Below are positions 1-64,000 of a stretch of DNA of 64,000 bases, one piece after another (the stretch's first letter is position 1; each line of letters begins with the position of its first letter). Source of the stretch: Armatimonadota bacterium (GTDB lineage: Bacteria; Armatimonadota; Fimbriimonadia; Fimbriimonadales; Fimbriimonadaceae); the NCBI GenBank assembly GCA_018268375.1, contig JAFDWS010000002.1, forward strand, positions 124,001-188,000, in the 5' to 3' direction. The notes below the pieces were generated by a model. That model did no database searches and had not been told where the DNA came from. It was given only the letters and a program-made list of their open reading frames with translations. Made by a program: the position numbers and the translations under genes.

Positions 1-1
1 G

Positions 2-1639
2 AACCAGGAAGCCCGCGCTCTTGGTCCGCGTCTTCAGTCCTTGATGTCAGACGAAAACCACAAAGGAGCGTTCCGCAAACTCGGTCTTAAAGACAGCTTG
101 TCGTTAGTCAAGGCGAAACACGCATTGTCCGTCCGCGACCATGAAGACCAATCGGTCATCAAACGCTGGTGGGCTGCCGGTTTGGCCCAGCTTCAAAACG
201 AGATGGTGCACCGTACGGCTGAATTATTAGCCGCTAAGATTTTAGAACCAGACATGGCCAAAACAAAGTCGCAGGCTGGAAAGACTGCTTTAGCAAGTGC
301 CGCGGCTGGAGTATTAGCATGGTTCTTCCAGCCTCGAACGGTCACAACTGCCAACATGGACGAAATCGCCGAAATGGCCGAGTCTTTGGGAATGCCTCAA
401 GACCAAATTTTGCCTAAAGACTTTTTTGACCATGTGGCCGGCGATACGGAGTCTGACGGTCTGCGTTTTTTTGATGATGCCGAGGTCTCAGACCTGGAGG
501 CCAAGTTGTCCGACAAACCAGGGGCTTCTATTCTAGCGGCGATACAACAAGCTGAGCCCGCAGAGTCGAACGATGTGCCTGAAGAAACCACTCCCGCCGA
601 CGAGGCACCAATAGAGCCAGCTGAGGCGGTCGTCCCACCCGTGAAGCCCAAGCGCATCCGCAAGCCGACCAAACCAATGCCAGAACCAGCAATGCATGAC
701 AATCTCGATACTGACACCGTCAATTCAGACGAATCTACCATAACGACTCCAAATTCTGAGTCGACCACTGTGGAAGACCCTTCGGGCACAGACGTTGCAG
801 TAAGCGACCCGTTCGCCGGAGTAGAGACACCGGAGGGTAATCCGTTCGCCGAAGGCGAAGATGAACCAACTCAAACGCACAGTGCTGCCTTGGCTTTTGT
901 TGACAGGTTTCGCAATGCGCTCGAAAGCGTCTACATGCAAGCCCCCGAAACCCCAGCTGAAGCAGCTGCGTTGCCCCCGGCCGCAAGTGGCAAGAATCCC
1001 ATTAGTAAGGAAGAAATCCTAGAGGCATTGAGCCGCCTACTGCAATTGACTGACGCTGCGTCAATACAACAGTGGGTGTTGGCAATGTACGCACCAATTT
1101 TTGACGAGCCCGAGGTGCCGGAGTCATTGCCTGTGTTCGAAGACATGAATGACGAAGATTGGTTGCAGTTGAAAGACAAACTCACTCAAGAAGGCGAATC
1201 AAGCACGGACGAAGGATATGATGTTTCTGAAGAACCTCCTGCGCCACCAGCGACCCACGGTTCAGCACCTGTAGATTTTGACTCCGAGCCCGAAGAAACG
1301 AACGAGCCAGAGAATATTCCAGTCATCCGTCCGCAAAGAAAACTCAACTGGCGAAAATTATGGCCTTTGTTGGTGCCCTTATTCGCGGGCGGTGGATTTG
1401 GTGCCAGGAACATGATGCCTCAAGAAAACCCTGCCGCTCATCCAGTGAGTGAGGTTGTGCGGCGTGTTGATGAGGCAGTGCCTTCAGGTGCCGCTTCGCG
1501 CGCCGTGCGCCCCGTGGTTCCCAAGGCTAATGCCAATGCTCCAGTCCAGCAGCCTGCGCAAACTCCGCAGGTTCAACCAGATGGCACATTGAATAACAAC
1601 AGTGGCTACTACCAAAGGATGTTTGACACCCATGACTGA
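2..1639 (+). CDS. Hypothetical hydrophilic protein, 5' end outside window
   Basis: The frame is open to the left edge: the in-frame codons before the TTG-ATG at 41-46 contain no stop, so the gene very probably begins before the window. The visible part is about 545 residues. It has a mixed N-terminal part, a long Pro/Glu/Ala/Thr-rich acidic middle that looks disordered (residues about 170-310), a second folded-looking stretch, and one short hydrophobic glycine-rich segment (LWPLLVPLFAGGGFG) near the C terminus that could be a single membrane segment. The tail is Pro/Ala/Gln-rich. I recognise no family. It overlaps the next gene by 8 bases, so the two are probably cotranscribed and coupled. 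Composition resembles phage virion-associated proteins; that is an inference only. Confidence 0.7.
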   Translation, partial: NQEARALGPRLQSLMSDENHKGAFRKLGLKDSLSLVKAKHALSVRDHEDQSVIKRWWAAGLAQLQNEMVHRTAELLAAKILEPDMAKTKSQAGKTALASAAAGVLAWFFQPRTVTTANMDEIAEMAESLGMPQDQILPKDFFDHVAGDTESDGLRFFDDAEVSDLEAKLSDKPGASILAAIQQAEPAESNDVPEETTPADEAPIEPAEAVVPPVKPKRIRKPTKPMPEPAMHDNLDTDTVNSDESTITTPNSESTTVEDPSGTDVAVSDPFAGVETPEGNPFAEGEDEPTQTHSAALAFVDRFRNALESVYMQAPETPAEAAALPPAASGKNPISKEEILEALSRLLQLTDAASIQQWVLAMYAPIFDEPEVPESLPVFEDMNDEDWLQLKDKLTQEGESSTDEGYDVSEEPPAPPATHGSAPVDFDSEPEETNEPENIPVIRPQRKLNWRKLWPLLVPLFAGGGFGARNMMPQENPAAHPVSEVVRRVDEAVPSGAASRAVRPVVPKANANAPVQQPAQTPQVQPDGTLNNNSGYYQRMFDTHD

Positions 1640-2363
1640 ACACGAAGTCCTACAATCTGTTGCCAGTGACCTTGTCAGCGCAGCAAACCTTCTTGATGCA
1701 GAGGGCCGATTCGCGGCCGCGGATTCACTCGAGCGACTTGCTGAACGAGTGGTCGAAGCCCAATACGGTGGAGGCATGGCCGAATATGTAGGTCGTTTGT
1801 TGGAACTGGCCAAAAACAAGGGCATTGACTATATGCAGCAACGCATGAGTGAAAGTCGCATTGTAGTGCTCAATGATGGCACGCCTATCCTCAAACAGAA
1901 TGACCCTAAGACTTTTGTGGCCGCCGTCGTTGCGCAGGCCAAAAAACTAGGTTTGCCTGACAGTAAGGGCTTAGAGCCATTCGCACCCAATAAGTTCGAG
2001 CCTAAATGGTCGGCCGATTCGGCAAAACGAGGTGAAGACATTGCGTCTGGTAAGTCAAAATGGCTTGGACAGGCGAAGCCCTATGGCGACATGATGGCTG
2101 ACCAAAAGTTGCACAAGTACAAATGGCAACCAACTTCGGGCACTGAGACCAAAAAGCCAGCTCCAAAGCCGACTGTGCAAGAATCGACTTACTACCCAGG
2201 TCCGCAACAAAGCAATCCTAAACCTTCGACCTTCACTCAAAAAACGCTCAAGTTGACAAAGCCCGCGCGCCCGAGTGGTGTCGACGGCAACACTGACGAT
2301 ATTGTCACTAGACCAGTCAAATCGCCGCCAGTCAATTTGCGCCGCAAAGACGTGATGGAATAG
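1632..2363 (+). CDS. Hypothetical virion-like protein with LD..GR..AD motif
   Basis: About 243 residues. An in-frame GTG exists at 1602, but the ATG at 1632 is preferred: it follows AAAGGATG by about ten bases and overlaps the previous stop in the usual coupled way. Residues 14-37 contain the amphipathic motif LLDAEGRFAAADSLERLA, which recurs in three other proteins here (near 29.1, 36.3 and 38.1 kb). The middle contains Lys/Ala-rich helical sequence, and the C-terminal third is rich in Pro, Lys and Thr and probably disordered. No enzyme motif is seen. The shared motif suggests it belongs with the virion proteins despite lying on the plus strand. Confidence 0.7.
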   Translation: MTEHEVLQSVASDLVSAANLLDAEGRFAAADSLERLAERVVEAQYGGGMAEYVGRLLELAKNKGIDYMQQRMSESRIVVLNDGTPILKQNDPKTFVAAVVAQAKKLGLPDSKGLEPFAPNKFEPKWSADSAKRGEDIASGKSKWLGQAKPYGDMMADQKLHKYKWQPTSGTETKKPAPKPTVQESTYYPGPQQSNPKPSTFTQKTLKLTKPARPSGVDGNTDDIVTRPVKSPPVNLRRKDVME

Positions 2364-2385
2364 TCCAAGAACGATAGAATAGATT

Positions 2386-3327
2386 GTGGCCACCAACATT
2401 TACGTCGGCGAAAGCTGGTTGCGTGAACAATATGTTGTAAAGGCTCGGTCGCTGAAGGAAATAGCGATAGACCTTGGGTGTTCAGAAGCATTGGTGACAT
2501 CTGCCTTGCGTCGGTTCGATATTCCGTTGCGCACGAACAACGGAAATGACAAACTCACCAAAGAATGGCTGCAAGCCCAATACGCGGCCCAAAAAACCAT
2601 AGAAACAATTGCTCTCGAGGCCAACTGCAGCACAGCGACAGTAAGTCGAAAACTGCGTGAATTGGGCATCGTGGTACGTCGTCCACGTCATGAATCTGCC
2701 TTTGATATTATTGGGCTGCGGTTCGGGCAGCTGACTGTACTAGAAAAGAAGACCGGCAAAGTTGTCTGTGCTTGTGCTTGTGGCCGCAAAGTAAGGTGCA
2801 CGCCTGGCAGCTTGACCTCAGGCAGCATTCAGAGCTGCTCTAAATGTGCCTGGTCTGGAATAGGCCAAGCTGACACAGCCTTGGTGATGGTGATTTCTAA
2901 AGCGCGTTCTGCGGCACTCAAACGAGGCTTGCAGTTTGCGGTCGGCAATGAATTCTTGACCGAACTTTACAATGCACAGGGCAGGATGTGTGCATTGTCC
3001 GGCGTGCGCCTAAATGTTGCTAGTAACGCACAGGAGCACAAAAGTGGTTTGACGACAGCGTCGCTAGACCGTGTGGACTCCAACTTGGGTTATGTCGAAG
3101 GCAATGTACAGTGGGTGCACAAAGATGTCAATTGCATGAAATGGAACTTGCGGCAACACGAATTCATACAGTGGTGTCATGCCATTGCGAATCATATGCC
3201 AATTCAACCTATAGGTGCACAAACAGAGGTCGCTTTGACAGAAAGCGACGATAATGCCGATGCTTCTGAGTGGGACAGTGACCTGTGGCGCCAGGTCACC
3301 AAGAATGCCGCGAGTCGCCCTATTTAG
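2386..3327 (+). CDS. HNH homing endonuclease with helix-turn-helix repeats
   Basis: 313 residues, GTG start. The N terminus has two tandem helix-turn-helix-like units (about residues 8-45 and 60-98, each ending in a LR..DI/LGI pattern) that would read the target site. A zinc-ribbon follows (FGQLTVLEK, then CACACG and CSKC, about residues 118-160), typical of the AP2/HNH mobile endonuclease group. The C-terminal HNH-type nuclease has a Cys at CALSG, then SLDRVDSNLGYVEGNVQWV and N.MKWNL (about residues 200-250), the standard His-poor variant seen in phage homing enzymes. Its stop overlaps the convergent minus-strand gene by four bases. It is a free-standing mobile gene; no intron boundary was found around it. 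Confidence 0.85.
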   Translation: MATNIYVGESWLREQYVVKARSLKEIAIDLGCSEALVTSALRRFDIPLRTNNGNDKLTKEWLQAQYAAQKTIETIALEANCSTATVSRKLRELGIVVRRPRHESAFDIIGLRFGQLTVLEKKTGKVVCACACGRKVRCTPGSLTSGSIQSCSKCAWSGIGQADTALVMVISKARSAALKRGLQFAVGNEFLTELYNAQGRMCALSGVRLNVASNAQEHKSGLTTASLDRVDSNLGYVEGNVQWVHKDVNCMKWNLRQHEFIQWCHAIANHMPIQPIGAQTEVALTESDDNADASEWDSDLWRQVTKNAASRPI

Positions 3328-3623
3328 AAGTCCGGCTCTTTGATATTGAAGGCACCACCGAATGCCACCTGTACTGCGCCGTTGGCTTGCCACCTGTACC
3401 GGTGCAAACCAGCTTGGTCTGCGTCCCAGTCAATGTGAAACTCACCTTCACTATCCTGCACAATATCATCGTCAATGCCCCAGGTCAGTGATGTCTCGTT
3501 TCCGTCAGGTTCTTTGATTGTAAATACCAATTGAGTCGGGTCAGCCAGGCTGCCGTCCAAATCTTTGATTCGGGCGATTACGCGTACGCGAGTGATGGGT
3601 TCGTACTCAGGCATTCCACTCAC
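3324..3623 (-). CDS. Small beta-rich structural protein
   Basis: 99 residues from a GTG at 3623; an ATG three codons later (3614) is an equally plausible start. The pattern of short beta strands (RVRVIARIKDLDG, QLVFTIKEPDG, GEFHIDWDADQAGLHRYRWQANG, AVQVAFGGAFNI) resembles the Ig-like or adaptor domains common among phage head-tail and tail appendage proteins. It is the last gene of the fibre cluster on the minus strand, next to the repeat protein. Its stop codon overlaps the stop of the convergent HNH gene, leaving no room for a terminator between them. The exact role is unknown. Confidence 0.65.
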   Translation of the reverse strand: MSGMPEYEPITRVRVIARIKDLDGSLADPTQLVFTIKEPDGNETSLTWGIDDDIVQDSEGEFHIDWDADQAGLHRYRWQANGAVQVAFGGAFNIKEPDF

Positions 3624-3644
3624 TCATTTATGCGGCCGTGGGCT

Positions 3645-5129
3645 TCAAGCCTGCAAACTAGCAGAGCTCGACGAGCCTTGCACATAGCTGTCTTGGGAAT
3701 CAAGTCCTATTTGCACGGCCGTACTTTCAATGTTTGAGGTTTTATGCACAGACTCTGGTTCTGCCGTCATAGGCACAGCCACCGACACTGGCATTACAAG
3801 TTTGCCGACCAAAGTCGCTTCAATCGGGTCAAAAGTAAACTTAAGTGCCCCGAGTGACGAATCGCTCGCCATTGCCGAAAGGTAGACGAATACCAAGGGT
3901 CTTAGTGCTACCGTGCCATATGCCGCAGAAGAACTACAACCTGAAATGGCGACGTATACCGTTCCTGGCGCGATGGTGGCTGCACCATACTGAACTCCCG
4001 ATGTGATACTGTTTAGTGAGAGTACAACAGTGCCTGGAACTATGACAGATGTACCGTAGCCTGCAATGCTTGTCACGCCAATTGGCGATACAGACACCTG
4101 TCCCGGCACAAGTCCGTTGTTGCCACTAATAAACGATGTTGCTATGCCGCTGGTGCTCAATGTGATTGAGCCACGCACTACCTGTGTAGTGCCTGGTGTA
4201 AATCCGGATGTAATTCCACTAGGAGACACCGTCACCACTCCTGGTGTTAACTGTAGTGTCCCGTAATTGGCCAAACTACTTAAGCCAGAAGGCAAAAGGT
4301 GCGCAAGTGAAGTGACACTTGTGCCACCAAAAGCAGCCACTGACGAGATGCCAGTCGCAACCAAACTGATAGTGCTTGAAAGTGTTTGTGCGCCCATGTT
4401 GGCGACAGACACGAGACCATTCGGGGTGAGAACAATATTCGCGTACACCAGTACAGTGCCATAGGCACTGTTGGACGATAATGCGGAAGGTGACACGGAT
4501 ATAACGCCACGAGTGACAGTCACCGTGCCCATGCTCATTGCAGACGCAAGACCTGAAAGTGTTAAACTAACACTGCCAGGGACAAAAGCCTGAGTGCCGG
4601 CGGCAGCAACTGAAGAAACGCCAGTTGTGGACACCGTCCTGATGCCTGGAGTCACGACCTGGGTGCCATAGGCCGCGTTGCTACTAATCGCTGACAAGCC
4701 TAGTTGAATGGCACTCGATGATAGAGACTGTGTTCCATAACTTGCGACAGTCGCGATACCAGTGGGCGAAACCGTGACACTGCCTCGAACTACTGTTTGA
4801 GTTCCATAAGTAGCCGCGGCGGCAAGCCCTGTCGGCGCTAACGACACACTGCCCGGCAATACCGTGTGCGAACCGTACGTGGCGACAGACGACGTGCCAA
4901 TAAGCACTAAAGTCACTGTGCCCCGACTAACGACCTGAGTGCCGTAGCTCGCAGCGGTGGCAAGCCCTGTAAGATTCACGGTCACACTGCCTGGGGCTAA
5001 GGCATGTGTACCAATGGCCGCACCGGTACCAATGCCGGTTAATGACAGGGTTTGGGCAGAAGAAGAAGCACCAAAGCCCTCAAGCACCAACAGCCCCGAC
5101 AACATTCCTTGTGTGACGAGGAAACTCAT
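3645..5129 (-). CDS. Tandem-repeat fibre/appendage protein (about 17 x 22-23 residues)
   Basis: 494 residues, almost entirely built of about 17 tandem units of 22-23 residues with the consensus LTGL.S.A.YGT..V.PGSVTVS (Gly-Thr near the turn, then an alternating hydrophobic strand). The repeats start about residue 28 and run to about residue 420. The period and strand-turn-strand pattern suggest a beta-solenoid or beta-helix shaft. Similar GT-repeat proteins are common in phage tail-fibre and decoration regions (family knowledge). The C-terminal about 60 residues (with SAVQIG..QDSYVQGS) are non-repetitive and could be a tip or trimerisation segment. At DNA level the repeats are diverged, so a recent expansion is not evident. 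It lies between small beta-rich proteins, supporting a receptor-binding or surface role. Confidence 0.75.
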   Translation of the reverse strand: MSFLVTQGMLSGLLVLEGFGASSSAQTLSLTGIGTGAAIGTHALAPGSVTVNLTGLATAASYGTQVVSRGTVTLVLIGTSSVATYGSHTVLPGSVSLAPTGLAAAATYGTQTVVRGSVTVSPTGIATVASYGTQSLSSSAIQLGLSAISSNAAYGTQVVTPGIRTVSTTGVSSVAAAGTQAFVPGSVSLTLSGLASAMSMGTVTVTRGVISVSPSALSSNSAYGTVLVYANIVLTPNGLVSVANMGAQTLSSTISLVATGISSVAAFGGTSVTSLAHLLPSGLSSLANYGTLQLTPGVVTVSPSGITSGFTPGTTQVVRGSITLSTSGIATSFISGNNGLVPGQVSVSPIGVTSIAGYGTSVIVPGTVVLSLNSITSGVQYGAATIAPGTVYVAISGCSSSAAYGTVALRPLVFVYLSAMASDSSLGALKFTFDPIEATLVGKLVMPVSVAVPMTAEPESVHKTSNIESTAVQIGLDSQDSYVQGSSSSASLQA

Positions 5130-5135
5130 GTCAGG

Positions 5136-5627
5136 TTATGTCCTCGTTGTCGGTGCCGAAGTGCTGTCAAGTGTAAATGTACGAACTACCGTAGTGCCAT
5201 CGGCCGCGTACAGGGTCAATGTGTTGGCACCCGTGTTTAAGACCCATTTCCCAAAACCTTGCGCTCGAGCCGCATTTAAGGCATCGCCTATTGTCTGTGC
5301 CGTATTAGATGTAGGTACGACATTGCTCATATTTAGGTCGCCATAGTCGTAGGCCACAACCCTGCACAGCAGGTCACTTGGGTCGGCCCCGGTTGCTGTG
5401 ATGTGGAGGGCTAGGTCGCCGGTGGTATCGGTGTGTCCAGAAGTGAGGGCGAGGTTGTACCAGCCGTTCCCCCGCTCGGTGATTGTAGGGCTGATGGAGG
5501 CAAAAGTCGCTCCATCCTTAGAGGCGGTAACTGTGAGGCTTAGTCCTGTACCGCCTGTCACATGGTCATCCGACGTCGTCATGAACACCATTAGGTTGTA
5601 GGCAGTATTCTGCTTCAAGACCCTCAC
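5136..5627 (-). CDS. Phage structural protein with beta-sandwich domain
   Basis: 163 residues, GTG start at 5627 that overlaps the TGA of the 59-residue gene upstream (GTGA), so translation is probably coupled. The first about 90 residues (YNLMVFMTTSDDHVTG, then LSLTVTASKDG, GNGWYNLALT, GDLALHITATGADP) match a domain that recurs widely in phage appendage proteins, a beta-sandwich that often precedes a fibre. The end (GKWVLNTGANTLTLYAADG then VVRTFTL) is another recurrent phage motif. Probably a baseplate or fibre adaptor. The assignment rests on motif recognition, not alignment. Confidence 0.7.
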   Translation of the reverse strand: MRVLKQNTAYNLMVFMTTSDDHVTGGTGLSLTVTASKDGATFASISPTITERGNGWYNLALTSGHTDTTGDLALHITATGADPSDLLCRVVAYDYGDLNMSNVVPTSNTAQTIGDALNAARAQGFGKWVLNTGANTLTLYAADGTTVVRTFTLDSTSAPTTRT

Positions 5628-5803
5628 GTCGAGTTCACCGTTCTAGACCTTGGATAGGTGTTGAATCTTGGCAATTCCACCACCGATTTGTCGTTCTCTG
5701 GTTTGTTGACTGCGTCTGACAGCACACCCGAGTATGAGGTGGTGGGAATTTCACACACCACCCTGGTGTCTGCCTCCGTCAAGTCAACATCGGTGAGTGC
5801 CAT
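5624..5803 (-). CDS. Small hypothetical protein (59 aa)
   Basis: ATG at 5803 to TGA at 5624-5626. The product begins MALTDVDLTEADTRVV and ends PRFNTYPRSRTVNST. It fills the otherwise empty 180 bases between the 719-residue fibre-like gene and the 163-residue structural gene, and its stop overlaps the GTG start of the next gene (GTGA), which is strong context for a real coding sequence. No domain is recognised. Being in the appendage cluster, it may be a small connector. Confidence 0.6.
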   Translation of the reverse strand: MALTDVDLTEADTRVVCEIPTTSYSGVLSDAVNKPENDKSVVELPRFNTYPRSRTVNST

Positions 5804-5809
5804 GATAAG

Positions 5810-7969
5810 TTAGAGTTGAGTCAGGAGGGGCCTCACCTTAATGTTGTCCCCAAGGCTGGCGGGTGTATACCGAATATACGTGGTTTCGTTACCTTTGTCG
5901 GTGTTGTTCCAAGAAGACCAGTTGTTACCGCCGTCAGTGGAACGCTCAAAGGTACCGGTAGCCGAGCTGGTGTTATCGTCGACCAGAAGCGAACCTGACA
6001 CAGCGTCGTATAGGCGCACGCGCAGAGCGGGCACGGAAGATGCGAAGGCAGTCGAAAACCGCCATGCGAACCTTTTGTTCGTTAGGTTGGTTTGACCAGT
6101 AGAGAACTGGTAATGCGAGTCGGTAGACAGGTCAGTGTATGCGACTCCCAAACTCAGGATGCGCGCCGGGATACAGATTATGCCCATAGTCCGGAACTCA
6201 AGTTTGAACTGTATGTAGTCGGTACCGGGCACGGCTGATAGGTCGCCAGTTTGGTTCAGCATTGTCCAACCGCCCGAGTTGTCCGAGATGCCGTTGACGC
6301 GGTAGCTAATTCGATACGGCTCCGGTGCCAGGCCAAGGTTGTGTCCGGTCGCACCCGCAATTACCTCTGCCTCGTTCGTGTACACTCGCACAAACTTGTC
6401 TGCGTTGGGACAAGCCATGCGAGGTGTCACGATGAAGGAGTTGGTTGAGGAGGTGTATTCCCAATCTGCAGACAGTGGTATTGCGTACACGCGGTTTAGG
6501 ATGGCGGTTGCTCCGATTGTGGCGGCATAGAGCATCCCGCCTTCGGACCAAAGAGAGTATGGACCACCGGTCATCGACGGCGCTGGCGTTGTGCCGCTGT
6601 CGGCTGTGCTTTGGTCGATTTGCCTAATGTCGCACCCCCATAGACGGTCCATTTGCCCGGAATCGGTGCGATATTGTGTTACGTAGCTGCGGAACGGCGT
6701 GGTTGTGGCGTTGACTGCAACAATGAACTTGTCGAGGCTCGATGAATACTCCAGCGAGTTCATGAGCGAGCTGGCACCAATAGTGTTCACACTGCCTGGT
6801 GGGATTTCCACCATGCTGTCACCGGCGCTGAGCCACGTGGAGTCGTTGCTTGTTATGTTCGAGGTTGCCTTGCTGCGATAAATACGCGTAGTGGATGTGA
6901 AATAGATGCACCCAGAGCCGCTGCCTGGTCCATGGTTGAGCGAGGCATAGCGCCCGTTGTTCGCCTGGGAAGCGGTTCCGGTGATGGCCGTCGAAGCCGC
7001 GGTCTTGAACACAAATGCTGAAGTACTCTTGCCAGAGGACAAGCTGCCGAGCGACGCCCGTAGATTGTATTTGAACAGCGTAATGGTCGATGTGCCATCA
7101 AGAGCCCAAATGGTGTGGCTGGTTTTGCTAGATGCCGGCTCAATGGCCAGCCCGGCACCAGTGGTATTGGTGACAGTTGACGCGTCAGCGAGCCAGTACA
7201 CGGCGCGCAAGTTGTCCGTCGTTGTTGCGGCCGCTATGTTGGTTCCCGTGGGTGAGAAAATTTCCTTGCGCAAACCCTTTGCCACAAAAAGACCGCCGTT
7301 GGCCGCGGTCGCATTAGTGGTCAACACTATAGCCCTCAAGTCTTCGATAACATACGATGTGCCCGAGCCTATCGTGCCTGCACTCGAGTCTATAGTGATG
7401 CCCGTGTTGCTTCCGACGGCTGTTATCTCGTACCACTGGGAGATTTGTGTTGGGTCGGTAGAGCCAAAACCTATTCGGTTTCCCGCGCACACGCCGTCGG
7501 TGCTCCACGTGGTGCTGGTTCCGGTCACTGCCGTGCCGCTCACGGCAACAGTACCCGAGGTGTGCTTATCGTAGGTCATCCGCATGCCACGGATGGTGTG
7601 GTTAGTGGCCGTTGGGAGTGTCAGGGTTATAAAGCCCGCGATGTTGAAACCTGTACCATCCCGGTCGAAGGTAGCGAGCATGATGCGTCTCGTGGCCGCC
7701 GCAGCCGCGTTGTCGGCCAGGAATACCCAGTCGCGAGTCGCGCTCCATTGCATCGCCCATGGGAACACCGCCGGCAGGCTCGTGGAGTACTCAAAGGGCC
7801 GTATGAGCCCAACAGGCATAGGGCCGAGCCACTTATCCTCCTCTCCGGCACCAGTATTCTGAATCATAAGCGGACCTAGACCAAGTTTGTCCTGGTCGTA
7901 GTTGTCTACGCTGTAGCGGTATGTGGGCAAGCTGCCGATGCCCGTCAATTCAGTCAGAAGTGTCGACAT
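5810..7969 (-). CDS. Large beta-rich tail/appendage protein
   Basis: 719 residues, ATG start. Thr/Ser/Gly-rich with regularly spaced beta-strand and turn patterns (for example TGTSTTWSTDGVCAG, ITIDSSAGTIGSGTSYVI, NGGLFVAKGLRKEIF), which suggests a beta-propeller or repeated sandwich core over about residues 50-540. A separate C-terminal beta domain follows (FKLEFRTMGIICIPARILSLG then VRLYDAVSGSLLVDDN). Such proteins sit in phage tail or capsid fibre clusters. It has no signal peptide or membrane segment. The neighbours are small beta proteins downstream and a short coiled-coil protein upstream. The function in adsorption is inferred from context. Confidence 0.65.
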   Translation of the reverse strand: MSTLLTELTGIGSLPTYRYSVDNYDQDKLGLGPLMIQNTGAGEEDKWLGPMPVGLIRPFEYSTSLPAVFPWAMQWSATRDWVFLADNAAAAATRRIMLATFDRDGTGFNIAGFITLTLPTATNHTIRGMRMTYDKHTSGTVAVSGTAVTGTSTTWSTDGVCAGNRIGFGSTDPTQISQWYEITAVGSNTGITIDSSAGTIGSGTSYVIEDLRAIVLTTNATAANGGLFVAKGLRKEIFSPTGTNIAAATTTDNLRAVYWLADASTVTNTTGAGLAIEPASSKTSHTIWALDGTSTITLFKYNLRASLGSLSSGKSTSAFVFKTAASTAITGTASQANNGRYASLNHGPGSGSGCIYFTSTTRIYRSKATSNITSNDSTWLSAGDSMVEIPPGSVNTIGASSLMNSLEYSSSLDKFIVAVNATTTPFRSYVTQYRTDSGQMDRLWGCDIRQIDQSTADSGTTPAPSMTGGPYSLWSEGGMLYAATIGATAILNRVYAIPLSADWEYTSSTNSFIVTPRMACPNADKFVRVYTNEAEVIAGATGHNLGLAPEPYRISYRVNGISDNSGGWTMLNQTGDLSAVPGTDYIQFKLEFRTMGIICIPARILSLGVAYTDLSTDSHYQFSTGQTNLTNKRFAWRFSTAFASSVPALRVRLYDAVSGSLLVDDNTSSATGTFERSTDGGNNWSSWNNTDKGNETTYIRYTPASLGDNIKVRPLLTQL

Positions 7970-7984
7970 GTCGAGTGATGGTAA

Positions 7985-8251
7985 TTAGACTTGTCCAACC
8001 TCGCCGTCGCTGGCGATACCTTCTGCGCCCATTATTTGGCCTACAGGCTCCTGTAAAACCTTGCCCAGGAGTTCTAGGTCCTCCATGGTTACTTGCCCGC
8101 CCAGCCGTCGCTTGAGTTCCTCACAGCGCACGTGGCGCTCCTCGACCCGCGCAATCAATTTGATTTCCGCGCGTAGCTGCTCGAGTTGTGCTTCCTTGTC
8201 TCGCTTCAGCGCGACAATATCGTCAAAGCTCATAATTTCGTAGTCTGGCAT
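7985..8251 (-). CDS. Small coiled-coil protein
   Basis: 88 residues, ATG at 8251. Residues about 8-50 form a strongly predicted coiled coil ([20 protein letters not shown], then [17 protein letters not shown]), and the end is Gly/Ala/Glu-rich. Its first 22 bases overlap the 3' end of the HNH gene 8230-9018. That suggests the homing gene inserted immediately upstream and replaced the original leader of this gene. Size and position before a fibre protein fit a small virion connector or chaperone, but no family is recognised. Confidence 0.55.
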
Positions 8252-9018
8252 CCCAAATCGTCTCCAAAGATAATGTTCCGAAGACGTTGGCGCTGTTCCT
8301 GCGAGAGTGATAGAGTCTTGACCGCAGTGATAATGCGTTCGCGCTCTTCAGCGATAAGGTCAAACACACGTTGACCAGCAGGGTCTTTTTTGGAGTGAGG
8401 AGTAATGACCCAAAGCTCGAGGTTTTCCAGGCGGTTATCGTTGCGAATGCCATTTTTGTGGTGGACTCGTTCTTGTTTGTGAAGACTGCGTCCTAAATTG
8501 CGCTCCATGACAAGCCGATGCTGAACCACCCATTTGCCTTGGTGTTTTTCCATGATGTACCCCGATGCAAATTGTCGTGTTTCTCCATCTGGACACACGT
8601 GTCCGCCATGCTTGGTGTGCGACGCGAGGGCGCAACTGCGAGAACAAAATTGACTTTGGTACCCAGTCATTTCCTGTTGGCAATAAGCGCAATTCTTAGC
8701 GCGCCTGGGATTACATTGTCGACGCTTAGCATAACCACATTCTTTGGAGCACGTCAAGCTTTTCCCCTTAAACAGTGTGTTGCACACAGGACATGCTTTT
8801 TGTCCCACCAACTTGGTGTATTCATACCAACAATGAGTTGAGCAAAATCTTTTTTGAGTACCTTTGACGGGTGTAAAAAGCAATTGGCACTGTTCACATG
8901 TGCTTGTGCCATGTGTCTTCCGACGGCATACTTCCGAACAGTATTTGCGCCTCGGTGCCGTAGTGTCAAAGTAGCTGTCACAAATTGGGCATACTTTATG
9001 ACAAATTTGACTATCCAT
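8230..9018 (-). CDS. HNH endonuclease with multiple zinc fingers
   Basis: 262 residues, ATG at 9018. The N-terminal half carries at least four treble-clef or zinc-finger-like cysteine clusters (CPICDSYF...[14 protein letters not shown]...[14 protein letters not shown]...[13 protein letters not shown]...FCSRSC) over residues about 9-135. The C-terminal HNH_3-type nuclease has [13 protein letters not shown], then [19 protein letters not shown] (residues about 165-205), with the expected His-His and Asn. This is a standard free-standing phage homing endonuclease architecture. It overlaps the start of the downstream small gene by 22 bases. Confidence 0.88.
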
Positions 9019-9061
9019 ATTAGCCTATTGGTGGTAACTATGCCACCAACCTGCTGTTGGA

Positions 9062-9457
9062 TTACAGGCGGAAGATTTTGTTCGAACCGTTGTCAAATGT
9101 CAAGCCAATGTCACCGCCATTCGGTGTGACCGGGAGATTAGTTGCCGTGTCAAAATACACCAACAAACGGCTTGTGCCGGCTACGCCGCTATCAACATAG
9201 ATGATGAATTGGGTGACCTGAGACCCAGTGACAGCCGAAAACGTCACGTCAGCAGCGTCAGCCACACCGTTAGTAACTGTCTTGCTGGAAAGCGCAGAAG
9301 AAGTCGCGACCACGCCAGTAACGTCACTTAGGTACTGGTGTGACTGCGAGAACGTGTACGACGCACTTAGCAACGCGATTTTTATAGTGTTCGCATCCCA
9401 ATCTGCATCGCCAGCCAAAAAGGCTTCTCGACCCTTGTCATATAACGTGTTCGCCAT
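9062..9457 (-). CDS. Phage structural protein (decoration/fibre-associated type)
   Basis: 131 residues, ATG at 9457, beginning ANTLYDKGREAFLAGD, then DWDANTIKIALLS. This start is characteristic of a widespread small phage structural protein family whose members lie near fibre genes. The rest is beta-rich (FSAVTGSQVTQFIIYVDSG, LLVYFDTATNLPVTPNGGD). It is transcribed away from the exonuclease gene at 9537; the 79-base divergent gap between them must hold the promoters for both, but no convincing -35/-10 pair stands out. Family recognition is by motif only. Confidence 0.65.
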   Translation of the reverse strand: MANTLYDKGREAFLAGDADWDANTIKIALLSASYTFSQSHQYLSDVTGVVATSSALSSKTVTNGVADAADVTFSAVTGSQVTQFIIYVDSGVAGTSRLLVYFDTATNLPVTPNGGDIGLTFDNGSNKIFRL

Positions 9458-9536
9458 CGCTCAAACCTAGCTTGTTTTTACACTTGCCTGACTGGCAGAC
9501 CTGCAAGCTCGTCAACGTTGTGGTAGACTACTGGGC

Positions 9537-10100
9537 ATGATTAAGCGAGCCGACAAAATCCTGGTGTACGACCTGGAGCTGACGTGCTGGGACGGGGGGA
9601 TTCCACCTCCTGGCAATGTCTCAGAGGTCATTCAGTTTGGTTGGTGCTTCTTAGACCCTCGCAGTGGCGAACGGTTCGGCCGAGATTCCTTGTATGTGCG
9701 CCCGGCGCAGTCGGAAATCAGTGCTTATTGCACGAGACTTACTGGAATCACTCCAAAAATACTAAAACAAGGGCAGCCTCTGCAGACCACGTGTGCGCGC
9801 TTGGTCAAATCTGGCACCAAGCAGTATGTCAGTGCTGCTTATGGAGACGACCGGTCTTGTCTGTACACTGAGTGTGAGTACGCCAATGCTGAGTTCCCTC
9901 TGTCAGATGAAAGTATCGACGTCGCTACATTGGTCAAACTGGCGTTGAACCGTTACAAGTCCGTAGGACTGGTGGAAGCGTGCTCGACTTTCGGGGTGTC
10001 ATGGGAAGGCGAGCAACACCGGGCAGATTGGGACGCCTGGAACACGGCTGGACTGCTGGCTGCGCTTTTGCAAGGCGGTTGGCGCAATATTGTGCCATAA
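9537..10100 (+). CDS. DEDDh 3'-5' exonuclease (ExoX/KapD-like)
   Basis: 187 residues, ATG start. It shows the RNase H-fold exonuclease motifs: Exo I with Asp12 and Glu14 (VYDLELTC), an Exo II candidate around Asp104/Asp105 (AAYGDDRS), and Exo III His161...Asp166 (HRADWDAWNTAGLL), which places it in the DEDDh group. The length and the CWDG sequence after motif I resemble KapD/ERI1-like exonucleases rather than polymerase proofreading domains. It could act on DNA or RNA ends. It is the first gene of a plus-strand island and shares TAATG with the next start. Confidence 0.8.
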   Translation: MIKRADKILVYDLELTCWDGGIPPPGNVSEVIQFGWCFLDPRSGERFGRDSLYVRPAQSEISAYCTRLTGITPKILKQGQPLQTTCARLVKSGTKQYVSAAYGDDRSCLYTECEYANAEFPLSDESIDVATLVKLALNRYKSVGLVEACSTFGVSWEGEQHRADWDAWNTAGLLAALLQGGWRNIVP

Positions 10101-10369
10101 TGAGCCTCATGGCTTCGACCAATCCAGACTCCGTCACGTGTGAACCAGGCAACGGAGGTGATATCTTTGTCTTTGACACCGACAATCCACAGGATGTAGA
10201 ACGAGCTAGTCAGTTCTTCGACTTGAAGTTAAACGAAGGCTATTTAGCCTTTTATGTAGACGCGTTTGACTGCACCGACGCCCCGATGCTCACGTTTGAC
10301 CCCAAGTCAGGTTCGATTATTTATGAACCACCGGCCAAAGCTGCTGAGGCAGGGTCTCTCACAGCCTGA
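10100..10369 (+). CDS. Hypothetical acidic protein (89 aa)
   Basis: The likely start is ATG at 10100, which overlaps the exonuclease stop (TAATG). A longer upstream frame exists, but it only reads through exonuclease coding sequence. The product (MSLMASTNPDS, then GDIFVFDTDNPQDVERASQF and LKLNEGYLAFYVDAFDC) is acidic and looks like a small alpha/beta domain. No family is recognised. It is followed by a hairpin terminator at 10404-10436, so it ends the exonuclease operon. Confidence 0.6.
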   Translation: MSLMASTNPDSVTCEPGNGGDIFVFDTDNPQDVERASQFFDLKLNEGYLAFYVDAFDCTDAPMLTFDPKSGSIIYEPPAKAAEAGSLTA

Positions 10370-10403
10370 CTCCGAATTTCTGGTGCCCGTTTAATAGGTC
10401 CTT

Positions 10404-10436
10404 AGCCCCAACGACTGTCGAGGGGCTGGTTTTCTT
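10404..10436 (+). terminator. Rho-independent terminator after exonuclease operon
   Basis: A six-base-pair stem AGCCCC (10404-10409) / GGGGCT (10422-10427) with a 12-base loop is followed by GGTTTTCTT. The U-rich tail is in the plus orientation and comes just after the stop at 10369. It separates the exonuclease pair from the promoter at 10495. Confidence 0.6.
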
Positions 10437-10491
10437 GCGTCAGCTTCATTGCAGGTAGCGCGCGAGCCTGCACCCAAAAATAACATTGACG

Positions 10492-10524
10492 TTATTGACA
10501 CTTGTGTCAATAATGCGATAAGAT
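10492..10524 (+). promoter_or_regulatory. Promoter with perfect 10-bp inverted-repeat operator
   Basis: TTATTGACAC (10492-10501) and GTGTCAATAA (10504-10513) form a perfect inverted repeat with a TT centre. The left arm contains a consensus -35 TTGACA (10495-10500). A -10 candidate is GATAAG (10517-10522, spacer 16) or TAAGAT (10519-10524, spacer 18). A repressor on the dyad would cover the -35. Transcription would start close to the ATG at 10533, so the message may be nearly leaderless. The GCGATAA around the -10 resembles the replication-gene promoters at 47.2, 53.0 and 59.8 kb. Confidence 0.7.
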
Positions 10525-10532
10525 GTGTTCAA

Positions 10533-11066
10533 ATGAGGCGTTGTGCAGACTTGTCAAAACAAATCCAAGAACTGGAGACTCAAAAAGTCGATACTGGCAC
10601 GCAGGCCATACAGCGCCAGTTGGGAGAATCACCTGAGGCACCTCCTTCCAGCGTCGCCGTGCACGTCACACCCGCAATGGGTGAGTGCATATCGGCAGTC
10701 GAGTACACTTTTACTCCCGTGTTGTTGCAAACTCCACTGAGTGACGAGGCCAAAACACTGTACACGTCTTTGGTCAGGTGTTATACTCAGTTCAAGCATG
10801 AAGAGCATGCGTTGCGGTCGCTACTCATGCTTCGCTACCAGTTTGCCGGCACCCAGGGTGGAGATTTTGACCGACGCGTTGATGAACTCCTAAAAGGGCA
10901 TGATAATCGTCGGCTTGAGTCGTTTCGCGAGATGACTTACGTCATGTGGCAGATGTCTCAGCTGCGTTCATTGCGCGAAGCAGGTCTCGATAGTGTCATC
11001 TTGCCACTGGTAGACCGATGTGAGTCCGCACTGGGAACAGACGTCACATTGTACGACATGGGTTAG
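10533..11066 (+). CDS. Hypothetical protein under dyad-controlled promoter
   Basis: About 177 residues from ATG at 10533. A TTG at 10449 would give 205 residues, but the extra stretch coincides with the promoter and operator, so the ATG is preferred. The protein starts with a short coiled coil (LSKQIQELETQ), has a Pro/Ser/Ala linker, then a mostly helical domain (ALRSLLMLRYQFAG, then FDRRVDELLKGHDNRRLESF and LREAGLDSVILPLVDRCE). No known motif. It is a single-gene unit with its own repressible-looking promoter, which suggests a regulated early or host-interaction role. Its stop overlaps the stop of the convergent gene (TTAG). Confidence 0.65.
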   Translation: MRRCADLSKQIQELETQKVDTGTQAIQRQLGESPEAPPSSVAVHVTPAMGECISAVEYTFTPVLLQTPLSDEAKTLYTSLVRCYTQFKHEEHALRSLLMLRYQFAGTQGGDFDRRVDELLKGHDNRRLESFREMTYVMWQMSQLRSLREAGLDSVILPLVDRCESALGTDVTLYDMG

Positions 11067-11491
11067 GCCGGCTTAGATTTGTCGCCTTTCTTGAGCCACG
11101 ATTTGAACTCTGGCAACTCCATTGAAGTGATTTTGCCAACCTTCCAGTCTTTGGGGTAGTTGGAAGCGTACAGCTCGTGTGCTTCGGTCTTTGTGTTGCA
11201 CCCTAAAACGCACTTGTGCTCGTCGAAATCCCCCTCCTCGGTGGTTTGATTGACGACAAAGACCTTCTCGCTGTCAAGGTCTGGTCCCAAAAACACGTCA
11301 ACACAATCATCATCTGCGCCTTCGGTGCCAGAAATGCGACCATAATCGGCTTGCATGACACGGCTCCATTTTTTACCATCCGGACCGGTCTTTTCTCGCG
11401 TGCTGCCCTTGGGATATTCGATGTAGACTTCGATTCCATGGATGTCTTTTTTGCCTTTTTTGCCAGCAAGTCGAAGGGTTCTGTACCACAT
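11063..11491 (-). CDS. Inorganic pyrophosphatase-like domain protein
   Basis: 142 residues, ATG at 11491. It matches the small pyrophosphatase-like domain of phage and polyvalent proteins: GADDDCVDVFLGP, then VFVVNQ, FDEHKCVLGC, and the closing ASNYPKDWKVGKITSMELPEF then KSWL. In this family the Asp-rich DDDxxDVFxGP segment would bind metal. Here the domain stands alone instead of being embedded in a large protein. The N terminus MWYRTLRLAGKKG resembles the MWYRLA start of the gene at 23742-24101. The stop overlaps the convergent plus-strand stop. Enzymatic activity is untested and the substrate is unknown. Confidence 0.7.
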   Translation of the reverse strand: MWYRTLRLAGKKGKKDIHGIEVYIEYPKGSTREKTGPDGKKWSRVMQADYGRISGTEGADDDCVDVFLGPDLDSEKVFVVNQTTEEGDFDEHKCVLGCNTKTEAHELYASNYPKDWKVGKITSMELPEFKSWLKKGDKSKPA

Positions 11492-11515
11492 GTACTTGGC
11501 TTTTTAGCCTCAGTA

Positions 11516-11839
11516 CTAGGCAACTCCTGCTGGTTCCATTACTGGCTCGTTGACTGGTACTGGCGGCAATGCTGGTGGTTGAGACATAGACCGCTTAATG
11601 CCTGCATAGATGCTGGCTTCTTCCTCTTTCGTGCACCGAAAAGAACAGTAAACATTGTTGGGCATAGCGTTCCAGACAGTGCACAAGCCGTGTCCTAGCC
11701 GAGAGCTGTCTCCACAGTGTGAATACGTGTTCGTGTCTTCAATGACAATTTCAAATGGCCTGCCAATGCGCTGGTTGAACAGCGCAGCTTGTTCTGCGGC
11801 CCACTCGAGTGAGCCCACTTTCGCCAATTCGTCTACCAT
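11516..11839 (-). CDS. Hypothetical Cys-containing protein (107 aa)
   Basis: ATG at 11839. The product has an N-terminal helical half (LAKVGSLEWAAEQAALFNQR) and a middle with Cys/His residues (YSHCGDSS, GLCTVWNAM, VYCSFRCTKEE) that may form a metal site. The tail is Pro-rich. No family recognised. It is the gene immediately downstream of tnpB and upstream of the pyrophosphatase-like gene. Confidence 0.55.
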   Translation of the reverse strand: MVDELAKVGSLEWAAEQAALFNQRIGRPFEIVIEDTNTYSHCGDSSRLGHGLCTVWNAMPNNVYCSFRCTKEEEASIYAGIKRSMSQPPALPPVPVNEPVMEPAGVA

Positions 11840-11849
11840 TAGTTGCCTA

Positions 11850-11990
11850 AAGAGACAGTATGACTGACCGTCCTCCGAAACTTACGAAAACCCACATGGG
11901 GTCTCCTGCTCGGTTGTCGCTTCATCGACGCTCACCTAGACTGTTGCCAGCCTATGAACCTTGGCGTCTCCGCGACCGTTGATTCCTGCG
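11850..11990 (-). ncRNA. Candidate TnpB guide RNA (omega/reRNA) at tnpB 3' end
   Basis: By analogy with IS200/IS605 TnpB systems, the guide RNA scaffold overlaps the 3' end of tnpB and runs past its stop (11936). The downstream strand contains a short hairpin ACCC(CATGT)GGGT (about 11889-11901) followed by TTTTCG, as expected near an element right end. The boundaries, and the guide beginning beyond the right end, cannot be set from sequence alone, so the coordinates are approximate. Confidence 0.3.
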
Positions 11991-13057
11991 GAACTCGCAG
12001 TATACATCAAATTGACACTAGCATTAAGGTCTCTGTCCAGTGTCATGCCACAGGCTTCGCACACGAACGTGCGTTCCCTGAGGCTCAGCTTGTCTTTGAC
12101 GACTCCACAGGCGGAACACGTCTTGCTTGACGGAAACCACCTGTCAACAAGGAACACCAGTCCGCCTGCCCATTTCTGCTTGTATTCAAGCGTCGTCCTG
12201 AACTGGCGCATCCCTGCGTCATGGACTGACTTGGCCAGACAATGGTTCTTGACCATTCCGCGGACATTCAAGTCCTCCAGGGCCACTACCTGACACCGCT
12301 TGTTTTTCACGATGTCAGTGGTCGCTTTCTGGATTGCATCTTGGCGAGTATTCCTGATTGTCGCCCAGACCCTAGCGATTCTGGCTTCTGTGTGTTTTCG
12401 TCTATTGCTCGTTATTTGTTGACGAGACATCTTTCTTTGAAGCCGTTTGAGTTGCGTTTCGTAAGTGGCGAGTGCCTTTGGGTTTTCATATTGAGTACCG
12501 TCAGAACATGTTGCCAGAGTCTTAATGCCCAAGTCAATGCCAAGAACGCCGTCCAACTTTAGTGGTTGTGCTTCTTCTTTCACAAGTACGCTCACATACC
12601 AACGGCCGGCTTGTTCAGAAACCGTGACTGAAAGAACATGGGCGTTCTGGGGTATGTACTTTGCTTCTTTTAACCGGAGCCATCCGAGTCGTGGCAATTG
12701 AATTCTTCGGTCTTCGACTTTGATAGTTCCTGTTAACCTGAACGAGGTGCTGCCATGGCGTTTGGACTTGAACGTTGGAAATTTAGCCCGTTTGTCGAAA
12801 AAATTACCAAACGCTCGTTGTAAGTCTCGGAGAGCTTCCTGCATGGCGCACTTGCTAACTTCGTACATCCAAGGAAAGTCTGACTGCTTTCGCGCGTTGA
12901 GTTCCCTGTGAAGCGCCATTGCGTTCGGCTTCGACGTTTGGTCTTTAATCTTAGCAAGCCCCCAATTGTACGCAAACCTAGCGCATCCAGCATGCTTTAC
13001 GAGCAACGTTCGTTGAGCGTTGTTTGGGTTTAGTTCCGTTCGGTAAGCGCGTTGCAT
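11936..13057 (-). CDS. tnpB: TnpB, IS200/IS605-type RNA-guided nuclease
   Basis: 373 residues, ATG at 13057. The typical TnpB order is complete: an N-terminal helix-rich OrfB segment (LNPNNAQRTLLVKHAGCARF), a RuvC-I Asp (GIDLGIKTLAT, Asp175), a RuvC-II Glu (VVALEDLNVRGM, Glu261), a zinc finger (CSAC at 314-317 and CEAC at 333-336) and the RuvC-III DRDLNASVNL (Asp341/343). All catalytic residues are present, so it should be active. No TnpA (Y1 or serine transposase) lies nearby, so the element is a solitary TnpB. In phages these may act as homing-type mobile genes or have been co-opted. It sits between the capsid gene and an accessory gene, flanked on its 5' side by strong hairpins. Confidence 0.92.
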   Translation of the reverse strand: MQRAYRTELNPNNAQRTLLVKHAGCARFAYNWGLAKIKDQTSKPNAMALHRELNARKQSDFPWMYEVSKCAMQEALRDLQRAFGNFFDKRAKFPTFKSKRHGSTSFRLTGTIKVEDRRIQLPRLGWLRLKEAKYIPQNAHVLSVTVSEQAGRWYVSVLVKEEAQPLKLDGVLGIDLGIKTLATCSDGTQYENPKALATYETQLKRLQRKMSRQQITSNRRKHTEARIARVWATIRNTRQDAIQKATTDIVKNKRCQVVALEDLNVRGMVKNHCLAKSVHDAGMRQFRTTLEYKQKWAGGLVFLVDRWFPSSKTCSACGVVKDKLSLRERTFVCEACGMTLDRDLNASVNLMYTASSAGINGRGDAKVHRLATV

Positions 13058-13100
13058 TTAGTAAGGCAGGAGTTGGCTCAGGACAAAGCCAAAAGAACTA

Positions 13101-13123
13101 TTGGCGGCAATTTTTGCCGCCAA
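13101..13123. terminator. Perfect 10-bp hairpin upstream of tnpB
   Basis: TTGGCGGCAA (13101-13110), loop TTT, TTGCCGCCAA (13114-13123). It is perfectly symmetrical and GC-rich, in the 205-base gap between the capsid gene stop and tnpB. It may be a terminator for minus-strand head transcripts or a subterminal hairpin of the TnpB element; no strong U-run follows on either strand. Confidence 0.5.
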
Positions 13124-13128
13124 TGATA

Positions 13129-13196
13129 ACCCCCGCCGTCGGTCGGCCCGGTTTTTGGCTCAGATTGGTGCGTGAGTTCGACTCTCACCGGGGGTA
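13129..13196 (+). tRNA. tRNA-like element (degenerate tRNA or attachment-site relic)
   Basis: The 5' ACCCCCG (13129-13135) is exactly complementary to the 3' CGGGGGT (13189-13195), followed by A as discriminator. Immediately before it is a perfect T arm: GTGAG (13172-13176), loop TTCGACT, CTCAC (13184-13188), with the invariant GTTCGA. Only 36 bases separate the acceptor from the T stem, too few for a normal D arm plus anticodon arm. The best anticodon stem (13150-13166, loop TTGGCTC) is mostly G-U. It is therefore probably not a working tRNA: a decayed tRNA, a tRNA mimic, or a captured tRNA 3' end. Confidence 0.35.
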
Positions 13197-13238
13197 TAGA
13201 TTGTGGCTGTTGCCCGAAGGGCTTCAGCCACAATCTAT
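13196..13238. terminator. Long perfect hairpin downstream of capsid gene
   Basis: A 14-base arm ATAGATTGTGGCTG (13196-13209) pairs with CAGCCACAATCTAT (13225-13238). Inside is a second stem GCCC-GAA-GGGC (13212-13222) framed by TT on both sides. It lies 24 bases after the capsid stop on the minus strand and probably ends or stabilises the capsid transcript. The lack of a U-run and the exact symmetry also fit a mobile-element end structure. Confidence 0.6.
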
Positions 13239-13262
13239 TGGCAGTCGAGTCCGTCAGCCGAC

Positions 13263-14123
13263 TTAGCTGACAGTGACGCGGCAGGTTGCGTAGTCGTTGA
13301 TGACCGCAAAGCCGAGTTCCTCGAAGATGACCCAGCCCAGCCGAAGCCGTCGCGGGTCGTCCGCAGGAAGCACGGTGATGTCCTGGCGCACCGGCATCGC
13401 ACCGACGAAGGCCGCAGGGGCCAACACGTAGACCGCGTTTTTGGGAACGATGGTCGACACGTGAATGTCGGCGGAGTACAGGTGACCGAACAAACCGGTC
13501 ATCAGGATGTCGCGGGTCGTTGCCTCGTCGTAGAACTCTTTGCCCCACGTGCGAATGTCTTTGTACCGCTGTGGGTGCACGACAATCTTCGCACCGATGA
13601 GCTCGTGCTCTTCGATGAGCGACAGCGCGAGGTTGATGTTCTCCGGCTGCAAAGAACCGGTGACGTTGATGTTGTGACCACTCGGCACGGCGGCGTTGAT
13701 GGTCCTGAACACCTCGGCGTCTTCCTGGCGCTGAAGGCTGTCCTTGGCACGCACTTGTGCCCGGTCAACGATGTAGAATCGGCGAGCGCGGATTTCGTTG
13801 AGTTTCACGGTCGGGTTACAGGCAATTTCCAGAACCGGGACCAGAAGCTCTTCCGCTTCAACGATGCTAGTCGGGACTGCGCCACGTTTGGACATGACGT
13901 AGGACTTGACGGCGATGTCGCGCTCATAGCGCGGGAGGGCACCCTGTGGGAGCTCGTCGACCATCAAAAGCTTGCGGCCGACACCCTGATACATCAGGGA
14001 TGTCTTGATGGGTTCAACCATGGCTTGCGCCAGGGCGACACGACCCTCAGGAGTGTCCATAGCAGCGGCGAGATACTCTTCGTTTTGCTCGTCGATGCCG
14101 TACACGTTTCGGATGTTGTTCAT
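13263..14123 (-). CDS. Major capsid protein (HK97-fold type)
   Basis: 286 residues, ATG at 14123 with an AGGAGACG ribosome site about ten bases upstream. N-terminal helical arm (TPEGRVALAQAMVEPIKTSL), then a segment typical of compact HK97-fold coat proteins (VGRKLLMVDELPQGALPRYE), a long central helix region (DSLQRQEDAEVFRTINAA), a P-domain-like stretch (NINLALSLIEEHELIGAKIV then VHPQRYKDIRTW), and a C-terminal beta domain (DITVLPADDPRRLRLGWVIF). It lies directly after protease/scaffold, scaffold-like and decoration-like genes, which is the canonical head order. The length is short for HK97-type coats but within range for this subgroup. Confidence 0.8.
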   Translation of the reverse strand: MNNIRNVYGIDEQNEEYLAAAMDTPEGRVALAQAMVEPIKTSLMYQGVGRKLLMVDELPQGALPRYERDIAVKSYVMSKRGAVPTSIVEAEELLVPVLEIACNPTVKLNEIRARRFYIVDRAQVRAKDSLQRQEDAEVFRTINAAVPSGHNINVTGSLQPENINLALSLIEEHELIGAKIVVHPQRYKDIRTWGKEFYDEATTRDILMTGLFGHLYSADIHVSTIVPKNAVYVLAPAAFVGAMPVRQDITVLPADDPRRLRLGWVIFEELGFAVINDYATCRVTVS

Positions 14124-14152
14124 TTCTGCTTCGTCTCCTTTTGGTCTCTGCC

Positions 14153-14899
14153 TTACAAGCTCATAAGCAGGGTGATGGTCATGAGACCAGCCGTGCTGTC
14201 GTAGTTGTCCAGCCTGGCGATGGCGGTACCATCAGCTGCGGCAGTTCGGCGCACCAAACAACCGAAGTTGTTTGCGCTCGCGAACACACCTGCACCCACG
14301 GTCAAAATGTCGCCGGGGGCGTACGCAGTGCCGAGGGACTGGTCAAGGTAGGTACCGTTGGTCGTTGCGGTCTGGGCAGACACAAAAGCTGTGCTGTCAA
14401 CGAGGAATTGGGCGGACGGCGTTGCGTACACGGCGACAGACCTGCGCGGACCGGCATAGCCAGAGCTTGCGTCGGTCAGGTTTGTCACGTTCGTGATGCG
14501 CTCGTCTTGGTAGTCACCCAGTGCACGCTTGGCTCCAACATAGAAGCCGTTTGTGCTGTCGGTGAATGACGCGGACGAGCCGGTGCCGGTACCCACGACT
14601 GTCGAACCAACCGGGTCGACCAAAATCATGGTGTTGCCGGTGCGGGCCGTGTCGTCAGCGGAAAGCCCCACAATGTTCGCTCGAACTTCGGTGCCCGGGT
14701 TGTCCAGCACTGCAGACGAAGTTGTCGTCCAGCTGTCACCCCGGTTTGCGAGTCGAACCAAGCCTTGTGTGGTGTTGTTAGCAGACGCCTGCCACTCCAT
14801 CGCAAGCACCTGACCAGCGTGCCAGAGGTTCTGGACGTTGGTGTCGGCCTTGCTGTTGTACTGAAGTTGGACGACGCTGTGAAGTTCGCGAATAGCCAT
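14153..14899 (-). CDS. Probable capsid decoration / head fibre protein
   Basis: 248 residues, ATG at 14899 with AGGAGAAA upstream. Ala/Thr/Gly-rich and beta-rich (TGNTMILVDPVGSTVVGTGT, RRSVAVYATPSAQFLVDST, APGDILTVGAGVFASANNFG, ending TAGLMTITLLMSL). It sits between the scaffold-like gene and the capsid gene, the usual place for decoration or head-fibre proteins. The pattern of two beta domains joined by a linker supports a surface role. No sequence family was firmly recognised. Confidence 0.6.
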   Translation of the reverse strand: MAIRELHSVVQLQYNSKADTNVQNLWHAGQVLAMEWQASANNTTQGLVRLANRGDSWTTTSSAVLDNPGTEVRANIVGLSADDTARTGNTMILVDPVGSTVVGTGTGSSASFTDSTNGFYVGAKRALGDYQDERITNVTNLTDASSGYAGPRRSVAVYATPSAQFLVDSTAFVSAQTATTNGTYLDQSLGTAYAPGDILTVGAGVFASANNFGCLVRRTAAADGTAIARLDNYDSTAGLMTITLLMSL

Positions 14900-14925
14900 T
14901 TGCGTTTCTCCTGTTTGGTCCTCTT

Positions 14926-16842
14926 TTAGAAATCCCTGCGTCCCGTAGAACTGTCTTGCATGTAGCTGTCAAATGCAGCACGTGGGACAGACCCTACTGA
15001 GAAGATGCTGGCAAGGCGTTCCTTCACCTCCTGCGTGTTGCCCACATTGGGCGACACGAGGGCAGGGTTCACCGACACGCCGGCCGTTCGGGTGTTGCCA
15101 CCGTCTGTGCCTGCTTGTACAGTGCGTTTGTTGGAAGCCTGGGCAGCCCGAAGCATAAAGTTCCCTTGTTTCATCATGGAACTCACGCTCAGGTTGTCCT
15201 TGAGCCAAGTGTCAACGTGACTGTCGACTTCGCCTTCATTGATAATGCCGGCCAAGACCAGTCGAGTAGTGACGCCGTACGCCGCTTTGATGCGCTTTTT
15301 AAGAACGTCAGCCTCTCGGATGAACTGTTCGCGCATGGCCTCTCGAGAGTCCTTGAGTTTTTCCTCAATCGTCTCGTCGGTGCCTTCAGGTTCGTCTTCA
15401 CCGCCGCCAGAAATCTCCATTTTGAGTTCCGTGGCAAGCTTGTTAATTCGCGCCTGTCGTTCGGTGTGCGCCGTGATGATGTCGTTCATCGTCGCTGGCT
15501 TCTTAGAAGCTTCGCGTGCCATGAGGACACCTTCGTAGAGTTCGAGCCCTTCGGCGAATGACATCGCCAGAACTTCTCTTTCGTCCATGCCAGAGGCCAC
15601 CAAAGTGTCAATAACATGCTCTTCGAACTGTTCGCGGTTGACCGCTTCACCCGAAGAAGTGACGAAAAGCTCGTCATCGTTGCTTGCGGTGACAGTGTCG
15701 TCACCCTCATCGTTGCCCCCTGTCTCAGCAACCCGTTCCACATTCTCCAGGAGCTTCGCCACAGTCGTCTTTCGGTCGAGTGTGACGCCGTCCATTTGCG
15801 TTGGAACCGCGAAGTCGCCGCCGGCCTTTTCACCAGCCGATGGAACTTGCATAGCCTCTGAACTCATGTCGTACTCGATGTCGCCATCGGAGCCTTCGAA
15901 CTTGAACGTCTTGTAGGTGTTCTTGAGTTGGAGGTTTTCAGGGTTTTTGGTATAGACCATCGTGTCAGCGAAGGTCGGGTTCTGGTCTCGCAGCGAGTTG
16001 CCGGCACTGTCCTCAAGGGTCATGCCAGGTCGTTTGTCTTCGCCGTCGAACTGGGCGTCAGCCGCATATTGGAAAGGTTTCCCGCCGTGGCTGGTGTCGC
16101 TTCCAAGACCAATGTCTTTGGGCTTCACTTGTCCACTTGCAGTCCTGACCCCACGGCCATCGTTAGCCAAAAGGGCCGCGCGCCGTGCTTGGCGCTCGGC
16201 AAGCTGTTCTTTGGACATGCTCATTGCCTGTTTTCCTATTTCCGGGGCTTCGTCCCCATTGTCAAACTCGTCGTCGCCAAAGCTGGTGAAATCTTCACCG
16301 TCGTCGGCCATGTTGAGTCCTTGTTCGTCGCCGAAGTTCAAAGCGCCTTCGCCGAGAATTGCCTTAATGGCTTCCTCGACTTCTTCAACTTTGTCGGCCG
16401 GTACGTGAATTTCGAGGGTCTCTTTCGCAGCACCCAAGTCTTCTGCATCGCTTGTGTCGTCGTTCATGTCGTCGCCAAAGTCACTGAGGTCACCCTCGTC
16501 TTCGGCCATGTCGTTCTTTACAGGGTGAGAGTCCATCGAGAACTCGTCACCTTGGTCATCGTCAGCGAAATCTGTCGTGTCTGACTTCTCATCGTCGTGC
16601 ATCGGGCTGTGAAAACCAGCCATGTCCTCGTGGTCTAAACCAAGAGATTCAGCGACTTTGGGAAGCAGCTCTTCTCGAAGGGCGCCGGCCACAACTCGGG
16701 CTTCCTGTTCAGAAAGTCCTGTGTTGGCCTGCACATCGCGGACGCACATTTCAAAGTCATCCGCATCAGATTCTTGGAGCAACGCAAGGCGTACCGCCTT
16801 TGTACGTGCGTCCAAGGACCCGTTGTTTGTAGTGTTTGCCAT
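14926..16842 (-). CDS. Acidic scaffold-like head protein
   Basis: About 638 residues from ATG at 16842 (MANTTNNGSL), which has GGGAGC 8-13 bases upstream; a GTG-like frame extends 29 codons further, but that stretch is basic and unlike the rest. Residues about 75-170 are extremely acidic (repeated DDE/EDD clusters), the middle is charged and low-complexity, and the last third is helical (EEKLKDSREAMREQFIREAD, LKKRIKAAYG). The end is Gly/Asn-rich and terminates SSTGRRDF. Acidity, helicity and position immediately upstream of decoration and capsid genes fit a scaffold or internal head core protein, likely a substrate of the prohead protease. Confidence 0.6.
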   Translation of the reverse strand: MANTTNNGSLDARTKAVRLALLQESDADDFEMCVRDVQANTGLSEQEARVVAGALREELLPKVAESLGLDHEDMAGFHSPMHDDEKSDTTDFADDDQGDEFSMDSHPVKNDMAEDEGDLSDFGDDMNDDTSDAEDLGAAKETLEIHVPADKVEEVEEAIKAILGEGALNFGDEQGLNMADDGEDFTSFGDDEFDNGDEAPEIGKQAMSMSKEQLAERQARRAALLANDGRGVRTASGQVKPKDIGLGSDTSHGGKPFQYAADAQFDGEDKRPGMTLEDSAGNSLRDQNPTFADTMVYTKNPENLQLKNTYKTFKFEGSDGDIEYDMSSEAMQVPSAGEKAGGDFAVPTQMDGVTLDRKTTVAKLLENVERVAETGGNDEGDDTVTASNDDELFVTSSGEAVNREQFEEHVIDTLVASGMDEREVLAMSFAEGLELYEGVLMAREASKKPATMNDIITAHTERQARINKLATELKMEISGGGEDEPEGTDETIEEKLKDSREAMREQFIREADVLKKRIKAAYGVTTRLVLAGIINEGEVDSHVDTWLKDNLSVSSMMKQGNFMLRAAQASNKRTVQAGTDGGNTRTAGVSVNPALVSPNVGNTQEVKERLASIFSVGSVPRAAFDSYMQDSSTGRRDF

Positions 16843-16979
16843 CTCAGATTTGCTCCCTATCGGGTGGTATCGGCCGTAGCCAATACTGCGTCGTCTGAGT
16901 TGGGTCTTAAGAAAGAATTCGCCGACCACCTACAAAGTAGTCGACGAATGTCAAAAAAAGCCAAAATGAGGGAATATTT

Positions 16980-17004
16980 TTGGCCGCGGGTATTCCGCGG
17001 CCAA
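16980..17004 (-). terminator. Perfect 10-bp hairpin after protease/scaffold ORF
   Basis: TTGGCCGCGG (16980-16989), loop GTATT, CCGCGGCCAA (16995-17004), starting two bases past the stop at 17007. In the minus direction it is followed by AAAATATT and, 25 bases later, a run of seven T. It resembles the hairpin at 13101 in style (TTGGC...GCCAA). Likely a terminator or RNA processing/stability element between head genes. Confidence 0.6.
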
Positions 17005-17006
17005 CG

Positions 17007-19601
17007 TTAGTCCAAGACCCAAGTGATTGTACTGGCCAGACGATTCGGCTTACCGAACACAGTGTCGATGCTCGACACCGCGACCGTCCCGCAACCGGTA
17101 CAGATAGTCTTGTTGCGGATTTTCTCGACGGCTTCTCGAGAACCGCAGCCCGGGCACACATGTCCCACAGGCAACTGGTTCATGGCCATACGGTTGGCCT
17201 TGGCTTGTTCCGCAGACACACCTTGTCCGGCAGATGCAAACCGCTGCCACACGAACGGCGAACTTTCCCAACTGGCCTGCATCATCATTGGTGCAGCTGG
17301 CCCACCTGGTGCGGCACCAGGAGCGGGCGGCATTTCTGCGCCCATGGCACCTGCATCCGCACCTTCGGCACCTGGCTCTGGCGGCATCTCGTCCATGACG
17401 TCTTCACCACCACCGTCGTCTTTTTCGTCAGGCACGGCTTCAACGAGCAACTTGAACTTGAGTTGTGTGCCACAAGTTTGGCACTCACCCTCGCCATTGG
17501 CAATGCTTACGCTACTGGAGCCGCACACAGGGCAAATTGTGCCCCATGGCTTTTTCGTCCCCGGTTCTGGCATTGCATCAGGGTCACCTTCGCCTTCGAC
17601 CGGTGCCGTTCCCGGTGCTCCGCCTTCGCTGGGCACCGTCATTGCTGAGAAGCCACCGCCCATCGGGTCAACAGCGCCAGCAAGGGGGTCTGGGCCTGCT
17701 CCACCAGCCATGGCGCCGGGCGGGGTGCCCATTGCGCCACCACCAGGTGCTGCTTGCGCCGTTCGTTCCATTCCCAGCGCGTCCATGGCAGACACTGTGA
17801 ACAAGTTCCCAGAGTTGTCTTCCATAGGCGCATTCTCTGTCGCTTCAACTGGCTCGCTGCCCATGACAGTCGGCGCAGAGTGTCCATCGACAGTGAATGT
17901 TTTGGTGAGTCTTGCACTGACCTCTGCCTGAATGTTTCCACTTTGGTCGACACTCAAGTTGGTCAAATTGAAAGTGCCTTCGTCGACATCGTAGCCTGCC
18001 TGGCGGAAGATGTCCATGGCTCTCTGGCGGAATTGCTGGTCGAAATCATTGGCCTTGGGGTCAAGGTCGCCAAAATCGTCCACCGTCGCAGTCAGCCGCT
18101 TGGTCGTGCACTTTTCATCAGTGACAGCGATGGCTGCTTCGCGCTCCATAAGTTTCTGCACCAAATTGGCTGCGGCGACAGGCCGTTTGCCCAACAGTGC
18201 AGTCGCTTCGGCCAGAACAAACCCGTCCATTTCTCCATCCTGGACGAAATCCGCCAACCAACCATAGACAGTTTGCGCCACGTCTTGCTTGGAAGCGAAA
18301 CGCTTGCCATAGAAGTCTTCGCGCTTGCGGCGCAATTCACGCGCATCGCGAGCTTCGGCCGTGCGCTCCAGTTCCATGGAGGCATGAATTTCGACTTCGT
18401 CCTTTTCTGCAAGGACTGAAACGACTTCTTCCGGCGTGGCTCCACACTCGCTGGCAGCACCAGCCAAAGCGTACAAAGCACTGCGCAAGTCTCCACGACC
18501 TGCTTCACTTGCTTCACCTTCGGCACCCATTGAACTGAACGCCGCCTTGAACTGCTGCTCTCGGGAGGCAATACGAGACACTTCTGCTGCTTCGACAGGA
18601 GCATTTGCCACCATCGCTTTGGTCACACGCGCCACCGCTTTATTGGCCGATTCGCCTGCCGCGACAATTGCCTTCAGACCGTCTACGACGTCACCGGCTT
18701 TCATGTCTTCGGACACAATGCGTCCAAGGGCGTGGTACACCGCGTTTTCGGCACCCACAAGTGGTGCAGCATCATTGTAAAACGCATGACGCTGAGCAGT
18801 GCGCTCGCGTGTTTCAGAACCCAGTGCAGCGATTGCCACCAAGTTCTCAACATCGTTCAAAGAGGCTACGGACTTGGCAACTTCAAGAATTTCCTCTGGT
18901 GTGACCCTGGCCGAATAGGCTGCTTTGCCCAATTCGGTTGCGAGGTTGAAAGCAAGTTTGCGAGTTTCGACCTTGTCGTTTCGACCGCGATACTTTTGCA
19001 ACCGAAGTTCGATGTGTTCGTCCGGACAGCCGCAACGTGCATCGTCGACCAAGAAGTCGTGCGCCTTAGTGCCGTCTTCTCGCCGAGAGTAGAGTCCCGC
19101 ATCTTCCAGCAGTTCCTCTTTGACTTTGTCGTCTGTGCCTTTCCGCTCAGGTTCGAGAGTCTCTTCAATGATTTTGTCGCACGCAGGGTCTTTGCGCTTT
19201 GTGGACACATAGTTGTCGACCGTGTCGCCATCGCCTTTCACTGGGTGACGCTCGCGTTCAAGAGCGTTCTCCTTCACGTCTGTTTCGCCTTCTGGGTCAA
19301 GGTCAAGGTCGCTCCAGACATCAATGCCACGACTTTGTGCCGAACGCACGTGGTTTTGCAAATCCATCAAAAGCGCCGGGCCGACATACTCGACCTGTTC
19401 GTTTTCCATGGCTGTGATGATTTCGTCATTGAGTGTCGGCTGCCATGTGGCCTTGCGGTTCATGTAGAAGCCGGTGACATCACCGCTCGTAGAGATTACG
19501 ACTCGGTGCTGCCCCTCAGGGTCTTCGAATTTTGCGTCGAAGCTGACAGCGTTCGCCGTCCGCTCGCGCAGTTTGCTTGCTATTCTCTTGAAGAGACTCA
19601 T
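17007..19601 (-). CDS. Nested in-frame scaffold-like protein (internal start)
   Basis: An ATG at 19601 inside the 1410-residue ORF is preceded by GGAGG (19616-19612) with ten bases between, the best ribosome site within that ORF. The product would be 864 residues, starting MSLFKRIASKLRERT, a basic amphipathic beginning that looks like a natural N terminus. This mirrors phage lambda, where scaffold Nu3 starts in frame inside protease gene C. The sequence from here is Ala/Glu/Arg-rich and helical (scaffold-like) and ends with the two zinc ribbons. Whether both products are made is inferred, not shown. Confidence 0.55.
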   Translation of the reverse strand: MSLFKRIASKLRERTANAVSFDAKFEDPEGQHRVVISTSGDVTGFYMNRKATWQPTLNDEIITAMENEQVEYVGPALLMDLQNHVRSAQSRGIDVWSDLDLDPEGETDVKENALERERHPVKGDGDTVDNYVSTKRKDPACDKIIEETLEPERKGTDDKVKEELLEDAGLYSRREDGTKAHDFLVDDARCGCPDEHIELRLQKYRGRNDKVETRKLAFNLATELGKAAYSARVTPEEILEVAKSVASLNDVENLVAIAALGSETRERTAQRHAFYNDAAPLVGAENAVYHALGRIVSEDMKAGDVVDGLKAIVAAGESANKAVARVTKAMVANAPVEAAEVSRIASREQQFKAAFSSMGAEGEASEAGRGDLRSALYALAGAASECGATPEEVVSVLAEKDEVEIHASMELERTAEARDARELRRKREDFYGKRFASKQDVAQTVYGWLADFVQDGEMDGFVLAEATALLGKRPVAAANLVQKLMEREAAIAVTDEKCTTKRLTATVDDFGDLDPKANDFDQQFRQRAMDIFRQAGYDVDEGTFNLTNLSVDQSGNIQAEVSARLTKTFTVDGHSAPTVMGSEPVEATENAPMEDNSGNLFTVSAMDALGMERTAQAAPGGGAMGTPPGAMAGGAGPDPLAGAVDPMGGGFSAMTVPSEGGAPGTAPVEGEGDPDAMPEPGTKKPWGTICPVCGSSSVSIANGEGECQTCGTQLKFKLLVEAVPDEKDDGGGEDVMDEMPPEPGAEGADAGAMGAEMPPAPGAAPGGPAAPMMMQASWESSPFVWQRFASAGQGVSAEQAKANRMAMNQLPVGHVCPGCGSREAVEKIRNKTICTGCGTVAVSSIDTVFGKPNRLASTITWVLD

Positions 19602-21239
19602 TTTGGCGGTTCCTCCGGACTTTTCGCGCGCTCGTTCGGCGTGCTTCACTGGTTGTTCGTTTGTAGCGGCACGTGTGCCCGCCGCGGTCGCCAGTGTGTC
19701 GCCCCCGACGCTTTCAGCCAGTGCCATCAGGCATTGACCAAACTTTTCTAAATTGTTATTGCCGTCTCGATTGGCGGCCGCATAAACCTCGCGTGTGCCG
19801 TCAGAATTCCTGTCGGCCCACACCAGCGATGCTTTCTGATGTTCGTTTGGACCCAACAACGGGTTCAAAGGTTTTTCGGTCGTGAATGAAGTTTCACTCG
19901 CTTTGATGGGGTTCATCATCTGCCCAACTCCTCCTGCTTGGCTATAGTCACCCATGGGTCCTGGCGGTTGTGTTTGTCCTGCTGCAGGGCTTGGTGCGCC
20001 CGGCGTGTTCATGAGCGTCCCCCCCGAGTTTTGCCCGGCTTGGGCCCCCACGGGTGAGTCCACGCCGTCATCAATCAAGTCTTGCATGGTGCCCTGAAGG
20101 TCAGACATCGCTTTCGCGATTTTTGACACATGTTGCAAGTCCACATTGTCTTTGCGAGTGAACATTTGCATGATGGCCACTTCCAGGAAGTTCAAAGCCA
20201 CGTTTAACAAATCCAACACGTTAAGTTGCTGGCGCACATCCATGCCCAGGGCTTTTAAGATGCCGCCGACAGTGGAGTTCGCGTTGGCACCTGGGATGGC
20301 CAAAAGCTGCGGGTTAGTGCCCTGGACTTGTGCACAACGCACGGCAGTCTGCGTGGTCTGTACAGCTGTGCGCAACATGTGTGCGTACTCACGCTTGGCA
20401 CCAGGCTTGAACTGTTCGACGAGACTGTCGGCCACCAAAACTCGTTGACGGATACTGGACACGCGACGGTTGAACTCAAGAGCTCTTTGGGTCAACTCGT
20501 CTTGGTCGTAAAGCTCCGTGATGGATGCGCTGTCAAAAGCACCATCATTGACGAGAGACAGTTCGATAAACTTAATGCCCCGGTTCTTTTCATAGACCTT
20601 TTGGCCACCACCAGGCATGCGTTTGCCTTTGTAGTTTTTAAGGTGTTCACAGTAATCAGAAACCTTAACGGCTTCATGGTTGCAGACTGAACACACTCCT
20701 GACTCCACGGTGCAACCCATGGAGACGTCGCTAATCATGCCGATGCGCACGCCATTGGCAATTTCTGGATATGCGTCTTCGGAAATATAGAACGTGCACC
20801 ATACGCACTGTTCCTTGTCGTCCCACTCTGCGTAGACAACTTCGCCCTTGGCTTTCTGAATGTCTTTGTTGTCGTGGTTCGTATGAATCGGGCAGCCTTC
20901 GAAGGTTTTGTACGCAGGTACTTTTTTGCCCTTGTGAATGACTTCTTGCAGAAGCTCTTCAGCAGAGAAGTAGTCTCCGTTGGCGTTGACTGTGTCAGCG
21001 TCAATAGCTCGGCACCGAACCCAGAGCAAGTTATAGCCCTGACGGTCGTTCATCTCCTTGAGTAGGTCAAAACCGTCTTCTGTCTCACGGTTTAGAACGT
21101 CTGCGGGGTCGGCATAAAGACTTTGTTTGCCGACCTTGGCAGCCGAAATCACGCGCGCCTTGCCATTTTGACCAGGCGCGTAAAGCACTTCGATGTCGGC
21201 TTTGTCTACAAAGCTTCGGGTGATGCCTTTACGCAACAT
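17007..21239 (-). CDS. Prohead protease fused to long structural C-terminal region
   Basis: 1410 residues, ATG at 21239. Residues about 70-205 show a herpes/HK97-type prohead protease pattern: ANGDYFSAEEL, then FEGCPIHTNHDN (candidate catalytic His119/122), strands ending GEVVYAEWDD, and GMISDVSMGCTV (candidate Ser173). A CxxC...CxxH cluster (Cys183, Cys186, Cys197, His199) follows. From residue 547 the same frame can be translated separately (see nested gene). Its C-terminal part is helical and charged, then Gly/Pro/Met-rich, and closes with two zinc ribbons (CPVCG...CQTCG and CPGCG...CTGCG). The portal lies upstream and the scaffold-like protein downstream. The protease call rests on motif order and context. 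Confidence 0.7.
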   Translation of the reverse strand: MLRKGITRSFVDKADIEVLYAPGQNGKARVISAAKVGKQSLYADPADVLNRETEDGFDLLKEMNDRQGYNLLWVRCRAIDADTVNANGDYFSAEELLQEVIHKGKKVPAYKTFEGCPIHTNHDNKDIQKAKGEVVYAEWDDKEQCVWCTFYISEDAYPEIANGVRIGMISDVSMGCTVESGVCSVCNHEAVKVSDYCEHLKNYKGKRMPGGGQKVYEKNRGIKFIELSLVNDGAFDSASITELYDQDELTQRALEFNRRVSSIRQRVLVADSLVEQFKPGAKREYAHMLRTAVQTTQTAVRCAQVQGTNPQLLAIPGANANSTVGGILKALGMDVRQQLNVLDLLNVALNFLEVAIMQMFTRKDNVDLQHVSKIAKAMSDLQGTMQDLIDDGVDSPVGAQAGQNSGGTLMNTPGAPSPAAGQTQPPGPMGDYSQAGGVGQMMNPIKASETSFTTEKPLNPLLGPNEHQKASLVWADRNSDGTREVYAAANRDGNNNLEKFGQCLMALAESVGGDTLATAAGTRAATNEQPVKHAERAREKSGGTAKMSLFKRIASKLRERTANAVSFDAKFEDPEGQHRVVISTSGDVTGFYMNRKATWQPTLNDEIITAMENEQVEYVGPALLMDLQNHVRSAQSRGIDVWSDLDLDPEGETDVKENALERERHPVKGDGDTVDNYVSTKRKDPACDKIIEETLEPERKGTDDKVKEELLEDAGLYSRREDGTKAHDFLVDDARCGCPDEHIELRLQKYRGRNDKVETRKLAFNLATELGKAAYSARVTPEEILEVAKSVASLNDVENLVAIAALGSETRERTAQRHAFYNDAAPLVGAENAVYHALGRIVSEDMKAGDVVDGLKAIVAAGESANKAVARVTKAMVANAPVEAAEVSRIASREQQFKAAFSSMGAEGEASEAGRGDLRSALYALAGAASECGATPEEVVSVLAEKDEVEIHASMELERTAEARDARELRRKREDFYGKRFASKQDVAQTVYGWLADFVQDGEMDGFVLAEATALLGKRPVAAANLVQKLMEREAAIAVTDEKCTTKRLTATVDDFGDLDPKANDFDQQFRQRAMDIFRQAGYDVDEGTFNLTNLSVDQSGNIQAEVSARLTKTFTVDGHSAPTVMGSEPVEATENAPMEDNSGNLFTVSAMDALGMERTAQAAPGGGAMGTPPGAMAGGAGPDPLAGAVDPMGGGFSAMTVPSEGGAPGTAPVEGEGDPDAMPEPGTKKPWGTICPVCGSSSVSIANGEGECQTCGTQLKFKLLVEAVPDEKDDGGGEDVMDEMPPEPGAEGADAGAMGAEMPPAPGAAPGGPAAPMMMQASWESSPFVWQRFASAGQGVSAEQAKANRMAMNQLPVGHVCPGCGSREAVEKIRNKTICTGCGTVAVSSIDTVFGKPNRLASTITWVLD

Positions 21240-21330
21240 GTCTGTCCACGCATCACTTTTTGAAAAGCGACCTGTTTAGACAGTTATGGACAGACACGGC
21301 TAAGACCTATGCCATTTTCAAAAAACAACG

Positions 21331-23718
21331 CTATGCACCCAATTTTCGTTTGATTAACGTCTGAAGGGTACGCATGATGACAGACTGTACTTCGTCTGCC
21401 CGTTCATTGAGCTCGTTCTCGGTAAACCGCAGAAGCGTCCAACCTTGGGCGGCCAACTGGGAATCGCGATAACGGTCGCGTTCAACCTCGTCTGCGCCAG
21501 CATGGTATGTTTCAGAGTCGGCCTCCACGCCAAGTTGCACGTCAGGGAAGGCTCCGTCCAACCTGTACTGGTTGTCCGGTCCTGCAGCGTATTGTGCATA
21601 GAACGGTAAAGGCGGATTGATACTGAGGACAATGTTGTAAAGTTTGTACTCCCAGCTTGTGAACTTTTCGTACGGGCCAGGTCGCATGTCGGCATCGTTG
21701 CCTTTCTTTGCCTCGCGCACCCATCCTTGCCCGATGTCCGATATACGTTCTTGCACAGCAAGGGGATTCATGGGCAGACTGAACTCTCCACCATGGAACG
21801 GCCCCCACTCTTCAAGCAAATCTACTCGGGGGTCGAGCTCGTTTGCCAAAGCCCCTCTGAAACCGCAACCAGTCACAGGGCACTGCGACTCAATGAACAT
21901 ACGGTGTGCCTCTGAGCGATATTGACCTCCAAATGCTTGTCGCGCAGAGACAAAATATCCCGTGCGCACGTTGTCATACAGTGCGTTGGGCACAGTTGTC
22001 GCTTCCCGATAGTTCTCTTCAGGGTCACGCGAAGCCGCGGCTGGCATTGGCGGTGGTCCGCCAGCCGGCATGCCACCACCCATGTCAGGCGCCGGCGGTG
22101 CGCCCATGCCACCCATCGGCGGCATCGGTGGTGCGCCCATGCCAGCTCCGCCCATTGGCGGTGCTAGTGGCCCGCGGTAACCATTGCCCATTTCGCCTGC
22201 AGCCAAGGACGGCGAAGTCACAGAAGAGAAGTTGCTCTCCATGCGCAGCCGTTCGACTTCTTGGTCGTAGTTGATGTCCATAAGCTCAAACAATGTCTGG
22301 GCAGACAAATCGCCGGTTTGCCGAGCTTGCATGGCAATTTGCAACAAGTTTGAGTTGTCACGCAGTTTTAAGTCATCCCACTTAATGGTGGGGTACACAA
22401 GCTTGGTGCCACCACGCTTGTTCTCGACCTCAAACCCGTTCCATTCAGCAACCGGTTTGAATAGTGCCTCCTCAATCCAATGCGCCACTTCACCGCGCAA
22501 CTTTTCAAGTCGTTGAGCCATGCTTAACAAGCCGACTTGGGCATTGGCGTAGGATGGCCCTTCGCCATTTAACAAGGCCTTGTTGAGCATAAACGCGTCA
22601 AAGATGTCTTGGTTGATTAACTCAAACTCGTTCGTAAGTTGGAGCACCTTTCCGGACGCTCCGACGTAGTCCATCTCAAACGTGTGCGGGGCAATCATGG
22701 TCATGAGGGGGTCATTGGCCACATTGGCGATTTCCTCCGCAATCATTTGCAAGTCTGCGTCGCTGGCTGGTCGGTCGTCGTTCCCCAATTTTGCGACCTT
22801 AAAGGGCAAAATGTGTCGTTCGGCGACGAGGTACTGAGCTTGCCTCAACTTGTCTTTGTAGACCAATGTTGGGAACAGCCGTCGCACCATGCTGCGGCCG
22901 AAAGGCTGCCACGGTGCCGCGGTTCGCTTGAAGTGCTGCACACAGACCGGGTCAAGGGGAATAGGTTCGTTTTTAAGGATGTAAGCTTTGATGGCATCCG
23001 GGATGGTCTTGTAGGTCTCAAGCGGCTTGCGCTCAGTGACCACCTTTTTCATCATTTCGTCCGGCATATAGTAATACACCGGTCGCATGTCCATCATGGC
23101 CGGGCTGAGTTCAACTTGTGTGGGGTTCAACAAAGTGATGCTTTTCCACTTTGCTCCCAAGTGGGTGCATTGTTCGTCGGTGTCAGGGTCGACTCCGGAG
23201 CCGCTGCAATGAGGGCAATCCAAAGATGAGTACACAAAGACGTCGCCGCGCAAATGGTACTCTTGGCTGATGAGAGGCAATAACTTGGAAAAGTCCAAGT
23301 CTTTGACCATCTGCTCATAAAATTCCAAGACCTTAGAGTTCGCACACTCAAGTTTGAAGCCCGACAGGGGGAAGTCAGAATAGAACTCAATGGCTGCTGC
23401 TACTGCCGGCTCATTGTCAAAAAACCATTGCGCCCACAGGTATTCTTCAATTCTGTTGGTGGGAATCTGGAAAGAGCTTGGTGTCGTGAACGGAGTGTAA
23501 AAGTTAGGCGCCGTGGTGATAGACGTACTACTGCCGCTCGTGAAAGCGTACCGTGCGCGGAAATCACGCTTGACATCCGAGGATGCCCTGGCGCTTCTGA
23601 TAGTTGGATGCTCTCGTGACCCGGGTCCCAATGCGTTGACCTGTCGGTTGTCCACTTTCGCCACGGCTTCAGCAATGACTGTTTGAAGACGCGGAGAATT
23701 TGAGCCGTCTTTCCTCAT
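21331..23718 (-). CDS. Portal protein with C-terminal DUF559/Vsr-like nuclease domain
   Basis: 795 residues, ATG at 23718. Residues about 60-490 look like a portal: IEEYLWAQWFFDNEPAVAAA, FSKLLPLISQEYHLRGDVFV, SITLLNPTQVELS, PWQPFGRSMVRRLFPTLVYK, and the long helix after QLTNEFELINQDIFDAFMLN. A Pro/Gly/Met-rich linker spans about 520-570. Residues 688-795 match the PD-(D/E)XK fold of DUF559/Vsr-type endonucleases: Glu690 in SWEYKLYN, Asp721 in YRLDGAFPD, Glu732-x-Asp734 in LGVEAD, then ERDRYRDSQLAAQGWTLLRF. The catalytic acidic residues appear intact. It follows the virion-like genes and precedes the protease, the standard portal-protease-scaffold-capsid order. The fusion is within one uninterrupted frame. 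Confidence 0.8.
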   Translation of the reverse strand: MRKDGSNSPRLQTVIAEAVAKVDNRQVNALGPGSREHPTIRSARASSDVKRDFRARYAFTSGSSTSITTAPNFYTPFTTPSSFQIPTNRIEEYLWAQWFFDNEPAVAAAIEFYSDFPLSGFKLECANSKVLEFYEQMVKDLDFSKLLPLISQEYHLRGDVFVYSSLDCPHCSGSGVDPDTDEQCTHLGAKWKSITLLNPTQVELSPAMMDMRPVYYYMPDEMMKKVVTERKPLETYKTIPDAIKAYILKNEPIPLDPVCVQHFKRTAAPWQPFGRSMVRRLFPTLVYKDKLRQAQYLVAERHILPFKVAKLGNDDRPASDADLQMIAEEIANVANDPLMTMIAPHTFEMDYVGASGKVLQLTNEFELINQDIFDAFMLNKALLNGEGPSYANAQVGLLSMAQRLEKLRGEVAHWIEEALFKPVAEWNGFEVENKRGGTKLVYPTIKWDDLKLRDNSNLLQIAMQARQTGDLSAQTLFELMDINYDQEVERLRMESNFSSVTSPSLAAGEMGNGYRGPLAPPMGGAGMGAPPMPPMGGMGAPPAPDMGGGMPAGGPPPMPAAASRDPEENYREATTVPNALYDNVRTGYFVSARQAFGGQYRSEAHRMFIESQCPVTGCGFRGALANELDPRVDLLEEWGPFHGGEFSLPMNPLAVQERISDIGQGWVREAKKGNDADMRPGPYEKFTSWEYKLYNIVLSINPPLPFYAQYAAGPDNQYRLDGAFPDVQLGVEADSETYHAGADEVERDRYRDSQLAAQGWTLLRFTENELNERADEVQSVIMRTLQTLIKRKLGA

Positions 23719-23741
23719 GCATTCAGTTGTACAGGTTCAGT

Positions 23742-24101
23742 TCAAACCCGAACTCTATCAAGCGATGCCGGCCAATTAGAAGACTGAGGTATCTCAGCGT
23801 CACTTTGTTTTTTAACGTCAAGACCACGCCACAAAGCGTCTTGTTTGTCACTATTGGGGTCAACGACATTGCGGGTCTCATGATGGAACGACTCTAGCCG
23901 TTTTTCCATTGTTTGTTGATATGGGTCTTCGGCAGGGTCGTCGAGTTTTTTCTTCTGGGCGTCCCAGGCATTCAAAAACTCAGCACTTGTATCGTCCTCA
24001 CCTGGGCGGAGTTGTGCAGCTTCGTTCGCGCCCATAGGCCTCCTGGGCTCTGGCACGAAAGGCGTAGGCTCGCCAAATTGGTTCGCGAGTCTGTACCACA
24101 T
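23742..24101 (-). CDS. Small hydrophilic protein (MWYRLA start)
   Basis: 119 residues, ATG at 24101. Begins MWYRLANQFGEPTPFVPEP, then a charged helical centre (FLNAWDAQKKKLDDPAEDPY) and a Ser/Pro end. No known domain. The MWYR start recurs in the pyrophosphatase-like protein at 11063-11491. It sits between the 384-residue gene and the portal gene with gaps of 4 and 23 bases, so it is part of the head operon. Possibly a small virion or assembly protein. Confidence 0.6.
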   Translation of the reverse strand: MWYRLANQFGEPTPFVPEPRRPMGANEAAQLRPGEDDTSAEFLNAWDAQKKKLDDPAEDPYQQTMEKRLESFHHETRNVVDPNSDKQDALWRGLDVKKQSDAEIPQSSNWPASLDRVRV

Positions 24102-24105
24102 GTTT

Positions 24106-25260
24106 TCAGTCCTCCAGTCGAGAGTCCTCTAACAACTCTTCAATGAGCATGTCCAACTCTTGCTCATTTAGCGGGTCGTGCCCGCTTTCCAACATTTGCT
24201 CGAGCGTCTCTTCGTCATGTTCTTCGCCAGTGCGCGCATCGTCCAAAGCTTCTTCGCGCGTTTCTTTTGGCGAACGTGTCAAGTCCACAGCAAGGTCTTG
24301 AATTCTTTTCAAAGTCTCTCCCTTGTGGCCGTTTGTAGTATTCGAAGACTCAAACGTGGCCTCCAGGCTTTCTTTTGGAGCCTTCGGGTAAGCATCTCGT
24401 TTGTCATTCAGCTGACCTTCATAAGACTTTACCGGGTCAGGCATGCCAAGGTCGTTCAACGTCTGACCATTCAAATTGTGTTTGACACGCTCGATGCGGT
24501 CTTCTGACGCCTTGTAATTGTCCGCAGCCTTGCGCAACCAATCGGCATACGCGCAAGTGACAACGCCTTCTCGAGTCACTCTTGAGTCGATGCAGTTGTC
24601 ACGGCACTTGGACAGTTCCATTGGAAGCGCTCGACCAATTTGGTGCGCAGCCTTGGGGCACAATTGATAGCCTTCTCCAAACTGCGTTGACAAGCTGGTG
24701 TAGGCCAAACGAACGTTGCTCTCCGGTACTCGCGAAGCGAACACGTTGCGAAGTCGAAAACTTGCGGTGTCAAAGCTTTCTTCTGTGCCTGCCAACACGT
24801 CCCTTTTCACAGCATCTAACGCCTGTCTTTGCTGGTCAGTACATTCTTTGGCCAATTCCTCCAGACGTGCAACGGCGTACCATTGATGTTCTGCGCTGCC
24901 TCGTGCGTGCTTGACTGCCGCGAACACTTCGCGCAATCCAGCATCTAAATCCTTTTCCTTGGCCGCAGTCAATTTTCGCATCAGGCCTTTGACTTCGTCG
25001 CCCTGTTCTTTGGGAATAATCACAAATTTGCGAATCTTCATAACAGGACTGCTCTCACCTGCCTCACTCAACGCTTGTTCAGTTTCAGGACCAATTGCCT
25101 TTGGCATGTCAAGCTCTTCACTGTTTTTGCCAGTGCCAAGGCTGCCAAGCATGTCTTGAAGGCGTTCCAGCATCGTGCACACGAACTGGTCAATGTTCGC
25201 GGGCGTATGCACCTTTTCTTCGGTGCAGTCGTGCTTAGTTTCATCCTTCTTTTCTTTCAT
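24106..25260 (-). CDS. Hypothetical head-region protein with Cys cluster
   Basis: 384 residues, ATG at 25260. Strongly charged ends; the central part (about 190-270) carries conserved-looking cysteines: LCPKAAHQIGRALPMELSKC, RDNCIDSRVTREGVVTCAYA, DWLRKAADNYK. Four Cys in this spacing could bind zinc or an Fe-S cluster. The C terminus is acidic (EEHDEETLEQMLESGHDPLN then EQELDMLIEELLEDSRLED). Start and stop are spaced 2-4 bases from the neighbours, so it belongs to a tight operon of virion-like genes upstream of the portal. Function unknown. Confidence 0.6.
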   Translation of the reverse strand: MKEKKDETKHDCTEEKVHTPANIDQFVCTMLERLQDMLGSLGTGKNSEELDMPKAIGPETEQALSEAGESSPVMKIRKFVIIPKEQGDEVKGLMRKLTAAKEKDLDAGLREVFAAVKHARGSAEHQWYAVARLEELAKECTDQQRQALDAVKRDVLAGTEESFDTASFRLRNVFASRVPESNVRLAYTSLSTQFGEGYQLCPKAAHQIGRALPMELSKCRDNCIDSRVTREGVVTCAYADWLRKAADNYKASEDRIERVKHNLNGQTLNDLGMPDPVKSYEGQLNDKRDAYPKAPKESLEATFESSNTTNGHKGETLKRIQDLAVDLTRSPKETREEALDDARTGEEHDEETLEQMLESGHDPLNEQELDMLIEELLEDSRLED

Positions 25261-25262
25261 CG

Positions 25263-26180
25263 CTAGTCCTTGCGGGCGTCACGCACCGTGAGAAGACTCG
25301 TAATCTCTTCGTTGTTGAAGCCTCGACGCTCAAGCTCTCCATTGATTTTGGCAATTTGTCCATTCGCTCCCTGCTTGTCTGCAGCTTTGCGTTGGTCACC
25401 CATGGCAGTGTCGGCGCCATATCCCATGAGGGAATGCAGCCATTGCAACCGCGCAAATAGCTCGGCCGTTGACCTTTTCTCCCATTGAGGTTCAGCGTCA
25501 TAAAGGTCTCGTGCCGTGCCAGACTTTCTTTGGCTCTCCACCCAACGCTCGTAGTTGAAACTTGCCTCGAGTTCCTTCTTTCCAGGTTCGTCCTGAGTCT
25601 CTTTTGAATCGTTGTCTGACGGTCCGGCCATTTCAACCTCCTCGTCCACACGAGTTTTTTTCTTGTTGTAGTTACGAACGATGTCGACACAACGGTCAAC
25701 GGTCTGTTCGTCGAATTGCGTGTTTTTGGCCACATGCCGCACAATTGTTGGCTTGGGCACACCATGGTCGAGCAACTTGCCAACCATTCCCATTAGAACC
25801 CTAAAAGGATTAGCCTTCGTTTTCTTCTTTTTCTTGGACGCCGGGCTGGTCTCAGTCTCTAACTTGGCTGCATAACGAGTCCAATTGAAGCAATTAGCAG
25901 CCGATTCTTTTTGCTCTTGCCCCTGGATGTACGCGTTGATTTCTTTGATTACATCAGCCATGTTGCCGTCACCCTCACTGGCCACTTGCCCCGTCGGTCC
26001 GGCCAAGTAACGCAATTGTTCTAACTTGCCATCAAGGAACTGGTCACCGGTCGTCTCTGGCAAATTTGCCAAGGCGACCTGCTTGCCAGCATCGTCGCTT
26101 GTTTGGATTGCTCGTATGTCGCTCTTCAGTTTGTCATAATCGACTAAAGAAGAAGGCGTGTTCAACAGCATTCCGTCCAC
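25263..26180 (-). CDS. Hypothetical virion-region protein
   Basis: 305 residues from a GTG at 26180 (ATG alternative at 26171). N-terminal helical region, a lysine stretch (ASKKKKKTKANPF) followed by a compact helical segment (VLMGMVGKLLDHGVPKPTIV then RHVAKNTQFDEQTVDRCVDI) that could be a small DNA-binding or protein-binding bundle, then an acidic linker and a second helical part (FNYERWVESQRKSGTARDLY). No recognised family. Operon context suggests an internal head or assembly protein. Confidence 0.55.
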   Translation of the reverse strand: MDGMLLNTPSSLVDYDKLKSDIRAIQTSDDAGKQVALANLPETTGDQFLDGKLEQLRYLAGPTGQVASEGDGNMADVIKEINAYIQGQEQKESAANCFNWTRYAAKLETETSPASKKKKKTKANPFRVLMGMVGKLLDHGVPKPTIVRHVAKNTQFDEQTVDRCVDIVRNYNKKKTRVDEEVEMAGPSDNDSKETQDEPGKKELEASFNYERWVESQRKSGTARDLYDAEPQWEKRSTAELFARLQWLHSLMGYGADTAMGDQRKAADKQGANGQIAKINGELERRGFNNEEITSLLTVRDARKD

Positions 26181-26183
26181 GTG

Positions 26184-27068
26184 TCATTTGCCTCGGAAAA
26201 AGTCTCCCAACCAAGACATAGTGTGTTCTTGCTGCAAGGTGCGAGCTGACAGGTTCAAGTCGTCTTCCCAGCGCGACCGTTGTGCCGGCGTTTCGTGCTC
26301 AATGCCGCGAATTTCGGCTTTGCGTCGCATGCGTGCCTCTACTTCTTCTTGGCGCATCATGTCGCGTCGCGCTGCTTCTGTGGGGTCGACCATGCCAAAC
26401 CGGCCTGCGACCTCTCTTTCATTGGCCACTCGAGTAAACCCACCATTGACTGCGTCGAAGTTAGACCAACGGTCTAATACGCGTTTGTGCTCCCTTCGCA
26501 CGCGGCCTTGCTGCCCGGCTTGCCATTTATTACCAACGGCTTGTTGCTTCTCGCGCAGCTGTTTTTCGGCGAACCGGCGGTCGTCTCGTTCACGAATAGT
26601 TTCAGTCAACTCGGCCATAGTGGGGTCAAAGAAAGAATTGCCTGCCCGAGTTCCCGCATCGACCATGCGTTGGGCGTCCAATTGGGTCACGAACAATTCT
26701 TGATTGCTTGACAAATTGTCCATTGGACGGTATGTCGTTTCGTATTGCTGGCCACTGTCAATCCTTCTTACAGCCCGATGGCTCAAATCTTCTGCGGTCG
26801 CAGCATCTTGCGCCACCCTGTTCATTCTGGGGTTGCGGTATGTGTCTGCAGCGCGTTGGGTCTCCCACTCACGGGTCGGTTCTGGCCGTTCTGGCCGACC
26901 GTACACCATGTCGTCGTGCGCCATGCGCTGACGATTAGCGTCGGCCCTCTGTTTGAGGCCGGCGTACGGGTCTTGCTCGATTGGTTCGGTGCCATTGGCC
27001 GCGAACCGCTTAAGCAGGTACTCGGGAGCCTGAGTTTGCTCCGCTACTTTTTGAAACGCCCTTTTCAT
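26184..27068 (-). CDS. Hypothetical Arg/Gln-rich helical protein
   Basis: 294 residues, ATG at 27068, which overlaps the stop of the next gene upstream by one base. Rich in Arg, Gln, Glu and Ala with long helical stretches (ELTETIRERDDRRFAEKQLR, EAARRDMMRQEEVEARMRRK) and ending TLQQEHTMSWLGDFFRGK, an amphipathic tail. No catalytic motif. Composition resembles scaffold-like or internal virion proteins. Function unknown. Confidence 0.55.
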   Translation of the reverse strand: MKRAFQKVAEQTQAPEYLLKRFAANGTEPIEQDPYAGLKQRADANRQRMAHDDMVYGRPERPEPTREWETQRAADTYRNPRMNRVAQDAATAEDLSHRAVRRIDSGQQYETTYRPMDNLSSNQELFVTQLDAQRMVDAGTRAGNSFFDPTMAELTETIRERDDRRFAEKQLREKQQAVGNKWQAGQQGRVRREHKRVLDRWSNFDAVNGGFTRVANEREVAGRFGMVDPTEAARRDMMRQEEVEARMRRKAEIRGIEHETPAQRSRWEDDLNLSARTLQQEHTMSWLGDFFRGK

Positions 27069-27307
27069 TATTTCTTTCCTTTGTCTAAGTCAGACAGGCA
27101 AATTCCAGTCCCCATGACAATCGTCGGCTGTGCCGAGCCATCGGCGCTGCAACCATTGCCGCCTTCTGGCGCACTGGTCACGGGTCGCAATAGTTTTGAT
27201 GCGTCCGCTGAGACCTGGGCGTTTCCTTCCAGTTGCTTGCGCATCGCGGCGACCAAACCACTCATATCACCTGAGTCGGTCCTGTGTACTCTTCTGATTT
27301 CTGACAT
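27068..27307 (-). CDS. Small hypothetical protein (79 aa)
   Basis: ATG at 27307 (MSEIRRVHRTDSGDMSGLVA) is preferred to an upstream in-frame start at 27376, because the longer form would begin inside the previous gene's stop region. The product has a short helix (MRKQLEGNAQVSADASKLLR), and a Gly/Ser-rich centre with two Cys. Its stop overlaps the next ATG. No domain recognised; it is a linker gene in the virion operon. Confidence 0.5.
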   Translation of the reverse strand: MSEIRRVHRTDSGDMSGLVAAMRKQLEGNAQVSADASKLLRPVTSAPEGGNGCSADGSAQPTIVMGTGICLSDLDKGKK

Positions 27308-27372
27308 TGTTCGTCCTTTGTTGGTTGTTGGGACACTGTTGGCAGAACAGTGTCCCAGGCATCCGAAGTTCA

Positions 27373-28647
27373 TCAAGCGTGATAGTTTTCGACCATCTTC
27401 TCGACGTAGTCACGCGGGTATCCGAGTTCTTCGACCCAGAACTTGAGGATTCGCTCGCGGTCGGACGATTCCAAGTTGGCTTCGCGAATCATAGAAGCGA
27501 CCCGCTCAGCTTTTTCTTTGTACGAACCTTCGCCTTCGGCGACACGTCGCACATCGTCTTCTGTCACGCCGGCCGTTTTGACACCCAAAAAGTGTTGGAT
27601 GTAGGGCTCGGGGAATCCAAGCTCTCGCGCCTTGCTGGCGAAAGCCGATTTCTGGTTGTTGTTGAGCTCGGTCGGCTTGACGAAGTCGACCCCTTGGCTT
27701 TTCTTTTCGGTCTTCACAGTAGCTTGTACCTCTTGGGTCTTTTCTTGCTTCGCAGCTTGTCGGCGCTTGGTCTTGGCTTCGCGCGTCAGTTGCTCCAGCG
27801 TGTTGTTGGCGACAGCCTGGCTGATGACGCGGCGGCGCTCTGCTCGCGCTGCCAACGTTGCACGTACCAAATCTTCGTCACCGGCTTTTCGTGCGGCTTC
27901 CAACGCTTCGGACGAAAGCTGCTCAGGGCTGGTAAAGACAATTTTCCGAGCCTTTCGCTCATTGCCTTTGGCCTCAGCGGCATCTGCGCCGTCCTCATCG
28001 GAGTCTTCGCTTTTGTCGTCCTTGGTTTCTTTGCCCTGTTCGGGGTCAGAACCCCCCTTGTCCTTCTTGGTGAATTTGAACTTCTCCAAGGCAGTCGGGA
28101 GCTTGCGCTTGGCAGTCTTGGTCGACGCCATTGCGCTCATTGGGTTTTCAGCTTCAATGCCTGACAATTCGGAGTCGCTAGGACCCGCACTGTCAAAGTC
28201 ACTGAAGGGAGTTTTGGTGTCAGTCATGGCCATGTCGCTGCCGCCCATTTCATGTAGCGCACTTTCGACGTCCATGGGACTCATGCCCATGGCTTCGGCC
28301 ACTTCCTTCGAGTGCTCGAGTCCCCAATCGACCATGTCTGGCTCGAGAACGCCGCCACCGTTGATGGCTTCTGCCACCATGTCGATGTTGCCAGAGTCGT
28401 CAGAGACACCATTGGTGTCGTCTTCAAGTCCGACAACTGAGTCCATTGAATCCATGTCGTCCAAGACTTGGGCCACTTTGGGGTTGAATATGCCGGACAC
28501 CATGCCGAACGGGTTCAGAGTCGCACCAGCGTTTGCGGCCTTGCGTACCGCAATCATGCCACTGCGCACCTGGTTCCAGTCAATACGGTTGAGTTCCCTC
28601 TCACTGTATTGGCCGGTGTCTTTGTTGATAAAGATGCGGTCTGCCAT
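27373..28647 (-). CDS. Hypothetical acidic/helical virion-region protein with C-terminal repeat
   Basis: 424 residues, ATG at 28647. The N-terminal third is acidic and Met/Asp/Ser-rich; residues about 190-240 are highly charged (GKETKDDKSEDSDEDGADAA), followed by Lys/Arg/Ala helices. The C terminus contains two related units, ARELGFPEPYIQHFL and VEELGYPRDYVEKMV, separated by about 55 residues, suggesting a duplicated small helical (SAP- or UBA-like) module. Asp/Glu/Lys richness resembles phage scaffolds. It has no recognised enzyme motif. It lies after the DUF192 gene in the same operon. Confidence 0.6.
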   Translation of the reverse strand: MADRIFINKDTGQYSERELNRIDWNQVRSGMIAVRKAANAGATLNPFGMVSGIFNPKVAQVLDDMDSMDSVVGLEDDTNGVSDDSGNIDMVAEAINGGGVLEPDMVDWGLEHSKEVAEAMGMSPMDVESALHEMGGSDMAMTDTKTPFSDFDSAGPSDSELSGIEAENPMSAMASTKTAKRKLPTALEKFKFTKKDKGGSDPEQGKETKDDKSEDSDEDGADAAEAKGNERKARKIVFTSPEQLSSEALEAARKAGDEDLVRATLAARAERRRVISQAVANNTLEQLTREAKTKRRQAAKQEKTQEVQATVKTEKKSQGVDFVKPTELNNNQKSAFASKARELGFPEPYIQHFLGVKTAGVTEDDVRRVAEGEGSYKEKAERVASMIREANLESSDRERILKFWVEELGYPRDYVEKMVENYHA

Positions 28648-28675
28648 TTGTTTTCGTATCCTCCAGGGATGCCTA

Positions 28676-29074
28676 TTAAGCTTGCTTATGCCCTCGTCGC
28701 TCGCTCACCTGCGAGTTCGAACGCACAACTGTCATGCCTGAGCCCTCGTAAACGAGATAATCGCCCGTGGCGAGGCTCAAGCGGTCGAACGTGCCTCGTG
28801 ACGCTTCTACAACGAAGCGCGCGGGACTGCCAGGTCGGACAGACATTTCAGACTGTGCTTCCATCGACCTGAAGTCGACGACCTTGCCGTTCTCGTCGAG
28901 GAACGCAAGGTCCAACGGGAACCCTACGTTCTTGTTCCAAAATGCATGTCTCTCACTTCGGGGAAAGACAAAGAGCACGACTTCTTCAGAACCCAGGGGA
29001 GACGCATGCATCAACCCCTGTGCCCTTTTAGTGTCATTGTCTGCTACAAAGCGGACAGCTAGGCGGTTCGTCAC
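28676..29074 (-). CDS. DUF192 family protein
   Basis: 132 residues, GTG at 29074 overlapping the stop of the giant gene (GTGA). It matches DUF192: RAQGLMHASPLGSEEVVLFV, FPRSERHAFWNKNVGFPLDL, AFLDENGKVVDF, then ARFVVEASRGTF and GDYL near the end. In cellular proteins a signal peptide usually precedes this domain; none is present here, so this copy is cytoplasmic or virion-borne. The biochemical role of the family is unknown. Similar genes occur in large phages. The coupling to the 2390-residue gene suggests the two products act together. Confidence 0.75.
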   Translation of the reverse strand: MTNRLAVRFVADNDTKRAQGLMHASPLGSEEVVLFVFPRSERHAFWNKNVGFPLDLAFLDENGKVVDFRSMEAQSEMSVRPGSPARFVVEASRGTFDRLSLATGDYLVYEGSGMTVVRSNSQVSERRGHKQA

Positions 29075-32000
29075 GATGTGACTCCTAGCGCAAGCGCCAA
29101 ACGGTCTATGCTGTCGGCCTCACCGTACCGGCCTGCACTGTCCAACAACTCTGCAATCCGGACTAGTTTGTTAAGTGCGATAGCGTGCACAGGCTCAGGT
29201 GCCGGAACCGCAGTGTCCACAGGCGAGCCAGCGTCGGTCATACCTGCGTCGGGTGCCTCTACTGTCGGTCGTCGTTTCTTGTTCGCAAAGTACGGCATTA
29301 CCTGCTGGTACAACGGATGAGCAGTATCCAGGTTCAAAGTCCCAATCATGCCATGAGAGTACGCACCATTGGACAACCGTCGCCCTTGGAGGTCAACGTC
29401 AGGATATTGCCCCGCACCATGAAGTGCCTGCACTTGGGCGATTTGCCCTTGGTGCACTGCTTTGTTGTAGCTCATTGGCGCGCCTGTGTTGTGCGCGTCT
29501 TTCAGGTTTTTGATGCGTTCTTTGGTCTGGCCTCGAAGCTCATCGTAAATGCCTTGTTTCAATTCAGGGTCTGCAAATACCGTGGGTGACAAGAACTCGA
29601 CGTTGCGAGTGCCATAGCCCAGTGCTGTTTCTTCGTTCTTGTTGGCTTTCTTCAAAGCTTCAGTGCGGTACTTAGCATAATCTTCGTCGCTCTCTCCTTC
29701 TTGTTGTGCGCGCACATGCGACTTGAGCGCTGTCTGAACAACGGGGAAAAGGCTTTCGCCAGTGGCCATGTCGTTAATGGTTCTGGCAACGGCGGTGTCG
29801 ATGCTTTCCTCTGGAATTCGCGACAACATAGGCCGCACATATTCTTGGTCGAATTGTGCCAGTTGTCCATCCTCTGCAGCCTCCCTGCGTGCATTAACCA
29901 TCTCTGTGGCGCGTTCTTCGATAGCCGTGTACACTGGCTGTGCAGCGACGTGCAATTGGCGAACAAGCGACCCAAGCGGAGTAGAAATTTCCCCACTGGC
30001 CCCTAACCCTTCGCCAATGACTTTCTTCAACAGACCTTCGGCAATCCTCAGCACTTGGTCTACCTGGGTGTTGTTGGCACCTTCAGGCGACAAGTCGCCC
30101 AAAGTTTGTGGCTGAATCTGTGATTGCAGCAAGTGTGAGTAGTCGTCTAAGCGGTCGAGAACGTAATCCCACAAATCGCTTGTTGACAGTTTCTCGCCTC
30201 CAGCTTTGCCCAACCGTCTTTGCATCGCTGACATAGGATTCAGTGACCAGTCTCCGGGTCGTTCGGTGTGCACTAGTGAGGCAACTATTTCTGACGTGAC
30301 AGTGCTCGCAATATAGGCAGCAATGCGCTTGGGTTCAAACTGCCAATGTTGTTCCTGGTCGATGAACGTCTGATGTGCCGGGTCTAGCTGAATAAGCTCC
30401 GACATAAGTCGTCCGTTCGCCAACTGGAGAGTCAACGATTGTTTAGCGGCAGTAAAATCGCGCGGGTCAGTACCCTTGTACTCACCGTCTTTGCCACTGT
30501 ACTCCTTGCGAAGCTGTTCGATGAGCCCTGGGTTGCTTTCTGCATGCTCGACCGCGGAGATGGCATAGTCAATTTTTCCTTGCTCCATCTCGTCCAGCTG
30601 CCCATAGTTCATTGATTGTCTAATCTGTTCTGCGTCAGACTTGACACCGGCAATAGCTTGTGACAGGAGTGCGTTCCAATTAGCTCGCATCTCAGGTGTG
30701 GCATTTGCTGCTTTGGCGACATACTTGGCCAACAGGCTATATGCCATGGCCAGCGGAGACGCCGTGGCCAAAACGACATTGTTGTCGGGATTCCCCCACA
30801 AAATGATGCCCGGGCCAGTGTACTTGCGCTCAAGTCGTGACAATGCCTCGTCTATGGTGCTGAACCCAGAGGCCGCAAATGGAGACGTAGCGTCATCGGG
30901 TGCCTCGATGGTCGACAACCAATCGTTCACAAACCACGCCAAATCTTTGCCTTGGGTGAACTCTTGTTGGTACTTGACCTTGCTGTTGGGTTCTCCGTGT
31001 GGGTCGTATACTGGCACACGGTGTCGACCGGCAAGCTTGTCCAATTTGGACATTTCCACCGCGTAGGTGATTCCCGACCGCGCGAGGAAGCGATAGAGTT
31101 CGTCCGAGCTTACGCCTTGGAGGTTTCCTTCTAGGATTTTCTCAACTTCCTTGGGGTCGTCGGCCTGCAGACCTGCACCTGCCAAAGACGGCGCAGCGTT
31201 CACGGGACTTTCAAACAGCCGGTTGTTCGCAAGGATTTTGCCCACAGTCGGGCGCGAAGTCTCGTCGCGGTCTTCTTGACTGAGTTGTGACTCATGCCGC
31301 GCCATTTCTTTACTGAGTTGCACTCCGTAACTTCCGGCCTCGCCTCGAGCGATGTTCTCTTTGTCCAAGAATATCGTGCGAGTAATGAAGTTCCAGACTT
31401 CCCTGGCCGACATGTCGTACTGGGCCGCCAACTCGATGACCTTACGGTCATAGTCCATTGGATTAGTGTCCTCAGGAATGTCATTGGTAGCGAGCTCGGT
31501 AAAAGCGTTGCCATAGTAGACCATTTTCGCAAGATGGTCAAAAACCTTATAGGCGTCAATCATGTGAAGAATGTTTTCATCACGTTGGATTTCAGCCTGA
31601 AGCTTTTTGGCCTCACGCGGGTTTCTCTCACTGATGTCGGTCAGCCTTTGTCGACTGCGGGCGATAGATTGCTTTGATTCTTGCGCCATGCGGAAGACAA
31701 AGTCGTACATTTGTTGCGCTCGTGCCGCGCGCGTAACTCCGCCGCGGTCGTCCATGAACAAGTCACGGTTCAGGTTTTGCCTGAATTGCCCCAACAATGT
31801 GTTGCTTTGGCCACCACCAAGAATGTTCTTCGTGTTTTCTGCGATTGCGCTTTGCGCATCGCTGGTTAAAAACTCTTCGTCGTTGTAAAGCGGCGTGTCC
31901 AGGTACTCAGCGCTGTATTCTTCCGGGGTGTCCCCAACCAGGTCGCGCTCGCGTCCTTCGTCGTCAGTCACCACCAAAGGCTCGGTACTTTCTTGGGCCA

Positions 32001-35000
32001 CAGACCTCTTTGGATACACCTCTCCACGAGCACGTTTGTCCAGCTGACTATTGGCCTCGTGGGCCAATGCCCGGTTCGCTTTGCCAAAAATGCCTACTTG
32101 TGAGTCTGTCTGCTCGCGCAGCAGTTCTGCGTTGAGCGCATGCATCATCGGTTCGTCGACGACCGCATCTGCCTGCGCATTGTCAATCGGCATGCACGGA
32201 GTGTCTTTGTCAACTTCAAAGGGGTTCGACGCGCGCAAGGACGAACGCAGTTTTGACATTTCGGCCAAGGCTTCGGGTGTCGTGGGTCGTGCCGCCTCCA
32301 GTGCTGCCAACTTGGCTTTTTCCAACCATTGTGGCGAGTTGGGGTCGACACCAGGAGACTCCATGACCAAATCCCACACGTCCTTTTGAGGCGTGCGTTC
32401 GGTTTGGATGGCTTGACGCTGCAGCAACATAGTCATAGCAGTCACCAAGTTCAGCCCTTCCATTTCTCTTTCGGTGGCATGAACTACGTCAGGGAACAGT
32501 TTTTCCCGTTTCTCGACTACTGCTTGCGTTTGTGCAAGGTGTTGAGCTTGTTGGACCAGTTCTGGTGGGAAAATGGTTTCGTCGTTCAACCAACTGCGGT
32601 GAGAGGCCAGGAGCCGGTGCAGTGGCATCGCTCGCCACTGTTCGACTGCACTGCGCGCCCCTTTCTTGAACCGTGGATTCACTCTCTGAATCCGTTTTTC
32701 TGCCGGCTTCAGGGTTTTTTCCATCAACTTGACAGCTTCGTCACCCAGAATGTGCTCAAGGTCTTCGCCTTCAAGGTCGCGTTCCGGTTTTTGCATGAGG
32801 TGCGACAAAGCCTGTGCGGCCAAATCGTTCCCGGCCTCGCTGTCCAAGTCTGGTTTCATGAACCGCTTGTTGGCGCCGCTCATCAACATGTGCCAAAACT
32901 TGTTGTTGGGTAGTCCAGGCGTGTTAGGCCCCTTGTCGTAGTTGCTCATCAGAGCTGCCTTCACCAGGGGCTTGACATACCCTTCTTGCTGAGGGGCACC
33001 ACCAGTCAACAACATGTATTCGGATACCAGCTGGCGAGCGTCTTCTTCATCCAGTCGACCGTGCATGGCCGCTTCTTTGAGCTGTGCCATGTCACCATAG
33101 AGAGACTCCATGGCCTCGGCAGTGTAAGGGTGTCCGGAATCCAACACTGTGCGCAACAAGTTGGGAATCCAGACATTGCCAATTTTCCATTGCTCGCTGG
33201 CATCTGCGCCGGCACTAGACAACCGCTTGACGGCCGCTGCCGCCATTTTGTCGTCCATCACTTTTTGTCTGGCGACGTTCCATGCAGCTTTTTGCGGAAA
33301 ACCAGACTCGAGCAACCCTTGATAAACAGTGTTGATTTTGTCGTTGTCCGAAGGATAGACTTGGACTTGTCCACCCTTAAGTTCGTGTCCGCCTGGATTT
33401 TGCGCATTGGCATATTGGACCAACAACTGCAGTCCTTGTTCGTCCAGTTTGTCAGCCGGCAGCGCCACACGTTCTCCTCCAAGTGCTTTGACAGTTGTCA
33501 CTGAACCTTGAATGCGGTCGTTTTCTGTCAAATGACGGTATGTGCCATCTGGTCCCAAAAACACCTTGTAGTCAGCCAATAAGTCTTCTGGTCTTAAGGA
33601 CTCAAATGTCTGCTGATTGACCATTTTTTTGCCGATAGTGGCATTACCCTCTTCGTCAAAAACAACAGGACTAGCCCCCTCCAGCCAGTACAGTTTGCCG
33701 GCAGTTCGAAGTACTCCGTGCTTCAAGAGTTGGTCATCAGAAGCGTGCATCAACCGCTCGACGGCGATAGGCATGGGTGCGCCAGCAGGCAGCTCAACAG
33801 GCAATGCAGACGGCAGCGGCACCTGCGTGCCGTCCGGCATCGTGTAGGTCACCCTGCGCTCGGTGTCCAAAACTGCCCCAGCTTGGTTCTTCAACTCATT
33901 GGCGTAGTTTTCCAAGTTAAAGGCAAATTCTGCTCTTTCTTCTTCGCTAAACCGTTGTGAAGTCAATGCATGTGGCCACCGGCCTGGTTTGCCCTTCGCA
34001 TGTTCTTCAGCCTTTTTCGCCCGTTCATTGGCAAGGTTGGCCGCCTTTTCGGCGCGTTCTTGCATTTGCTGGCGCTTTTGCCTCAAAAGACCGTCCGCCC
34101 ACAGAGAAAACAGGACGTCGTCCTCGTCTTCAAAGGGCTGTCGACCAGCAATTTGTTCAGCCAAGTTCACGTCATGTGCGCTGAACAGGTTTTGTCGCAA
34201 GACTTCGTTGCGCAATTTTTCGGCCGATTCAGAATTTGGCACGTACTTGTGCAGTTTCACAAATTCTGTGTCGTCTTCGTTGTCTCCCTTGACTTCGAAA
34301 GTGTATGGCCCCTCAACGCTGACGTGTTCGGGTGAGGTGAGGTACGAAGCACCTTGGGTGTATTTTTTCACACGCAACCGTTGTTGGTTGCGCAAATATG
34401 CCACGGCGGCCTGGCCCCAGCTTGCTGTAACCCCTTGGTCGGCCAAAGCAGCTTGTAATTGACTGATGGCGTCTTTTTCCTCAGACGAAAAGACATGGTC
34501 TTTCAGCCAATGAGATTCCACAAACCCCAAAGCATTTTTAGCTTCGTCTGTCCAGCCTTCTTCCCTTCTTGGCATAGGCACCTTGTAATCAGTGCCGCCA
34601 ACGTTTACATCGACTGTTTTGACGTGGCGTTGGTTGTGGAGTGTCTTGGCGCTATTGTTGAGAGCGTTGTCAGCATTGCGTTCAAAAGCTTTGCGCAAAG
34701 CGTACAGCTTTCGGTCTGCCTCAGGCAAATTTTGTAGTCCACCGGCCGACTCGTAAGTGGCCAGTGTTTTGCCTTTGTCAGTCAAACTGGTGTCAGAACT
34801 GAGCGCATATGGGCTTTCGTGCTTGCCACCCGGCTGACCGTGGTCTCCCGTGACCGCATGACCGACATAAGGATGCTTGAGGATGAATTGTCGCAGTGAA
34901 CTAGGATACTGAGACGCCATTAACTCGACGAGCTTCAGTCCAAGATGATTTGCTTTTTGCTTAAGTGCCTCTAGCTCGGGGTTTTCTCGTCGCTCAGCGG

Positions 35001-36243
35001 GCGACAGGCTTTCTGCCAATTGTCCGTAAGCCTGTCGTGCCGCATGCAGTTGAGACTCAAGCTGGTGTAGCGGCCTGGTGTTGGGGTTGTCTGGATTTTT
35101 GGGTTGAAAAGCAGAGGTGCCCTCACTATTGATGTATGTGTATAGTTCGGGGTTACCCAAGTAGTGCAGAGCTCTCGCCAATAGGTTGGCGTCCGACATT
35201 ACGCCGTCTTCTTTACCGCCCAAGTTGACCAAAGAACCACCGCCAAGAGTGAAGTGCTCCAGCTCGGGGTCTGCTTCGACAGCAGCTTCGTCCACTTGTG
35301 CCTTTGCCGCTGGTGCCAAATGTCCATTGGCATCCATTTGGTCCCACAACCCGTGTTGGGTCATGTATTCATAGATGTTAAAATCAGCGTTCGGCCCCGG
35401 GTCTTTAGGTGCTTTTTCACCATTGACACTAAGAAGCTGCGCCAAAACATGCTTGTTGCTGTTGAGCGTAGGCACAGGCGAGCCTTCCGAAAAACGGTAA
35501 CGGAAACTAGTGCCATAAGCAGTTGGAGACTCCTCAGTTGGCACTATGATTGGCTTAGTCCAAGTGGGTATTTTGCTAGGGTCTTCACCACTTGGCTCCC
35601 GGTACAAATTGGCGGCAACCGGGCTTGGCATGACCTCATAAGACCGTATGCCCAATTGTGCAGCGGGCACAATGTCTGCTCCCAATCGTTGCGCTTCTCC
35701 GTTGGGGTCTCGAGGAGACGTAGTAAAGCGCGTTACGGTGCCTTGCAACTCAAGTTGCGATTGCTCCAACTCTCTATTGCCCTGAGCTTCCTCGTCTGGT
35801 GTCTGGTTGCGCACCGCATGGGTGTCAATCGGCTTGCCAGTGACAGTGTCTTTTCCGGTGCTTTTATCGTGGTACAGGTAAAGACCATATGCGTACAGTT
35901 GCGCGGCCTGCTCTTCTGCAAACTCTTGATTGACACTAAACTTCCATCCAAGTTCTCCAGTCTCTTGTCGGTCGCCGTTTTCGTCGGTCTTCTTCTTTAC
36001 ATAAGGGTACTTGAACCGCGATACGAGCAGGACCGGGTGCAACAAACGCTTTTTTTGCTGCGCCGGTTTCGACTGTGGAGCGGCTTCCTCGAGCTGTTCG
36101 GTCTGTGCTTTGCGAACAAAAGTCCTTGCGCCAGAGTCAAATCCTTTGTCAGGCGTAGCGACAGGCACGTGCGTGCCTGTGCCACCGTCGCGACCTGTCG
36201 CGCGGCCAATTCCTAATTTGCCAAGGATGTTGTGAATTTTCAC
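29071..36243 (-). CDS. Giant virion-like protein (2390 aa)
   Basis: GTG at 36243, two bases after the previous stop. The N terminus is basic and Gly-rich, then mostly charged alpha-helical sequence without recognisable catalytic motifs, transmembrane segments or tandem repeats. Local features include LLHPVLLVSRFKYPYVKKKT (near residue 75), many Gln/Ala-rich helices (IAGRQPFEDEDDVLF, MQERAEKAANLANERAKKAE), and a C terminus KLVRIAELLDSAGRYGEADS then IDRLALALGVTS carrying the LD..GR..AD motif shared with three other proteins. The size is in the range of tape-measure or ejected internal virion proteins, but the lack of hydrophobic segments argues against a classical tape measure. An internal head protein that enters the cell with the DNA is an attractive but unproven idea. 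Confidence 0.75.
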   Translation of the reverse strand: MKIHNILGKLGIGRATGRDGGTGTHVPVATPDKGFDSGARTFVRKAQTEQLEEAAPQSKPAQQKKRLLHPVLLVSRFKYPYVKKKTDENGDRQETGELGWKFSVNQEFAEEQAAQLYAYGLYLYHDKSTGKDTVTGKPIDTHAVRNQTPDEEAQGNRELEQSQLELQGTVTRFTTSPRDPNGEAQRLGADIVPAAQLGIRSYEVMPSPVAANLYREPSGEDPSKIPTWTKPIIVPTEESPTAYGTSFRYRFSEGSPVPTLNSNKHVLAQLLSVNGEKAPKDPGPNADFNIYEYMTQHGLWDQMDANGHLAPAAKAQVDEAAVEADPELEHFTLGGGSLVNLGGKEDGVMSDANLLARALHYLGNPELYTYINSEGTSAFQPKNPDNPNTRPLHQLESQLHAARQAYGQLAESLSPAERRENPELEALKQKANHLGLKLVELMASQYPSSLRQFILKHPYVGHAVTGDHGQPGGKHESPYALSSDTSLTDKGKTLATYESAGGLQNLPEADRKLYALRKAFERNADNALNNSAKTLHNQRHVKTVDVNVGGTDYKVPMPRREEGWTDEAKNALGFVESHWLKDHVFSSEEKDAISQLQAALADQGVTASWGQAAVAYLRNQQRLRVKKYTQGASYLTSPEHVSVEGPYTFEVKGDNEDDTEFVKLHKYVPNSESAEKLRNEVLRQNLFSAHDVNLAEQIAGRQPFEDEDDVLFSLWADGLLRQKRQQMQERAEKAANLANERAKKAEEHAKGKPGRWPHALTSQRFSEEERAEFAFNLENYANELKNQAGAVLDTERRVTYTMPDGTQVPLPSALPVELPAGAPMPIAVERLMHASDDQLLKHGVLRTAGKLYWLEGASPVVFDEEGNATIGKKMVNQQTFESLRPEDLLADYKVFLGPDGTYRHLTENDRIQGSVTTVKALGGERVALPADKLDEQGLQLLVQYANAQNPGGHELKGGQVQVYPSDNDKINTVYQGLLESGFPQKAAWNVARQKVMDDKMAAAAVKRLSSAGADASEQWKIGNVWIPNLLRTVLDSGHPYTAEAMESLYGDMAQLKEAAMHGRLDEEDARQLVSEYMLLTGGAPQQEGYVKPLVKAALMSNYDKGPNTPGLPNNKFWHMLMSGANKRFMKPDLDSEAGNDLAAQALSHLMQKPERDLEGEDLEHILGDEAVKLMEKTLKPAEKRIQRVNPRFKKGARSAVEQWRAMPLHRLLASHRSWLNDETIFPPELVQQAQHLAQTQAVVEKREKLFPDVVHATEREMEGLNLVTAMTMLLQRQAIQTERTPQKDVWDLVMESPGVDPNSPQWLEKAKLAALEAARPTTPEALAEMSKLRSSLRASNPFEVDKDTPCMPIDNAQADAVVDEPMMHALNAELLREQTDSQVGIFGKANRALAHEANSQLDKRARGEVYPKRSVAQESTEPLVVTDDEGRERDLVGDTPEEYSAEYLDTPLYNDEEFLTSDAQSAIAENTKNILGGGQSNTLLGQFRQNLNRDLFMDDRGGVTRAARAQQMYDFVFRMAQESKQSIARSRQRLTDISERNPREAKKLQAEIQRDENILHMIDAYKVFDHLAKMVYYGNAFTELATNDIPEDTNPMDYDRKVIELAAQYDMSAREVWNFITRTIFLDKENIARGEAGSYGVQLSKEMARHESQLSQEDRDETSRPTVGKILANNRLFESPVNAAPSLAGAGLQADDPKEVEKILEGNLQGVSSDELYRFLARSGITYAVEMSKLDKLAGRHRVPVYDPHGEPNSKVKYQQEFTQGKDLAWFVNDWLSTIEAPDDATSPFAASGFSTIDEALSRLERKYTGPGIILWGNPDNNVVLATASPLAMAYSLLAKYVAKAANATPEMRANWNALLSQAIAGVKSDAEQIRQSMNYGQLDEMEQGKIDYAISAVEHAESNPGLIEQLRKEYSGKDGEYKGTDPRDFTAAKQSLTLQLANGRLMSELIQLDPAHQTFIDQEQHWQFEPKRIAAYIASTVTSEIVASLVHTERPGDWSLNPMSAMQRRLGKAGGEKLSTSDLWDYVLDRLDDYSHLLQSQIQPQTLGDLSPEGANNTQVDQVLRIAEGLLKKVIGEGLGASGEISTPLGSLVRQLHVAAQPVYTAIEERATEMVNARREAAEDGQLAQFDQEYVRPMLSRIPEESIDTAVARTINDMATGESLFPVVQTALKSHVRAQQEGESDEDYAKYRTEALKKANKNEETALGYGTRNVEFLSPTVFADPELKQGIYDELRGQTKERIKNLKDAHNTGAPMSYNKAVHQGQIAQVQALHGAGQYPDVDLQGRRLSNGAYSHGMIGTLNLDTAHPLYQQVMPYFANKKRRPTVEAPDAGMTDAGSPVDTAVPAPEPVHAIALNKLVRIAELLDSAGRYGEADSIDRLALALGVTS

Positions 36244-36244
36244 T

Positions 36245-37012
36245 TTAGTTCATTTCCTCAACCGTCTCGCTTGAGACTCCGTCAAAACAACCAGCACTCT
36301 TGTTGATTCGACCCAATGCTGTGTCTATGGCGTCAGCATCGCTGAAGCGGCCAGACTGGTCTAGTGCATTAGCTTGTTGTACTAGTTGTTCAATGCTGTG
36401 TTTCAATGTGGCGTGCGCCACTCGATATTGCATGCCGACACCGTGTTGGCACCACTCATCGTCTGTGATTCGTGCACCGTACGCTCCGTGTTCGACTCCT
36501 TTTTTGTTCTGCATCACTTCGTCGTGCAACCAACGTTTTTTGGTGTCTTGAGATGCGTAGCGCAAAGGTCGGTATTCATTGTTCGCTTTCGCCACAAAGA
36601 CCAGCGAGGCGTCATCAAGCATGTGTAAGACTTTCGCGGCCACTTCGCGTGGTGCTTGGTCAGGCTCCTGCAGGTCAATCATTGCAGCCCGCACGGCGAA
36701 GGCCACTTGATGCATCCAATTGTGGATGCGACGAGTCCCAATTTCATCCCCTTTGACTTTGCCGCCGTACGACGCGTACCTTTCTGGCAGCTCATTCAGT
36801 GTGAGTCCTTCGGTTTGATAGTCTGCCAAAGTCTTCACCATGGCAACAAGGTTTTGTTTACCTTCGCTAGGGTCGCCGTTGGTGCCGCCTAGAAAAACTG
36901 GAGGCAACTTGACCAACCCCTTGCTCGCATGACGGAGCTCGGGATAGTCATTGCTCCAAGCAGCAATGCGATGCATTGCTGAGGCAAGTTCTTCGGCGGC
37001 TTGATGAAGCAT
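36245..37012 (-). CDS. Hypothetical virion-like protein with C-terminal LD..GR..AD motif
   Basis: About 255 residues from ATG at 37012 (MLHQAAEELASAMHRIAAWS), four bases beyond the upstream stop. A longer frame to 37153 runs antisense-like through the previous gene and is rejected. The body is helical with a conserved-looking centre (ATASYGGKVKGDEIGTRRIH-like: YASYGGKVKGDEIGTRRIHN). Near the C terminus is ANALDQSGRFSDADAIDTAL, the shared motif, followed by a Ser/Glu tail. Function unknown; motif and position suggest a virion protein. Confidence 0.6.
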   Translation of the reverse strand: MLHQAAEELASAMHRIAAWSNDYPELRHASKGLVKLPPVFLGGTNGDPSEGKQNLVAMVKTLADYQTEGLTLNELPERYASYGGKVKGDEIGTRRIHNWMHQVAFAVRAAMIDLQEPDQAPREVAAKVLHMLDDASLVFVAKANNEYRPLRYASQDTKKRWLHDEVMQNKKGVEHGAYGARITDDEWCQHGVGMQYRVAHATLKHSIEQLVQQANALDQSGRFSDADAIDTALGRINKSAGCFDGVSSETVEEMN

Positions 37013-37016
37013 GGTG

Positions 37017-37556
37017 TCATTCTTCGGACGCAAAGCGTCGATTGGAGGCGCCGAACTTGCGCAACGGCCGCTCGTCACAGGCGAACTGCTTTTTCTTGGA
37101 AGCCGTGCGGACGTTTTGGTCAGTGCCTGCAGTCTTGCTCCAAGGATGCTCATAGTCAGAAGTCTTCAAGTCTTTGTGCTTGTTGCTCGAGTTGAGCCAT
37201 TGCATTCGCAATGCTTCTTTACCCTTGTCCGTAATGTGAACGGCACGACCGTAACCCATGACCATGCCCGCAGTCTTCAAACTCAAGAGTTCATAATCAG
37301 ATACATTTGTGGGCACACGGTACATGTGCTTGGGTTGACCAACGGCATCGGCCAAAGCTGTCAAATCATCGGCCTCATTACGCATAATGCGTTCAAGAGA
37401 CCCCATCAACTGAGGGTCGACTTTGGCTGCTTCACGGGTCGGCTGACCGCCCATTTCAAGAAGCTCGCGCTGAATGTCGGACAAAGAAAAGTCGTCATGT
37501 CCTTGGGCGGTGTCCCAAAGCGACTGTTGCGAAACTAGACCAATTGGTGCGGGCAT
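37017..37556 (-). CDS. Hypothetical protein with winged-helix-like segment
   Basis: 179 residues, ATG at 37556. Residues about 84-118 (VSDYELLSLKTAGMVMGYGR, AVHITDKGKEALR) follow the helix-then-wing pattern of winged-helix domains (hydrophobic helix, turn with basic residues, ITDKGKEAL). The C terminus is basic and may be disordered. It could bind DNA or be a structural adaptor. The 83-base gap before it (37557-37639) holds no clear gene. Confidence 0.5.
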   Translation of the reverse strand: MPAPIGLVSQQSLWDTAQGHDDFSLSDIQRELLEMGGQPTREAAKVDPQLMGSLERIMRNEADDLTALADAVGQPKHMYRVPTNVSDYELLSLKTAGMVMGYGRAVHITDKGKEALRMQWLNSSNKHKDLKTSDYEHPWSKTAGTDQNVRTASKKKQFACDERPLRKFGASNRRFASEE

Positions 37557-37639
37557 GGATAAACACCTCTAAACGTGCTAGTTTATGGTTCGGCAACAAT
37601 GTGTGGCACACCTGCCAGTTTTTTGAAAGATTCACGCGC

Positions 37640-38200
37640 TCAAGTTTGTGGCAACAGCAACTTGTACTTATCCGACGCATTGTCGTACATGTCTCTCTTG
37701 TTTTCCCACGTAAATCGGTCTAGCCCCACCATGCCGGCACTGTCTGGCGCATGTGTGACAAACCCCCAGCCCGCGGTGCCCTGGTCATGCATCCGGAAAA
37801 TGTCTCCGCCTTTGGCCGGGTCTTTATCATCCATGTTGAAGATGGTCGAATCTCCTTCTTCATCTTCGTCTGAGAGCCCATGCTTGCGTTTGGCCGCCTC
37901 TTCCGGAGTCAAATCGTCTTCTTTGCCAAGGTCTTCTGGCATTAGACCGTCGTCAACATAGTCAGTAGGTCGCAAACGGGGGTGTTTTACACGGTCTTGT
38001 TCGACGCCGTCTAACTCTTTTTCGTGGTACCGGTCATAGGGTTGCATCCGCCCTTCCATGGGGATGTTCATGTGCCACGGCCCACTATATTGAGCCAACC
38101 TGACTAACGACTTGTCCAACAGGTCAGCATATCCATGCTGTCCTGCGGCGTCTAGCGATGTTGCCAAACGCACTATGTCGCGTAGTGCCTCTTGGTCCAC
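37640..38200 (-). CDS. Hypothetical virion-like protein with N-terminal LD..G...AD motif
   Basis: 186 residues, GTG at 38200. Residues about 10-38 (IVRLATSLDAAGQHGYADLL, then DKSLVRLAQY) carry the motif shared with the genes at 1632, 29071 and 36245. The remainder is acidic and hydrophilic (MPEDLGKEDDLTPEEAAKRK, DEDEEGDSTIFNMDDKDPAK) with an aromatic C terminus. No family recognised. It lies immediately downstream of the UDP-galactopyranose mutase gene. Confidence 0.6.
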   Translation of the reverse strand: MDQEALRDIVRLATSLDAAGQHGYADLLDKSLVRLAQYSGPWHMNIPMEGRMQPYDRYHEKELDGVEQDRVKHPRLRPTDYVDDGLMPEDLGKEDDLTPEEAAKRKHGLSDEDEEGDSTIFNMDDKDPAKGGDIFRMHDQGTAGWGFVTHAPDSAGMVGLDRFTWENKRDMYDNASDKYKLLLPQT

Positions 38201-38209
38201 GGTGACGTT

Positions 38210-39334
38210 TTAGACACCAAAGGTGCCCCGACCTACTCCCAGCACTCGTTCGGCCAATCTTGTCGCGGCTGGAATCACCATATTCATGTCATAGTATTGG
38301 TAATCAGCAGCACGACCGCCGACTAACATGCCGTCTGCATCAGCCATCTGGCGGTACTTCCGGTGCAATGCGGTGTTCAGGTCATTGTTGATAGGATAGT
38401 AAGCTTCGCCTGTGTCTTCATATTCGGCTGGAAACTCACGTGTCACAAACGTATGTTCGGCGTCTATTTTGAACTTGTGCTTCCATTCTGTAATGCGTGT
38501 GAAAGGCACGTTCACATCAGTGTAATTGACCACTGTCGTGCCTTGAAAGTCACCCTGCTTGCGTTCGGTTTCAAAACGCAAACTACGATACTCCAGTTTT
38601 CCGTGCCGGCATTTGTAGAGCGCGTCCAACGGGCCAGTATAGAGAATCGTTTTGGCCATTTTTGACAATCGTTGGCGTTCTTTTAGATAATCGACTCCAA
38701 GTTGGACTTCAATGCCGTCCAACATGTTGTCAAACATACGCGTGTACCCGCCGACAGGAACACCCTGGTACACGTGCGTGTCGGGAAAATAGTTTTCGTC
38801 GAACGTCAGCCTGACCGGAATGCGCTTAGCAATAGCCGCGGGGAGTTGTGAAGGATGCCGGCCCCACTGCTTGGTCGTATATCCCTCAAAGAACACTTCG
38901 TATATTTCGCGGCCGACGCGGGACAAAATAAAATCCTCAAAGTTTTTCGGCCGCGGAATGTCGAGGCGTACTTCAGCTAGTTTTTGTTCTGCCTCAGCCG
39001 GAGTGCACACGCCCCATAACTGATGTAGGGTCATCAAGTTGATTGGAAAACTAAAGATGCGCCCTTGGTAGTTGACCCTGGGCTTGGCTCGGACATCATT
39101 AAACGCCGAAAAACGATTGACAAAGTCCCATGTGCCTTTGTCGGGGCAATGAAAAAAATGCGGGCCATATTTGGCGACGGGAATCCCTTCTGTCACGACA
39201 TCATAACAGTTGCCCGCCACGTGTTCTCGTTTGTCGACAACTAGGACTTTCTTTCCGGCGTCACGACAGTGGCGTGCAAAAGTTGCGCCGTACAAACCGG
39301 CACCAACGACCAAGAAATCGTAAGATGGGCGCAC
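38210..39334 (-). CDS. glf: UDP-galactopyranose mutase
   Basis: 374 residues if started at the GTG at 39334; the frame stays open to 39421, but the extra N terminus runs inside the previous gene and is not UGM-like. The enzyme interconverts UDP-galactopyranose and UDP-galactofuranose using reduced FAD. The N terminus is the FAD Rossmann motif (YDFLVVGAGLYGATFARHC, VVDKREHVAGNCYD); further family hallmarks are YGPHFFHC, PINLMTLHQLW, FFEGYTTKQWG (active-site region), YQGVPVGGYTRMF, and YTGPLDALY. Length is normal. A lone sugar mutase inside the virion operon suggests galactofuranose modification of the virion or of the host surface, but no glycosyltransferase is seen in this window. Confidence 0.9.
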   Translation of the reverse strand: MRPSYDFLVVGAGLYGATFARHCRDAGKKVLVVDKREHVAGNCYDVVTEGIPVAKYGPHFFHCPDKGTWDFVNRFSAFNDVRAKPRVNYQGRIFSFPINLMTLHQLWGVCTPAEAEQKLAEVRLDIPRPKNFEDFILSRVGREIYEVFFEGYTTKQWGRHPSQLPAAIAKRIPVRLTFDENYFPDTHVYQGVPVGGYTRMFDNMLDGIEVQLGVDYLKERQRLSKMAKTILYTGPLDALYKCRHGKLEYRSLRFETERKQGDFQGTTVVNYTDVNVPFTRITEWKHKFKIDAEHTFVTREFPAEYEDTGEAYYPINNDLNTALHRKYRQMADADGMLVGGRAADYQYYDMNMVIPAATRLAERVLGVGRGTFGV

Positions 39335-39351
39335 ACTGTGCTTGTACAGGT

Positions 39352-40512
39352 CTAAACTTTGGGCAACGGCAATCCGTGGTCTGCAAAAGCACCACCATTG
39401 TAGAAGTCGGCATTGCCCCAAGGCGTGTTCGGAAACTTAGGATTCGTCAAATGCTTGGCGTCTGTCTCGCTGAATCCTGGGTTCTGGCGCAAATCTTGCG
39501 GCCGGAACCGCTTGCGAGGCCTGGTGCCTGTCAATTGTTGCTCCATGTTGCCGACCGGAGCATCATCGGGCTCGTTATTCAAGAACTTGTCCAGCTCGTT
39601 GTTGAATACAGGGTCTGCAGCCAACGGTTGCGTACCGCCACTGTGGTCTCCAATCTCGTCTTCAGCCGGGTAGTCAAACGCCAGCGTGCGTTCGCCCCAT
39701 GAGGGTTTCCCCGCGTCGTCGGTGTACATTTCTCCAACGGCTTGCTCGAAGTCGTTCTGCCCAGTTGGTCCGACCGGATTTACCGTCTTGGTCATTTTGC
39801 CAGTGGCTGGAAGTTTCTTTTGATTCTCTTCTTCGCCCATTGGGTCTTTGGGTTCATTGGCAGGTATGACAGGAGTCGCCTCAGTACTGGTGTGGGTGCG
39901 TTTGTACTCAGCACCGTCAGCATTTTGGTCAAAAATAGACTCCTGAGCCAGGCGCAACATTCTGGCGTAATTGTTCGCCATGACGCGACTTGGAGGAATT
40001 TGCGGGATGTCTCGGTCACTGTAAATCTTCCCGTCATTTTCGTGACGGTCTTCAAGTGACGATTCCATGGTTTTGTTCTGCTCAAGAGAAGTCCCGTCTT
40101 TGTATTTCGGCTTCTGAGTGGAACTGGACGCAGCAGCTTGGTCGGCCAAGAACTTTTCTCGTCGTCGGATTTTTTCCCTTAGGGTTAATGACTTTCGTTG
40201 TTCTGGATTGAGGTCATAACCCTTACGGTCTTGCTCGATGTCGTCGTGAAAACTCTCGAGCCAGCGTTCAAGGTTGATGTCAGGCACGTCTTGCTCGGGG
40301 GTGTTGCGCCGAGTGGCACCCATGATTTGGTCGAGCCCCATAGAGGCACTGAAGTCATTTTGACCACCCTTGCCCATGTTTCGATTCGCTTGTCCCAAGT
40401 TAGAAGCCCCGGGCATCCATGATTGTGGAGTGCCACCGCGGCCACCGAATTGGGCTTTGCGGACGAGGAACTTACTTAGTTCAGCGTCCAAATAGCGCGA
40501 AAAATCCGACAT
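39352..40512 (-). CDS. Hypothetical hydrophilic virion-region protein
   Basis: 386 residues, ATG at 40512 just after an in-frame GTG. The N terminus is amphipathic (SDFSRYLDAELSKFLVRKA), then Gly/Asn/Gln-rich low-complexity sequence, a charged helix (NPEQRKSLTLREKIRRREKF) and a Pro/Asn/Asp-rich C-terminal half ending WGNADFYNGGAFADHGLPLP. No domain recognised. Placed between large terminase and the mutase gene. Long disordered composition is shared with several head-region proteins here. Confidence 0.55.
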   Translation of the reverse strand: MSDFSRYLDAELSKFLVRKAQFGGRGGTPQSWMPGASNLGQANRNMGKGGQNDFSASMGLDQIMGATRRNTPEQDVPDINLERWLESFHDDIEQDRKGYDLNPEQRKSLTLREKIRRREKFLADQAAASSSTQKPKYKDGTSLEQNKTMESSLEDRHENDGKIYSDRDIPQIPPSRVMANNYARMLRLAQESIFDQNADGAEYKRTHTSTEATPVIPANEPKDPMGEEENQKKLPATGKMTKTVNPVGPTGQNDFEQAVGEMYTDDAGKPSWGERTLAFDYPAEDEIGDHSGGTQPLAADPVFNNELDKFLNNEPDDAPVGNMEQQLTGTRPRKRFRPQDLRQNPGFSETDAKHLTNPKFPNTPWGNADFYNGGAFADHGLPLPKV

Positions 40513-40551
40513 CACGGTGTTTTTATGACATTCAGGTGTTTGTACCTACGG

Positions 40552-42660
40552 TTAAAGCGGTCGCGACAACCTGACGCCTCGAGGGCGAGCCAAAGCTTTG
40601 TACTGCTTCGCGTTAAGACATTCAAACGCAGCCGCCGCGACAGCGTCTACGATATCGTCATTGATGCCATGTGGAGTTTGTATCTTCGGCCTGTTGTGCT
40701 TAATGATTTTTTCCAAGTGTGTAAATTGCTTTTTGGCCTCTGTTGCTTCATTGAGGCACACAGTTTGGTTTTCACTTCGGACCCAAGTGTTTTGGTCGTA
40801 AAAGTGTATGCGCTCATTCATGATGAGGTCTTTCAGGTTTTGAAAAATGTGGTCTTGATAACCAGGAGAGAAAGTTCTTCGTTGTGCGTTAATTCCATGC
40901 CCTTTCAAAACCCATATGGACGCTTCGCTGTTCCAATGGTCGTACGTGACTTGCGCCAGGTTGAATCTACTTGACAAATCGACCACATACTGGTTGACGT
41001 CCGCGGGGTTAATAGGGTTGTGCTTGTCCTTGGGTTTCCACAAGTGAATATGGTCTACTATGACGCACATTGCCTGTCGTCCTTCTTTGTCTTTCTCATC
41101 AGGAATTGCCTCGGCGTGCACAATGGCCAAGGCGTACATGTCAGAGTTGTAGGCCGGGTCAAGGTGTGCGTAGTAAGGTATCGCTGGCATCCCAATCTCT
41201 TGACGACCACGACCTTCGTAGCGCAAGAATGCCGCGTTGACGGCTTCGGGGGGTAAAAATGGGTCTCGGCTACTAGTTGCAAACTGTGCCTCAAAATGCA
41301 TTGAATAAGACTCTGGCTCGTCCTTGCGTTTTTGCTCTAGATAAGACTGAGTGACAGTAGGGTTGCAAATTGCCGTAGGCACTTGGAACATCAAAACGTG
41401 GTCTCGTTCAAACGAACTGGAGTACAGCTTGTAAAATTCGCCCATTTCGTACAAGGGGTTGCTAATACAGACTGTTTTGCCGTCTTGGCCAAAAGTAGCC
41501 AAAGACTTGTTCAGCTTTTCGTACAGTTCTTTATCCTTTCCGTCGTCTCCTCTTGGTCCGGCCATTTCTGCCATCTCGTCAATAATGAGAATGATAACGG
41601 TTTTACCAACCAGAGAACTGGAGTTAGAGTGTCCGGAAATCAAGTGGATTGTCCCTTTTTTCTCAGTGACTCCCAATCTTTTGCGACGTTCGTGTTCTTC
41701 CAAGTCTCGAGGTGTCATGAACTGCAAGGTGGTCTGCGTGTAATGCGCCACGTAAGGCATGAAATACGGAGATGTCAACACAAGCGAGAATATCTTCTCA
41801 AAAATTGCGCCCTTGGCCTGGTCTTCGGACTTAGCCACGTTGAGGACTGTCACGATGTCAAAATCCATCAACCCATAGGCTTTTTGTGGGTGTCCCATTT
41901 TCAAAAGCCGGTAGACTGAGTACAAGGCAATGAGCGCTACGATGAAGCTTTTTCCACTTCGTCGACCCATGACCAAAATCAGTTCAGTGAAAGCTCGACC
42001 CAGCTTGCTTAGTATTTGGTCTCTGGCTTGACCCGGAATACCATCACGTCCCAATAACATGAGTTCGTTTTCAAACTCGTCCACAATGGGTGCGTCTCGT
42101 CGTTCTTGAATTTTGGCAACTTCATATTCGTTCATCGCCTCATTCTCGATTTGAACAAACCGCTTGGCCCTGGCCAAAGGACAAAACCGTTCGCAGCTCA
42201 GACAAGGAACATTTTCCGCGGGCACACGTCCTGTCGGTAGTTTGAACACGTTCTCGCCCAAGACGATGTCTGCCAGTTCCATCTCTCGTTTGCGGACATA
42301 ATCCCACACACAGTCAGAACACCCTTCTGTAACGGCATCGTTGAGAGACAAATGCTGGTTGCCTTCTGAACCCATGTACCAAGCCTTGAGAATGACCTTT
42401 TGCATGGGGGTCAACGTCTGGCCTAAGAAGTAATCGTGTTCGACGAATGTAATGATGTCTTGCAGCCCATATGGGTTTTTGGCCGATTTGGGCGGGTCTG
42501 GGGGTGGTGGAACTTCGGCGCGCGGTTGGGCCCGAAACTCTTTCAACGACTCTTCTTCTTCGTCTCCTGGCTGCCGGAACGTTTGGTCAAACTCCGTCAG
42601 CTCGCGCAAAAGGTTTTCTCGCCGCTGAAAGTCTTCTTGTTTCTTGTCCCCTTTCGCCAT
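40552..42660 (-). CDS. Terminase large subunit (DNA packaging ATPase-nuclease)
   Basis: 702 residues, ATG at 42660 overlapping the TerS-like stop (TGATG). ATPase domain: Walker A GRRSGKS (232-238), Walker B VIILIIDEMAEM with Asp361-Glu362, and the coupling region ISNPLYEMGEF (about 400). Nuclease domain: YAHLDPAYNSDMYALAIVHA with Asp501, and a late acidic GINDDIVDAVAAAAF. An unusual feature is a probable zinc site near residues 114-160 (CSDC, then CLSCERFC) between the N terminus and the ATPase. The protein would pump DNA into the prohead through the portal. Length is at the high end, because of the N-terminal extension. Confidence 0.93.
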   Translation of the reverse strand: MAKGDKKQEDFQRRENLLRELTEFDQTFRQPGDEEEESLKEFRAQPRAEVPPPPDPPKSAKNPYGLQDIITFVEHDYFLGQTLTPMQKVILKAWYMGSEGNQHLSLNDAVTEGCSDCVWDYVRKREMELADIVLGENVFKLPTGRVPAENVPCLSCERFCPLARAKRFVQIENEAMNEYEVAKIQERRDAPIVDEFENELMLLGRDGIPGQARDQILSKLGRAFTELILVMGRRSGKSFIVALIALYSVYRLLKMGHPQKAYGLMDFDIVTVLNVAKSEDQAKGAIFEKIFSLVLTSPYFMPYVAHYTQTTLQFMTPRDLEEHERRKRLGVTEKKGTIHLISGHSNSSSLVGKTVIILIIDEMAEMAGPRGDDGKDKELYEKLNKSLATFGQDGKTVCISNPLYEMGEFYKLYSSSFERDHVLMFQVPTAICNPTVTQSYLEQKRKDEPESYSMHFEAQFATSSRDPFLPPEAVNAAFLRYEGRGRQEIGMPAIPYYAHLDPAYNSDMYALAIVHAEAIPDEKDKEGRQAMCVIVDHIHLWKPKDKHNPINPADVNQYVVDLSSRFNLAQVTYDHWNSEASIWVLKGHGINAQRRTFSPGYQDHIFQNLKDLIMNERIHFYDQNTWVRSENQTVCLNEATEAKKQFTHLEKIIKHNRPKIQTPHGINDDIVDAVAAAAFECLNAKQYKALARPRGVRLSRPL

Positions 42661-43370
42661 CAAACAGTCTCCTCACGAATTTTTTGACGGAGTTCGCGTA
42701 CATAGCTTCGGATTATGTCCTTACTGGCTTCATCTTGAATGAGGTTCATCAAATCGGCCAAGATGTGCTGCACGCTCATGACTTCAGTGGACTCTTCCTC
42801 AAATTGCTTTTGAGCTTGTGAGTACGCAGCCAGCAATGCGCGCATTTCCGCCGATTTCTTGAGTTCCAAGTCAGGTTGGTTCTTAGTCCGTATTGCTTCA
42901 ATGCGGTCAATTTGGGCCAGGAGGCCTGTGATAACGAGCTCGCTGCGGCGCAAGCGCCACCAGTCGAACTCTTCGGCTCGTTTTTGCAACATGGACAAGC
43001 CGGATGAAATGATTTCGGTCAATACACAATGCTTATGCATGTGGTGTTTGACAGCTACTGGATTCACCATTGCGCCGTAGTAGCGCCAGAAATAGTGCGC
43101 TACCGCAGCCGGACTTTCGCCATTGGCCAAAAATACGTGTTCAACCTTCGTTCGGTACGGCGAAGAACAAATAGCACACTTGTTCTCATGGAACGTAGGG
43201 TACATGACACCCTCAAACGGGTCAGGCGGCAATGGCTCCAAAGGCGTCTCATTACCAGTCAGGTCTTGTATGTACTTGCGCTTGTCTACAGGGACGCTGC
43301 GCGTAATGTTGCGCAACCCGGGCACGAGAATCGTTTGAACGACCTGCTTTTCTTTGTTTGAATCGGCCAT
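42660..43370 (-). CDS. Probable terminase small subunit / DNA-recognition protein
   Basis: 236 residues, ATG at 43370 with AAGGAGG upstream. It has a Cys/His head motif (CAICSSPYRTKVEHVFLANG, then PAAVAHYFWRYYGAMVNPVA, VKHHMHKHC) typical of zinc-bearing HTH proteins that precede terL in some large phages, and a long C-terminal helical part (LVITGLLAQIDRIEAIRTKN, LLAAYSQAQKQFEEES). Its stop overlaps the terL start, so translation is coupled. It would recognise the packaging site and form a ring. Family assignment is by motif and synteny. Confidence 0.65.
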   Translation of the reverse strand: MADSNKEKQVVQTILVPGLRNITRSVPVDKRKYIQDLTGNETPLEPLPPDPFEGVMYPTFHENKCAICSSPYRTKVEHVFLANGESPAAVAHYFWRYYGAMVNPVAVKHHMHKHCVLTEIISSGLSMLQKRAEEFDWWRLRRSELVITGLLAQIDRIEAIRTKNQPDLELKKSAEMRALLAAYSQAQKQFEEESTEVMSVQHILADLMNLIQDEASKDIIRSYVRELRQKIREETV

Positions 43371-43420
43371 ACATCCTCCTTATAGAGGAAACATTCTGCT
43401 GGCACAGGAAAAGTGTGCCG

Positions 43421-44155
43421 TCAGCTGTTCACTGCCCGGCGCAAACGTTCGTGCGGAGACACATGGTCGGCCACCCGAACCATGTATTCACAAGCAAGTC
43501 CAAATTCGGCGAACCGACCGTCTGTGTACCGTTCACTGTCGCTTTGGCCGCTCGTCACGTCAACACTGACAGTATCGCCTTTGGCCTCGACTTCATACAT
43601 GTCCGCGGTTTTTTGAGCAATGCGAGGTTCCATGTTCTCCGCAAGCATGACGGAGTCCAACATCACGGTTTCGAAGTATGGCTGGAGAGTATCGTGCAGC
43701 ACTCCCATCGCGTGATTCATCTGCAACGCTGATTCCGCAAGTCGCACTAATGAACCTCGTCCACGGTTGGAAGTCCGAATGATGGGTGCACTGGAATCGC
43801 AAAGTGCACTGATAAAACCTTGTGGCCCCAATCGCTCGAGGGCCTGTTCGACCTGGACTTTGATGTCGTCGTACGATGTTGGGACAATTGTGACCTGTGC
43901 TTGTCGCACTTCAGAAGCCACGGTGCCGGCGTAGACGTAATCGACAGCGTTTTCAGATGCTGTCAAATCCTGCGAGTCTGCCGCAATAATGTCAAGCGCC
44001 TCGTCCCGCTCAAAACCGCGGTTTTTTAGAGACTGCGCTTCGCGCACTAAGACCGTGAGACGCTCGCGGTGCGTACCCGTGGTCAACTGGTTGTTCCAGT
44101 TATAAATGAACTCTTCTGACTGTTTGCCTGCCACTTTTGACCTCTCGAGTTTCAT
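43421..44155 (-). CDS. Hypothetical protein (244 aa)
   Basis: ATG at 44155. Mostly helical, with VREAQSLKNRGFERDEALDI near the start (possibly a small HTH-like bundle), a central hydrophilic part (TIVPTSYDDIKVQVEQALER), and a mixed alpha/beta end (ESALQMNHAMGVLHDTLQPY). No known domain. It stands between a sigma factor gene and the TerS-like gene, and is followed by a hairpin GGCACA-N7-TGTGCC (43401-43419) that may end transcription. Its promoter may be the TTGACA at 44274-44269. Confidence 0.6.
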   Translation of the reverse strand: MKLERSKVAGKQSEEFIYNWNNQLTTGTHRERLTVLVREAQSLKNRGFERDEALDIIAADSQDLTASENAVDYVYAGTVASEVRQAQVTIVPTSYDDIKVQVEQALERLGPQGFISALCDSSAPIIRTSNRGRGSLVRLAESALQMNHAMGVLHDTLQPYFETVMLDSVMLAENMEPRIAQKTADMYEVEAKGDTVSVDVTSGQSDSERYTDGRFAEFGLACEYMVRVADHVSPHERLRRAVNS

Positions 44156-44244
44156 CGGGTACTGTCGTCCTTGCAGAGACTAATGGTCCCAATGACCAAC
44201 ATAGACGAAAAGCAGCACATACGACGAGCCTAAGTGCATAGTGT

Positions 44245-44274
44245 TATGCAGCGCACCAAAATATTCCTTGTCAA
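44245..44274 (-). promoter_or_regulatory. Possible promoter for 43421-44155 gene
   Basis: A consensus -35 TTGACA (44274-44269) overlaps the sigma gene stop. Eighteen bases on is TGCATA, with CATAAC two bases further; neither is a good -10. The spacer contains TTTTGGTGCG, identical to ten bases of the ssb-like promoter at 59.84 kb. A small hairpin TGCATA-GTGT-TATGCA overlaps the -10 region and could be regulatory. The 115-base gap has no other gene. Confidence 0.4.
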
Positions 44275-44879
44275 ACAAAAATTTCTGAAGAATCTGTTGT
44301 CAGCTTTCGCAATTCACCCAGTGCCCGGTTGAGGCGTTTAGAAAATGATGGCTGTGTAATTTCCAAAAAAGCCGCGGCCTGTTCCTGACTCATGTTCTCG
44401 AAGTAATAAAGTCGAATGGCCTCTCGGTGCGTGTCTTTGAGGCGAGACAAAGCTTGTGACAATATGGCTCCGTCCAAAATTTTGCCCACAGGGTCGTAGT
44501 CGACGAAGGGTTCCCAATCCGCGGGGAGGTCTTCAATGAACACTTCTTTCGGCCGTCTGCCACCACTCGTGGCATCAAGGTAGTGCTTTCGAGCGTGAGT
44601 TTGCAACGCGTAGTCAATGCGTGTGGACAAAAAGTACGAAAAGTAGGAAAGCTCCTTGTCGTATCGGTGGACCAACTCGCGCACGATGAGGAACAAATCT
44701 GCCTCTAGGTCTTCGGCATACGGTGCGGCAGTTGGATAGTTAGAAACGCAGTATTTAACCGCAGTGCGCAACAAAGGGCGGTAAAACTCCATTATGGCGA
44801 CCAAGGCATCATCATCACCCGCTTGGGCGCGCTGCACAAGTTGGTCTATGTACTCGTAATGTTTTGTCCGCACGGCCAC
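44271..44879 (-). CDS. RNA polymerase sigma factor (sigma-70 family, phage type)
   Basis: 202 residues, ATG at 44879. Region 2: AGDDDALVAIMEFYRPLLRT, then YAEDLEADLFLIVRELVHRY and SYFSYFLSTRIDYALQTHAR. Region 4: LSQALSRLKDTHREAIRLYY, then FENMSQEQAAAFLEITQPSF with the HTH, and KRLNRALGEL. It lacks region 1 and most of region 3, as in small alternative sigma factors. It would redirect host RNA polymerase to phage promoters. Directly upstream is the delta-like clamp-loader gene in the same operon; a CTTGTATAAAACG element (44900-44888) precedes it. Confidence 0.85.
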   Translation of the reverse strand: MAVRTKHYEYIDQLVQRAQAGDDDALVAIMEFYRPLLRTAVKYCVSNYPTAAPYAEDLEADLFLIVRELVHRYDKELSYFSYFLSTRIDYALQTHARKHYLDATSGGRRPKEVFIEDLPADWEPFVDYDPVGKILDGAILSQALSRLKDTHREAIRLYYFENMSQEQAAAFLEITQPSFSKRLNRALGELRKLTTDSSEIFV

Positions 44880-44911
44880 ATCCGTGCCGTTTTATACAAG
44901 CGCGAACGATG

Positions 44912-45985
44912 TTAAGATGAAAAAGGAACGTACTCTTGTTGACCACACGCAGCCAGCAAGGTCATTGTGAACACTGCTTCTTGCGAAAAACCACGAAGCA
45001 TGTCGAGCGAGGCCTGTTCGCACAATGAGACTAAACCCAATAGTCTTTCCATGCTGACGTTTTGCAGTTTCTTGGCGGCCATTTTGACCCGATAAGGATG
45101 CAAGGTTTTATAGCCTTCGCTTTTGTCATTGTCAAAGCTGTACTTCTGGGCAAGGGCGTTGCCCCCGATATGCTTGGCGGCGTCTTCTGGACGTTGTATG
45201 GCAACGTCTCCTTGTGCGCGTACTTGTAGCATGAACAGGCATTGAGAAGCCAACATGCGCATGAGGCCTACATAGTTTTGTTCTTTCGGGGCCAAAGCGA
45301 ACATGGTTGGTTTGCCCAAAGCAAACGCGTCACAAAAATCCCACTGACTATGCAGAGTCGACCGATAAACCCCGTCTTCAAGGTCGTCAGTATTGATTAC
45401 ATCACGCCCTTCGTGCTCTAGTAGGACAGCCAGCTTGTTCAAGTCTGACTCCAAAGCCGGCACATCGTAAATGATTTCTTCCTTGGAACCTTTGACACCC
45501 CGGACAGACGCTTTGCGCACAGGCGCGTGTTCAAGCAACCAAGGTTTGGCCTTGACCGCAATTTTGATACCAGCTCGTTCTTCCCAGTCGCTCAAATAAG
45601 CCTTGAACGCGACTGGGTCGTCAACAAGATGATACGAGTACTCATACACCCGTTTCAGCTTGTGTGCCTTGGCGACAAACCCATTGCGTCGGTCTCCATA
45701 GCCATCTGAAAAAATTGCCACCAAGCCAGGTGCGCGCAGGGCGCCAGTATCGAGCAGCTGCCCCATCGCTGTCGCGGTGTCTGAGTCTGGGTTTGCGACA
45801 ATGACCACTTGGCGCTGGCCACTGATGGGATACGCCATGCACGCATTTTTGAGTGCGGCGACATCAGACTTTATCCTCAACGGTGTCGCTGCTAAAGAGT
45901 CGCAAACGGCGGCCAGGGCGAGTCCACAATTGCATGGCTCGCCTTCAATGAGAAACAGATTGTCCCAATTACTCGGTTTCTTCAT
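44912..45985 (-). CDS. DNA polymerase III delta-like clamp-loader subunit
   Basis: About 357 residues from ATG at 45985, overlapping the clamp gene by 17 bases; an earlier start at 46012 lies even deeper in clamp coding. The layout resembles HolA: N-terminal beta-alpha fold (NLFLIEGEPCNCGLALAAVC, VVIVANPDSD, LVAIFSDGYGD), a central linker with DLNKLAVLLEHEGRDVINTD (like the delta LxxELxKL segment), and an all-helical C terminus (LMRMLASQCLFMLQVRAQGD, RLLGLVSLCEQASLDMLRGF). No Walker motifs, as expected for delta. The neighbours dnaN and dnaX make the call convincing though divergent. Confidence 0.6.
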   Translation of the reverse strand: MKKPSNWDNLFLIEGEPCNCGLALAAVCDSLAATPLRIKSDVAALKNACMAYPISGQRQVVIVANPDSDTATAMGQLLDTGALRAPGLVAIFSDGYGDRRNGFVAKAHKLKRVYEYSYHLVDDPVAFKAYLSDWEERAGIKIAVKAKPWLLEHAPVRKASVRGVKGSKEEIIYDVPALESDLNKLAVLLEHEGRDVINTDDLEDGVYRSTLHSQWDFCDAFALGKPTMFALAPKEQNYVGLMRMLASQCLFMLQVRAQGDVAIQRPEDAAKHIGGNALAQKYSFDNDKSEGYKTLHPYRVKMAAKKLQNVSMERLLGLVSLCEQASLDMLRGFSQEAVFTMTLLAACGQQEYVPFSS

Positions 45986-47123
45986 ATTCGCGGCTTCTGA
46001 CTGGGAACACAAAGTGTTTCAGACTGCCATTGCCGTCTTCAACACTAAAACCAACTTCGCCACTTTCTAGCGTCGACCATTTTGCGCACACCCAGGCCTC
46101 TTCACACCCTTCAACAGCGCGCTGAAGATGCTTCAGGGGCAAACAGCATTCTGCTTGTCCTTCGATTTCTTCAGCTGGCAAAACGTCGATGCCGGCGCCA
46201 ATTTCGTTTTCCACTGTTTGCAACTGAATACCGTCTGGCACACAGCTCACAAACACTTCGGCCTCTGAATCCAGCAATGCAGCTAGTTTCAACGAGCGAA
46301 GGAAATCGTCACGACTCACACGACACTGTGCCTCTGGTTCATTATCGAAGAATGTGCTCAACGCGATGAATTCACCATTTTCATCTGTCTCGAGAGAGCT
46401 GACAAGTTCTGTGTCAGACCATTCAAAAACAACGTGACGATTGCAAGGTCGAATCGTGACGTCATCAACCTTGCCTAAAACCTTGGATAGTGACTCGGCC
46501 ACTTCGCGAGGAATCAAGATGGCGAAATCTTCTTTCAGACCAGTGTCGGGGATTTCAGCTTTGTACACAGCCACACGGCTGCGGTCTGTAGCCTCAGCAG
46601 CCAGACTGCAAGTTCCAATTACCAGTTTGACCGCGGTGAACGGGCGCATGGCAGACTCGCGGTTGGTCGCTGCATAGGTGTGTGCGAACGCGGCCGCTAA
46701 GGCAGCTCCGGACACATTAAATGTCTTCTTGCCAGGTTGAAAAGTGATAGGCTGGAACTCATCTGATTTGCCGGTCGAAAATGCGTATTTCATTTTACGG
46801 GCAGTCGAAGCCGACATGAGTTGCAGCGCGTGATTGTTGGGATTGTAGGTGCAATTCAGTTCTTCGTCGCGACATTGACGCAAAAAGTCAACCAAGTTGC
46901 GACCAGTGACTGTAAATGCGACATCTTCTTCGATGGGGTCTTTGATAGCGACCTGTACCGTCTGTTGCGCATAACTGTTGATGCTGGTCACGCTGAGCTT
47001 GCCTTCATTCGACTCCACAAGGAAGTCGGCATAACTGTCGCCGTGCTTGCCGCTGCTGCTGCAGGTTTCCAAAGCTTGAGTAAAAGCGGGCAGCACCGCG
47101 CTCCTTTGAATGCTGAATTTCAC
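45969..47123 (-). CDS. dnaN: DNA polymerase sliding clamp (beta subunit)
   Basis: 384 residues from the GTG at 47123, chosen because AGGAGACACAAC precedes it by four bases and the protein then starts at the family position (MKFSIQRSAVLPAFTQALE). Three clamp-like domains are apparent: FLVESNEGKLSVTSINSYAQ, AFTVTGRNLVDFLRQCRDEE; KTFNVSGAALAAAFAHTYAA, LVIGTCSLAAEATDRSRVAV; QCRVSRDDFLRSLKLAALLD, IQLQTVENEIGAGIDVLPAE. It rings DNA and tethers the phage DnaE. The leader AGGAGACACAAC is identical to that of nrdJ. A GATAAC promoter lies at 47166-47195. Confidence 0.8.
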   Translation of the reverse strand: MKFSIQRSAVLPAFTQALETCSSSGKHGDSYADFLVESNEGKLSVTSINSYAQQTVQVAIKDPIEEDVAFTVTGRNLVDFLRQCRDEELNCTYNPNNHALQLMSASTARKMKYAFSTGKSDEFQPITFQPGKKTFNVSGAALAAAFAHTYAATNRESAMRPFTAVKLVIGTCSLAAEATDRSRVAVYKAEIPDTGLKEDFAILIPREVAESLSKVLGKVDDVTIRPCNRHVVFEWSDTELVSSLETDENGEFIALSTFFDNEPEAQCRVSRDDFLRSLKLAALLDSEAEVFVSCVPDGIQLQTVENEIGAGIDVLPAEEIEGQAECCLPLKHLQRAVEGCEEAWVCAKWSTLESGEVGFSVEDGNGSLKHFVFPVRSREYEETE

Positions 47124-47165
47124 TGGGTTGTGTCTCCTAGGCAGAGTACCATCGTCGCCTGAAGA

Positions 47166-47195
47166 GTTATCGCACCCAGCCACGTCATTTGTCGC
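47166..47195 (-). promoter_or_regulatory. dnaN promoter with GGTGCGATAAC element
   Basis: In the minus direction: GCGACA (47195-47190), 18 bases, GATAAC (47171-47166), within GGGTGCGATAAC. Start of transcription would be about 47160, giving a 37-base leader that contains AGGAGACACAAC before the GTG. The same GG(T/C)GCGATAAC core occurs before nrdJ and the ssb-like gene. The upstream part overlaps the end of the sigma gene. Confidence 0.6.
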
Positions 47196-47850
47196 GTTTT
47201 TTTCGCTTCTTGGGCGGTTCGTCGTCCTCGCGTTGGTAGTCTTGATAAATTCGAATGGCCTTTTTGCGAATTCGCATCAAGGCATTGTCGGCTGCCTTTG
47301 GGTTGATTTGGAGTTCTGCTCCTATTTCATTGTAAGTCTGGTCTTTCGCAAAGCTATCGAACACTTGTTCTTCCATTGAGGTCATTTCGCTACGCAGGCT
47401 GCCAATGTTGTCTTGGAACTCGTGATTGTTGACAACGATATCGTATGGTGTCGGTCCATGGTCGATGACAAAGTCAGCCAGTGTTTGACCGCTATCGTCG
47501 TCCTCGGTTATGATAGGTCTGTCCAAACTCTCGGCGGTATTGTGGATTTTGTACTTTTTGCCGTTGCTTGCCTTAATCGCGGTGTAAACGCGGCGTTTGC
47601 AGCACACGTTGATGGCGAAGTTGTGAAAAGTAGTGCCTGCGTTGTCCTTGAAATCTTCCACGGCTCGCCATAGTCCAATCCGAGTTTCCTGCAAGACATC
47701 GTTCGTGTCAGCTCCAGATATGTAAAGACGGCTCGCAATCATGCGAAGCTCAGGCTCAAAAATGCGAAGTAACTCGTCAAACGCTCCGCTGTCTCCTTCT
47801 CGCGCGCGTTTTACCAGTATGTTCAAACGTTGTTCGTCGTAATGCAACAA
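47185..47850 (-). CDS. RNA polymerase sigma factor (SigH-like)
   Basis: 221 residues with a TTG start (47850 or 47847) a few bases after GAGGGG. Region 2: LVKRAREGDSGAFDELLRIF, MIASRLYISGADTNDVLQET, RIGLWRAVEDFKDNAGTTFH, NFAINVCCKRRVYTAIKASN. Region 4: SLRSEMTSMEEQVFDSFAKD, QTYNEIGAELQINPKAADNA, LMRIRKKAIRIY. The CCKRR..TAIK..N segment is typical of SigH/sigma-30. A basic/acidic tail (EDDEPPKKRKKRDK) is added. It would work with host core polymerase to drive phage genes, perhaps those with GCGATAAC. Preceded by the terminator at 47985. Confidence 0.85.
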   Translation of the reverse strand: MLHYDEQRLNILVKRAREGDSGAFDELLRIFEPELRMIASRLYISGADTNDVLQETRIGLWRAVEDFKDNAGTTFHNFAINVCCKRRVYTAIKASNGKKYKIHNTAESLDRPIITEDDDSGQTLADFVIDHGPTPYDIVVNNHEFQDNIGSLRSEMTSMEEQVFDSFAKDQTYNEIGAELQINPKAADNALMRIRKKAIRIYQDYQREDDEPPKKRKKRDK

Positions 47851-47984
47851 AACCCCTCGCGGCCATCTGTGTCATCATCAGCGCCTCGCTAGGAGGGGTC
47901 GTCTGCCTGTTAAAACAAGCACTATCGTCGTTCAAAGCGTCTTGGCCGGACTCGTGCTGGTGGGCACGTGGAAGGATTTGTACA

Positions 47985-48019
47985 AAAAATGCCCCTGAAT
48001 CAAGTTCAGGGGCATTTTT
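47985..48019 (-). terminator. Bidirectional rho-independent terminator
   Basis: Fifteen-base arms AAAAATGCCCCTGAA (47985-47999) and TTCAGGGGCATTTTT (48005-48019) with loop TCAAG. The stem is GC-rich and the A/T tails give a U-run on both strands. It ends the dnaX transcript (stop at 48032) and insulates the sigma gene, which must then have its own promoter between 47851 and 47984. Confidence 0.9.
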
Positions 48020-48031
48020 CAAGGGTTTGTT

Positions 48032-49138
48032 TTAGGCTTCGACCGGTTTTTTGGCCTCAGCTCGCTTGGTGCGTATGAACTCAGAAGCGCGCAACAAGGT
48101 CAATTGGAACAATGCTTCCTCGGCTGCACCACCGCGCATTTTGCTAACGGCGTCCACTAAGAATTGTGACACCGCATTCAATGAACCACGTTTGTATTTG
48201 GCGGCGACAGGACCTTGTATGGGATGTGCTGCGAGGTCTTCGCCCAAGACCATAGCTCGCTGAATATTGGTCAAAATCCTCAGACATTCTTCAAACACAG
48301 CACTGCGGTCAAGACCCTCCGATTTAACCACGTCAGCCATGCGAACTAGGGACACGTCTTGGCACTCGACCACAGCGAGCAGAAGGTCCCTGCACAGCCC
48401 GCTCGGGCCACGGCCTAAAACTTGTGCCGCTTGTTCGATGCCAGTGCCGCCTAATTCTAAGGCATGCTCCAGGTAAACGAGTCCTTGTCGGGCACTGCCT
48501 GATGACGATTCGGCCAACATGGTGAGACCGTCTTCGTCCACCTCGACGCCTTCCGCAGTCGCAACCTTGACCAGTAGGGCAGTCAAGGCCTCAGTGCTGA
48601 AAGGTTTGATGACGTGTCTTTGACAACGTGTTTGCAGTGCGTGTAACAGTTTGTCTGGTTCACTTGTGCACAAAAAGAACTTGACGTGTGGCGGCGGTTC
48701 TTCCAAGTGCTTGAGCATGGCTCCCTGTGCATCGCGGGACAGTCTCTGCACTTCGTCAAGGATAAAGACGCGGTAATCCCCGACAGACGGTGCTATGCGC
48801 AAACGCTCGTCAATTATAGTCCGGACATCGTCGATTCCACTGTTGTCGGCGCAATTTTCCTCAATAACATCTCGATGTCGCCGAGCTTTGACCGAACAAC
48901 AGTTCTTACACACACCACAAGGCTCGAGACTGTCTCCTCTTTCTTGGCAGACCATAGCTGCGGCCATGATTCGAGCAATTGTCGTCTTGCCGCAGCCCGC
49001 CGGTCCCTGCAGCAGGTAGGCAGCAGGGAACCTGCCCGATGCAAGTTGTGATTGCAGCACGCGGACAACAATAGACTGTCCAGCGTCGGCGAACTTGTCA
49101 GGGCGATATTTGTTGTAAAGAGTCGCAGCTTCAGCCAT
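48032..49138 (-). CDS. dnaX: DNA polymerase III gamma/tau clamp-loader ATPase
   Basis: 368 residues, ATG at 49138. Domain I: LYNKYRPDKFADAGQ at the start, Walker A GPAGCGKT (45-52), zinc cysteines Cys64, Cys74, Cys77, Cys80, Walker B FILDEV (125-130), sensor/SRC-like FFLCTSEPDKLLHALQTRCQ. Domain II/III helices follow (LTALLVKVATAEGVEVDEDG, GSARQGLVYLEHALELGG). It is gamma-like in length, lacking the tau extension. It would load the phage clamp together with the delta-like protein. Ends at a strong terminator. Confidence 0.93.
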   Translation of the reverse strand: MAEAATLYNKYRPDKFADAGQSIVVRVLQSQLASGRFPAAYLLQGPAGCGKTTIARIMAAAMVCQERGDSLEPCGVCKNCCSVKARRHRDVIEENCADNSGIDDVRTIIDERLRIAPSVGDYRVFILDEVQRLSRDAQGAMLKHLEEPPPHVKFFLCTSEPDKLLHALQTRCQRHVIKPFSTEALTALLVKVATAEGVEVDEDGLTMLAESSSGSARQGLVYLEHALELGGTGIEQAAQVLGRGPSGLCRDLLLAVVECQDVSLVRMADVVKSEGLDRSAVFEECLRILTNIQRAMVLGEDLAAHPIQGPVAAKYKRGSLNAVSQFLVDAVSKMRGGAAEEALFQLTLLRASEFIRTKRAEAKKPVEA

Positions 49139-49166
49139 GCGAGTTCAGTGTACCTTACTCTGACCG

Positions 49167-49661
49167 TCAGTCTGCAATGGTGCTGCCCTCATCGTGCTCA
49201 ATGGGCGGTGGTGGAATGGGGAGGGGGTCTTCTGAGGACAACAACGATGGCACGTCGTCTTCTCCACGCCAGTACACACCCAAAAAGTCAGCAATGATGC
49301 CGTGCTCTAGCACGTCCTTGCTGCGTAGCTTGCCATCATTGGTTACACCAATGGAGTACAACGCGTCGAACATCATCCATTCTTGCTTAGGATATGGGAG
49401 CTTGCTCCATTCTCCCGACCAAGCGGCCACACAGTAGCGTTTGTGGCTGGAATTTTGACTCAGCACTTGCCGCACCCAAGGACTTCGTACGCCACTGGTC
49501 TCAATGACCGAGGCTTTAACTGGTTTTTCACCGATTTTCTCGGCAAAAAATATGACATCCATGTCGATGTACCCCAAGTGTAAATAATAGCGTTCTTGGA
49601 GCTGTCGAGCGAGAGCGTAGAGGTTGACCGATTCTTGATAGGTCACATCGCTTTTGGCCAT
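49167..49661 (-). CDS. Phage putative-metallopeptidase-like protein lacking HExxH
   Basis: 164 residues, ATG at 49661. The layout (YYLHLGYIDMDVIFFAEKIG, a basic middle, RYCVAAWSGEWSKLPYPKQE, then GKLRSKDVLEHGIIADFLGV then YW) follows phage putative metallopeptidases, in which a HELxH motif normally sits between the last two blocks. Here that site reads WMMFDALYSIG, so the zinc-binding residues are missing and it is probably not an active protease. The tail is Pro/Glu-rich. It lies between dnaX and small nrdJ-linked genes. Assignment is tentative. Confidence 0.45.
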   Translation of the reverse strand: MAKSDVTYQESVNLYALARQLQERYYLHLGYIDMDVIFFAEKIGEKPVKASVIETSGVRSPWVRQVLSQNSSHKRYCVAAWSGEWSKLPYPKQEWMMFDALYSIGVTNDGKLRSKDVLEHGIIADFLGVYWRGEDDVPSLLSSEDPLPIPPPPIEHDEGSTIAD

Positions 49662-49668
49662 GCATCAA

Positions 49669-50154
49669 TTATGCCGATTTGGCTTGTCGGCGTCTTGCCG
49701 ATTTGATGACTGTTTCGTTCATGCGGTTGGCGTCAAATGCGAACTGATGTTCTCGAGAATCCGTTTTTTTCGCCACCTGCGGTGGTTTTTTTGCAGGAGT
49801 GCCTGTATTCGCGGACTGTTTTTTTGCCTTGTTCGCTTCAATATGACTAACCATTTTTACCATGTCATTGGTAATAAACTGACTGGTGTCGTCAACCACG
49901 ATGCTTACCGGAGTGTGGTATTGCCGCAGATGCTCCGCAACACGGATGAGTTCTAAGGGCGAGAACTCTCGGTCGACGCCGGCAAGCTCGCACAAATCCT
50001 CTTCGTCAAGGTCTTTTGTGTAAACTCGGTCGTCTGTGAGGTCGCGAAGTGTGACTGTAATGAAGCTTACGACCCTGTCGCCATTGGGGTCCTCAACAAA
50101 GCGTTCATTGAGCATGGATTCCAATACGACTGCATCAATTGTCTTAAGCGCCAT
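49669..50154 (-). CDS. Hypothetical protein (161 aa)
   Basis: Starts at ATG 50154 (MALKTIDAVVLESMLNERFV); a longer frame to 50220 would run inside the preceding small gene. The first about 95 residues look like a compact alpha/beta domain (VVSFITVTLRDLTDDRVYTK, LIRVAEHLRQYHTPVSIVVD); the C terminus is Lys/Ala/Pro-rich and basic (NKAKKQSANTGTPAKKPPQV), reminiscent of DNA-binding tails. No family recognised. Part of the nrdJ operon. Confidence 0.6.
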   Translation of the reverse strand: MALKTIDAVVLESMLNERFVEDPNGDRVVSFITVTLRDLTDDRVYTKDLDEEDLCELAGVDREFSPLELIRVAEHLRQYHTPVSIVVDDTSQFITNDMVKMVSHIEANKAKKQSANTGTPAKKPPQVAKKTDSREHQFAFDANRMNETVIKSARRRQAKSA

Positions 50155-50320
50155 CGGGTTTATTATACATCTCGCCGATGTTGTTAAGTTCATTGGTCGA
50201 ACGTTTTTTGGCCAGCTCATACGCCAAGCGTTTCTTGTAAGCCCATCGTCTTGCTGAGAACACTGGCACCAGTGCGCACTTTATGAGTGCTTCTTTACTG
50301 GTGCCGTGTACGTTGTTCAT
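50144..50320 (-). CDS. Small basic protein (58 aa)
   Basis: ATG at 50320 to TAA at 50144-50146. The product begins MNNVHGTSKEALIKCALVPV and has a basic helix (SARRWAYKKRLAYELAKKRS) before NELNNIGEMYN. It starts three bases after the nrdJ stop and overlaps the next ATG by 11 bases, filling an otherwise unexplained 170-base gap. No domain is recognised. The basic helix may bind nucleic acid. Confidence 0.55.
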   Translation of the reverse strand: MNNVHGTSKEALIKCALVPVFSARRWAYKKRLAYELAKKRSTNELNNIGEMYNKPDGA

Positions 50321-50323
50321 GGC

Positions 50324-52972
50324 TTATTCGCAATTTCCGCTTTTGCAGAAATCAGGTTTTTCGTCTCCAGGTCCGTCGCTGATATATTTGGACAAGACTC
50401 TGGCCATTGCTTTGTTGAACGAGTGCAAAGAACTCGAACGACTGCGTCGCAGTTGTTCGACAATGTACTTCACAGGCACACCATGGCGCAACATCGTCGA
50501 GAGCATGCGTGTTCCCCAGCCGAACTTGTCATCGTTGAAGGTCACGACCACGTCCTTGATTACGAACGGGTCGTCTTCGTCCCCAATAATGAGGTCGTAA
50601 CAAGACAACCTGCCGTGGGCGTTTTCTTTCTCACAACGCCGCTTTCTCACCGAGCCTTCTGTGTATTTGCGTGGAATTTCAATGTTTTCACTCAGTCCAC
50701 CAAACACTTCGTAAGGCCGGCCACCCATGATGCCTACAACGACTGTCCATTTTTGACCTTCAACAGTGGCTCGTTGTATGTCGCAGGCCAGTTGCTCAGG
50801 CCGTCGCGGCGCATCGTGTTCGACGATTTCTTCCACGGCTTCAGTGGAAGAACCGGTGACTAATACGCCCGTGCGGCACTTGTCACGATATACGGTAACG
50901 CCTTTGAGGCCACAACGCCAGGCTTCTTCGTACACTGCCTTGACCTCTTCAGTCGTCACGTGTTCGTGCATGTTGATAGTGGACGAAACTCCATGGTCGA
51001 TATAGGCCTGCAACACGCCTTGTAGGCGCACGCGCTGGAGTGGGTCTATCATCTCCGCATGAACAAAGCACTCAGGCAGAATCTTGTCCAGTTCATCAGA
51101 CCAGAACTTTAGGTTGTCGCCAAAGTCGCGGTGCGGTGATTGCGCATAAATCGCCTCCCACTTTTCGCGGTCGGCCTGGTGCGACTCAAAGTACTCGCGC
51201 ATATTGCGCTCGAACATCTCATAATGCTGCCATGAGTCACCACTTGGGTCTTTGAAGTCAACACGCACATTTTTATCGTTTGGATTGACCTTTTTGCGAC
51301 GCACATAAAAGTGTCTGAACGTCGGTTCGATACCCGAGCTTGTTTGAGAGACGATGGACACACTGCCAGTGGGAGCGTTGGTGAGCAAACTGATGTTCCT
51401 TCTGCCGTACTTTTGCATTTTGGACTTGGCTTCTGCGCCCAGGCGTTCCAAGAACGGACAATCTGCCTCCAGTTCAGGCTTGTATGCAGGGAAAGCTCCG
51501 CGCTGTTCTGCCAGACAAGCACTTTCCAAATAAGCGTTGTCGCGGAAAGTGCGATAGATTTTGTCGACTTCGGCAATAGCGGCGTCACTGTCGTATCGTA
51601 ATCCCAAGCACGCCAGCGTGTCACCAAGCGCGTGCGTGCCAAGACCTGTTCGTCGGCCGTTGACTGCAGCAAGTTTGAGTTTGGTCCACAGGATTTTTTC
51701 ATCCTCTTCTGTGACGGTGTCGATGATTTTGCTAAGACACTCAATCTCCAGCTCAACAATGTTGTCCATGATTCTCATGGCAAGACGCACGTTGTTCGCG
51801 AAGTCTTCGTAATCGAAATAGGCGTCTTGGCTGAACGGGTTCTTGACAAAACCCTTGAGGTTCAAAGATGTAAGCCGGCAGGAGTCGTACGGACTCAGGG
51901 CGATTTCGGAACAAGGATTTGTCGAAGTGCTGCGGAACTCAGGATAATAGTTGGCCGGCAAGTCACGCCCATAGTTGTCCCAGAACAACAATCCAGGTTC
52001 GGCCGTGTTCCTAGCGCAATCGTTCAAAAAGTGCCAAAGCGCAGCGGCGTCGTACTTGGCCAAATAAATACCAGGCTTGTGTATGCGGCTACGCCAAACA
52101 CGTCTGGTTACAGGGGTGTTGTAACCCGCTTCTTCTTCCACCCATTCGCCACCAATTTCGAGGTGCGCGTCAATTTCGTCCTGTGACAATTGAATAGGCC
52201 ATCGGCACATCCATTCGTCTCCTTGCATAGCGGCCTTCATGAATTCGTCGCCCAGCATGACGGAGAGGTTGGCACCAGTGACTCGGCTCAAATCTTGCTT
52301 GATGGCAATGAATTTGGCCACATCAGGATGGCGCACATCCATTGTCAACATCAATGCCCCGCGACGACCGGACTGACCGACCATACGGGTGACACTGGAG
52401 TAGTATTCCGAGAAAGACCAGGCTCCCGTCGAGGCCACGGCAGCATTGTTGACCGGTGCGCCCTCTGGACGGAGTGTGTCAAGTGACAGACCAACACCGG
52501 CGCGTCTTTTGTAAAGGTTGGCCAATTCCTTTCCTGTCTCGATGATGGCCGACATATTGTCGTCCGGCGAAGCGACGACGACACAATTGGACAGTGACAC
52601 AATAGAAAACGGGTTGCCAATGCCGTACATGGGCGAGCCCTGGGGCACAATCTTGCCGAACCCTTGAAGGGCTCGTCTGAAGTCTTGATAGTCTCTGGCT
52701 TCGGGATACTGTCGCTCAATTCGGTAAAGCTCGTCCGCGATTCTGTCATGCATGTCGTCAGGCGTGAGTTCGCAATAGGGGGCTTCGACAGGGTCGTTCG
52801 TGCGCAAGGCATACTTTTGAGCGAACGTGCTGGCCGCCATTTCGTCTCCATTGAAATACTCAATACTGCTGGCCAATACTTGGTCAAAAGTGTATTTAGG
52901 CACGGGTGGGTTGGTTGTTTGGTCGGCCATTGGCTCGTCCTTCTTGGGTTGTTGGTCAATCGTTTTTGTCAC
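50324..52972 (-). CDS. nrdJ: Class II (adenosylcobalamin-dependent) ribonucleotide reductase
   Basis: 882 residues, GTG at 52972 (AGGAGACACAAC ends four bases before it, as for dnaN). Reduces ribonucleoside phosphates to deoxy forms using adenosylcobalamin, so it works with or without oxygen but needs host or environmental B12. Redox Cys130 (SLSNCVVVASPDDN), thiyl Cys353 in NPCSEIAL, and partner Cys365 (SCRLTSLNL) are present; GVGLSLDTLRPEGA and SGRRGALMLTMDVRHPDV are class II signatures. The C-terminal CKSGNCE supplies the swinging cysteines. It makes dNTPs for phage replication. A separate promoter and an upstream terminator set it off from preceding genes. Confidence 0.93.
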   Translation of the reverse strand: MTKTIDQQPKKDEPMADQTTNPPVPKYTFDQVLASSIEYFNGDEMAASTFAQKYALRTNDPVEAPYCELTPDDMHDRIADELYRIERQYPEARDYQDFRRALQGFGKIVPQGSPMYGIGNPFSIVSLSNCVVVASPDDNMSAIIETGKELANLYKRRAGVGLSLDTLRPEGAPVNNAAVASTGAWSFSEYYSSVTRMVGQSGRRGALMLTMDVRHPDVAKFIAIKQDLSRVTGANLSVMLGDEFMKAAMQGDEWMCRWPIQLSQDEIDAHLEIGGEWVEEEAGYNTPVTRRVWRSRIHKPGIYLAKYDAAALWHFLNDCARNTAEPGLLFWDNYGRDLPANYYPEFRSTSTNPCSEIALSPYDSCRLTSLNLKGFVKNPFSQDAYFDYEDFANNVRLAMRIMDNIVELEIECLSKIIDTVTEEDEKILWTKLKLAAVNGRRTGLGTHALGDTLACLGLRYDSDAAIAEVDKIYRTFRDNAYLESACLAEQRGAFPAYKPELEADCPFLERLGAEAKSKMQKYGRRNISLLTNAPTGSVSIVSQTSSGIEPTFRHFYVRRKKVNPNDKNVRVDFKDPSGDSWQHYEMFERNMREYFESHQADREKWEAIYAQSPHRDFGDNLKFWSDELDKILPECFVHAEMIDPLQRVRLQGVLQAYIDHGVSSTINMHEHVTTEEVKAVYEEAWRCGLKGVTVYRDKCRTGVLVTGSSTEAVEEIVEHDAPRRPEQLACDIQRATVEGQKWTVVVGIMGGRPYEVFGGLSENIEIPRKYTEGSVRKRRCEKENAHGRLSCYDLIIGDEDDPFVIKDVVVTFNDDKFGWGTRMLSTMLRHGVPVKYIVEQLRRSRSSSLHSFNKAMARVLSKYISDGPGDEKPDFCKSGNCE

Positions 52973-53022
52973 TTCTGTTGTGTCTCCTCAGAGAACCGCC
53001 TTGGCGCCTCGGGTACCTTTTG

Positions 53023-53051
53023 GTTATCGCGCCAACAGCTTGTTTTGTCAA
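53023..53051 (-). promoter_or_regulatory. nrdJ promoter
   Basis: Consensus -35 TTGACA (53051-53046), 17-base spacer, -10 GATAAC (53028-53023) embedded in TTGGCGCGATAACC. Predicted start about 53016, giving a 44-base leader with AGGAG. The 14-base -10 region differs at one position from that before the ssb-like gene. It starts right after the terminator at 53061-53098. Confidence 0.75.
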
Positions 53052-53060
53052 GATAAAAAT

Positions 53061-53098
53061 GCCCGCCCCAGGCCTTCTCTCAAGGCTGTGCGGCGGGC
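53061..53098 (-). terminator. Rho-independent terminator upstream of nrdJ
   Basis: GCCCGCC (53061-53067) pairs with GGCGGGC (53092-53098); inside, CAGGCCTT pairs with AAGGCTG with one bulge. In the minus direction the stem is followed by ATTTTTA. It ends transcription of the 53103-53327 gene. Confidence 0.85.
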
Positions 53099-53102
53099 GA
53101 CT

Positions 53103-53327
53103 TTAGTCCTCTTCGTGTTCCTGCTCTAAAATGTCACGAAGACACCGTCGAGCCGAAGTAAGAGAGGTGCGCGACACACGGTTGTGCCGCAATTTGTCGA
53201 CAACGATTACTTTGGCCTCCTCGAGGTCAACGTCCCATAGCTCAGCGGCTCTCTGACTGGTTTGGTCCAAAACTTTCCTTAGCTCCGGACAGTCAATCCG
53301 AGTCAGTTCACTGGGCAAGGGGCGCAT
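53103..53327 (-). CDS. Small helical protein (74 aa)
   Basis: ATG at 53327. Mostly helical and charged (LRKVLDQTSQRAAELWDVDL, EEAKVIVVDKLRHNRVSRTS), ending in an acidic tail (EQEHEED). Could be a small regulator with an HTH-like RVSRTSLTSARRCLRDIL segment, but no family is recognised. Followed at once by a strong terminator. The 103-base stretch between this gene and the SpoVS-like gene upstream holds no certain gene. Confidence 0.6.
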   Translation of the reverse strand: MRPLPSELTRIDCPELRKVLDQTSQRAAELWDVDLEEAKVIVVDKLRHNRVSRTSLTSARRCLRDILEQEHEED

Positions 53328-53430
53328 ATTCGCTGTCTCTCAATTCCGTCTTGTGGACAGAAAGACACCTTGCGGTGCCTTGGTCTTCTTCTCGCCATCG
53401 CTGTCGTCTTCCTGCCCCAAAAAACATGAT

Positions 53431-53817
53431 TTAGAGGGCATATTTGATGGGCACTGGATACATGCGAGTGCAGACGCCGAGAGTGGGCTTTCCACCGATG
53501 TCTGCAACGTATTCAGACTGAGTACAGATTAAGACCCAACCATCCAACACTTTGGCAAAGCGCTCTTTCGCGCACCGATAGCCTGCCATGGTTATATTGA
53601 GCGCATGCGGTCCCACTGAGTAAACCTGAACATACTCATGCTTCTCCAAGACGCGTAAAATACTTCTGGCCAAGCCTTCAGGATTGGTAGGTTTTTTATC
53701 AGGGTCGGTACTTTTTGGGTCGCCGGCTCTGACTCTTATGGCCTGTGGGTCTTTGGCTGGTCGCACTGTTTCTTTTTCGATTGCGCCGGCTGCTGTCGCT
53801 CCATCCATGTCTGTCAT
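53431..53817 (-). CDS. SpoVS-like (Alba-fold) protein
   Basis: 128 residues, ATG at 53817. After a hydrophilic N terminus (residues 1-45), the rest follows stage V sporulation protein S: LARSILRVLEKHEYVQVYSV, GPHALNITMAGYRCAKERFA, then GWVLICTQSEYVADIGGKPT and a final strand TLGVCTRMYPVPI. SpoVS is a small Alba-like, probably nucleic-acid-binding protein with a regulatory role in sporulation and widespread in non-sporulating bacteria. Here it lies between a sigma-like gene and nrdJ, so a regulatory role in phage transcription is plausible. Recognition is by pattern only. Confidence 0.6.
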   Translation of the reverse strand: MTDMDGATAAGAIEKETVRPAKDPQAIRVRAGDPKSTDPDKKPTNPEGLARSILRVLEKHEYVQVYSVGPHALNITMAGYRCAKERFAKVLDGWVLICTQSEYVADIGGKPTLGVCTRMYPVPIKYAL

Positions 53818-53820
53818 GGT

Positions 53821-54795
53821 TTATACACTCGCCTCCAAACCTGCAATCACCATCGCGTCCTGTAGTCCGTCCAACTCCATTGCAAACTCATCCTCAGTAC
53901 AACCGTAGGTGGCGTCAAACGCCACGCACATTAGACCGTCGTTCAAGATGCGCTCTACAATCAAACGCTGAATCGGGGTCAAGTTGAGCGCCATCAATCC
54001 GTCGATTCCAGGTCGAGACTCGAATGTGTCGTACGCGCTGGTATCTTCGCCTGTGTGCGAATCTTGTGCATGGACAGACACTGGCCTAGCACTCACCGTG
54101 ACATGGTCTGGATACTTGTCATGAAATGTTTCAAACAAGACCGAACTGTGCATGGAGACAATGTGTTTCCGTAACGAATTGGCCACGCGAAGATGATGGT
54201 CTGTCAAATCTTCAGTTTCCTGCTTTTTGGGCGTCTTAAAAGACCGACAGAATGGACAACCGGTCAGGTTGTGCAGACTGTAACCCATTTCGTCCAGGCG
54301 TTCCCACAATAAGTCCGTGTGATGGTTCAAGAGGTGCGTGGACAACGGGTTGCACCACTCGTGACATAGTGGACACTGTTGGGGGATATTGCGTTTGGCC
54401 GCCGCTTCAGACTTGACACCGTTAATGTAGGCATGCGACAAAGCACCCCAGAAAAAGTTCTGAAAGTGACCCTTGCCTCCATACCTTGACGGTTTGCGCA
54501 GATGTCGTGGCTTCCAAGCCGCCAAAGTGGTGCAGAACACGCGCATGTAGTCCTGCTCAAAATCTTCAGTCGAGTCGTACAGGTGTTTGTAGTGTCCGTA
54601 CCATTTCGAAATGTAATCCCGAGGTTGGTAAATGGCACAAATTTTGTCAAAGGCTCGCTGTTGACTGCCCGTATCGCCATCGCACAAAGAAGCCTGATAG
54701 CTCAAAATGGCAGCTTCAAGTTCGGAATGGTCGTAGTATGGACCACCGGTTTGTGCTTGCGCGACTGCACTTCGTTTTTTGTCTTTACCTGCCAC
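53821..54795 (-). CDS. Sigma-factor-like protein with inserted zinc fingers
   Basis: 324 residues from GTG at 54795, chosen because GGAGG lies five bases upstream; a frame from 54819 lacks any ribosome site. Residues about 45-135 resemble sigma region 2 (FDKICAIYQPRDYISKWYGH, EDFEQDYMRVFCTTLAAWKP, KGHFQNFFWGALSHAYINGV). Two C2H2-type fingers follow: Cys141-x2-Cys144 with His154/158, and Cys180-x2-Cys183 with His211/216. The C-terminal part (LTPIQRLIVERILNDGLMCV, ATYGCTEDEFAMELDGLQDA) looks like region 4 with its HTH. It would be a third sigma-like protein, possibly binding DNA or a partner through the fingers. Alternatively a distinct transcription factor. Confidence 0.55.
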   Translation of the reverse strand: MAGKDKKRSAVAQAQTGGPYYDHSELEAAILSYQASLCDGDTGSQQRAFDKICAIYQPRDYISKWYGHYKHLYDSTEDFEQDYMRVFCTTLAAWKPRHLRKPSRYGGKGHFQNFFWGALSHAYINGVKSEAAAKRNIPQQCPLCHEWCNPLSTHLLNHHTDLLWERLDEMGYSLHNLTGCPFCRSFKTPKKQETEDLTDHHLRVANSLRKHIVSMHSSVLFETFHDKYPDHVTVSARPVSVHAQDSHTGEDTSAYDTFESRPGIDGLMALNLTPIQRLIVERILNDGLMCVAFDATYGCTEDEFAMELDGLQDAMVIAGLEASV

Positions 54796-54891
54796 GTAAC
54801 CTCCAACACCTGGGCGCACTTTAATGCGCTCATGTTTATGGTGTGGTTGAAGGTCACTTGTACAGGAACCTAAAAAATCAAAACACTACAG

Positions 54892-56637
54892 TTAGTCGAG
54901 TGCCTTGATGTCTTCGACGGTCATTTGTAAGTATTCTTTGCCGGCAAAATCGTTGTTCTCGAGTTTGAACGCCACTTGGACTCGAGAACCAATGACAATC
55001 TCGTTTTTGCGGTGTCCATGCCCCCACCAACGTGCTTGCATGATTTGGTTGCTTTTGGGGTCTTTGAACGACAACTTGAGGTGCTTGTCGCCCATTGTGT
55101 CCACAGAGTTAACGATGGCTTCATAGCAACACAGAGTGGGAACTGGATGACTGTTGCCATATGGCTCCAGGCGCTTTAGGTCGCTGAACAACGCGTTGTT
55201 CACTTCACTGAACCCAACCTCAGTGTCAATTTCGATTACGCGTTCCTTGACTTCCGGAACTCTACCCCTTGCATATGCGTTGATATTTTGGCGCAAATCT
55301 GCCATCCGTTCTGTCGGAATGGAGAAACCAGCGGCAAAAGCGTGACCGCCTGCTTTGGTGAACAAACCGCTGACGCCTTCAGACTCCATAGCGTGTAAAA
55401 TGTGAAAGTCTCGGTAGGACCGGCATGACCCTTTGGTCTCACCAGTGGGCGAATCAACCCCCACCATGGCCGGCCGAGCGTATCTTTGTGCCAGTTGGCT
55501 TGCGACCAAGCCAACCACTCCTGAATGCCAACTATTACTAGAGACCACAAGAATATCGTCTCCAAGGTGCTTTTCCTCAACGAGGCTGCATGCTTCCCGA
55601 ATCTGTTGTTCTTGCATGCTCTGTCGACTCTTGTTGAGGCGACTCGCTTGTTCTGCCAGTCTTCTTGCATGACTGGGGTTTTGCTCCAAAATCAAATGCA
55701 ACGAATCGGTAGCGTCACCAATGCGCCCCATGGCATTGAGGCGTGGTGCCAACCGGAAGCCGACTGCCATAGTGTCGACGACGCCTTTTACACTTGCCTC
55801 ATCCAATAGGGCACGAATTCCTGGTTTTTTGGTCTCAGCCATAAGCTGAAGCCCCGCGCTGACCATGTAACGGTTTTCGTCCAACATGGGTGCAACATCA
55901 GCGACGGTGCCAAGTGCGACAAGTTCCAAAAGTTCTGCGCACATTGTTTTGACACTAAACCCGCGTTTTTTGGCCACTTGTGCCATCAACTTAAAAGCAA
56001 CTCCGCAACCAGCAAGTCCTTTGAATGGGTAGTCAGAATCGACGCGGTTTGGATTGACTACGGCGATGCAATCTGGAATCACACCGTCGTTGCGTGCTTG
56101 GTGGTGGTCAGTGATGATAAGGTCGATACCCTTTTGTTTCGCGTATTCTCCGACTTCGATGGCTTTGATGCCACAATCGACCGACATCAACAAAGAACAC
56201 CCGTCAGCCAACGCCAGGTCTACTGCCTTAGGTTTGATGTCGTAACCGTCTTTGAGCCGATGAGGAATATAATAACTGACGTCGCCGCCCAATAAGCGCA
56301 TTCCATAAATCACAACTGCAGTGGAGGTAATGCCGTCGACATCGTAGTCACCCCAGACGAACACCCGTTCATTGGTGTCAAGCACCTGGCACAGTCGGTC
56401 AACCGCGGCCTTCATGTCTGGCAGCAGATATGGGTTCCGAATTTGATGCATGCCAAATTCCGTGAACTCTCGGACAGCATGTGCGTCTTCAAATCCGCGA
56501 CCGACCATGATTTCGGCCGCAGGTCGGACGAGTTTGAGGTCTTTTGCCAGGCGCAGTGTCGTAGTGTAATCGGCGTCCTTGAACAACCATTGCGTCTGTA
56601 ATTCGTGGTCAGATTTTGATTTCAAGCTCATGCTCAT
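54892..56637 (-). CDS. recJ: RecJ single-strand-specific 5'-3' exonuclease
   Basis: 581 residues, ATG at 56637. DHH-family motifs: RVFVWGDYDVDGITST (motif I), LLMSVDCGIKA (II), IITDHHQARN (III, DHH), VVNPNRVDSDYPFKGLAGCG (IV), then the DHHA1 part (DDILVVSSNSWHSGVVGLVA, AGGHAFAAGFSI) and a C-terminal OB-like domain (SFKDPKSNQIMQARWWGHGH). It digests single-stranded DNA 5'-3' with metal ions and acts in recombination and repair with RecA. Its start overlaps the primase 3' end by 29 bases. Length is normal for RecJ. Confidence 0.93.
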   Translation of the reverse strand: MSMSLKSKSDHELQTQWLFKDADYTTTLRLAKDLKLVRPAAEIMVGRGFEDAHAVREFTEFGMHQIRNPYLLPDMKAAVDRLCQVLDTNERVFVWGDYDVDGITSTAVVIYGMRLLGGDVSYYIPHRLKDGYDIKPKAVDLALADGCSLLMSVDCGIKAIEVGEYAKQKGIDLIITDHHQARNDGVIPDCIAVVNPNRVDSDYPFKGLAGCGVAFKLMAQVAKKRGFSVKTMCAELLELVALGTVADVAPMLDENRYMVSAGLQLMAETKKPGIRALLDEASVKGVVDTMAVGFRLAPRLNAMGRIGDATDSLHLILEQNPSHARRLAEQASRLNKSRQSMQEQQIREACSLVEEKHLGDDILVVSSNSWHSGVVGLVASQLAQRYARPAMVGVDSPTGETKGSCRSYRDFHILHAMESEGVSGLFTKAGGHAFAAGFSIPTERMADLRQNINAYARGRVPEVKERVIEIDTEVGFSEVNNALFSDLKRLEPYGNSHPVPTLCCYEAIVNSVDTMGDKHLKLSFKDPKSNQIMQARWWGHGHRKNEIVIGSRVQVAFKLENNDFAGKEYLQMTVEDIKALD

Positions 56638-57394
56638 CTCTTTCTATCATGCCTTCGATAGCTTTTCGCAAATTACGGCCACCTCGCTCGACGGCAAACT
56701 CGTCTGGGTCGTAGCCAGTGGGGAGGATTACGGCTCGGAACACCAGACCGCTCGCAAGCGCGGTTTCTCGAGCTCTTTCAATCGCTTCGCGCCCGGCTTG
56801 GTCTCCGTCATAAATAGAAACTACTTGGTCACAATAACGCGACAACAAAGCTGCATGATGCTCGGTAAGACTGGTGCCACACAAGGCGCTAGTGTTTTCC
56901 ATGTGGCGAGCAGACAGAATCAAAGCATCAAAATAGCCCTCGACCAAACACACATACCCGCGGTCTTGAATGTACGGTTTAGCGCGGTCAAGATTGTAGA
57001 GCAACTTGCGTTTAGGATACGGTTCGTTTATCCATTTTGCTCCGTCCCACCGGTCAATCAACTCTTGTGCACGCTCGGGGGCGTTGTACTCACGGTACAC
57101 CCGGGCTACGGTGTTGCGCATAAACGGCAGAATGCGGCCGGCGAAGGCCCTGATTCTGCCGTGTGAATCTCTGATGGGAGTCACGAGCCGTCCGCGCAAC
57201 AATGGGAACCAGTGATTGGCGTATGGCGGCACCAGACCCAGTGCGCCGTCTTCAATGAGGGACAGCGGCAAGTTGCGCTCAGCCATGTACGCAAGCCCGT
57301 CTTTAGACTTGGACAATGAGGCACAAAACGCCGCCATCATTTCATCGCCACGTTCGTTGGTCTGCGTGGGTTCACTCCTCGTTGCTGTTGTCAT
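56609..57394 (-). CDS. DnaG-type primase catalytic (TOPRIM) protein, no zinc domain
   Basis: About 261 residues if started at ATG 57394; ATG-ATG codons at about 57340 are an alternative. The core is DnaG-like: GLAYMAERNLPLSLIEDGAL, GRLVTPIRDSHGRIRAFAGR, INEPYPKRKLLYNLDRAKPY, and TOPRIM with VCLVEGYFDALIL (Glu), CGTSLTEHHAALL, VVSIYDGDQAGREAIERARE (DGD), PTGYDPDEFAVERGG. The N-terminal CHC2 zinc finger and the helicase-binding C terminus of bacterial DnaG are missing. It may prime phage replication or need a zinc-domain partner encoded elsewhere. It overlaps recA by 23 bases and recJ by 29. Confidence 0.8.
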   Translation of the reverse strand: MTTATRSEPTQTNERGDEMMAAFCASLSKSKDGLAYMAERNLPLSLIEDGALGLVPPYANHWFPLLRGRLVTPIRDSHGRIRAFAGRILPFMRNTVARVYREYNAPERAQELIDRWDGAKWINEPYPKRKLLYNLDRAKPYIQDRGYVCLVEGYFDALILSARHMENTSALCGTSLTEHHAALLSRYCDQVVSIYDGDQAGREAIERARETALASGLVFRAVILPTGYDPDEFAVERGGRNLRKAIEGMIERDEHELEIKI

Positions 57395-58622
57395 TGTTCT
57401 GTGTGCCGTCTTCAATGACTGCGGTTTCGGCCGGTGGATGCTTGATGATTTCAAGTAGCTCGTCTATCTGTGCCGAATCAATTTTGAGTCGGGCACACAC
57501 GTATTCGAACATTGTGTTAGACTTGTCAGTCCGCGGTCGTTTTTCGGGTGGTGCCGCTGTTTGTATCAACGCACAGAACTCGTACTTGTCTTCGGTCGCC
57601 AAGAGCTCCCCAGTCTCCGGGTCGACATATCGGTAGAGCTTGACCTTAGAACCTCGTGGTGCGGCATGAGTGATTAGGCCTTCAAAGTCTTTGTGACTGA
57701 GTGCACGGTGCAAGAATTCACCAACCACGTCGGCGTCTGCCGGCACGAACAAGACGTTAAATTCCACAATCTCGTCTTGGCCACCAGTTTTGGTCTTGTA
57801 AATGGTGCACTTGGATTTGCCACCAATGCGATTACCGTCCTTGTCGAGGACCCAGCCCTGCTTGCCATTGATTCGAGCGAACCAAAGCCTGATGCGAGTC
57901 CAATACTCTACGGCCTTGCCACCAGTAGACTTGTCAATAAAGGTGTTCGGCATTGCGCCCGAACCAGCACGAAGCTGATTGATGAAAACAACCGTGGTCA
58001 GATTTTCTTCCATCTTGCTGGCTGTGAGCTTCCGCAACAGTTGACCCATGAAATTGGCGTGGCCACCGACTTTTGAGTTGTCTTCAAGTGACTTTTCCCA
58101 GTCAGCATCTGGCACCAAGGTAGCGATGGAGTCCAGGATAATCAATCCGTAATCCCCGCTGTTCACGCACTCAAGAAGATAGTCTCCCACCTTTCCCGCT
58201 GAGAACGTCACCTTCTGCAGTTCCCACAAATCTGGGTCTTCAATGTTCACCCCGAGTTGTACTGCCCGTGGTTCATAGTAGCCACGCTCGACGTCGATGA
58301 ACAAAACTCGCAGACCGAGTTTTTGATACTCTTTGGCAAGGTGATACGCCGCGTACGTCTTTCCAGACTGCGACGGTCCACAGAACTCCACGATGGTGCC
58401 ACGTAAAATACCGTTGATGTCCTTGCCGCTCAGGTCAGTGGTCTTCAGTTTCGCGTCTATGGGGGCAATACCGATGGGTACGAACTCGTACCGGTCGTGT
58501 TCGCCGCCCACAAGCAACGTGGACTTAGGGATGCCAAATTTCTTTTGTCGAGCTTCGACAATTTTGCGTCGTTCTTCGATGCGCTTTGCTAAATCAGTTT
58601 CTGGTGTCTTGTTCTTGGGCAT
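57372..58622 (-). CDS. recA: RecA-family recombinase
   Basis: 416 residues from ATG at 58622 (MPKNKTPETDLAKRIEERRK), with AGGACGG about 11 bases upstream; an in-frame ATG-like start at 58646 is less likely. Walker A GPSQSGKT (82-89), conserved LRVLFIDVERGY, Walker B GLIILDSIATLVP, and loop-2 region VVFINQLRAGSGAMPNTFID, STGGKAVEYWTRIRLWFARI. The C-terminal about 120 residues are non-RecA-like and acidic at the very end (NNDNSNEE). It catalyses strand exchange, here beside RecJ, primase and the SSB-like protein, making a recombination-dependent replication cassette. Confidence 0.9.
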   Translation of the reverse strand: MPKNKTPETDLAKRIEERRKIVEARQKKFGIPKSTLLVGGEHDRYEFVPIGIAPIDAKLKTTDLSGKDINGILRGTIVEFCGPSQSGKTYAAYHLAKEYQKLGLRVLFIDVERGYYEPRAVQLGVNIEDPDLWELQKVTFSAGKVGDYLLECVNSGDYGLIILDSIATLVPDADWEKSLEDNSKVGGHANFMGQLLRKLTASKMEENLTTVVFINQLRAGSGAMPNTFIDKSTGGKAVEYWTRIRLWFARINGKQGWVLDKDGNRIGGKSKCTIYKTKTGGQDEIVEFNVLFVPADADVVGEFLHRALSHKDFEGLITHAAPRGSKVKLYRYVDPETGELLATEDKYEFCALIQTAAPPEKRPRTDKSNTMFEYVCARLKIDSAQIDELLEIIKHPPAETAVIEDGTQNNDNSNEE

Positions 58623-58670
58623 GGCATAAACCGTCCTAGGCGCCAACGCACCTCGGTGGAAGATGTGTTT

Positions 58671-58697
58671 GCCCCGATGTCAGAATGACACCGGGGC
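58671..58697 (-). terminator. Hairpin between ssb-like gene and recA
   Basis: GCCCCG-A-TGTCA (58671-58682), loop GAA, TGACA-C-CGGGGC (58686-58697): an 11-bp stem with one A/C mismatch. It begins 14 bases after the stop at 58712 in the minus direction. No U-run follows, so it may attenuate rather than fully terminate before recA. Confidence 0.6.
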
Positions 58698-58711
58698 ATG
58701 TGTTCGGCTGC

Positions 58712-59683
58712 TTACCAGTCTTCGTCGCTGGGCGTGTCGGTGTCTCCACCGAATGCAGCTTCGTCGTTGTCTTCCGTAGCTGCGGCCTTTGTAGTGGCGC
58801 CTGCTTTGGCAGCTTTCGGCGCAGCCTTGGTCTTTTCTGCCGCAGGAGCCGCTGCGGCCGGCTCGTCGTCATCATTGGTGGCGTCGCTCATGTCCAGTTC
58901 TCCTCGCGAAGTCTTGGAGCTGCTCGGTGCCTCCATGCCCGGGAACATGTCCGGCTTGTAGATGCGCGGGATTTGGTAGCCGTACCAGAACCACGCCGGC
59001 AGCTCTTCGAGCTCCGGATTGCGGCTGAAAAGTTCTTCGAGTTCTTCTTCGGTCGGCATGCCGACTTTCTTGAGTGCCTCGATTTCCTCTTCGGTGATGG
59101 TGACCAACTCTGGTTCCGGAGAGACCTTCAAATCAGCGACCAACGGTTTCTTGGGATTGAACTGCGCTACGACAAGCAAGTCGTGCGACTCTTCGGCTCC
59201 CAAGCACGTGACGTATTTCTTGCCCGGTCGCGAATCAGCACGTCGACGGTTCAGCTCTTCGAAGTTGGTGAATTCGTCGAAGAGCATCTTGCCCTTTTCG
59301 AGAATCTTGACCTCAAACGTGCCGTCGTCGTGGCGCAGCAAGCAATTTTGCGCATATCGAAGCGAGCCGACGTACCCTGCGGCCGACCACGGGTCGGAAG
59401 GATAGCGGTCGTCTTCTTCGCCGGGAACGACCCAGTTGCGTGTGAACTTGGGCTTTTCGTCCTGGTCGGGGAAGTCGACTTCGATGCGCTTCTTGGTCGC
59501 AGCGTCCAACTTGCGCGGCTGGTACTGGAAGAAGGCGAAGGGGAGGCCGATGAGCCTGATGCAGATTTCTTTTTCAGTGACGTCTTTGTTAACCTTCAGG
59601 TCGACGAAGCTGTCTTTGAGGCTCTGGCGGTTGCCGGAGGTTTGACCTTGGCGGAGCCGGTCTTGAGTGTTGCTAAATGACAT
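58712..59683 (-). CDS. Probable single-stranded DNA-binding protein
   Basis: 323 residues, ATG at 59683 preceded by AAGGAAAACAAC. The N-terminal two-thirds is alpha/beta (KEICIRLIGLPFAFFQYQPR, WVVPGEEDDRYPSDPWSAAG, HDLLVVAQFNPKKPLVADLK, LPAWFWYGYQIPRIYKPDMF). The C-terminal third is low-complexity Ala/Lys then highly acidic, ending FGGDTDTPSDEDW. An acidic C-terminal tail after a low-complexity linker is the hallmark of SSBs that recruit partners. With recA, recJ, primase and dnaE alongside, an SSB role is likely, although the OB fold is not recognisable from sequence. It has its own regulated promoter region. Confidence 0.55.
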   Translation of the reverse strand: MSFSNTQDRLRQGQTSGNRQSLKDSFVDLKVNKDVTEKEICIRLIGLPFAFFQYQPRKLDAATKKRIEVDFPDQDEKPKFTRNWVVPGEEDDRYPSDPWSAAGYVGSLRYAQNCLLRHDDGTFEVKILEKGKMLFDEFTNFEELNRRRADSRPGKKYVTCLGAEESHDLLVVAQFNPKKPLVADLKVSPEPELVTITEEEIEALKKVGMPTEEELEELFSRNPELEELPAWFWYGYQIPRIYKPDMFPGMEAPSSSKTSRGELDMSDATNDDDEPAAAAPAAEKTKAAPKAAKAGATTKAAATEDNDEAAFGGDTDTPSDEDW

Positions 59684-59791
59684 GTTGTTTTCCTTGGCTT
59701 ACGCAGTGTAGGAACCATACTTGGAATCAATCCTGGTTCCCCGACTGTCTTTGCTGCCGTTCGTCTTATACAAGAACCGTTTTCACAGTCG

Positions 59792-59869
59792 GTGTACACT
59801 TTGGCGTTCGGCTTGGACCGCTCAGCGGTCAAAAAGGTTATCGCACCAAAAGTCATTCGTGTACACTTT
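59792..59869 (-). promoter_or_regulatory. Promoter/operator region of ssb-like gene
   Basis: In the minus direction: -35 TGTACA (59865-59860), 17-base spacer, -10 GATAAC (59842-59837) inside TTGGTGCGATAACC. The -35 lies exactly in the palindrome GTGTACAC (59859-59866); an identical 11-base copy, GTGTACACTTT, sits at 59792-59802, about 35 bases downstream of the expected start. Between them is the perfect inverted repeat GACCGCT-C-AGCGGTC (59816-59830). A second -10-like TATAAG (59770-59765) is present. The arrangement fits cooperative repression or autoregulation. Confidence 0.65.
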
Positions 59870-59870
59870 T

Positions 59871-60551
59871 TTATCGCCGGCTTCTATATTGTGGTGGCAA
59901 AGGATTGTCTTCGTCATCGTCGTTCTCGATGCGGTTCAGGCGATTGAACGAGTCACTCATGCCCTGACCCACATAAGTACCGTTGACGCGCATTTCAAAC
60001 TCACGCTCTTTGATGACGCGACTTGCTTGCATTGCCGCGAAGTCCACTACGTCGATAGCGTGTGCAACGGCCGCCATCGTGGTTTTGGCCTGACTGAGTT
60101 CGGCAGCTAAATGGCGCACCATTCGGTCGCAATGGGCATCTCGGTCTTTGTCAGTGCCCTTGAACATGCCTCTTGCGGCGCTTTTCAAGGACTTAATGGC
60201 GTCCTTGAGCATTTCTACCCTCTTGTAGACAGGAGTGTGAAGCGAGTACAAAAACTTGTGCGTCTGCACCAAGCGATAATACGCCTCGTACACGTCGGAA
60301 GTCTTGACGTTCGGCAACAAACCGTCCAAATTCAGTTCGTGCAATTGTTTTCGCACTTCGCCGTCATCGTATTGGTCGAGCCGTGACAAGTATTCTTGCC
60401 ACATCGCATATTCTTCCGAGAACGACGCGTGAAAATCTTGGCTCATGGCCTGGGTGATGAAAGTACCCGCGTCCATTTCCACCAGTTCTTTGAAGTTGGT
60501 CGGATTGACGGTTGTTTCTTCTAATTCTGCGTTGTCTGTCATAGCTGTCAC
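59871..60551 (-). CDS. Hypothetical protein downstream of dnaE
   Basis: 226 residues from a GTG at 60551 that overlaps the dnaE stop; ATG at 60542 is an alternative. Helical throughout (FKELVEMDAGTFITQAMSQD, MLKDAIKSLKSAARGMFKGT), with a possibly basic region and an acidic patch ENDDDEDNP near the C terminus. No catalytic motif found. Coupling to dnaE suggests a replication accessory factor; the sequence gives no more. Confidence 0.6.
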   Translation of the reverse strand: MTAMTDNAELEETTVNPTNFKELVEMDAGTFITQAMSQDFHASFSEEYAMWQEYLSRLDQYDDGEVRKQLHELNLDGLLPNVKTSDVYEAYYRLVQTHKFLYSLHTPVYKRVEMLKDAIKSLKSAARGMFKGTDKDRDAHCDRMVRHLAAELSQAKTTMAAVAHAIDVVDFAAMQASRVIKEREFEMRVNGTYVGQGMSDSFNRLNRIENDDDEDNPLPPQYRSRR

Positions 60552-63500
60552 TCAAAGCTGTCTAAAATCGAGGCCTTGGGTTTTGGCCCAAATGGCTTCC
60601 CTGCCGGCCGCAGGGGTCGGCTGGCACTTGGCAACGTACTCGGTTTGCGCGCCAAAGGCGACAACGAGTCGTATCTGCGTTTGGCATCCTTTTTTGCTTC
60701 CTTTTTGAGGCTCTCGAGTTCTGCAAAGTGCTTTTCACTATCGTTCACGATGGTCTCGTGCCCCTTGCCTTTGCAGTCCGGCAAGCTGCGAAGAGCGTCC
60801 GCTTCGGCCAAATTACGCAGAACTTGCCTGCTGGGTTCACCCCTGAGCACAAAATCACGCAAGTCGGCATAAGGGGCATGTTCTGCAATGTGTTTGCCAC
60901 TGGCACCAACGTTTTTGATGTACGTCAATGGCAGTACAATCACGTCTTCATCGGTAATATGGACTTGCATCTTCGACATGTTCACGTCTGGGCGATAAAC
61001 AGAGATACGTGGTCGTTCTTCGTCACACTCGGCCCTGTGGCCGGCAACGCGCTCGTTTCTATTGCCTGAAATGTCTGTCTCCATGCACGCGGCCAACCAT
61101 TCCACGGGGTAGTAAACCCGCAAATAGGCACCACGATAGGCGAGCAACGCGTATGAGCAAGCGTGTGCACGGTTGAACGCATAGCCAGCAAAAGCTTTCC
61201 AGCTGTCCAGAGTGGCATCCACGACCGCTGGATTGACATTCATCGTCTTAGTAGCTTTCTCACGGAACATTTTGCGGACTTTGTCAAAACCGACAGGGTC
61301 TTTCTTGGAGACTGCTTTACGCATGGCGTCCACCTCGTCATGGTCAAAGCCAGCCATGTCGCGACAAACAAGCATCACTTGCTCTTGGTACACCGGAATC
61401 CCATATGTGACCCCCAGATGCTTTTCTATGATTTCGTGAGGATATGAAACCTTGCCCGGGTTGCGCTTGAGTTCTGCGTAATTCGGAATGAACGCCATGG
61501 GCCCCGGACGGAACAAGGCCACAATAGCAATCAAGTCTTCTACGCTGCTGACCTGCACCTCGCGCAGGGCCTTGCGCATGCCCGGACTGCTGAATTGGAA
61601 CAGCGTCGTAGTTTTTTCGTTGTTGAAGAGTCCAAAAATGCGCGGGTCATCCATAGGGATGTTCAACAAGTCGATGTCTTTCCCGTGGCGCTCTTTAATG
61701 TATTTGAGAGCACGGTCAATTTTTTGGTGCATGGCCAATCCTAAAAAGTCGTATTTGACCAGTCCCAATTTCTCCACATTGGCCATGTCATAGGCCGTAA
61801 CCGGTCCTTTGTTCGACTTTTCAATTGGTGCGTGCCATGCAATTGGTTCACTCGCAATCACAATGCCAGCTGCATGGACGCCCAAGTTGGACACGACGCC
61901 AATCATCTTATTGGCAGCTTCGAACTCTTCAGAAAACTCGTTCACCCATCGTTGTAAAGACGGGTTGTTCTTGAGTGCGAACACCAATGGGTCTTCAGGG
62001 TTGTCAACATGCGACGGTTGCTCTTCGATAGACTTAGAGATAGACTGTGCCATCACGTGGGTCTTTTCGCCGAACTTGGCCTGGAACCGCGGAGAGCTTT
62101 TTAGACAACCGGTCACAGCGGCCTTGAGACCGTAAGTCCCCCAGTTGCCGATAACAGCGACATGGTCTTCGCCAAACCTGCGTTTGGCCCACTCAATGGC
62201 AGTGTCACGGTATCGGTCGTCAATGTCCGTGTCTACGTCCGGCAACGCCGCGACTTTGCCCACGTGCATGCCGCCTGTGGGTTTTTCGTCGGTAATGCCC
62301 ATGAAGTACGCGCTCCAGAGATTGGGGGCGTTCTTTTCGCTCTTAAATCCCGTGTCGGCCAGGTCGCAGACATAAGTGCCAAGCTTTTGGTTTTCCAAAA
62401 CCCAGAGTTCCTTCTGCATGGCCGGCACCAGGTGTTTCAACTCTGGATTTGCCGCCACGCCCGCCTTGACCACCGACTTTAGGCGTTCTATGGCTGCTGT
62501 CTGGTTTTGTTTGCCGTGTTCCTCCAACCAAGCTTTAGCCGGCATTTCCGGAAAGTCGACTTTGTAGTTTGTGCCGCGGCCTGGATTGAGGAAGCGTTCA
62601 AACATCAGGTTCCACTTAACAGGGTCAATGTCACTGACGCCAATGCAGTAATTGACCAGGCTCGCTACTCCAGACCCTCGAATGCCAAACCGAATTTGAC
62701 CCTGTTGCATAAACGTGGCCAACTCGCGTTGAATCAAGAAGTAGTCGGTGACACCCATGTGCCAGACGGTCGACAGCTCATACTTCAGTCGTTGTTTATA
62801 AGCCGGGTCGTCGCTAAGTCCAAGTGTCTGCAGACCGTTCGTGGCCAAATAAGCAAGATAGGCTTCGTTTGGTTGGTGATGCGGATAGTGCTGTTTCCAA
62901 TAGCCTAAAAAGCTTTGGTCTCCAGTGGGAATTTCAGCCTTAGGCAACATATGGGGCACATTGACATGCATGAAGTTCTCGACCTTGTCAGCAACTTCCA
63001 TGGTGTTGTGCACCGCGTCTTCTTGGAGCTTGTCAAAAATGCGGTGCATTGCTGCCTCGTCTTTGAGATAAAACTCGTGCGTAGCGTACGCCTCACGCTT
63101 GCCGCTGACTTTTACTGATGCGTCGTCACCGAGCGCATCGCGCATGTGAATGAGGACGTCGTGCAGTTTCCAGTCTGCTTGCTCGATGTAGTGCACATCG
63201 TTCGAGCAGACCATTTTCATTCCACGGTCTTTGCACAAACCTTTGAGCACAGGCATGATACGTTTTTGAATGTCGATGCCGTGGTACTGCAGTTCGCCGT
63301 AATAATCGTCGCCGAACACGTCTTTGTACCTGGTCATCACTTCGCGCGCACCTTCCTCGTCTCCGACGATGAGCCTTTGGTTGACTTCAGAACCAAGACA
63401 CCCCGTAAAGCAAAGCACGCCCTCGTGGTGCTGTGAGATGACTTCCCAGTCCACGCGAGGAACGTAGTGGTAACACTCTGGCTGGGCTCCAATGCTGCAC

Positions 63501-63862
63501 ATTGCCAACAGATTGCGATAGCCTGTCAAGTTCTTGGCCATCAAAGTCAGATGGAACGTTTTTCGGCGCCGCTTGTTGCCGGCATCGTCCACGACCATGT
63601 TCTTGTCGAAGCGGTCAGGGACTACATACATCTCAACGCCCAAAATAGGCTTGATTGGGTCAAGGCCATCGACGGGCTTGGTGCACCCTTCAAAAAACTC
63701 AATGCACCCACCCATCCGACCATGGTCAGTGAGCGCCACTGCCGGGAACCCCATTTTCCGCGCTGCCATGGCAAGTGCAGTGGGGGACGCCAAGGCGTCT
63801 TGCACGGAGTACCAACTATGGTTGTGCAAATGGACCAGGTTTTGTTTCTTAGTATCACACAT
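60548..63862 (-). CDS. dnaE: DNA polymerase III alpha subunit (C-family replicative polymerase)
   Basis: 1104 residues, ATG at 63862. N-terminal PHP domain: HLHNHSWYSVQDALASP, ALTDHGRMGG, GVEMYVV. Polymerase core: GIRGSGVASLVNYCIGV, AALPDVDTDIDDRYRD with the catalytic Asp pair (about residue 540), GVHAAGIVIA, VKYDFLGLAMHQKID, ALREVQVSSVEDLIAIVALF, RPGPMAFIP, then GIPVYQEQVMLVCRDMAGFD, AFNRAHACSYALLAYRGAYL. Fingers/HhH region near ITDEDVIVLPLTYIKNVGAS. The protein stops soon after, so the OB and tau-binding C-terminal domains of bacterial DnaE are reduced or absent. No proofreading exonuclease is fused. With dnaN, dnaX and the delta-like gene it forms a phage-owned Pol III. Confidence 0.95.
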   Translation of the reverse strand: MCDTKKQNLVHLHNHSWYSVQDALASPTALAMAARKMGFPAVALTDHGRMGGCIEFFEGCTKPVDGLDPIKPILGVEMYVVPDRFDKNMVVDDAGNKRRRKTFHLTLMAKNLTGYRNLLAMCSIGAQPECYHYVPRVDWEVISQHHEGVLCFTGCLGSEVNQRLIVGDEEGAREVMTRYKDVFGDDYYGELQYHGIDIQKRIMPVLKGLCKDRGMKMVCSNDVHYIEQADWKLHDVLIHMRDALGDDASVKVSGKREAYATHEFYLKDEAAMHRIFDKLQEDAVHNTMEVADKVENFMHVNVPHMLPKAEIPTGDQSFLGYWKQHYPHHQPNEAYLAYLATNGLQTLGLSDDPAYKQRLKYELSTVWHMGVTDYFLIQRELATFMQQGQIRFGIRGSGVASLVNYCIGVSDIDPVKWNLMFERFLNPGRGTNYKVDFPEMPAKAWLEEHGKQNQTAAIERLKSVVKAGVAANPELKHLVPAMQKELWVLENQKLGTYVCDLADTGFKSEKNAPNLWSAYFMGITDEKPTGGMHVGKVAALPDVDTDIDDRYRDTAIEWAKRRFGEDHVAVIGNWGTYGLKAAVTGCLKSSPRFQAKFGEKTHVMAQSISKSIEEQPSHVDNPEDPLVFALKNNPSLQRWVNEFSEEFEAANKMIGVVSNLGVHAAGIVIASEPIAWHAPIEKSNKGPVTAYDMANVEKLGLVKYDFLGLAMHQKIDRALKYIKERHGKDIDLLNIPMDDPRIFGLFNNEKTTTLFQFSSPGMRKALREVQVSSVEDLIAIVALFRPGPMAFIPNYAELKRNPGKVSYPHEIIEKHLGVTYGIPVYQEQVMLVCRDMAGFDHDEVDAMRKAVSKKDPVGFDKVRKMFREKATKTMNVNPAVVDATLDSWKAFAGYAFNRAHACSYALLAYRGAYLRVYYPVEWLAACMETDISGNRNERVAGHRAECDEERPRISVYRPDVNMSKMQVHITDEDVIVLPLTYIKNVGASGKHIAEHAPYADLRDFVLRGEPSRQVLRNLAEADALRSLPDCKGKGHETIVNDSEKHFAELESLKKEAKKDAKRRYDSLSPLARKPSTLPSASRPLRPAGKPFGPKPKASILDSFE

Positions 63863-63869
63863 TGTTTTG

Positions 63870-64000
63870 CTACCCCGGTCGGTTTGGCAGCAACAGCTTC
63901 AACTGCTTGTGCCGCCGGCGTCGTCCTAGGCGTTCCACGCCGTCCAGAAAGTATACGTTCGAGCCTTGACAGACCACCGCGAACGCTGAGCCCAGGTGCT
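63870..64000 (-). CDS. 3' end of a gene continuing beyond the window
   Basis: An open frame enters from the right edge and ends with TAG at 63870-63872, eight bases before the dnaE start. The visible 42 residues read HLGSAFAVVCQGSNVYFLDG, then a basic stretch VERLGRRRRHKQLKLLLPNR, PG. Position directly upstream of dnaE in the same orientation, and the absence of stops, support a real coding end. Nothing can be said of function. Confidence 0.5.
   Translation of the reverse strand, partial: HLGSAFAVVCQGSNVYFLDGVERLGRRRRHKQLKLLLPNRPG

Follow-up and report, generated by a model that had tools for sequence, protein, structure and literature searches.

Portal proteins are mostly viewed as ring-shaped structural parts through which DNA passes and which sense the filling of the head. 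Portals joined to an enzyme have been described amongst the polyvalent portal/MuF effector fusions (PMC5512222), and nucleases other than the terminase large subunit (TerL) provide precedents for extra packaging nucleases, including T4 endonuclease VII, which binds the portal protein gp20 (Golz and Kemper 1999, via PMC9958956), T4 gp4 (via PMC7824862), and HNH proteins (Kala 2014, via PMC6316719). In T4, the stem, wing, and crown of the portal lie inside the capsid (PMC9958956). The DUF559 (PF04480)/Vsr/EDxHD nucleases I-Bth0305I (3r3p), NGO0050 (3hrl), and Vsr (1cw0) are free-standing or intron-homing enzymes. A portal carrying a DUF559/Vsr nuclease was not found described in the literature searched, in keeping with the first-pass annotation of this locus, which had considered it a candidate for an undescribed system.

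Results

A portal protein with a C-terminal nuclease domain

The window (the whole stretch of DNA that was analysed, 64,000 nucleotides) contains the following features:

21331–23718, minus strand: portal-DUF559 fusion ORF, 795 aa, open throughout
22228–23538, minus strand: portal core, residues 61–497 (portal PHROGs 16240/2833/2739, Portal_Mu)
22036–22182, minus strand: Gly/Pro/Met-rich flexible linker, about residues 513–561 (from the sequence)
21670–22035, minus strand: pre-domain region, residues 562–683, weakly constrained
21334–21669, minus strand: DUF559/Vsr-like PD-(D/E)XK nuclease domain, residues 684–795, with E690, D721, E732-x-D734, H739, D748, R751, and D752 (Pfam, conservation, model and fold match)
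20514–21134, minus strand: head maturation protease domain, residues 36–242 of the 1410-aa ORF at 17007–21239 (phrog_18299, phrog_2774)
40552–42663, minus strand: TerL, 703 aa, with Walker A/B and nuclease motifs

Both sequence and gene order identify the fusion ORF as a portal. Matches to portal PHROGs cover residues 17–435 of its 795 (best phrog_16240, E 7e-38), Portal_Mu exceeds the Pfam cut-off across residues 253–465, and the portal-core profile also matched the SPbeta YonE chain 9pha, while the head maturation protease is adjacent and TerL lies in the same region. Towards the C-terminus, residues 717–785 match Pfam DUF559 (PF04480) above the curated cut-off (29.5 bits against 20.6, E 7e-7), with a match to REase MTES_1575 (PF18741) at residues 725–782 falling below its own (33.6–35.9 bits against 38.2).

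An AlphaFold model of the domain alone, built from 48 sequences, reached a pLDDT of 88.6 and a pTM of 0.82 with the element order alpha-beta-beta-beta-alpha-beta-alpha; a full-length model from two sequences was uninformative (pLDDT 31). The best solved fold matches of the domain model were the catalytic domain of I-Bth0305I (Z 13.9), NGO0050 (Z 13.5), and Vsr (Z 10.2), and a sequence-profile search recovered the same three (E 7e-10, 5e-10, and 0.004, respectively). Across 64 aligned domains, D721, E732, H739, D748, R751, D752, and R764 are invariant and D734 is retained in 62 and replaced by Glu in the other two, while E690 is kept in all 63 aligned domains having a letter there. Both the fold and the conserved active-site residues of the DUF559/Vsr PD-(D/E)XK nucleases were found, and E690, D721, E732-A-D734, and RDSQLAAQGWTLLRF sit where the first-pass annotation had placed them. 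Its claim that a portal and an apparently intact nuclease share one polypeptide is borne out by Pfam, conservation, and the fold model, and the predicted product is confirmed as a portal protein ending in a DUF559/Vsr-type PD-(D/E)XK domain of ~110 C-terminal residues.

The Gly/Pro/Met linker that had been read as separating the two parts is real, but it does not contact the nuclease, ~120 further residues lying in between. A core-to-domain spacer of at least 86 residues, similar in kind, occurs in all of the relatives measured, and a stretch similar to the pre-domain region is present only in one half of the fusion clade. On an IMG/VR contig of 478,840 bases, a protein of 799 aa shares 80% identity with the window protein end to end and has the same architecture and domain; between the two, pN is 0.11 for the domain, 0.08 for the core, and 0.28 for the pre-domain region, at saturated synonymous sites (pS about 0.9). 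The value for the nuclease domain is near that of the core and well below that of the pre-domain region, indicating that purifying selection acts on the nuclease as a protein.

Inteins typically settle where essential enzymes are most conserved. Five distinct relatives (L173/L204, L207, L225, L239, and L241) have an intein inside the ExD motif (E^CDG..H), inserted between the Glu and the Cys-Asp-Gly, which independently supports the view that the putative active site is important. Catalytic activity of the portal-borne nuclease is predicted from these patterns. More widely, the portals of L075, L076, L087, and L088 and many of L206–L252 contain at least one intein, with ORFs of up to 1868 aa.

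Occurrence amongst phages and inheritance

A portal-alignment scan returned 148 relatives, of which 80 were kept, a list that is biased towards the fusion since the query contains the domain; a query with the portal core only, run to avoid this bias, left the picture unchanged, and a scan with the domain alignment added proteins that start as portals and end in DUF559. Within IMG/VR there were 125 distinct portal ORFs, 115 of them complete and 95 with an in-frame domain. With L129 set apart, every distinct complete portal whose core identity is 36% or more carries the domain in frame (95 of 95), while none of the 19 more distant portals (<35% core identity), phage G among them, does so. A search for other phages with portals ending in DUF559, proposed in the first-pass annotation, has thus shown the fusion to be far more general than the single case known to it, marking a whole clade. 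Fusion-bearing contigs reach about 548 kb (L205). In L129, the portal and the domain are split after the linker by an in-frame TGA (L129:5687–5689), which may represent natural fission, readthrough, or mutation.

No fusion of a portal with DUF559 was seen amongst isolates in INPHARED (50,697 phage records), where the best-matching portals share about 28% identity with the query and none spans 80% of it; the domain alone matched mostly helicase-like and unnamed proteins in isolate phage records. A genome_contigs scan found no relative, and the only hits in cellular genomes of the host's kin were remote portals and DUF559 proteins standing alone.

In a tree of the portal core, the 64 fused rows fall on one side of a single branch (SH-aLRT 99), requiring one change compared to 13 in shuffles; the tree was a quick one with some long branches, and its fine detail is unsure. 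A tree of the domain recovers the same main groups, and portal and domain distances are strongly correlated (Mantel r 0.96; none of 2000 permutations as high), as expected of parts inherited together. Domain exchange was not observed inside the fusion clade. A sister portal of the phage G type, L015 (L015:3204–6254), has an unrelated 456-aa C-terminal extension after the linker with no family match. The trees and distances indicate a single origin of the fusion, in the common ancestor of a clade of large phages none of which has yet been cultured. Strong selection has maintained it since.

Neighbouring genes and genome context

The 1410-aa ORF with the protease domain adjoins the portal ORF, and in 72 of the 84 relatives with enough sequence the fused portal is likewise followed by a homologous protease. 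Inspection by eye of TerL revealed Walker A (GRRSGKS), Walker B (IIDE), and Asp-bearing nuclease motifs, and an endonuclease VII is encoded in the same genome (C5:276876–277124), in which the portal domain is the only DUF559. With separate TerL and endonuclease VII present, the portal nuclease is an addition. A role for the domain in replacing a lost TerL nuclease was rejected, as the TerL motifs look intact, and a role as the sole debranching enzyme is unlikely given the endonuclease VII.

The motif [KR][TYLFIV]A[SQ] occurs 15 times in the head/tail ORFs of the window (3645–37153, minus strand) compared to 3.1 times in shuffles, a fivefold enrichment matched by none of 500 shuffles, and is not enriched in the replication ORFs of the window. 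Of 59 portals free of inteins, 36 have a slightly wider form in their spacers, and 13 independent representatives have five spacer sites compared to 0.24 expected, though only three of the 13 contain the motif. The motif, which was chosen after some of these sequences had been inspected, could be a candidate head-protease site or a sorting signal. Release of the nuclease by a prohead protease, as suggested in the first-pass annotation, agrees with the adjacent protease gene and with the enrichment of the motif in head proteins and some linkers, but a [KR]xA[SQ]-type motif is absent from the spacer of the window's own portal, and taken together these sequence patterns offer a faint hint of proteolytic release.

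The window corresponds to positions 124001–188000 of a 1,363,254-base contig (G000:C5). The first ~531 kb of this contig have a GC content of 51–58%, about 60 tRNA genes, and phage genes, while the remainder, beyond a junction near 531,000, is bacterial with ~60% GC (RuvC at 1,265,015); the change in composition reflects a phage of very large size that has integrated, or else a chimera of assembly or binning. The tRNA array includes an ARAGORN tRNA with anticodon CTA (labelled Pyl; C5:504178–504252, minus strand), a possible amber suppressor. Genes for an HNH endonuclease and a transposase occur within the structural gene region of the window (8230–9018 and 11936–13057, minus strand), and a 2390-aa ORF in the head cluster (29071–36243, minus strand) has no PHROG match. 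In another phage group (L090–L096), a stand-alone DUF559 gene of ~190 aa shares a conserved cluster with an ORF resembling a prohead protease and with a head-protein family; since its surroundings yielded no homologous portal, this group was not used as proof.

Discussion

As in other phages, the portal C-terminus presumably lies in the crown and hence on the lumen side of the head, a position from which cutting at the motor, the head-full cut included, is unlikely. The earlier suggestion that the domain aids terminase in that cut loses ground for this reason and because the ATPase and nuclease motifs of TerL look intact. Assuming twelve-fold assembly of the portal, the DNA entry vertex would have around twelve Vsr/EDxHD-type PD-(D/E)XK nucleases, hanging on the lumen side from long flexible tethers (the spacers of at least 86 residues). 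The interpretation favoured here, tentatively and a little short of probable, is that a conserved nuclease acts on phage DNA at the portal vertex. Its most likely job would be housekeeping on that DNA while packaging proceeds, in which a particular structure or site (a mismatch, branch, lesion, or specific nick) would be cut or nicked such that a proper genome is packaged. The lack of loss or exchange of the domain is more in line with a housekeeping function than with an effector in an arms race. Against a role at the vertex, an active nuclease on the lumen side and away from the motor would be expected to meet the finished genome, and, with endonuclease VII already encoded, debranching need not be the task of the portal nuclease.

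The main rival is a virion-borne effector, in which the portal tail would serve as a loading signal and a head-carried nuclease, cleaved or not, would leave the head together with the genome and cut the DNA of the host or of competitors. The lumen-side position of portal C-termini, the adjacent head protease gene, and the enrichment of the candidate motif in head/tail ORFs, with its wider form in part of the clade's spacers, all point in this direction, as do described fusions of portals with predicted effectors (PBECR, 2H, and pyrophosphatase; PMC5512222). However, the motif was picked post hoc, is found in few of the representatives and is missing from the window spacer, the domain has never been swapped for others inside the clade, and the phage's own DNA would need protection, such that an effector is possible but doubtful. 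With a homing endonuclease (I-Bth0305I) as the nearest solved fold, the domain could also be a domesticated homing-type nuclease used for binding rather than cutting, for instance in holding or organising the DNA end at the portal, though this is unlikely as all of the putative catalytic residues are kept across portals down to 36–38% identity.

A homing endonuclease that is still active and uses the portal gene as a vehicle, as a selfish element with no role for the phage, would agree with the EDxHD-type fold and with nuclease genes being common mobile elements in phages (PMC10448857). Such an element would be mobile and scattered in its distribution, without regard to the host gene, and this pattern was not seen; instead there is a single gain, no loss bar one fission, and a domain tree and distances that follow the portal, on which basis a mobile homing gene was rejected and the selfish reading is very improbable. 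An annotation or assembly artefact, in which a frameshift joins two genes, as considered in the first-pass annotation, deserves practically no weight: no support for it was found, L129 alone having portal and domain parted by an in-frame TGA, and it is refuted by the same fusion in 95 distinct complete portals and by the same architecture and domain in the 80% identical relative.

It is conceivable, though we would hesitate to call it likely, that in this clade of giant phages the packaging vertex would by design have two nucleases, with TerL on the outside and some twelve Vsr-type copies tethered to the portal on the inside, and that an intact genome could not be made or delivered without them. 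The clade-wide conservation of the catalytic residues and the inteins in the active site suggest that DNA cutting at the vertex, or a cutter carried in the head, matters to these phages, and that the fusion has added a DNA-processing part to the virus head that is so far unstudied. As the domain is of ~120 residues and expressible alone, the fate of DNA at the portal is directly testable.

Relation to described systems

The alpha-beta-beta-beta-alpha-beta fold and the E-D-ExD-H signature are shared with I-Bth0305I, NGO0050, and Vsr, while the window domain differs from those free-standing or intron-homing enzymes in forming the C-terminus of a portal. The phage G-type portals (gp14 of Bacillus phage G and relatives) have a homologous core (28–31% identity) and a Gly/Pro-rich tail but, unlike the window portal, have the nuclease domain neither in the portal nor in the neighbourhood examined. 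The polyvalent portal/MuF fusions likewise join an enzyme to a portal, though the enzymes are a PBECR RNase, a 2H phosphoesterase, and a pyrophosphatase, with DUF559 unmentioned in the text of that paper (PMC5512222). T4 endonuclease VII on gp20, T4 gp4, and HK97 gp74 (HNH) are similar in linking a nuclease other than TerL to portal or head assembly, but are separate, unfused proteins of other folds or subfamilies. Portals fused to other predicted effectors and separate packaging nucleases were therefore already known, and what this clade adds is a DUF559/Vsr nuclease on the portal itself.
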